IMG/VR virus record: IMGVR_UViG_3300007559_000409
Location: 1 to 23,912 of that record
Direction: 5' to 3' (one strand)
DNA from: a virus
DNA: 23,912 bases
Shown: positions 1 through 23,912 of the stretch, piece by piece
Numbering within the stretch: position 1 is the first letter of the stretch
How the letters are laid out: each line of letters starts with the position of its first letter
The notes under the pieces: generated by a model
The model's input: only the letters and a program-made list of their open reading frames with translations
What the model was told of the DNA's origin: nothing
Databases searched by the model: none
Made by a program: the position numbers and the translations under genes

Positions 1-576
1 ACGGATGAGTCTTCGTCATTAACTGTACAGTTCAGTAAATTAATGAAAGTGAGACAAGTCATTGCGGAAGAAAAAATTAAAGATACTATAGAATTAGCCG
101 AAAATATTATCGAACAAGATAAAAAGGTTATTATTTTCACAAATTTTACAGACACGTTAAATAAGATAACAGAACACTTTGGAAAAATCGCAGTAAGTTT
201 AGACGGGTCAACATCTAAAGTTGCAAGACAATATGCTGTCGACCAATTCCAAGAGAATGATAAAATCAAAGTATTTGTTGGTAACCTAAAAGCTGCGGGG
301 GTTGGTTTGACCTTAACTGCGGCTGAAGCGGTTATTATGAATGACTTATCATTTGTACCTTCAGACCACTCACAAGCTGAAGACAGAGCGTTTCGTTATG
401 GTCAAAAAAATAATGTGTCGGTCTATTACCCAATCTTTGAGAATACGATTGAAGGTGCAATTTATGATATCTTAATTAAGAAAAAGAATATTTTTGAAAC
501 TGTTATGGGAGATAACATATTAGATAAAGGTGATTTTATTGAAGAAGTTATGAACCGTATCAACAAACGAGTATAA
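1..576 (+). CDS. SNF2-family helicase, C-terminal part (5' end outside window)
   Basis: The frame is open from base 1, so this is the C-terminal 191 residues of a longer gene; the ATG at 43 is internal. The visible part is a helicase C-lobe of the SNF2/SMARCAL1 type. It has a KVIIFTNF strand, a DGSTSK motif followed by a QF helix, the motif V region AAGVGLTLTAA, and motif VI QAEDRAFRYGQ, which matches the family QAxxRxxRxGQ signature including the arginine finger. SNF2-like ATPases translocate on double-stranded DNA; in phages they are linked to replication, recombination or fork remodelling. The ATP-binding lobe is not visible, so activity cannot be judged. The next gene starts 38 bases downstream in the same direction. 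A UvsW-type helicase is possible, but motif VI favours SNF2. Confidence 0.85.
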   Translation, partial: TDESSSLTVQFSKLMKVRQVIAEEKIKDTIELAENIIEQDKKVIIFTNFTDTLNKITEHFGKIAVSLDGSTSKVARQYAVDQFQENDKIKVFVGNLKAAGVGLTLTAAEAVIMNDLSFVPSDHSQAEDRAFRYGQKNNVSVYYPIFENTIEGAIYDILIKKKNIFETVMGDNILDKGDFIEEVMNRINKRV

Positions 577-588
577 TTTGAAACTTCC

Positions 589-611
589 GCTTATTTATAT
601 ATAAAATAAGC
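589..611 (+). promoter_or_regulatory. Perfect inverted repeat containing a TATTTATA element, before the SOD-fusion gene
   Basis: Eight-base arms GCTTATTT and AAATAAGC flank a 7-base ATATATA centre. TATTTATA at 592-599 lies 15 bases before the ATG at 615, matching the spacing at 2154 and 8672. No T-run follows, so an intrinsic terminator is unlikely. A promoter, operator or leader hairpin is more plausible. No Shine-Dalgarno sequence is present. Confidence 0.35.
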
Positions 612-614
612 CGT

Positions 615-2153
615 ATGAAAAAACTAGAAGAGAAGATTAATGTAATCTCTGAAGAAATTAAAAAAGTAGAAAAAGAGGCTGTCAAAGAAAACCTGATAGT
701 CGAAATGAAAAAAATCGGTATTGAGAGGCTTCCCTACTCGTACTCAGCCCTGAAAAAATTTATTGACGCGGAAACTATGAATTTCCACTACAACAAACAC
801 TACAAAGGTTATGTTGAGAAATTAAATGACGCGTTAAGTAAAAAGAAGTATGGTGATTTAGAGTTGGAAGAAATTATCAAGTCAATCAGCCGTTTTGATA
901 AGACAATTAGAAATAATGCCGGTGGAGCTTTTAACCACGCATTGTTTTGGAAGATGTTATCACCTAAAACACAGACACCAAATGGTGAAGTCCTAAAACA
1001 AATCAAGAAAGACTTTAAAAGTTTAACAATTTTCAAAAATAAATTTGAGGAAGTTGCTCGTGAAAGATTTGGTTCTGGTTGGGTTTGGTTGGTATTAACC
1101 AAAAGAAACCGATTAAAAATTATCTCAACACCTAACCAAGACAACCCATTAATGAATGTTGTTGAAGATGGTGGTTATCCCATTTTAGGTTTGGACTTAT
1201 GGGAACACGCCTACTATCTAAAATATAGAAACAAAAGAGATGAGTATATTAAAAACTTTTGGAGTTGTGTAAATTGGGATTTCGTTAATAAACTCTACAC
1301 TATGAGAGTTGAGAAGAAAATTAACGAGGTACAAATGTTAAAAACGGTTCTTAGTGAGGGTAAATCTGAAAGATGTAGTCGTGAGGAAACCGAAGCAATT
1401 AGAATGGTGTTTAATATCAACCCAAGAGTTAAGGATGTTTTTAAAGTGTCGATTAATAAAATACTTAAAGATGTCTTCCCCGACAATTATTACAATATGA
1501 ATGAATTTGCCAAAGGTGAAATGGCGGGGGTTTATAATTTAGAAGGTGAGGGTCGTTCTGTTATCAACAAACTAAACACTAACTACAGTTGTTTTTGTGT
1601 ATTACTAAATGATGTTAATACTGTGTTGGATAAAGCAAATCAACCAAAAATACAGATGGTTGGTCTGACACCGGCAGAACAATTAAATGAAGTTAAAAAA
1701 TTGGTTAACATCTTAGACAAATATAAACACAGAATTTTTAACAGAGAATCTGCAACGTTTCAAAATATCATGAGAATATTAACTCAGACCGATAGTTGGG
1801 GACAAAAAAGAGAAGACGTTACCGTTGATATCCTTAAAAAGAAATTTGGTAAAGACAATGTTAGAGCAATTGGTAAATTAGGTAGTCGTGAAGATATGAT
1901 TGGTGGTATTGATTGTGAAATTGATGTTGCAGGTACAACCCATACCTCACAAATTAAACCGTTTACAGGACTTAAAAAGATTGATGGTCTTATCCATATC
2001 TATGGTTCGGCTAACGTTAAAAAATATTCAACTGATTGGTTAATCTTTACAAAGAACAATAAAGATGTTGTTGTTTTTAGAAATAAAAACACCAAGATTA
2101 TTGATGGACAATACGTTTTCCCTGAGAAAGATTTAATTTATTCTTTGAATTGA
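615..2153 (+). CDS. Mn/Fe superoxide dismutase fused to a nuclease-like C-terminal domain
   Basis: This is a 512-residue protein in three parts. Residues 1-37 form a charged, probably coiled-coil leader. Residues about 38-230 are a full iron/manganese superoxide dismutase, which converts superoxide to hydrogen peroxide and oxygen. All four metal ligands are present: His58 in FHYNKHY, His108 in NHALFW, and Asp194 and His198 in LDLWEHAYY. Gln175 in STPNQDNPLM and the NNAGG run at 101-105 favour the Mn or cambialistic type. Residues 231-512 are unrelated to SOD. Near their end, GGIDCEIDV (430-438) followed by QIK (446-448), with Glu400 in a preceding helix, resembles a PD-(D/E)xK or Mrr-type nuclease core with Gln in place of Glu. 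The SOD call is firm; the nuclease call is inference from a short motif. The gene lies between helicase and neck-protein genes. Ordinary SODs are about 200 residues and stand alone. Confidence 0.88.
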   Translation: MKKLEEKINVISEEIKKVEKEAVKENLIVEMKKIGIERLPYSYSALKKFIDAETMNFHYNKHYKGYVEKLNDALSKKKYGDLELEEIIKSISRFDKTIRNNAGGAFNHALFWKMLSPKTQTPNGEVLKQIKKDFKSLTIFKNKFEEVARERFGSGWVWLVLTKRNRLKIISTPNQDNPLMNVVEDGGYPILGLDLWEHAYYLKYRNKRDEYIKNFWSCVNWDFVNKLYTMRVEKKINEVQMLKTVLSEGKSERCSREETEAIRMVFNINPRVKDVFKVSINKILKDVFPDNYYNMNEFAKGEMAGVYNLEGEGRSVINKLNTNYSCFCVLLNDVNTVLDKANQPKIQMVGLTPAEQLNEVKKLVNILDKYKHRIFNRESATFQNIMRILTQTDSWGQKREDVTVDILKKKFGKDNVRAIGKLGSREDMIGGIDCEIDVAGTTHTSQIKPFTGLKKIDGLIHIYGSANVKKYSTDWLIFTKNNKDVVVFRNKNTKIIDGQYVFPEKDLIYSLN

Positions 2154-2161
2154 TATTTATA
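2154..2161 (+). promoter_or_regulatory. TATTTATA element before the neck-protein gene
   Basis: An exact TATTTATA lies 14 bases before the ATG at 2176, directly after the preceding stop codon. It recurs at matching spacing at 592 and 8672. It is the reverse complement of the T4 late promoter core TATAAATA. Whether it acts as a promoter is inference. Confidence 0.35.
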
Positions 2162-2175
2162 TAGAAAACAAAACT

Positions 2176-3297
2176 ATGTCAATTATTTCAGAACCAGAAA
2201 GAAGTAAACTTTACACAAGGGTAAGACATGTACTTGGTGCACCTTTACGTTCAGTTGAGTTAGAAGACGAACAGATGGATACTCTTCTTGAGTTCGCCAT
2301 TGACGACTATTCCCAATATATTCAAAATTGGTTAATTGAATCCCAATGGTCAAACCTTTGGGGTCTTAATCTTGAAACCCAATCTTTGGCTCGTGCATTC
2401 GTAACAAAGAGTTTAGATTTTGAAACTCGATACACTTACGCGTATTCAAAAATTGTTGGTTTACAAGCTGGTGGTGATTGGGTATTGAAAAAAGATTTTA
2501 TTAATTTGGTTCCTAACCAACAGATTTATGAAATTCCTGCGGGAAGAGAATTAAATGAATTATTGTGGTTTACACCTTCAGAATTAAATAATATGTTATT
2601 TGACCCGTGGTCATTCGGCGCGTTAGGTGGAGCAGGTCTTGGTGGTCCTGCTGGTTATTCACAAATGGGTATGTCAGGTTCTTACTTTATGATGCCGGCA
2701 TTTGATATGTTATTGAGAATGCAAGAGATTAATATTCAGAGAAGAATCATTGCGGGCGAATTAACTTATCGTGTTACAGCATTACCTGAAGGTAAAAAGG
2801 CGATTCATTTAATGAACACACCAGGTGGTAAGTTTGACTTTGGTAACGCAGAAATGATGAAAGGTAAAGTGTGGTATTGGTATTACGATGTAGGTCCTGA
2901 TGATAGAGATAAGTGTCTTAAGAACAACCCTGATATTATTAAAATGCCGTCAGACGTTCCTTTAGATAAAATGTCTTGGGTTGATTTAAATAACCCCGCA
3001 CAACAGTGGGTTAGAAGATACTTTATCGCAACCTGTAAAGAAACATTAGGTCGTGTTAGAGGTAAATTCTCGGGTAATATCAAAACACCTGATTCTGAAT
3101 TAACGATGGATTACCAAAGTTTATTAACTGAAGGTAAAGACGAGAAATTAAAGTTGATTGAGGAGTTGACAGGTGCTGAAGGTACTTTAACCAGGTTAAA
3201 ACCTGATAAAGTTATGGAAAGAGAGGCTCTATTAGCTGAAAACCTAAACAAACAACTTAAGTTCAGAGCAATGCCTCGTCAAATATATGTCATCTAA
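2176..3297 (+). CDS. gp13-like neck (head completion) protein
   Basis: The 373-residue protein resembles the T4 gp13 neck protein family as seen in marine T4-like phages. These proteins close the portal after DNA packaging and take part in tail attachment. Supporting features are an N-terminal acidic helical region (ELEDEQMDTLLEFAIDDY), a Gly-rich loop at about 148-168 (GALGGAGLGGPAG), a Trp/Tyr-rich strand (KVWYWYYDVG), and a C-terminal run of the form WVRRYFIATCKETLGRVRGK followed by a charged helix. It is longer than T4 gp13 (about 309 residues); the Gly-rich loop accounts for some of this. There is no Shine-Dalgarno sequence. The next gene overlaps by 11 bases, consistent with translational coupling in a virion-assembly operon. 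The family call rests on overall pattern, with no catalytic motif to anchor it. Confidence 0.6.
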   Translation: MSIISEPERSKLYTRVRHVLGAPLRSVELEDEQMDTLLEFAIDDYSQYIQNWLIESQWSNLWGLNLETQSLARAFVTKSLDFETRYTYAYSKIVGLQAGGDWVLKKDFINLVPNQQIYEIPAGRELNELLWFTPSELNNMLFDPWSFGALGGAGLGGPAGYSQMGMSGSYFMMPAFDMLLRMQEINIQRRIIAGELTYRVTALPEGKKAIHLMNTPGGKFDFGNAEMMKGKVWYWYYDVGPDDRDKCLKNNPDIIKMPSDVPLDKMSWVDLNNPAQQWVRRYFIATCKETLGRVRGKFSGNIKTPDSELTMDYQSLLTEGKDEKLKLIEELTGAEGTLTRLKPDKVMEREALLAENLNKQLKFRAMPRQIYVI

Positions 3298-3679
3298 TAT
3301 GAATAGTATGAGAAGAAATTTTGGTAGAAAACTTGTTAGTGACAAGTTATACAATAGTAGAGATTATGAAACAATTATGAGTGCAAAACTAAGTCAAGAA
3401 GTTGAATTAACTAAAATTGTTAATACGTCAAACTACAAAACAAACGGTGAAGAATTTATCGTAGTTAAAGATATACCTGAGTGTAGAGTTATATTAAACT
3501 CTGAAACTACTGAGCATGTCATCATTAAAGCTTTAACAAAAGTAACAATAGCCCCTGATAAAGGAGCTATTGATGAAGATTGGGATGAGGTTGATATCGA
3601 CAGGGGTGCTTGCGTTGAATTCTATTTTATTAGTGGTAATTGGTATATTGGTTCATCCGATGGTATCAAAATGTCTTAA
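3287..3679 (+). CDS. Small structural-type phage protein, function unknown
   Basis: The protein has 130 residues. I do not recognise a family with certainty. The N-terminus is basic (MRRNFGRK) and the rest looks like a beta-rich domain ending in VEFYFISGNWYIGSSDGIK, a tail often seen in phage virion proteins with small beta-barrel domains. It starts inside the neck-protein gene, overlapping it by 11 bases; ATGs at 3299 and 3308 are alternative starts. The position after gp13 is where gp14 sits in T4, but this protein is about half the size of gp14 and does not resemble it. Its stop codon overlaps that of the convergent DNA polymerase gene by 4 bases. Confidence 0.6.
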   Translation: MSSNMNSMRRNFGRKLVSDKLYNSRDYETIMSAKLSQEVELTKIVNTSNYKTNGEEFIVVKDIPECRVILNSETTEHVIIKALTKVTIAPDKGAIDEDWDEVDIDRGACVEFYFISGNWYIGSSDGIKMS

Positions 3680-6471
3680 ATAATATGTTCTTCCCACCCT
3701 TCTGAAGCTAATTCGTAAATATAGTTAGGGTCAATACCACGTTTGCCCCAATATTTTAATTCACCCTCACTAATATCTAACACGTCTTCTTGTAATCTAT
3801 CTTGGTCACCTTCTTTAAAAGGAACACCATTTATCAATTCACATTGTTCCTTAGTGAAAAAACCTCTTTCTTCAGGGTCAGTAACTAAAAGGTTTTCTCT
3901 AATTTCTTCTTTGAATACAACGAGTAGGGGTTCGATACGTTTATTAAATGTTACAATTGCTCTTGGAACATTGTAATCTCCCTTCATATCAGGATTATTC
4001 TCAATCTCGTTTTGGTTTAACTTATAACAATTGATTCTAACCATAGATTCCATATTATCACTAGGTTCTTTACCATAAACAGATGTGTAATATTCAATGT
4101 CGTCTTTTCTCCACCCACTTTTTAGTTTGTTAACCTTTTGGACATCACCCTGTGATGCTTTGGTACCATTATTTACATAATAGATAACATCACCCAACTG
4201 AACATTTAAGTCATGTTGTATTGCTAGTTCCATGTGAGCCATACGACTCATAAGTGAACCACCCTTAGTCTTTTGAGTACAACGGAACTTATAGTCGTCT
4301 AATGATAATTTTACTTTAGCTCGTTGAGCAATCTTCATTAACGGAATCTCCTTGTTAAAGATTTTATTTAGGTATTCATAATACCACTCAATAAAGTCCT
4401 GACCTTTACCCTCAAGTAATTGTTTCACCCCTTTATCTAAGAAGTCCTCGATATACAACGGTAGTTTCTTTGATTTAATGGTATTACCTGTAAGTTTGAT
4501 TTTACCACTTGCTTCCATAACCGCATAGTTCTTACGAGCCAAGTTAATACACGAAGGCCAAGTTCCATCAGTATCTAACGCCATCTCACCTCTCATGAAT
4601 AAGTCGTTGAACTCAGCAACGTCAGCGTCGTCACCTGTATATTCTTTACCTTCCTTAACCTTCCAGTTTAATCCTTTACCGATGTAACGACGATTCTCCC
4701 ACCCTTCAGGTTTAGAGAAGTTCACACCGTCCGTATCCATCACAAGAGGGGTATATCCACGTTTCATAAAGAACTTAATCATCTGACGAAGATATTGACG
4801 ACCTGTACAGGTAATCTGTTCACCCATATACATGTCACCCCAAGCAAATACCTGTGGAGCGGACAATGCACCGAACATCGAGTTGATGAAGATTTTAATC
4901 GGTAATTGTTTACGGTCATAAGAAAGTGACTTCTTCTTATCCTTATCATACCACTCAGATGCTAAGTTCTTATACATGATACGAGCGTTACGGAAGTAAG
5001 ACAACATTCCTTTCATACCACCTAAAACGTCACACTTAGGGAATACATCGTGAACCAACTGAATAGATGGGTATAGTGAAGAGTAGTCAAGTTTTAATAC
5101 GTTTCTCGAGTATCCCACTTTAAGTAGTCGTGATAAACCACCAACAAACTCAGTCTTTTCTTCTTTTTGTGGAATCGCCAATTTGTGTTTGTAACTCCAC
5201 GCCAACATAATCATTTTCCATAGAGTCGCGGTACCCATTGTACTTACACGCTCATATGTCGTTGGTACCATCGATGCGAGTAGAAACGTACCCTGATTGA
5301 ACTCGTCATCCACAGTCAACGTTTCTTCTAAGTCATCGTCAAGATATCTCTCTACGATGTTATCACCCGTAACTTTTATATAAGTACCGGGAAATTTCTT
5401 ATCTAAGTCTTTGAACTCAGGTCGGTCGGCCCTTTTATATTTTCCATTTTTAACGTTTAACCAATATTCGTTCTTATCTCTATACATAGACCCGATGTCT
5501 TCATGAGGAATGTATACACGGTCGGCAGCTTCAGCATCAATATACTGAGTAATGTACTTCAAACCTGCAGACTTAATACTTGAGTTGATTGCCTGAGCTC
5601 TACGAACTGAGTGGATAATATCAATTACGTTATAACCCCAAAGGTTAGTTTGAGTAAAACGCTCAACCTCGTTAGCCAACTTTAACAATCCGTCTTTTTG
5701 GGCGATTGGTCTTTGAGGGTTTAGTGATTTAGCGATACGCTTGATATCCAAATTAAGAGCCTTACATCTCTCGAAAATCCAATACCAGTCGAAGTTCGCC
5801 GAGTTGTATCCTCCGATAATTGAAGGTTTAAGTTCATCAATGATTCTGAAGAACTCAACAATCCCTTTTCTTTCTTGGTCTTCGTCAGCACATTCAATAA
5901 CTTTTTGGAATCCTTTATTGGTTTTGATTCCAATCATAAAGATACGACCGTCTTTTGGTTCTAGAGCGGTCGTCTCTAAGTCGAATCCGAGTCTGGTGAT
6001 ATCATTGTATTCTTCATAACCCTTGAACAATCGTTTCTCTCTTGAGATGAGGTATTGTTCTACAGGTGGTAATACCATTATCTTATCTTTGGCCTTATCT
6101 GACCACGGGTCTAATCCACCATCACGGAAGAATTGGATAAGTGTACGATAACCTTTAAGTGATTTAACCATATACTTAAGACCATTCTCAAGTCGTTTAT
6201 CACCTTTGGTTTCTAACTTATCGATAACGATACCATATTTGGTCATCGCTTCTTTCTGTAAATCTTTGGATGTTTTGTAAAAGTTAAGACCTCGTAAATC
6301 ACCAACCCATGCAAATGCGGTGAATGAATCTTTCTTAATAACTTTACCCTGACCAGGGATTTCTTTGATTTTGTAAATTGAGTCCGTAACATAATCGAAC
6401 TCGACCGCGACAATATGTTCTTCGGGGTCATTACCTTCGAGGAAGGATTTAATTTCTTCTTGACTTATCAT
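3676..6471 (-). CDS. Family B DNA polymerase with 3'-5' exonuclease (gp43-like)
   Basis: The 931-residue replicative polymerase is close to T4 gp43 (898). The exonuclease motifs are present: Exo I as D164-L-E166, Exo II as N223 with F227-D228, and Exo III as Y376-x3-D380. The polymerase motifs are complete: motif A DYSSLYPSI starting at D462, motif B K526-x3-N530 continuing SMFG, motif C D579-T-D581, and the KNY element of the KxY motif. The tyrosine usual in motif B (YG) is phenylalanine here. Both proofreading and synthesis should be active. I see no typical clamp-binding peptide at the C-terminus, which ends GWEEHII. The gene is the last of the minus-strand block, 109 bases after the sugar kinase gene. 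The 5' leader has a TATTTATA element and a small hairpin. No Shine-Dalgarno sequence precedes the ATG. Confidence 0.97.
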   Translation of the reverse strand: MISQEEIKSFLEGNDPEEHIVAVEFDYVTDSIYKIKEIPGQGKVIKKDSFTAFAWVGDLRGLNFYKTSKDLQKEAMTKYGIVIDKLETKGDKRLENGLKYMVKSLKGYRTLIQFFRDGGLDPWSDKAKDKIMVLPPVEQYLISREKRLFKGYEEYNDITRLGFDLETTALEPKDGRIFMIGIKTNKGFQKVIECADEDQERKGIVEFFRIIDELKPSIIGGYNSANFDWYWIFERCKALNLDIKRIAKSLNPQRPIAQKDGLLKLANEVERFTQTNLWGYNVIDIIHSVRRAQAINSSIKSAGLKYITQYIDAEAADRVYIPHEDIGSMYRDKNEYWLNVKNGKYKRADRPEFKDLDKKFPGTYIKVTGDNIVERYLDDDLEETLTVDDEFNQGTFLLASMVPTTYERVSTMGTATLWKMIMLAWSYKHKLAIPQKEEKTEFVGGLSRLLKVGYSRNVLKLDYSSLYPSIQLVHDVFPKCDVLGGMKGMLSYFRNARIMYKNLASEWYDKDKKKSLSYDRKQLPIKIFINSMFGALSAPQVFAWGDMYMGEQITCTGRQYLRQMIKFFMKRGYTPLVMDTDGVNFSKPEGWENRRYIGKGLNWKVKEGKEYTGDDADVAEFNDLFMRGEMALDTDGTWPSCINLARKNYAVMEASGKIKLTGNTIKSKKLPLYIEDFLDKGVKQLLEGKGQDFIEWYYEYLNKIFNKEIPLMKIAQRAKVKLSLDDYKFRCTQKTKGGSLMSRMAHMELAIQHDLNVQLGDVIYYVNNGTKASQGDVQKVNKLKSGWRKDDIEYYTSVYGKEPSDNMESMVRINCYKLNQNEIENNPDMKGDYNVPRAIVTFNKRIEPLLVVFKEEIRENLLVTDPEERGFFTKEQCELINGVPFKEGDQDRLQEDVLDISEGELKYWGKRGIDPNYIYELASEGWEEHII

Positions 6472-6501
6472 TTTAAATATTTTTAAGAGTGGTGTATTAG
6501 C

Positions 6502-6519
6502 TGTCGCACAAAGACGACA
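6502..6519 (-). promoter_or_regulatory. Hairpin in the DNA polymerase leader, possible autogenous operator
   Basis: On the minus strand, TGTCG and CGACA can form a 5-bp stem around an 8-base loop (TCTTTGTG), ending 30 bases before the polymerase ATG. T4 gp43 represses its own mRNA by binding a leader hairpin with the same stem and loop sizes. The loop sequence differs and the T4 hairpin sits closer to its ribosome binding site. A stem this short can occur by chance. Confidence 0.25.
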
Positions 6520-6532
6520 TTTACCTTACCCT

Positions 6533-6540
6533 TATAAATA
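6533..6540 (-). promoter_or_regulatory. TATTTATA element before the DNA polymerase gene
   Basis: On the minus strand this reads TATTTATA, 61 bases before the polymerase ATG and inside the 109-base gap after the sugar kinase gene. It could give the polymerase its own transcript, with a leader that includes the hairpin at 6502-6519. The same octamer precedes three other genes. Confidence 0.35.
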
Positions 6541-6580
6541 TATTCTTATCAAACAAATAAGTCAAACAGGTTTTGAAAAA

Positions 6581-7333
6581 TTAGGGGGTTGCAACACCTC
6601 TTTTTGAAACTACGATTGCTGCCATGTCATTTGCAAACTTTAATGATGTTGGGACATCGTTAGTTTCGTGGTACTTTAAAATAAACGATGCTGTAAATGT
6701 GTCACCAGCACCACTAACGTCAATAGTTTCTTTAGGGTTATTACTTGGGTAAACTACGTGGTTATACATACAACCCGCAGAACCTAATGTTACAATAAAC
6801 TTTTCGGGATACAACTCAACAAGTTCTTTGTTGTTTTGATACTCGGTTTCATTTAGTTTAATGAAATCGATATCCATAATCATAGACCCTGACAATTTTT
6901 TCTTAGTATCCATAATTGTCAATTTTGCAAGTTTTGATATTTCGTCAATAATATTAGAGTCTAAATAACCTTTATTGTAGTCACTAATAATCACAAAGTC
7001 AGATTTACCAATAGTTTTCTTTTGTCTTGGTGATAAGAAGTTTAGTGTGTCACATTTTTCAATTTCACCGTCATCAACACGGGTAATCATTTGATTACTT
7101 TTCTTTTCTACAAAACGAGTCTTTTCAATTTTAGTGGATTGGTGCCAATGAACTACCTCAATATCTGACGATAACGCATTTAAGTTCTCAACAACATTAC
7201 CCGCCATACCTTTATTCTCTTTCGTTTCAATTGGGTTTAAGACTGGAACAGGCGCTTCAGGACATAAACGAGTTATTTTACAATAGACAAATCTGTCGGT
7301 ACCCAATTCACCGACTACTAATGCTTTTACCAT
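6581..7333 (-). CDS. PfkB-family sugar kinase, HldE-N/RfaE1-like (heptose 7-phosphate kinase-like)
   Basis: The 250-residue protein belongs to the ribokinase/PfkB fold and specifically resembles the kinase half of HldE (RfaE), which phosphorylates D-glycero-D-manno-heptose 7-phosphate at O1. Supporting motifs are GELGTDRF near the N-terminus, the HldE hallmark [11 protein letters not shown] (21-31; TSRISPEAPVPV-like in bacteria), [13 protein letters not shown] (sugar site), ISDYNKGYL (HldE-like DYxKG), and the anion-hole motif DVSGAGD ending in the catalytic base Asp211. It is shorter than bacterial kinase domains (about 320 residues), so loops are trimmed. The gene overlaps the nucleotidyltransferase gene by 26 bases; together the two correspond to a split HldE. 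Substrate specificity is inferred; another seven-carbon or related sugar phosphate is possible. Confidence 0.82.
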
Positions 7334-7709
7334 AATTTATAATATTAGTTGATGAATAACCATCTAATTTATTGAAGTAGATAATTTCTTTTGAGTATTC
7401 AGAACCTATAACTTCTTTGTTTTTATAATCAGACCCGATTACCAAATAGTCGGGTTCCCATAATCTAATTTGTTCAGATAATTCAAAATCAGTGTCAAAT
7501 GTAACCACATCACCAACACCAATAATTCTTGATAAGAAATATTCTCTGTCAATACAAATGTTAACAGGTCTATCAGAACCCTTCAGTTGTTTCACTCTAT
7601 TATCAGTATCAATACCAACTCTAAGAGTACCAAGTGAAGATGCAAATTCTAAGAGTTCTAAATGACCCCTATGTAATACATCAAAAGTACCGTTTACCCA
7701 AACTTTCAT
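7308..7709 (-). CDS. Cytidylyltransferase-fold nucleotidyltransferase, HldE-C/RfaE2-like
   Basis: This 133-residue protein matches the adenylyltransferase half of HldE, which joins heptose 1-phosphate to AMP to give ADP-heptose. It has the nucleotide-binding motif [15 protein letters not shown] at 7-21 (HxGH-type, here HRGH), the GSDRPVN segment that contacts sugar phosphate, a [17 protein letters not shown] strand-loop, and the C-terminal SSTNII motif (STTxII in relatives). Length equals that of a stand-alone domain. Its start overlaps the cupin stop by 4 bases (ATGA) and its end overlaps the kinase gene by 26, so the three genes are probably translated as one unit. The specific nucleotide and sugar are inferred from family resemblance. 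Confidence 0.85.
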
Positions 7710-8092
7710 TTTAATACGTCACCTAACCAAACTCTATGTGAATCAGAATCAAAGTGTTCTGTTGAAACTTCAAAAATGGTTCCTTCAGTCAACGCTTCTA
7801 ACTGATGAGGTTGCCCTGGTAATTGTCTTACAGTATCACCAACTTTTAAATGTCGTTCTTGGACCTCACCTTTTTCGGTATCAATCCATCTATAGATAAA
7901 CTCACCTTTATCCACATACCAAGTTTCATCTTTAATCATGTGGTAGTGCATTGAGAATTTACAACCTTTCTTAAACACCAACAACTTCCCACAATACAAC
8001 TCGTTATTTTCAAAAATAACTTCATGACCCCAACCTTTGGGGACATTACACTCCTTACACTCAAGGGCATTATAAACAATAGGTTTTTCCAT
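7706..8092 (-). CDS. Cupin-domain protein, probably sugar-related
   Basis: The 128-residue single-domain cupin has metal-binding residues in the usual places: HYH at 49-51, Glu56, and His96 in PGQPHQLEA. GxxFSMHYH and VDKGEFIY also fit the cupin 1 motif, and a typical EHFDSDSHR segment follows the second motif. Such small cupins accompany nucleotide-sugar genes as isomerases, epimerases or binding proteins, and resemble the cupin part of type II mannose-6-phosphate isomerases. It is the first gene of a three-gene unit with the HldE-like nucleotidyltransferase and kinase (4-base overlap). The reaction cannot be read from sequence. A role in preparing the sugar phosphate is inferred from its neighbours. 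Confidence 0.75.
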
Positions 8093-8127
8093 AAGTCAAA
8101 TATAAATTACAAGAAAGATTAAGTAAA

Positions 8128-8658
8128 TTAAATAAATGTTGTGGATGTCGTTGTATATGGAACTTCAGTTGTGGTGGTTGTTAATGGTTCCGTAGTAGTT
8201 GTTGACGTAATCGGTGGATTAGTCGTGGTTGTTGTTGCGTATGGTAAACAACAGGGAAATTCTGAAACATAACAACTCGAGTATTCTAAATCGTCGGCAA
8301 TGAATGATTCTTGGACATTAATAAATAAAGACTCTCTAATAGGTACAATTAAAACTCCGTCATCATTACGTAACATAAACTGACCTTCGTAACGACCAAT
8401 TCTATTAGTGTCTTTATTTGTGAATTGATAATAGATATAATATTCTGGTGACGCGTTAGGGTCTAAAAGAATCTTTTCGACAAATCCCGCAGGTCTTGAA
8501 CTAATTTTTGGAATTCCTGTCTCAACATCAACCATCGAGAAGAATATAGCTGATTCCTCAATAGTTTTCATGAAACTATTATAGTCACTTCTTCCGTCCT
8601 TAACTACTTGTAATTTTAATACGGGTAATGTTGCGTTCTTTTTAATGAAAAATTCCAT
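8128..8658 (-). CDS. Phage structural-type protein with a mucin-like Thr-rich tail
   Basis: The protein has 176 residues. Residues 1-140 form a beta-rich domain starting FFIKKNATLPVLKLQVVKDG, a pattern I associate with baseplate or tail proteins having an immunoglobulin-like or BppU-like N-domain; this is a resemblance only. Residues 142-176 are low complexity: about 20 threonines and 2 serines in 35 positions, with TTTTTNPP, TSTTTTEPL and TTTTTEVP units. The gene sits between a double glycosyltransferase gene and the cupin/HldE-like genes. The tail is a plausible substrate for O-glycosylation by the surrounding enzymes (inference). A TATTTATA element lies 13 bases before the ATG. No signal peptide or membrane segment is visible. 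Confidence 0.7.
   Translation of the reverse strand: MEFFIKKNATLPVLKLQVVKDGRSDYNSFMKTIEESAIFFSMVDVETGIPKISSRPAGFVEKILLDPNASPEYYIYYQFTNKDTNRIGRYEGQFMLRNDDGVLIVPIRESLFINVQESFIADDLEYSSCYVSEFPCCLPYATTTTTNPPITSTTTTEPLTTTTTEVPYTTTSTTFI
8131..8235 (-). repeat. Thr-rich low-complexity tract (C-terminal 35 codons)
   Basis: This is the coding stretch for the Thr-rich tail of the 8128-8658 protein. It consists of short ACN-run units (TTTTE/TTTTTE) separated by Pro, Glu, Leu and Val codons. It resembles mucin-type linkers in composition. Confidence 0.8.
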
Positions 8659-8671
8659 TTATAGTTTTAAA

Positions 8672-8679
8672 TATAAATA
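8672..8679 (-). promoter_or_regulatory. TATTTATA element before the Thr-rich tail protein gene
   Basis: On the minus strand this reads GTATTTATATTTAAAA, with the octamer 13 bases before the ATG at 8658. The spacing nearly equals that at 592 and 2154. It lies in the 40-base gap after the glycosyltransferase gene and could start a transcript for the tail protein and the sugar genes. Confidence 0.35.
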
Positions 8680-8698
8680 CTTTGAATTGGAAAATAAA

Positions 8699-10381
8699 TT
8701 AACTTTCCTTTCTTAAGGAACCATCATAAAAGTCAAATCTGTCATGTTCTGTTGGTGTCATTAGTAATATACCTGATGTTAAATTACCTTTTCTAGTTTC
8801 CTGAAACATGTAACTCATCCATGTTTGTTCGAATGGGTGTGGCCATTTTGTGGTTAAAAACATCTTCTTATTACCTTTACGAGTAACTACTTGAGGCCAG
8901 TTACAATAATATACCTCACCTAAAGCATATGGAACACCTGAATAAGATTTAATTTGTTTAAATTCAGTTTTAGGTGCGTTGGGGTCTAATCCTTTTTCGG
9001 GTAATTTTTTATTATTTGGCCAAAGTTTTTCCCTAATATCTTGTGGTACATTATACCAACTCCATTGTGTTGAGTTGTCACCATAAAACTCGGTAAAGTT
9101 AAGTTTTAAAAAGTCTAAGTTTTCTTTCTGAGTAATTGATATTGATTTCTTGTATAGGTTTTTGGTAAATCTATTAAAACCATTCTTACAAACTTCACCT
9201 TGTTTTGGGTAAAAGAACATATCATCTTCGAAGAAATAATAAAAGTCAAAACCTTGTTCTTCGGCGTGTTCCGCAATCCATTGTCTACCACCACAGATAC
9301 CTAAATTATCTTTTTTAATGTGAGTAAAACCATATTCATTACATAACTCAACATACCTTTCAGTTGTAGTTAAGTCAGTTGAATTGTCTAATAAAAACTT
9401 AGTTGGTTTGTTAATGAAATCATCATCATATTGGTACATTGAATTAATTAATGTTTCAAATTGTTTTGGACTATTAAATGTGATAACATAAAGACCAACA
9501 TTGTTTGGGTTTGTAAATGATAAATCTTCTTTAAGGATTTCTGATGTATAGTTTTTAAGATTCTCAAAAAACGGCCAAACCAAACCATTACCCTCAATCT
9601 CATATCTATGAATAATGTTAGGATATTTGTGAGTCAAAATAGTGAACAAACACTCGTCAGCACCCATTAGATTTTCATTAAGAGTGTTTTCCATCACATT
9701 ATAGTATAGGTTATTAATCTCATGTACCCTATCTCTGTGACCACCAAAGAATCCTCCACGACAAACATAATCCACGTAATCAACGCCACAATGTCTTGCC
9801 ATGGCTCTTCGTTCAAATCCATGAATTTCATCGTTTGATGTGTATGGGTATGAAATGTGTGTAAACTTATTTTCGTTTTTTACAATATAATTGTCTAAAT
9901 TATCCAGCACTTTATCATTATGGAAATAACCCGTCCCAACAGTATTTGTTAAACCGCCATCAATCCAAAAGAAGTAATCGCTATTGAATGGGTTAACAAT
10001 TGCCGAGTCGTTTAACATAAACATTTTTGTAAACATCATCGGGTTATAATATTTGAGAGCCGCTTGTGGTGATTCGGATAACCAACCGGCTAAGTTCCTC
10101 CACTCAGGGTTATTCCTAATATCATCAATTTTACTAAAAAATGGATTCCATGTCTCAAAGTCTTGGACATCTTTAATGAAAATCTTAGTAGGTTTATTAC
10201 CTCTAATTTCAATAACCTCTTTCTCTAAATCTTTAGGAATCCAAATACACATTTGAGCGTCAGTTTCTAACATCTCAAAAAACTTTGATTTATAATAATT
10301 GAAGTCTCTTTGAGCCCATCCGTTTAGTTCACCTCTACCTAAATCCCAAAGTCCTGTTACTATCGTTACGTTTTTATTCAT
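8699..10381 (-). CDS. Two-domain glycosyltransferase: HtrL/YibB-like plus GT2-like
   Basis: The 560-residue protein has two putative glycosyltransferase domains. Residues 1-280 resemble the HtrL/YibB (WlaTC-like) family: TIVTGLWDLGRG at the start, YYNPMMFTKMFML, then NPFNSDYFFWIDGG (130-143), where the IDGG acidic motif sits at the presumed nucleotide-sugar site. Residues about 295-420 start a GT-A fold (VGLYVITFNSPKQFETLINS) with a DNSTD segment and the acidic motif FEDDMFF, as in GT2 enzymes. The remaining C-terminal part is Trp-rich and may bind acceptor. No signal peptide or membrane segment is visible, so it should act in the cytoplasm of the infected cell. The start is one base after the stop of the upstream glycosyltransferase gene. 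Sugar and acceptor are unknown. Confidence 0.8.
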   Translation of the reverse strand: MNKNVTIVTGLWDLGRGELNGWAQRDFNYYKSKFFEMLETDAQMCIWIPKDLEKEVIEIRGNKPTKIFIKDVQDFETWNPFFSKIDDIRNNPEWRNLAGWLSESPQAALKYYNPMMFTKMFMLNDSAIVNPFNSDYFFWIDGGLTNTVGTGYFHNDKVLDNLDNYIVKNENKFTHISYPYTSNDEIHGFERRAMARHCGVDYVDYVCRGGFFGGHRDRVHEINNLYYNVMENTLNENLMGADECLFTILTHKYPNIIHRYEIEGNGLVWPFFENLKNYTSEILKEDLSFTNPNNVGLYVITFNSPKQFETLINSMYQYDDDFINKPTKFLLDNSTDLTTTERYVELCNEYGFTHIKKDNLGICGGRQWIAEHAEEQGFDFYYFFEDDMFFYPKQGEVCKNGFNRFTKNLYKKSISITQKENLDFLKLNFTEFYGDNSTQWSWYNVPQDIREKLWPNNKKLPEKGLDPNAPKTEFKQIKSYSGVPYALGEVYYCNWPQVVTRKGNKKMFLTTKWPHPFEQTWMSYMFQETRKGNLTSGILLMTPTEHDRFDFYDGSLRKES

Positions 10382-10382
10382 A

Positions 10383-11330
10383 TCAATTAAATTTTAAACC
10401 AACATTAAAGCCTTCGTTATATGTTATTCTATAAATGTTTTCACCAATTCTAATCATCATAACCAAGAACTTTCTCATACCATGTGCGGGGTCGCCCATA
10501 GTCTCAGTGTCAACTCTAATGTTTAATTCTTTTCTTTCGTTTTTATTTAAATTATCAATCAATTTTTGAGTCACATCAAATTGTTGTTGAGGGTAATTGT
10601 CCGGATACCCCTCGTCCAATTGGATGCCCGTAGAACCAAATAAACCATTTAAAATCTCAACATCTTTATTCTTAAAGAAGTCAGGATTTATGTAAGATTC
10701 TATTGGTAAGTTTGTAAAGTAAGGATTCCACTCAAAATGGAAACATTCCTTACCCTTATAATGTCTTGCATGATGTAACCAATTTTCGTAATACCATCTA
10801 TCGGCATGTGTCGGTTCAGGATTTTCTCTAACAAATGATAGGTTTGCCCACCAAAAGTTACCCCAATACCAATTACCAACACAAGTTAATCCACAAGTAT
10901 CGTATTCGTCTAAATCTGAAACACATTGTGTGTAATTATCTATCAGGTGTGACTCCATTGCATTTCTCCACAACTCAACACCTTCAACTTTCCACTCGGA
11001 TATTTCTTTTGTAACACGATTTTTATAATTGTTGGTAACTCCTTTAGCGTGAAAATAAAAAACTTTACCATCATGTTCTTGTGATAAATCCCACACTTTT
11101 TTAATACCCCAATATTCATATGTGTTATGAGTGGTTTTAAATAAGTTAACTTTACCAATACCATCAAATAATTCATCAATACCTTCGTATTTACCTTCAG
11201 GGTCAACACAAGATACCTCCATTTGGTCACACCATTGAAATAGTCCTGTTGACATAATTCTGTCAAGTTGGGACTTAACAACTTCTTGATAGTTACCGGC
11301 ACAAAAAATATGGTAAACAATTACATTCAT
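10383..11330 (-). CDS. Putative glycosyltransferase, family unassigned
   Basis: This 315-residue soluble protein resembles virus-type glycosyltransferases with a YFHAKGVTN segment and a CGLTC...WYWGNFWWAN segment (about 147-164), followed by HADRWYYENWL. In related proteins this Trp/His-rich stretch forms the GT-A active-site region. I see no clear DxD motif, so I cannot place it in a CAZy family. Residues after about 240 look like a small separate domain with charged and beta-rich sequence (RVDTETMGDPAHGMRKF). The gene overlaps the GT34-like gene by 4 bases (ATGA) and ends one base before the HtrL-like gene, so all four upstream glycosyltransferase genes appear to be co-translated. The main alternative is a sugar-binding protein without catalytic activity. 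Confidence 0.6.
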   Translation of the reverse strand: MNVIVYHIFCAGNYQEVVKSQLDRIMSTGLFQWCDQMEVSCVDPEGKYEGIDELFDGIGKVNLFKTTHNTYEYWGIKKVWDLSQEHDGKVFYFHAKGVTNNYKNRVTKEISEWKVEGVELWRNAMESHLIDNYTQCVSDLDEYDTCGLTCVGNWYWGNFWWANLSFVRENPEPTHADRWYYENWLHHARHYKGKECFHFEWNPYFTNLPIESYINPDFFKNKDVEILNGLFGSTGIQLDEGYPDNYPQQQFDVTQKLIDNLNKNERKELNIRVDTETMGDPAHGMRKFLVMMIRIGENIYRITYNEGFNVGLKFN

Positions 11331-12613
11331 TTCTTTTTGATAATCGCGTAAATAGAATCTTCCCTATCATTTGAAATGGAGATTGATTCTATATTGTTAA
11401 TAAATGACTCCCATCTATCAGTTTTATAGTCTGTTGTTGGGTTACCGTCGATAATACTATGTAACATGTCTAAACAGGTTGTCTTTTCAGGGTCACCCCA
11501 TCCGAACACCGCTTTTTCAGGCATCCTACATTCGATTGATGTTTGTAAATCCTCAATAACCAAATAACCACCAGGTTTAACATTCTCAAATAAAATCTGT
11601 GCGGTTATTTGTAAATCTTTCATTCTATGTGAACCATCATCAATTATAACGTCATACATAAATCCGTTACTAGAAAATTCATACAACGATTCTTCGTTTG
11701 ATTGGTCGACATTAAACATCCATACCCGTTCTAAATCAGATTGGTAATTGTTGATATCAATACCGTGAATCAAACCTTCAGTGAAAAAATCATTCCACAC
11801 TCTTAGTGACGCACCGTCAAGAACACCAATTTCCAAAATATCACATTTTTCTTGATATGGTTGTAATAGTTTTTGATAAAATCTATTATAGTAATTGTGT
11901 AGATATTGTTTATCGGTACCATAGTGACCACCAATGTCATTTAAGTTTTTGTATGTAATCCCGTCTTCATTTTCCATTTTTGTTTCCATACTAATATTAA
12001 ATTTTTTATTATGTATTACATCAATTGTTCTATTTGGTGTTAAACCATAAGAAAACGCATGGAACACAAATTTCTCATCACCATATTCACGAGCGTTGAT
12101 GTCGACATTTGTAATTATTTTAAATTGTGACCTGTCCGTTTGTCTTTCATACCACAAACCAATACATGTTTGGTCATGCCATAAACCTTCTTTATATTTT
12201 GGGAACTCCTCACAGATGTCCCACCATTCATTTAAAAACTTTTTAGTGTATTCATTATTTTTAACCATCATAACACCAGCATTAACCAACGATGGTCCGT
12301 GGTCTTGTGTCATTAAAATACTAAAATCATCTGTAATAAATTCCTCTATTTGTCTTGAATTATTACAGAAAATTGCGTCAATGTCTAAAAACAAAACGTA
12401 TTCAGAATCAGGAAACCTTTCTAACATTTCTCTAATTAGATGAGGTTTGTACCAAGTGAATGAACGACCAGGTATTTTATCCTTTATTTTATTTGGGTCT
12501 TTTTCTACATAGTAGTTATAACCATTGTCCTGACAATATTTTTCGTTGATTCTTTCTGCGTACTCCCCATATGAAACATTTGGAGTATAAAATTGGCAAA
12601 CTGTTATATTCAT
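11327..12613 (-). CDS. GT34-like glycosyltransferase fused to a class I methyltransferase
   Basis: The protein has 428 residues and two domains. Residues 1-200 resemble the GMA12/MNN10 (GT34) galactosyl/mannosyltransferase group: a FTWYKPHLIREML helix, the catalytic D77-I-D79 in VLFLDIDAIF, NAGVMMVKNNE, and a late histidine in FVFHAFS that would complete metal binding. Residues 225-428 are a SAM-dependent methyltransferase: glycine motif LEIGVLDGAS (259-268), HGIDI with its acidic ribose-binding residue, DVIIDDGSH (321-329), and GGYLVIEDL (348-356), as in CmcI/macrocin-type O-methyltransferases. The pairing suggests that a transferred sugar, or the sugar before it, is O-methylated. It starts 3 bases after the GT60 gene and overlaps the next gene by 4. 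Substrates are unknown. Confidence 0.82.
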   Translation of the reverse strand: MNITVCQFYTPNVSYGEYAERINEKYCQDNGYNYYVEKDPNKIKDKIPGRSFTWYKPHLIREMLERFPDSEYVLFLDIDAIFCNNSRQIEEFITDDFSILMTQDHGPSLVNAGVMMVKNNEYTKKFLNEWWDICEEFPKYKEGLWHDQTCIGLWYERQTDRSQFKIITNVDINAREYGDEKFVFHAFSYGLTPNRTIDVIHNKKFNISMETKMENEDGITYKNLNDIGGHYGTDKQYLHNYYNRFYQKLLQPYQEKCDILEIGVLDGASLRVWNDFFTEGLIHGIDINNYQSDLERVWMFNVDQSNEESLYEFSSNGFMYDVIIDDGSHRMKDLQITAQILFENVKPGGYLVIEDLQTSIECRMPEKAVFGWGDPEKTTCLDMLHSIIDGNPTTDYKTDRWESFINNIESISISNDREDSIYAIIKKK

Positions 12614-12616
12614 ATC

Positions 12617-13861
12617 TTATAGGTGATTCATTATTCTATCACACCAACCTTTAGAAATTGAGTGTGGCCATACAACCCAATATGATGGTTTAACTGTGGT
12701 TTGGAAAGTTCTCCATATTTTACCATATCCATCAGGGTCAGTCATTATTCTGTTTATTTCATTAGTGTCCGCATCTTGACGGAAAATGGTTTCATCGTTT
12801 GCATCGTGAAAAGCTACCACCCAAAAATCATAATCTTTTTCGGGAACTAATTTATAATCAAGGTCGATACAATGTTTGAAGATTGTTGCAAAACTTGCTT
12901 TCCATTCATCCTCAGTTTCAAACATAACCGGATTAGGTGGATAGTTTTTATCTAAGGTGTATTGTTGGACTGAACGATTGTCAAAACGGATACCAGCATA
13001 AATTTCATAATCTCTTAAAGTTCTAATAGGTCCAAATCCGTATTTACCCATGTCCATTGTACCTTCACCATCCATACCGAATAACTTTCTATTCTTTTGG
13101 TGTGAACGAACATTCTTATTACCCCAATCAGGGTCATCGTCCCATTGTTTTGTTCTTCCGTTACGAGTGTATTCATGCCAAACTAATGTCTTATGTGGGT
13201 GGAATAAATCATAACCCCATGTATAAGCTCTAACGGCAATTGAAATCTCTTCACCGTGGAAATAGAACTCAGGGTCGTGTTGTACCTCTTCTGAGAACTG
13301 ACCTAAAGTAAAACAGAAGTGAGCAGAATAGAATCTCGCGGGGATTGGCTTTTTAAGTTTCTCCCAACCAGGAATTGTTTCAGGTAAAAAGAATACAGCG
13401 CCCTCAGGAATAAATCGGTCAAACACCATTCTCCACGGCTCTTTAACTCGTCCTGCAGGGTCATTTTCAGGATTAAAGGATGATACATACCCCGTCAATA
13501 ATGGTTTCTCAAAACCGTCCTTTTGGAGTTGTTTAATCATTTTAATGAATTCGGAATCCCAATTCTTTTCGAATCTCATATGAGAGTCAATTTGCATTGT
13601 ATACTCTTCACCGTCATATAAAGTTTGGGTTAGGTTTCTTGCCCAACAAACGCCTTTAGATTCTGTGTAAGGTACATCGATAACTCTAAATCGTTTATCG
13701 TCTTTATATTCCTCTAAAGAATCAAAACCATCTTCAGGGTGATATTGTCTACAAATACCAAATCTAATATTTTTCGGGTTTTTAGCATTTTCTAAAATTG
13801 ACTTGATTGTCTTAACCAATTCGGGGTCGCGATATGACGCTATTTGAATAAAAATTCTCAT
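12617..13861 (-). CDS. GT60-type glycosyltransferase (polypeptide GlcNAc-transferase family)
   Basis: The 414-residue enzyme closely matches the GlcNAc domain (GT60) family. Eukaryotic members add alpha-GlcNAc to hydroxyproline of Skp1 in Dictyostelium or to Thr of mucin-like proteins in Trypanosoma. Diagnostic segments are IQIASYRDPELVKTI (5-19), FGICRQ (34-39), the metal-binding D92-S-H94 in QIDSHMRFEKNWD, the RFYSAHFCFT strand, and HGEEISIAVRAYTWGYDLFHP (202-222). The DxH motif resembles that of polypeptide GalNAc-transferases. No membrane anchor is visible, unlike Golgi members, so it should be cytosolic. The gene lies directly after a Thr/Pro-repeat protein gene. AAAGGA about 7-12 bases before the ATG is the only Shine-Dalgarno-like sequence I noticed. 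GlcNAc as donor sugar is inferred from the family. Confidence 0.85.
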   Translation of the reverse strand: MRIFIQIASYRDPELVKTIKSILENAKNPKNIRFGICRQYHPEDGFDSLEEYKDDKRFRVIDVPYTESKGVCWARNLTQTLYDGEEYTMQIDSHMRFEKNWDSEFIKMIKQLQKDGFEKPLLTGYVSSFNPENDPAGRVKEPWRMVFDRFIPEGAVFFLPETIPGWEKLKKPIPARFYSAHFCFTLGQFSEEVQHDPEFYFHGEEISIAVRAYTWGYDLFHPHKTLVWHEYTRNGRTKQWDDDPDWGNKNVRSHQKNRKLFGMDGEGTMDMGKYGFGPIRTLRDYEIYAGIRFDNRSVQQYTLDKNYPPNPVMFETEDEWKASFATIFKHCIDLDYKLVPEKDYDFWVVAFHDANDETIFRQDADTNEINRIMTDPDGYGKIWRTFQTTVKPSYWVVWPHSISKGWCDRIMNHL

Positions 13862-13928
13862 ACATTAATCCTTTTGTGGAAAAAGTAATGGATTTTTAAA
13901 TAAAGTTAATAATTAGTGATTACTATTT

Positions 13929-14411
13929 TTAAAGAGTTGGTGTTGGTGTTGGGCAAGTACCACTTGAACACGGGGCACCTATTGTAACACCCACTTCAGG
14001 TTCAACAGAAGGTGAATTACCACAATAATATAAAGTGGTACCGGAGTAGATAACGGCCTCTAATACGGAACCATCACATAGGTTTAAACTAAAGTCATAG
14101 TCCAAAGTATTCATTGAGTTATCAAAAACAATACAACGACAATCAGACACTATTGGTGTTGATGTAGGTGTAGGTGTTGGTGTCGGAGTTGGGGTTAAGA
14201 ACGATAGTGTTTGAAAAGTATTACAATAATACGCATCCTTAATAGATACTAACATCTGATTAACATTCTGTAATGGTGGTGGTACCGTCAAAGTTACGGG
14301 AAATGTTGTCACATCAATACCCACAATATAACAGAAGGTATTGGTCATATCACAAAGACTAATTTGAAATGGTGGCGTACCTTCCGCCGAATATATAACA
14401 ACTGATTCCAT
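13929..14411 (-). CDS. Thr/Pro-repeat, Cys-containing phage protein (probable tail or fibre component)
   Basis: I start at the ATG at 14411; an in-frame TTG at 14417 would add only two residues. The 160-residue protein has a beta-rich N-terminus (MESVVIYSAEGTPPF), a TPTPTPTPTPTST tract at about 73-85, a second beta-rich Cys-bearing segment (YYCGNSP, APCSSGTC), and a C-terminal PTPTPTL. The layout of small Cys-containing modules joined by Thr-Pro linkers recurs in the partial protein at the right edge, so both may belong to one fibre or virion-surface family. There is no signal peptide. It is the first gene of the minus-strand block, 67 bases before the GT60 gene. The linkers are plausible O-glycosylation sites (inference). 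I do not recognise a specific named family. Confidence 0.7.
   Translation of the reverse strand: MESVVIYSAEGTPPFQISLCDMTNTFCYIVGIDVTTFPVTLTVPPPLQNVNQMLVSIKDAYYCNTFQTLSFLTPTPTPTPTPTSTPIVSDCRCIVFDNSMNTLDYDFSLNLCDGSVLEAVIYSGTTLYYCGNSPSVEPEVGVTIGAPCSSGTCPTPTPTL
14154..14195 (-). repeat. Thr-Pro dipeptide-coding tract
   Basis: This stretch encodes alternating Thr-Pro (TPTPTPTPTPTSTP) in the middle of the 13929-14411 protein. On the plus strand it reads as repeated GGTGT(A/T) units. A shorter copy ends the same gene at 13932-13946. Confidence 0.8.
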
Positions 14412-14504
14412 TATCAATAAATATATGGTGATTATGTTTACCTTAAATAGAAAATAGACTAGAATTAATCTGTAATTTTTAAGGGTTTCCCTTATTATTG
14501 TCCT
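14412..14504. promoter_or_regulatory. Divergent intergenic region between the two glycosylation operons
   Basis: These 93 bases separate the first gene of the minus-strand block from the first gene of the plus-strand block, so promoters for both should lie here. TATATTTATTG precedes the minus-strand ATG by 4 bases, a one-mismatch TATTTATA variant. A 6-bp stem with 3-base loop (TAAGGG-TTT-CCCTTA, 14480-14494) sits 10 bases before the plus-strand ATG. I could not identify a convincing -10/-35 pair for the plus strand. Confidence 0.45.
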
Positions 14505-15452
14505 ATGAAAAAGATTTGTTTGGATTTATCCGAGTGTAATGCGTTAGGGGATAGTCTATGCTCAACACCCGTGATTAAAAAATTGTACGAGGCGTACAAT
14601 TCAAAAATAGTTGTTATCACCAAACATACTGAATTATTTACCAATAACCCATACGTAGAAAAAGTTTACAACTCATCAGTAATAAACTTAGATTTTATTA
14701 GGAAGGACGATAACTTTATCGTTCATAATTCATTTTACGAAGGTGGTAGAAAGAACGCTCAAGGTGTGGAATATAAACACAATCGTATGGACATTCGTCA
14801 ATATCATGCAGTCAAACTTGGGTTCATGTTGACCAAAGATGAGATGGGTCTTGATTACATTCCAGACGAATACGAACCCATTGAAGGTTTACCTGAGAAG
14901 TATGTTTTAATTCATCCCGTTCAGAATTGGCCGAGTAGAACTTGGGATGCTGAAAAGTGGATGAAATTAACATCTGAGTTAAATAAAAAAGGAATTAGTG
15001 TTGTATCTATTGGAAAGGATTCAAGTGAGGTTGGATTCTTTAATGTTAATAAACCAATATTTAATTTTGAGATTGAGGACGGAATGAACCTAATGAATAA
15101 GACAACTTTGAGTCAGACTTGGCATTTAATTAATAAGTCACTTTGTTTTATCACTATGGATTCAGGTTTATTACATTTGGCGGGAACTACAGATGCCCAC
15201 ATCATCCAATTAGGTAGTTCAATCAATCCTGAGTTTAGAGCACCGTATAGACACGGTAATCAAGAATATAAATACCATTACGTTGGTGGTGGTTGTAGTT
15301 TGTTCTGTGCTTCAGATATGAAACACGGAGTTAAAGAGTGGGGCGATATTCAAGGTGTTCCACCACTAATCGGTTGTTTAGAAGGTAAAAAGACATTTGA
15401 GTGTCATCCTTCAGTAGAACAAACACTTAATAAAGTTTTAGAATTAAATTAA
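14505..15452 (+). CDS. GT9 heptosyltransferase-like glycosyltransferase
   Basis: The 315-residue enzyme has the GT-B fold of the ADP-heptose heptosyltransferase (GT9) family. Motifs are NALGDSLCSTPVIKKL (12-27), in which Asp16 aligns with the catalytic Asp of WaaC-type enzymes; IHPVQNWPSRTWDAEKW (136-152), which matches the nucleotide-binding region; and FITMDSGLLHLAG (215-227), then HIIQLGSS. The C-terminal part carries four cysteines (264, 268, 291, 300) ending in FECHPS, reminiscent of the metal finger of the TibC-like enzyme downstream. The gene leads the plus-strand glycosylation operon, with 2 bases to the next gene. GT9 enzymes usually build the LPS inner core; here the acceptor could be a glycan or a protein. 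ADP-heptose as donor fits the HldE-like genes at 6581-7709. Confidence 0.85.
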   Translation: MKKICLDLSECNALGDSLCSTPVIKKLYEAYNSKIVVITKHTELFTNNPYVEKVYNSSVINLDFIRKDDNFIVHNSFYEGGRKNAQGVEYKHNRMDIRQYHAVKLGFMLTKDEMGLDYIPDEYEPIEGLPEKYVLIHPVQNWPSRTWDAEKWMKLTSELNKKGISVVSIGKDSSEVGFFNVNKPIFNFEIEDGMNLMNKTTLSQTWHLINKSLCFITMDSGLLHLAGTTDAHIIQLGSSINPEFRAPYRHGNQEYKYHYVGGGCSLFCASDMKHGVKEWGDIQGVPPLIGCLEGKKTFECHPSVEQTLNKVLELN

Positions 15453-15454
15453 AT

Positions 15455-18166
15455 ATGAGTAATAAAAAGAAAATCTTATTTATAACACCACACTTAAGCA
15501 CAGGTGGTGCACCTCAGGTGACATTAAATAAAATACAATTATTGAAAAACGAATACGAAGTGTTCTGTGTTGAGTATTCATTAATAGCATGGACATTTGT
15601 TGTTCAACGAAATAGAATCATTGAGTTGTTAGGTGATAATTTTGTTTCATTACCTGAAGATAAAACATCAATCTTAAAAATAATTGATGTTATACAACCT
15701 GATGTCATTTCTTTCGAGGAATTTCCCGAGTTCTTCATGGATGACTCAATAACCAAAGAAATTTATAAACAAAGTAGACGATATAAGATTTTTGAAACGA
15801 CTCACGATTCAAGTTTTCCTGTTCATCGAAAAAGATTCTTTCCTAATAAATTCCACTTTGTAAGTGCGTTCAACGCGTTTAGATATTCGATGTTCGATAT
15901 ACCATATGAAATAATTGAATATCCTGTCGACAATAAAGTTAAACATCAAAAAGATAATCAAGAAAAATTGGGATTAGACCCTACGTGGAAACATGTGGTT
16001 AATGTAGGTCTTTTTACACCAAGAAAAAATCAGGCTTATTTGTTTGACATTGCAAAAAGATTACGTGAGTATAAAATCAAATTTCATTTTATAGGTAATC
16101 AAGCGGATAACTTCAAATTTTATTGGGAGCCTCTAATGAATGACAAACCAAAAAATTGTGTGGTTTGGGGTGAGCGTAGTGATGTTGACTCATTTTTACA
16201 AGCATCTGATTTATTCTTTTTTGGTTCCAAAGGTGACCGTAACAATAAAGAGTTAAATCCAATAGCAATTAAAGAGGCGTTAGAGTATAAGATGCCAATG
16301 ATGATGTATGATTTGGATGTTTATTGTGGAAAGTATAATAACGAAGAATCAATAACATTCTTAACTGGTGATTTGGACACCGATGTTAATAATTTATTAG
16401 AAATTTTAAAACCTGAAAAAATGACGGGTATAATAGATGACGAGTTAATAATTATTTCAACGTATCCTGACACATCAACAAGGATTCAATTAACTAAGGA
16501 ATGTATTGAGTCTTTTATAAAAACAAAACGTAAAATTTTGTTAGTTTCTCATTACCCTGTTTCGGATGAAATACAACGAATGGTTGATTATTATGTTTAT
16601 GATGAAAATAACATAATGATAACTAATTCATATTATAACCATTTCTACAATTATAAACACAATTATGATGTTAATATTAATTTGAATGGTTTAGAGAAGC
16701 CAAATCAATCTTTGGCGGCAATGAATAACTTCCATAACGGTGTTAAATTCGCCAAGTCGATAGGTGTTAACAAAGTGATGATTGTAACATATGATGTTAT
16801 CTTACATGACCAAGATTTACCATTAATCGAGAATTATTTTAATAAACTGGATGAGTGGAAATGTTGTATCGCCCTTATGGACACTGATTTAGGTAAAGGT
16901 GTGGAAACAACGTCAATGGTATTCCAAACGGATTATTTCTTAAACATATTCCCAGATATTAGAAATGAGGAATTGTTTAATGAAAAATGTCGTATTATTG
17001 GTGCACAAAACTTCTTGGAGGATTATATGTACAAAACAATTAAAGATGAGGTTGGTCTTTGGGTTGTTATTAACCAAAGAACAATACTACCAAACTCAGG
17101 TCTTGGGGTTTCGTCTAATTCTGAATACATGTCAATAATACCGATTGAAGGTGAAGATAATAAGTTAATGTTTTATTTCTTCACATATAATATTGACGAT
17201 AAAGTGGTACATGTTCGAATTAGTTCAAATGACATTGTTTATGATGAGGTTGTTAACAAAATAAGCGAAAGTAGAGAAATACAAAAAGTTATCGAGTTTA
17301 ATGGTTACCCAATTACCGTAACAGTAGACAAAATTGATAATGGGGTTATATATAAATCGACCGAATATCATATCGATTCTGATAATTTTAATTCGTATAA
17401 AAAGAACGGGTTTTTTAAATATAAAAACCAAGTTAAAAATCAAGTAACGGATTATAAAATAAAATTAGTTCATTTACAAACAACATTAAATGATGAAAGA
17501 GAACAAAAATCTCGCATATCATTATCTAAAGTATCTGAACATGGTATTGAGTATATGTTACACCAAAATGAACCATTCAGGTCTTTACCCCCATCACACA
17601 ATAGTATTAGACCCCAATGTGTATCAATGGAGTTATTTGATGAAGAAACCGCAAATCGTTTAGGAACCGCTTTGACACCATCACATTACGGATGTTATGA
17701 TTCATTTAAAACAGGTATATTATCAGAGTTTGACAATGATTTAGACTTCCTAATTGTTTGTGAAGGAGATTGTATAATTGAGGTACCTATGAATGAGTTT
17801 ATTGATAAGGTAAATGAATCATGTGGAATCATTAATAATGAGGGTGTTGAATACTTCTCATTTGGGGATACGAAAACTTTGGATTTTGGTTGGCATCAAT
17901 CAAACGTGGTGAGAGAAATACCTAATCAAGATTTAATGTTTATCACCGATAAAATTATTGGGTTACAATGTATTATGTTCCCTAAGAGTACCCGAGAGTT
18001 TTTATTTGATAAATTACGAACTCATAAGTGGGATGCTGCGGACATTTATTTTAACACCATATTTGGTCACAATGGTAAAACAATGGGTATTTTAAAAGAT
18101 AGGATAACGACTCAAGCTGACGGTGTATCTTTAATAGATAAAGAATTTAAAACATTTATAAAATAA
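15455..18166 (+). CDS. Giant three-domain glycosyltransferase (GT4-like, GT2-like, GT25-like)
   Basis: This 903-residue soluble protein has three apparent glycosyltransferase domains. Residues 1-320 are GT4-like (GT-B): LFITPHLSTGGAPQVTL at the start, VNVGLFTPRKNQ, and a late NPIAIKEALEYKMP helix replacing the usual E-x7-E. Residues 329-550 are a GT-A-like domain opening with ELIIISTYPDTS and containing LLVSHYPVSDEIQ (362-374), clearly paralogous to the next gene. Residues about 551-650 look like a beta-sandwich linker. Residues 668-890 resemble GT25 (KLVHLQTTLNDER, then TPSHYGCYDS and FLIVCEGDC, where GT25 has SHxxxW and a D/E-rich metal motif). The gene overlaps the next by one base (TAATG). 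A single protein adding three sugars in order is plausible. Donors and acceptors are unknown. Confidence 0.82.
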   Translation: MSNKKKILFITPHLSTGGAPQVTLNKIQLLKNEYEVFCVEYSLIAWTFVVQRNRIIELLGDNFVSLPEDKTSILKIIDVIQPDVISFEEFPEFFMDDSITKEIYKQSRRYKIFETTHDSSFPVHRKRFFPNKFHFVSAFNAFRYSMFDIPYEIIEYPVDNKVKHQKDNQEKLGLDPTWKHVVNVGLFTPRKNQAYLFDIAKRLREYKIKFHFIGNQADNFKFYWEPLMNDKPKNCVVWGERSDVDSFLQASDLFFFGSKGDRNNKELNPIAIKEALEYKMPMMMYDLDVYCGKYNNEESITFLTGDLDTDVNNLLEILKPEKMTGIIDDELIIISTYPDTSTRIQLTKECIESFIKTKRKILLVSHYPVSDEIQRMVDYYVYDENNIMITNSYYNHFYNYKHNYDVNINLNGLEKPNQSLAAMNNFHNGVKFAKSIGVNKVMIVTYDVILHDQDLPLIENYFNKLDEWKCCIALMDTDLGKGVETTSMVFQTDYFLNIFPDIRNEELFNEKCRIIGAQNFLEDYMYKTIKDEVGLWVVINQRTILPNSGLGVSSNSEYMSIIPIEGEDNKLMFYFFTYNIDDKVVHVRISSNDIVYDEVVNKISESREIQKVIEFNGYPITVTVDKIDNGVIYKSTEYHIDSDNFNSYKKNGFFKYKNQVKNQVTDYKIKLVHLQTTLNDEREQKSRISLSKVSEHGIEYMLHQNEPFRSLPPSHNSIRPQCVSMELFDEETANRLGTALTPSHYGCYDSFKTGILSEFDNDLDFLIVCEGDCIIEVPMNEFIDKVNESCGIINNEGVEYFSFGDTKTLDFGWHQSNVVREIPNQDLMFITDKIIGLQCIMFPKSTREFLFDKLRTHKWDAADIYFNTIFGHNGKTMGILKDRITTQADGVSLIDKEFKTFIK

Positions 18167-19149
18167 TGAAAAAATTAATAGTTATTGGTTCATATCCTAA
18201 CACACCAAAAAAAGAAGAGGTACTTAAATCAGAAATACAATCCCTAAAAGAGATTGGTTTTGATTTTATGTTAGTTAGTCATTACCCAGTATCTACCGAA
18301 ATACAAAACATGGTGGATTATTACATTTATGACAAAAACCAAACTTTAACACCGTTAGATAAAACAACTTATTATTGGTTCAAGACTGATATTTTTATGT
18401 TACGGGTTAATAATTCGAGACACGCATTACCCATTTGTCAAAACATGTTTAACGCATTTAAATTAGCGGAAATTAAAGAATATGATTTTGTTTTCTTTAC
18501 TGAAAACGATAACATCTTTTCTAAAGAAGATTCTGTTAAATTATCTAATTTAGTTGACATGGCGATTTCTGAAAATAAAACCGGATTATTTTTTAAACCT
18601 CACAATTATCAAGACAATTACTCTAAAGTTTATGAAACTCAAATGTTTGGGTTACAACCAAAAAGGTTTAATGAGATTTTTAAATTACCATTGACAGGTG
18701 AAGAATTTTTTTATAACCCGGATTACCCTGTTAGTTTAGAATTAGGTTTTTACATTTCACTTAAAGATTTTGAAGATGAGTTTATGATTGTCGACGAGCA
18801 TTCATATAACTATTTCACTAATAGTGAGATTAATATATTCAGAATGGAACACTTCATTGTTGATTTATTATATAACAGCACCAATGAGGACGAACCTGTA
18901 TTATTTTTCCAAAATAGAAACAATGGTGATGTGAAAGAATGTCGTTTGGTTGCTAAAGTTAATGATGAGGTTATTGCCGACACATTAATTCATCCTGGTG
19001 TTTGGTCTTATCAAGTCTTCAGATATGAAAACCAAAGATTACGTATTGAGGTCTATATGGATGGTACACTAGAGATTATTAGGGATTACACATTAAACGA
19101 CACACTTAAAAATAACATAAAAGATAACGGTATTATTGATTTTTATTAA
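18166..19149 (+). CDS. GT-A-type glycosyltransferase with beta-sandwich tail, paralogue of the neighbour's middle domain
   Basis: The protein has 327 residues. Residues 1-220 are paralogous to the middle domain of the preceding 903-residue protein: LIVIGSYPNTP at the start and LVSHYPVSTEIQNMVDYYIY at 36-55, with about 14 of those 20 residues shared. An acidic motif FFTENDN (110-116) is a likely metal site. Residues about 230-327 look like a beta-rich accessory domain (PVLFFQNRNNGDVKECR, then a YMDGTLEI strand), similar in position to the linker in its paralogue. It shares TAATG with the upstream stop and lies 2 bases before the next gene. No signal peptide is visible. I infer glycosyltransferase activity from fold-type motifs and context; the CAZy family is unclear. 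Confidence 0.7.
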   Translation: MKKLIVIGSYPNTPKKEEVLKSEIQSLKEIGFDFMLVSHYPVSTEIQNMVDYYIYDKNQTLTPLDKTTYYWFKTDIFMLRVNNSRHALPICQNMFNAFKLAEIKEYDFVFFTENDNIFSKEDSVKLSNLVDMAISENKTGLFFKPHNYQDNYSKVYETQMFGLQPKRFNEIFKLPLTGEEFFYNPDYPVSLELGFYISLKDFEDEFMIVDEHSYNYFTNSEINIFRMEHFIVDLLYNSTNEDEPVLFFQNRNNGDVKECRLVAKVNDEVIADTLIHPGVWSYQVFRYENQRLRIEVYMDGTLEIIRDYTLNDTLKNNIKDNGIIDFY

Positions 19150-19151
19150 TT

Positions 19152-20258
19152 ATGAAATTTACATTAGTTACAAGTTTCTATAATGGTGAAAACTTTATAG
19201 AACAATTATATGAAAAAATTAAATCTCAGACTTACAAAAATTGGGAATGGGTTGTTACTGACGATTTCTCAAATGATAATGGTCGTCAAAAATTGATTGA
19301 ACTTTCAAACAATGATAGACGAGTTAAGTATGTTGAACAAAGTAAAAAGAAGGAGATGTTTTGGAACCCTCAATTATTTTGTAAGGATTCGGAAATTATT
19401 GTTCAATTAGACCAAGATGATTACCCATTACCAAAAGCTTTAGAGGTTTATCATTATTTCTTCACTAAGTTCCCTGAAGTAATTTTAATTACATGTTCGG
19501 GTAATATGTATAACGATGGTGGTGGATGGAGATGTTTTTATAATTTAGACTATAGAAATGACAATAATTTATCTTGCGGTAAATTAACTTTTTTAAGAGC
19601 TTGGAGACATAATCCTAACATTGTTGTTGATTATAACCCAAATGAGTGGATGAAATTCTTCTATAATGATTTAGCAATAGTTTGTAAATTAGAAGAGATG
19701 GGTAAAGTTTTGGTTTTACCTCGTAACTTATACTATTACAATTATAGAGAAAATTCAGTATCTCACGAATCTCACAACAATGTTCAGGATGTTAGAAATG
19801 AAAATGATGTATTAATCAACGGGATTAAAGAAAGACGATATGATAGTGAAATGGAAACCATTGTTAGATATTTTGACCCAATTTATGACTTATCACATTC
19901 TTTTATGAGTCATGATATGAATAACACACCTGAACAAATTAAAATATCGTATTACTTAAAAGATATTACCACACATCAAAAAAACTTATTAAAAGAGTTA
20001 TTTTTTGATTATGATATTAATGTTAATAACATGGATGGTGATGAAGACTACTTAATATGGTCGGTAAAAGACCGTAGTGATATTGAGTCTTTTTTATCTT
20101 TTGATGGTAGAGATAAAATAAAAAACACACAAATAGTTATCCATCATTTTAATGAGATTGACGAATCAGAACGTAATCAAATGGTTGATATGATAAAACC
20201 GTATTACCCGTTCTTCTTTCAGGTAGATGAACACATGACACTAACTTTACTAAGATAA
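19152..20258 (+). CDS. GT2 family glycosyltransferase
   Basis: The 368-residue protein has a classic GT2 N-terminal domain. It opens TLVTSFYNGENFIEQLYEKI, continues WEWVVTDDFSND (nucleotide-binding acidic pair), and has the DxD-type motif QLDQDDYPLP with Asp87 and Asp89/90. Residues about 100-230 contain Trp-rich segments (GGGWRC, RAWRHNP) likely to shape the acceptor pocket, then YYYNYRENSVSH, a common GT2 end motif. Residues 260-368 form an additional small acidic domain of unknown role. No membrane segment is present, so it is not a processive synthase. The gene sits between a paralogous glycosyltransferase and a methyltransferase. Donor sugar and acceptor are unknown. Confidence 0.88.
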   Translation: MKFTLVTSFYNGENFIEQLYEKIKSQTYKNWEWVVTDDFSNDNGRQKLIELSNNDRRVKYVEQSKKKEMFWNPQLFCKDSEIIVQLDQDDYPLPKALEVYHYFFTKFPEVILITCSGNMYNDGGGWRCFYNLDYRNDNNLSCGKLTFLRAWRHNPNIVVDYNPNEWMKFFYNDLAIVCKLEEMGKVLVLPRNLYYYNYRENSVSHESHNNVQDVRNENDVLINGIKERRYDSEMETIVRYFDPIYDLSHSFMSHDMNNTPEQIKISYYLKDITTHQKNLLKELFFDYDINVNNMDGDEDYLIWSVKDRSDIESFLSFDGRDKIKNTQIVIHHFNEIDESERNQMVDMIKPYYPFFFQVDEHMTLTLLR

Positions 20259-20286
20259 AGTTTAAATTATAATTAAAAAAAAAGAT

Positions 20287-20835
20287 ATGGCACACGAAAA
20301 ACAAAGAGAATTTTTTAGAAAAGTAAAATCAATACACCCCCAGTATTTCACCGATGTGAAAGTTTTGGATATCGGGTCTTTAGATATTAATGGTAGTAAT
20401 AGACATGCCTTCGAACACCCTTATAGTTATATTGGTGTGGATTTAAGTGAGGGTAAGAATGTTGACGTAATTTGTCCGGGGCACCTTTACGAAAGTGGGT
20501 ACCTATTTGATACCGTAATATCATCAGAATGTTTTGAACATGATATGTATTATGCTAGAACACTTCAGAACATGGTTAAATTAACAAGACCAGGTGGGTT
20601 ACTTTTATTCACTTGTGCATCAACAGGAAGACCTGAACATGGTACACTAAAGACTAATCCACAAGACGCACCATTCTTATTATCTATGGGTGAAAAATGG
20701 GCAAACTATTATAAAAACTTAACCGAAGATGATATTAGAGCGGTTATCGATATTAACAACACTTTTTCATCGTATGGTTTTGAATATGAACCAGTTTCAT
20801 GTGATTTATATTTTTGGGGAATAAAAAATCATTAA
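20287..20835 (+). CDS. Class I SAM-dependent methyltransferase
   Basis: The 182-residue protein has a compact methyltransferase core: motif I KVLDIGSLDINGSN (about 25-38), GVDLSEGKNVDV with the ribose-binding Asp, DTVISSECFEHD (motif IV region, similar to the EVxEH of type 11 methyltransferases), and LTRPGGLLLFTCAS. It contains no extra domain. Placed between glycosyltransferase genes, it probably methylates a sugar or nucleotide sugar made by the operon; a protein or other small-molecule substrate is possible. A poly-A run precedes the ATG and no Shine-Dalgarno sequence is present. It lies 28 bases after the GT2 gene and 8 before the next start. Confidence 0.85.
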   Translation: MAHEKQREFFRKVKSIHPQYFTDVKVLDIGSLDINGSNRHAFEHPYSYIGVDLSEGKNVDVICPGHLYESGYLFDTVISSECFEHDMYYARTLQNMVKLTRPGGLLLFTCASTGRPEHGTLKTNPQDAPFLLSMGEKWANYYKNLTEDDIRAVIDINNTFSSYGFEYEPVSCDLYFWGIKNH

Positions 20836-20843
20836 TTAATAAA

Positions 20844-22985
20844 ATGAGGATAGCACAAGTAACACCAGGTTTAATACCTATACCACCTAATGGGTGGGGT
20901 GCAGTTGAAAAGATTATTTGGGAATATAAACTTAATTTAGGTAGGATGGGTGTTCAAACGGACATTAGATATCTAAATGAAGTTTTACCGAATGATTACG
21001 ATATTGTACATATACACATTGCAAATTTAGCAATTGAGGCGAAGAATAGGGGTATTCCTTACATTTTCTCACTACATGACCACCATGTGGTTCATAATGG
21101 TAGAGGTTCGTCTAACTATAACCAAAACTTAGAAGCTATTAAAGGTTCGGTAATTTCATTTTGTCATGCGGAATTTTTGGTTGATTTCTTTGAGGAGACC
21201 GATAAATTATTTTATTTAACTCACGGTGTTGATACCAATTTCTTTAGGAATCAACAACCTGTTAAATATGAACATAAATTATTATGTTTAGCTAATAACG
21301 GTTTAGCTGGGGACTCAACCTTTGACCGAAAAGGTTTTAGGTATGCAATAGAAGCCGCTAAAGAATTGGATTTACCAATTACGGTTGCGGGACCTGAAAA
21401 CAATCAACACTTTTTTAATGCAAATCCTGACTTATTAGAGTACGATAAATTAACCATTATTCTTAATAACCCAGGCGAAGATAACATTAGAGAGTTATAT
21501 AATACACACTCAATTTTCTTACACCCCTCTTCATTAGAAGCTGGTCACCCCAACTTAACATTATTAGAAGCGTTATCTTCAGGATTACCTGTTGTTGGTA
21601 CCTATGAAGGTTCTCAAGAATTACATGGTATGGTTAGAGTTAATCGTGATACTAATGAAGTGGTTGAGGGTATTAAAACAATTTTAAGTGATTATTCAAA
21701 GTACGTAGAATTAACTAAAAAGGTTAGACAAAACTATGATTGGTCGGTTATTGTTAATCGTATGTATAAAATGTACGAGACTATCGGTATCATATCTAAA
21801 CCTTACACATCTGAAGATACAAAAAATTTATATATGAATGAATACGGAAAAAATGAAGAACAAGTCGAACCAGTTCAGGAAGTTATTACCCCAACTGTTG
21901 TTGAGAGTTCTTTAAAATTTAACTATCACTTTGTTGATGGTCCTTACTTTGAGTTTTTGAGTGAAGAAGAAAATGATAAAGAATATACTATCACATTTTA
22001 TGATGGTGAAACTGAAGTTTATACGTCAAAAATGAAACCAAATACGTGGACTCGTTTAAATAGAAAATATTATACACCATGGAGAATCACATTAGCAGAC
22101 GATAATGGTGATTTAGTTTTTGACCAAACGATGTCATTAAAAGGTAAAAGAGTTTTTATTGCGTTTGATTCATCATCTTTAGGTGACTCAATTGCTTGGA
22201 TACCTTATGTTGAAAACTTTAGAGTTAGACACGAGTGTGAAGTAATTTGTTCAACGTTTAAAAATGATTTGTTTATGAATGAATACCCGTATATCGAATT
22301 CACCCAACCAGGTTCAGTTGTTAAGAACTTACATGCAATGTATAAAGTTGGTTGGTTTAACAATTCGTTCTTAGAACCTGAACCACCAAACACAATCCCA
22401 CTTCAAAAAACGATTTCTAACATCTTAGGTATTCCGTTTGAGGAGTTACAACCAAGAATTAGTTTTAGACCAACAGAACGACCAATAGAGGGTAAATATG
22501 TTACCATTGCTAACGAATCAACAGCAGGTCTTAAGTATTGGAATCACCCGACAGGATGGGTTGAGTTAGTTAAATACTTAAATGAACAAGGTTATAAAGT
22601 AATTAACGTGTCTAAGAATGGTGAAAACATACCAGGTTCCACAAAATTAAGTGAGACTTCCTTGGAAACCACGATGAACTACATTCACCATAGTGATTTC
22701 TTTGTAGGTTTATCAAGTGGATTATCTTGGTTGGCGTGGGGTATCGGAAAACATGTTGTGATGATTTCTAACTTTACGGAAGCTGACCATGAATTTACTA
22801 ATAATTGTACTAGAATTGTTAACCATTCGGTATGTAATGGTTGTTGGAATAATCCGATGTTTAAATTTGATAAAGGGGATTGGAATTGGTGTCCTGAACA
22901 CAAGGGTACTCCTCGTCAATTTGAATGTCATAAATCAATTACACCTGAAATGGTGATAAATCAAATTAAACCATTAATTAAATGA
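20844..22985 (+). CDS. GT4 glycosyltransferase fused to a TibC/Aah-type protein O-heptosyltransferase
   Basis: I choose the ATG at 20844; an in-frame TTG at 20814 would overlap the upstream gene. The 713-residue product has two enzymes. Residues 1-320 are GT4-like (IAQVTPGLIPIPPNGWGAVE; GRGSSNYNQN; LHPSSLEAGHPNLTLLEALS with the family E-x7-E region). Residues about 355-713 match the bacterial autotransporter heptosyltransferase family: a beta domain FNYHFVDGPYFEF, RKYYTPWRI, KGKRVFIAFDSSSLGDSIAW with Asp448 at the catalytic position, KYWNHPTGW, and GLSSGLSWLAWGIGKHVVMIS. Four cysteines (664, 667, 683, 695; C-x2-C-x15-C-x11-C) match the iron-finger motif of TibC. TibC-type enzymes transfer heptose from ADP-heptose to Ser of adhesins. 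Such enzymes are normally about 400 residues and unfused. The next gene overlaps by 4 bases (ATGA). Confidence 0.88.
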   Translation: MRIAQVTPGLIPIPPNGWGAVEKIIWEYKLNLGRMGVQTDIRYLNEVLPNDYDIVHIHIANLAIEAKNRGIPYIFSLHDHHVVHNGRGSSNYNQNLEAIKGSVISFCHAEFLVDFFEETDKLFYLTHGVDTNFFRNQQPVKYEHKLLCLANNGLAGDSTFDRKGFRYAIEAAKELDLPITVAGPENNQHFFNANPDLLEYDKLTIILNNPGEDNIRELYNTHSIFLHPSSLEAGHPNLTLLEALSSGLPVVGTYEGSQELHGMVRVNRDTNEVVEGIKTILSDYSKYVELTKKVRQNYDWSVIVNRMYKMYETIGIISKPYTSEDTKNLYMNEYGKNEEQVEPVQEVITPTVVESSLKFNYHFVDGPYFEFLSEEENDKEYTITFYDGETEVYTSKMKPNTWTRLNRKYYTPWRITLADDNGDLVFDQTMSLKGKRVFIAFDSSSLGDSIAWIPYVENFRVRHECEVICSTFKNDLFMNEYPYIEFTQPGSVVKNLHAMYKVGWFNNSFLEPEPPNTIPLQKTISNILGIPFEELQPRISFRPTERPIEGKYVTIANESTAGLKYWNHPTGWVELVKYLNEQGYKVINVSKNGENIPGSTKLSETSLETTMNYIHHSDFFVGLSSGLSWLAWGIGKHVVMISNFTEADHEFTNNCTRIVNHSVCNGCWNNPMFKFDKGDWNWCPEHKGTPRQFECHKSITPEMVINQIKPLIK

Positions 22986-23359
22986 AAATAGAAGTATCAA
23001 TCGGAGAGATTGTTGACAAACTAACAATCCTCGACATCAAAATGTCTAATATCTTAGACCCTGAAAAATTAAAGAACATCGCAAAAGAATACGGTTATTT
23101 GAAAGATGTTGTTGAGGATGAACTCGGAATACCGACAACATCAGAAGAGTACGTTAAACTCCTTAATATTAACAAAGAACTTTGGGACATTGAGGATGAT
23201 ATTCGTGATAAAGAAAGAAACAAAGAATTTGATGAGGTATTCATTGAATTAGCAAGAGCGGTTTACGTAACTAACGACAAACGAGCGGAAGCTAAAAAAG
23301 AAATCAACGTTAAGTTTGGTTCTAACTTTGTTGAAGAAAAATCTTACGCTAAGTATTAA
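22982..23359 (+). CDS. Small DUF6165-like protein
   Basis: The protein has 125 residues, is acidic and mostly helical, and opens IEVSIGEIVDKLTILDIKM, a start I associate with DUF6165 proteins found near LPS and GT9 glycosyltransferase genes and in phages. The family has no established biochemical function. The rest is charged helices (ELWDIEDDIRDKERNKEF; then a C-terminal KRAEAKKEINVKFG). There are no catalytic motifs, membrane segments or signal peptide. It overlaps the heptosyltransferase gene by 4 bases and is the last gene of the operon, before two hairpins. A role as partner or specificity subunit of a glycosyltransferase is inference from position. Confidence 0.65.
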   Translation: MKIEVSIGEIVDKLTILDIKMSNILDPEKLKNIAKEYGYLKDVVEDELGIPTTSEEYVKLLNINKELWDIEDDIRDKERNKEFDEVFIELARAVYVTNDKRAEAKKEINVKFGSNFVEEKSYAKY

Positions 23360-23362
23360 TTT

Positions 23363-23390
23363 ATCATATAAAACGTTTTATATGATTTTT
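23363..23390 (+). terminator. 24-bp perfect palindrome with short T-run, first hairpin after the operon
   Basis: Bases 23363-23386 form a perfect palindrome centred on AAAACGTTTT, starting 4 bases after the DUF6165-like stop codon and followed by TTTT. As RNA it folds into an AU-rich hairpin. It may assist the stronger terminator just downstream; a protein-binding palindrome is an alternative. Confidence 0.45.
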
Positions 23391-23397
23391 ACCATAT

Positions 23398-23426
23398 AAA
23401 CCCTGAGAGGAATCTCGGGGTTTTTT
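23398..23426 (+). terminator. Rho-independent terminator, probably bidirectional
   Basis: The stem CCCTGAGA/TCTCGGGG (one G-T pair) has a GGAA loop and is followed by six T's; three A's upstream can extend the stem. It separates the plus-strand operon from the convergent minus-strand gene ending at 23439. On the minus strand the same stem is followed by TTTATAT, a weaker tract. Confidence 0.85.
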
Positions 23427-23438
23427 ATGATACTATAA

Positions 23439-23912
23439 TTAACAAGGACCATTATGGGTAAGATTTGTACCATCCCAATAGTAACAATCAAATCCGTCCG
23501 AGTAATACATCGGAGGTGCTGGTGCGTCACAAGTATCGTTTATGAATATACCTGTTGCTTGGTCTAATCTACAAGGGTCGGTATCACAAGGTATACTTAA
23601 ATAGAACGGTTGTGTCATATTACATGTACAAGCGTCAGCACAATCTCTATCACTGAAACATAACTCAATGAAACAACAGCCAGGTCTACAAGCTACCGTA
23701 GGTGTTGGTGTAGGTGTTGCACCAGGTGCTTGTGTTTGTGTTAATGTCGGTGTTTGAGTTGGTGTTAAAGTAAGTGTTGATGTTAATGTCGGTGTTTGAG
23801 TTGGTGTTAAAGTAAGTGTTGATGTTAATGTAGGTGTAGGTGTAGGTGTTAATGTTCTAGTTGCAGTTACAGTTGGTGTAGGTGTAGGTGTTAATGTTCT
23901 AGTTGCAGTTAC
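23439..23912 (-). CDS. Cys-rich protein with Thr-Pro/Thr-Leu repeats, C-terminal part (5' end outside window)
   Basis: Reading the minus strand from the right edge to TAA at 23441-23439 gives 157 open codons with no internal start codon needed, so this is the C-terminus of a longer protein. The first 70 or so residues are repeats of 14 residues in two versions, TVTATRTLTPTPTP and TSTLTLTPTQTPTL, and end in TPTPTPTV. The remainder is Cys-rich (CRPGCCFIELCFSDRDC and onward to a final GPC), with about 14 cysteines in about 85 residues and several Asp/Tyr-rich stretches. It resembles the Thr-Pro/Cys layout of the 13929-14411 protein. It is probably a phage fibre or surface protein; the repeats may be O-glycosylated. 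It converges on the heptosyltransferase operon across a shared terminator. Confidence 0.7.
   Translation of the reverse strand, partial: VTATRTLTPTPTPTVTATRTLTPTPTPTLTSTLTLTPTQTPTLTSTLTLTPTQTPTLTQTQAPGATPTPTPTVACRPGCCFIELCFSDRDCADACTCNMTQPFYLSIPCDTDPCRLDQATGIFINDTCDAPAPPMYYSDGFDCYYWDGTNLTHNGPC
23740..23823. repeat. Two exact tandem copies of a 42-base repeat (type A)
   Basis: Bases 23740-23781 and 23782-23823 are identical. On the minus strand each encodes 14 residues of Thr-Ser/Thr-Leu/Thr-Pro sequence in the partial protein. Exact identity at the DNA level indicates recent duplication. Confidence 0.92.
23833..23912. repeat. Second 42-base tandem repeat (type B), running off the edge
   Basis: Bases 23833-23870 recur exactly at 23875-23912, a period of 42 bases. 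The unit differs in sequence from the type A repeat but has the same length, encoding 14 residues with a TATRTL core. The array continues beyond the window. Confidence 0.9.

Follow-up and report, generated by a model that had tools for sequence, protein, structure and literature searches.

The window, i.e. the complete stretch of 23,912 nucleotides analysed from the IMG/VR virus record IMGVR_UViG_3300007559_000409, opens with the end of a helicase gene, followed by a gene that joins a superoxide dismutase (SOD) to a predicted nuclease (Table 1). The open reading frame runs from ATG to stop without an internal stop codon and codes for 512 amino acids. An initial annotation had described the C-terminal 280 residues as one nuclease-like region. 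The in-frame join was correct, the single nuclease was not: a linker, a helical domain and a nuclease domain follow the SOD. The same gene order, SNF2 helicase, fusion gene, gp13-like neck gene, small gene and a family B DNA polymerase gene on the opposite strand, was present in all complete loci examined. T4 gp13 itself is a member of the neck protein family (phrog_211). The model of the full-length protein (512 aa) had a pLDDT of 77 and a pTM of 0.51, with residues 19-45 and 234-251 as low-confidence segments; it was weaker than a separate model of the C-terminal module, hence the packing of the domains was left uninterpreted.

Table 1 Features of the fusion gene and its surroundings in the window
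Feature	Position	Strand	Basis and remarks
SNF2-type helicase, C-terminal part (cut by the window start)	1-576	+	Helicase_C E 1.6e-16; phrog_62 E 1.5e-44
Leader/promoter-like element TATTTATA (candidate)	592-599	+	conserved TATTTAT upstream of the fusion gene
SOD-nuclease fusion gene (nuclease predicted)	615-2153	+	512 aa; open reading frame and IMG/VR homologues
N-terminal extension, residues 1-30	615-704	+	low model confidence; last residues (L/I)-x-E, E30
MnSOD domain, residues 36-229	720-1301	+	Pfam, MnSODs of the PDB, invariant residues; H58 at 786-788
Linker, residues 230-253	1302-1373	+	(L/I)-x-E at E238 (1326-1328) and E248 (1356-1358)
Helical domain, residues 254-390	1374-1784	+	alignment; invariant motif E310..GRS..N..NTN
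PD-(D/E)xK nuclease domain (predicted), residues 391-512	1785-2150	+	AlphaFold2 model, Hjc match, invariant residues
Nuclease residues	E400 1812-1814; D433 1911-1913; Q446 1950-1952; K448 1956-1958	+	
Neck protein, T4 gp13-like head-tail adaptor Ad2	2176-3297	+	phrog_211 E 2.3e-10
Small conserved gene of the syntenic block	3287-3679	+	synteny
Family B DNA polymerase, closes the syntenic block	3676-6471	-	Pfam, PHROG, synteny

Both Pfam domains of a Mn/Fe SOD were detected, Sod_Fe_N in residues 37-116 (E 7.5e-23) and Sod_Fe_C in residues 122-226 (E 2.1e-39), the scores being 134 and 81 bits compared to cut-offs of 20.9 and 27. The SOD is complete and holds all four metal ligands proposed initially, H58, H108, D194 and H198. 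Alignment to a solved MnSOD located also the outer-sphere residues H62, Y66, Q175 and E197, with Y66 as gateway tyrosine and Q175 within the motif NQDNP as the MnSOD-type glutamine. None of these eight residues varied among the 130 fused homologues. The nearest solved structures in a sequence comparison with the PDB were MnSODs (E about 1e-58). Judged from its sequence, the fused SOD is of the MnSOD type with a predicted active site in which nothing is missing. The closest cellular SODs, 50-54 % identical, originate mostly from Bacteroidota, mainly Chitinophagales. The phage SOD has the ligands and outer-sphere residues of a Bacteroidota-type bacterial MnSOD (PF00081/PF02777), but adds the N-terminal extension and the C-terminal fusion and carries GGA before the second histidine ligand, where the bacterial MnSOD has GGH. 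None of 80 cellular relatives examined extended beyond the SOD domain. An inheritance of the fusion from a host gene was rejected, as none of these cellular SODs has a C-terminal extension and relatives of the module were absent from genome_contigs. Stand-alone SODs were found in other jumbo phages, of Pseudomonas and Vibrio. A relative of the neck gene occurs in Flavobacterium phages, and together with the nearest SODs this makes a Bacteroidota host likely. A match to the Tunturiibacter phage Tunturi_5 (E 10) had an unrelated context and was taken as chance.

The C-terminal module (residues 254-512) was modelled with AlphaFold2 from an alignment of 33 sequences to a pLDDT of 89.3 and a pTM of 0.83. 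The best structural match to residues 391-512 was the Holliday junction resolvase Hjc of Archaeoglobus (Z 8.6, rmsd 3.4 Å over 100 residues), followed by NhoI (Z 7.4), a SPARDA subunit (7.2) and the homing endonuclease I-Ssp6803I (6.8), values to be read with the note of the structure-comparison tool that Z 7-8 is common even for unrelated models. Foldseek placed I-Ssp6803I first among the PDB entries with an E-value of 0.028, all others being at 0.03 or weaker. Since these E-values are weak, the fold was assigned from the agreement within the match list, nearly all top matches being PD-(D/E)xK nucleases, and from four invariant residues. The pattern D433-x12-Q446-I-K448, recognized already in the initial annotation, was present in 157 of 157 loci, and so was the glutamate E400 of an upstream helix, which had not been listed before. 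In the model, residues 391-512 have a PD-(D/E)xK fold and not one unrelated to nucleases, and nuclease activity is predicted. The suggested Mrr type was retained for the D-x12-QxK motif only: the closest fold is Hjc, and neither Pfam nor NCBIfam gave a Mrr profile match to the protein or the module. Equally, the likeness to Hjc is one of fold, with about 10 % sequence identity and no Pfam match of the module; the archaeal resolvase has the same core PD-(D/E)xK fold, but E-x-K in place of Q-x-K and no additional helical domain. Pfam, PHROGs, NCBIfam, PADLOC and PDB yielded no convincing profile match to the module. The helical domain has the invariant residues E310, G313-R-S315, N318 and N321-T-N323 and obtained no fold assignment. 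A helical domain with the NTN motif, followed by a PD-(D/E)xK domain and without a match in Pfam, PHROG or NCBIfam, defines a family of predicted nucleases.

The fusion was searched for in metagenomic phages by two scans of IMG/VR. The best 80 of 593 relatives were taken from the scan with the full protein; nearly all aligned over residues 1-512 with 57-99 % identity and they came from many metagenomes. Together with a second scan, for which the C-terminal module alone was the query, 157 loci were listed, some of them overlapping. A SOD was present in 130 of these loci (82 distinct proteins) and absent from 27 (12 distinct proteins). The fusion is real and occupies one syntenic place; full-length copies at this place on 80 contigs from many metagenomes ruled out an assembly or frameshift artefact. 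Among 33 representatives below 88 % identity, pairwise identity averaged 77 % for the SOD and 51 % for the C-terminal part. Close pairs had median dN/dS ratios of 0.044 (SOD), 0.083 (helical domain) and 0.089 (nuclease), thus each of the three parts is under purifying selection. Many giant-phage genomes carry the fusion, and selection on it is strong. Phage SODs are known, and phages often encode PD-(D/E)xK proteins (PMC7824862); for their fusion in one gene, no description was found in the literature searched. A 501-aa protein of an uncultured Caudovirales phage (UniProt A0A6J5L953) matches the whole module by structure (E 2.3e-28, 35 % identity) and is named only 'superoxide dismutase'; this protein was already deposited, apparently unremarked.

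The 27 loci without SOD carry the module alone at the same syntenic place. In a quick tree of the module, two changes account for the SOD-less state. One SOD-less clade, the L114 type, is nested within the SOD-bearing phages with 99 % support, and its protein reads ...INEMKKIEIEKL|KSIISEGKSERC, the N-terminal segment being joined to the module by an in-frame deletion of the SOD. The nested position and the in-frame removal at the junction indicate a loss of the SOD in this clade; for the second clade, the L137 type, gain or loss are both possible. A relocated SOD gene was not present on three contigs of 272-318 kb from SOD-less genomes. The retention of the module everywhere, the SOD-less loci and the in-frame deletion characterize the nuclease as the core gene and the SOD as a dispensable rider. 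These loci bear also on the initial proposal of a redox- or metal-sensing switch, in which the SOD controls the nuclease. Apart from the physical fusion nothing speaks for such a switch, and it is extremely improbable: SOD-less versions keep an intact nuclease, the joint between SOD and module is disordered in the model, and a complete catalytic set is not that of a degenerate sensor. With respect to the likewise proposed role in superinfection or anti-defence, PADLOC gave no match for the full protein.

Paralogues of the module retain the two-part architecture (profile-profile probability 96 %, E 1.3e-9, 203 columns). In one relative, a copy (L254:5105-6061) is part of the head operon, flanked by the head protease and scaffold genes. 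A second paralogue of 375 aa (L253:4806-5933) was found in a SOD-less phage, among numerous small proteins that begin with MKIIITE-like sequences. An uncultured marine phage encodes a protein of 1113 aa (BFVD A0A8D9CCA0) in which the entire module recurs as a distant copy (TM 0.79, 23 % identity); its length would fit a module-helicase fusion. The head-operon paralogue was sporadic, present in 4 of 77 capsid loci. Such a distribution, and the first rank of I-Ssp6803I in Foldseek, would suit a family of mobile modules, one copy of which, a domesticated free-standing homing endonuclease, settled permanently at the helicase-neck locus and acquired a SOD. This origin is very unlikely. Unlike I-Ssp6803I, the module is not borne by an intron and its locus is fixed, all parts are under purifying selection, and the site was occupied in all related phages examined, an observation biased by the retrieval of the loci through the fusion gene itself.

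The relatives are T4-like in capsid, portal, tail sheath and head protease, and their contigs extend up to 322 kb, which identifies the phages with the fusion as a large group of uncultured, T4-related jumbo phages. The gene is preceded by a conserved leader: of 70 homologous loci, 65 had TATTTAT in the 55 nt ahead of the gene, compared to 0.022 occurrences expected per 55 nt. In a relative, the element also precedes the genes for neck protein, head protease, head-operon nuclease, terminase, baseplate and endolysin as well as a DnaB-like helicase gene; it was absent before the polB, SNF2 helicase, portal and capsid genes. In this phage group, TATTTAT may serve as a late promoter or leader. Within the window the element recurs at 2154-2161, and in the upstream regions of relatives it stands, on both strands, 11-25 nt ahead of many open reading frames, mostly structural ones. 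The fusion gene is best explained as belonging to the structural class of T4-related jumbo phage genes, with the nuclease and the helical domain as core product and, in most lineages, a MnSOD fused at the N-terminal side.

A structural gene beside the neck gene recalls T4 gp4, a TnsA-like nuclease needed for head maturation. The module may do the job of this head-completion nuclease, with the SOD as a passenger. The gp13-like neck gene adjoins in all complete loci examined, the leader is putatively of the late type, and a search of eight large related contigs for gp4 family members gave a match in just one. This lone match, in G001, was rejected as a head-completion gene, being a 294-aa gp4/TnsA-related endonuclease open reading frame in an intein-like insert of a dUTPase-like gene (L255:3376-5269). 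T4-like jumbo phages usually carry gp4 (PMC7824862), and T4 gp4 belongs, like the module, to the PD-(D/E)xK superfamily (PMC1189080). Still, the replacement is quite unlikely. Apart from superfamily and structural-gene setting, no sequence or profile similarity was detectable: hhalign gave a probability of 0.1 % against the single T4 gp4 sequence, the PHROG search no phrog_218 match, and the module has twice the size of gp4. The related contigs may also be incomplete, or their gp4 may have diverged.

The T4 head protease gp21 cleaves after L/I-X-E (PMC9026906). Four such motifs were kept in at least 95 % of 61 non-redundant fusions, ending at E30, E197, E238 and E248. E197 is part of the buried SOD active site, the other three lie in the low-confidence segments of the model. 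The first, with L/I at P3 and E at P1 in 61 of 61 proteins, closes the extension ahead of the normal SOD start; the motifs at E238 and E248 were present in 59 and 60 of the 61 proteins, and the P2 position varied freely. Five neighbour proteins had L/I at P3 in just 9 of 71 conserved glutamates, and by chance three of three would be obtained with a probability of about 0.002 in this post hoc test. Among all proteins of one relative the N-terminal enrichment of the motif was weak (50 % versus 42 %), therefore the argument rests on conservation, not on frequency. SOD-less proteins retain the E248-type motif, and the L114 protein retains both junction motifs. A gp21 homologue was identified outside the window in a relative of 322 kb (L254; 34 % identity to T4 gp21, E 1e-22). 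The major capsid protein of this relative has an (L/I)-x-E motif at E60 which aligns with E65 of T4 gp23 and was conserved in 77 of 77 sequences. In T4, short N-terminal targeting sequences that end in a gp21 site bring internal proteins into the head and then into the host, and foreign nucleases have been carried experimentally into T4 heads by targeting peptides (PMC9026906; PMC3012670; PMC7411985). Residues 1-30 are a proposed capsid-targeting propeptide, E238 and E248 proposed cleavage sites of the head protease.

Conserved sites of the T4 protease type between the parts suggest that these are possibly packed, cut apart and delivered together. At a probability of roughly 0.4, we consider the fusion as a late, capsid-targeted precursor whose cleavage yields SOD and nuclease for delivery alongside the genome. 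We infer capsid entry, cleavage, delivery, a DNA substrate and a benefit of the SOD in the following course. The N-terminal extension would take the protein into the prohead, where a gp21-type head protease would cut after (L/I)-x-E at E30, E238 and E248 and free mature SOD and mature nuclease inside the capsid. Both would enter the host together with the genome, the SOD removing superoxide around incoming or replicating DNA and the nuclease acting on DNA, either the host chromosome or branched DNA from recombination. Only tentatively do we suggest an injection of both enzymes along with the genome, by which protection against superoxide and the processing of DNA would begin at the moment of infection. 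The fusion resembles the T4 internal proteins and Alt in the N-terminal segment with a terminal L/I-x-E and in the gp21-type protease of the phage group; it differs in that two enzyme domains form one precursor, a putative virion protein. The homologous nuclease between protease and scaffold in a head operon and the leader common to structural genes count for the precursor. Several observations count against it. The motif is short, and E30 opens also a conserved block, EMKKIGIEKLPY, so that its conservation may be structural. The N-terminus of the fusion has no obvious likeness to the repeated protein tags of a relative. The leader stands also before the DnaB-like helicase gene and does not precede the portal and capsid genes, the head genes lie outside the window with the protease known from a relative, and a packaged nuclease would have to spare the phage DNA.

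As the motif is short and its test was post hoc, the gp4-like role keeps standing beside the precursor, and so does an uncut bifunctional enzyme in the infected cell. Here, an auxiliary SOD would shield replicating DNA from superoxide, while a Hjc-like nuclease would serve recombination and repair in cooperation with the SNF2 helicase. Hjc has indeed the closest fold, the linkage to the helicase gene is strict, and eight large related contigs had no RuvC and a single sub-threshold match to endonuclease VII. Freshwater phage SODs have been reported as oxidative-stress genes, the presumed role of phage SODs being to mitigate such stress (PMC6802176). But the low identity to Hjc and Z values common for unrelated models weaken the resolvase assignment, one clade dropped the SOD and kept the nuclease, and the linker motifs are left without explanation, which makes the uncut enzyme rather unlikely. 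If the precursor is packaged and cut as outlined, these phages would inject an antioxidant enzyme with their DNA, and whether superoxide bars phage infection would become testable.

The protein tags mentioned above belong to the related phage G014 (L257-L272, e.g., L258:17247-17621), in which about 35 otherwise different proteins have near-identical N-termini such as MKK(I/V)(I/V)RLTESDLxxIVKRIINE or MK(F/Y)LITES(Q/K). They include (L/I)-x-E and possibly act as a general signal for capsid targeting or sorting. Downstream of the syntenic block, the window has sugar-kinase-like, nucleotidyltransferase and cupin genes in a row (6581-8092, minus strand; PHROG matches), a heptose/nucleotide-sugar cassette, and beside it many glycosyltransferase-like open reading frames (8699-22985). 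Long Thr-Pro repeats (TPTPTPT) are encoded on the minus strand at 13929-14417 and 23439-23912, the latter cut by the window end; these are possibly tail or surface proteins.
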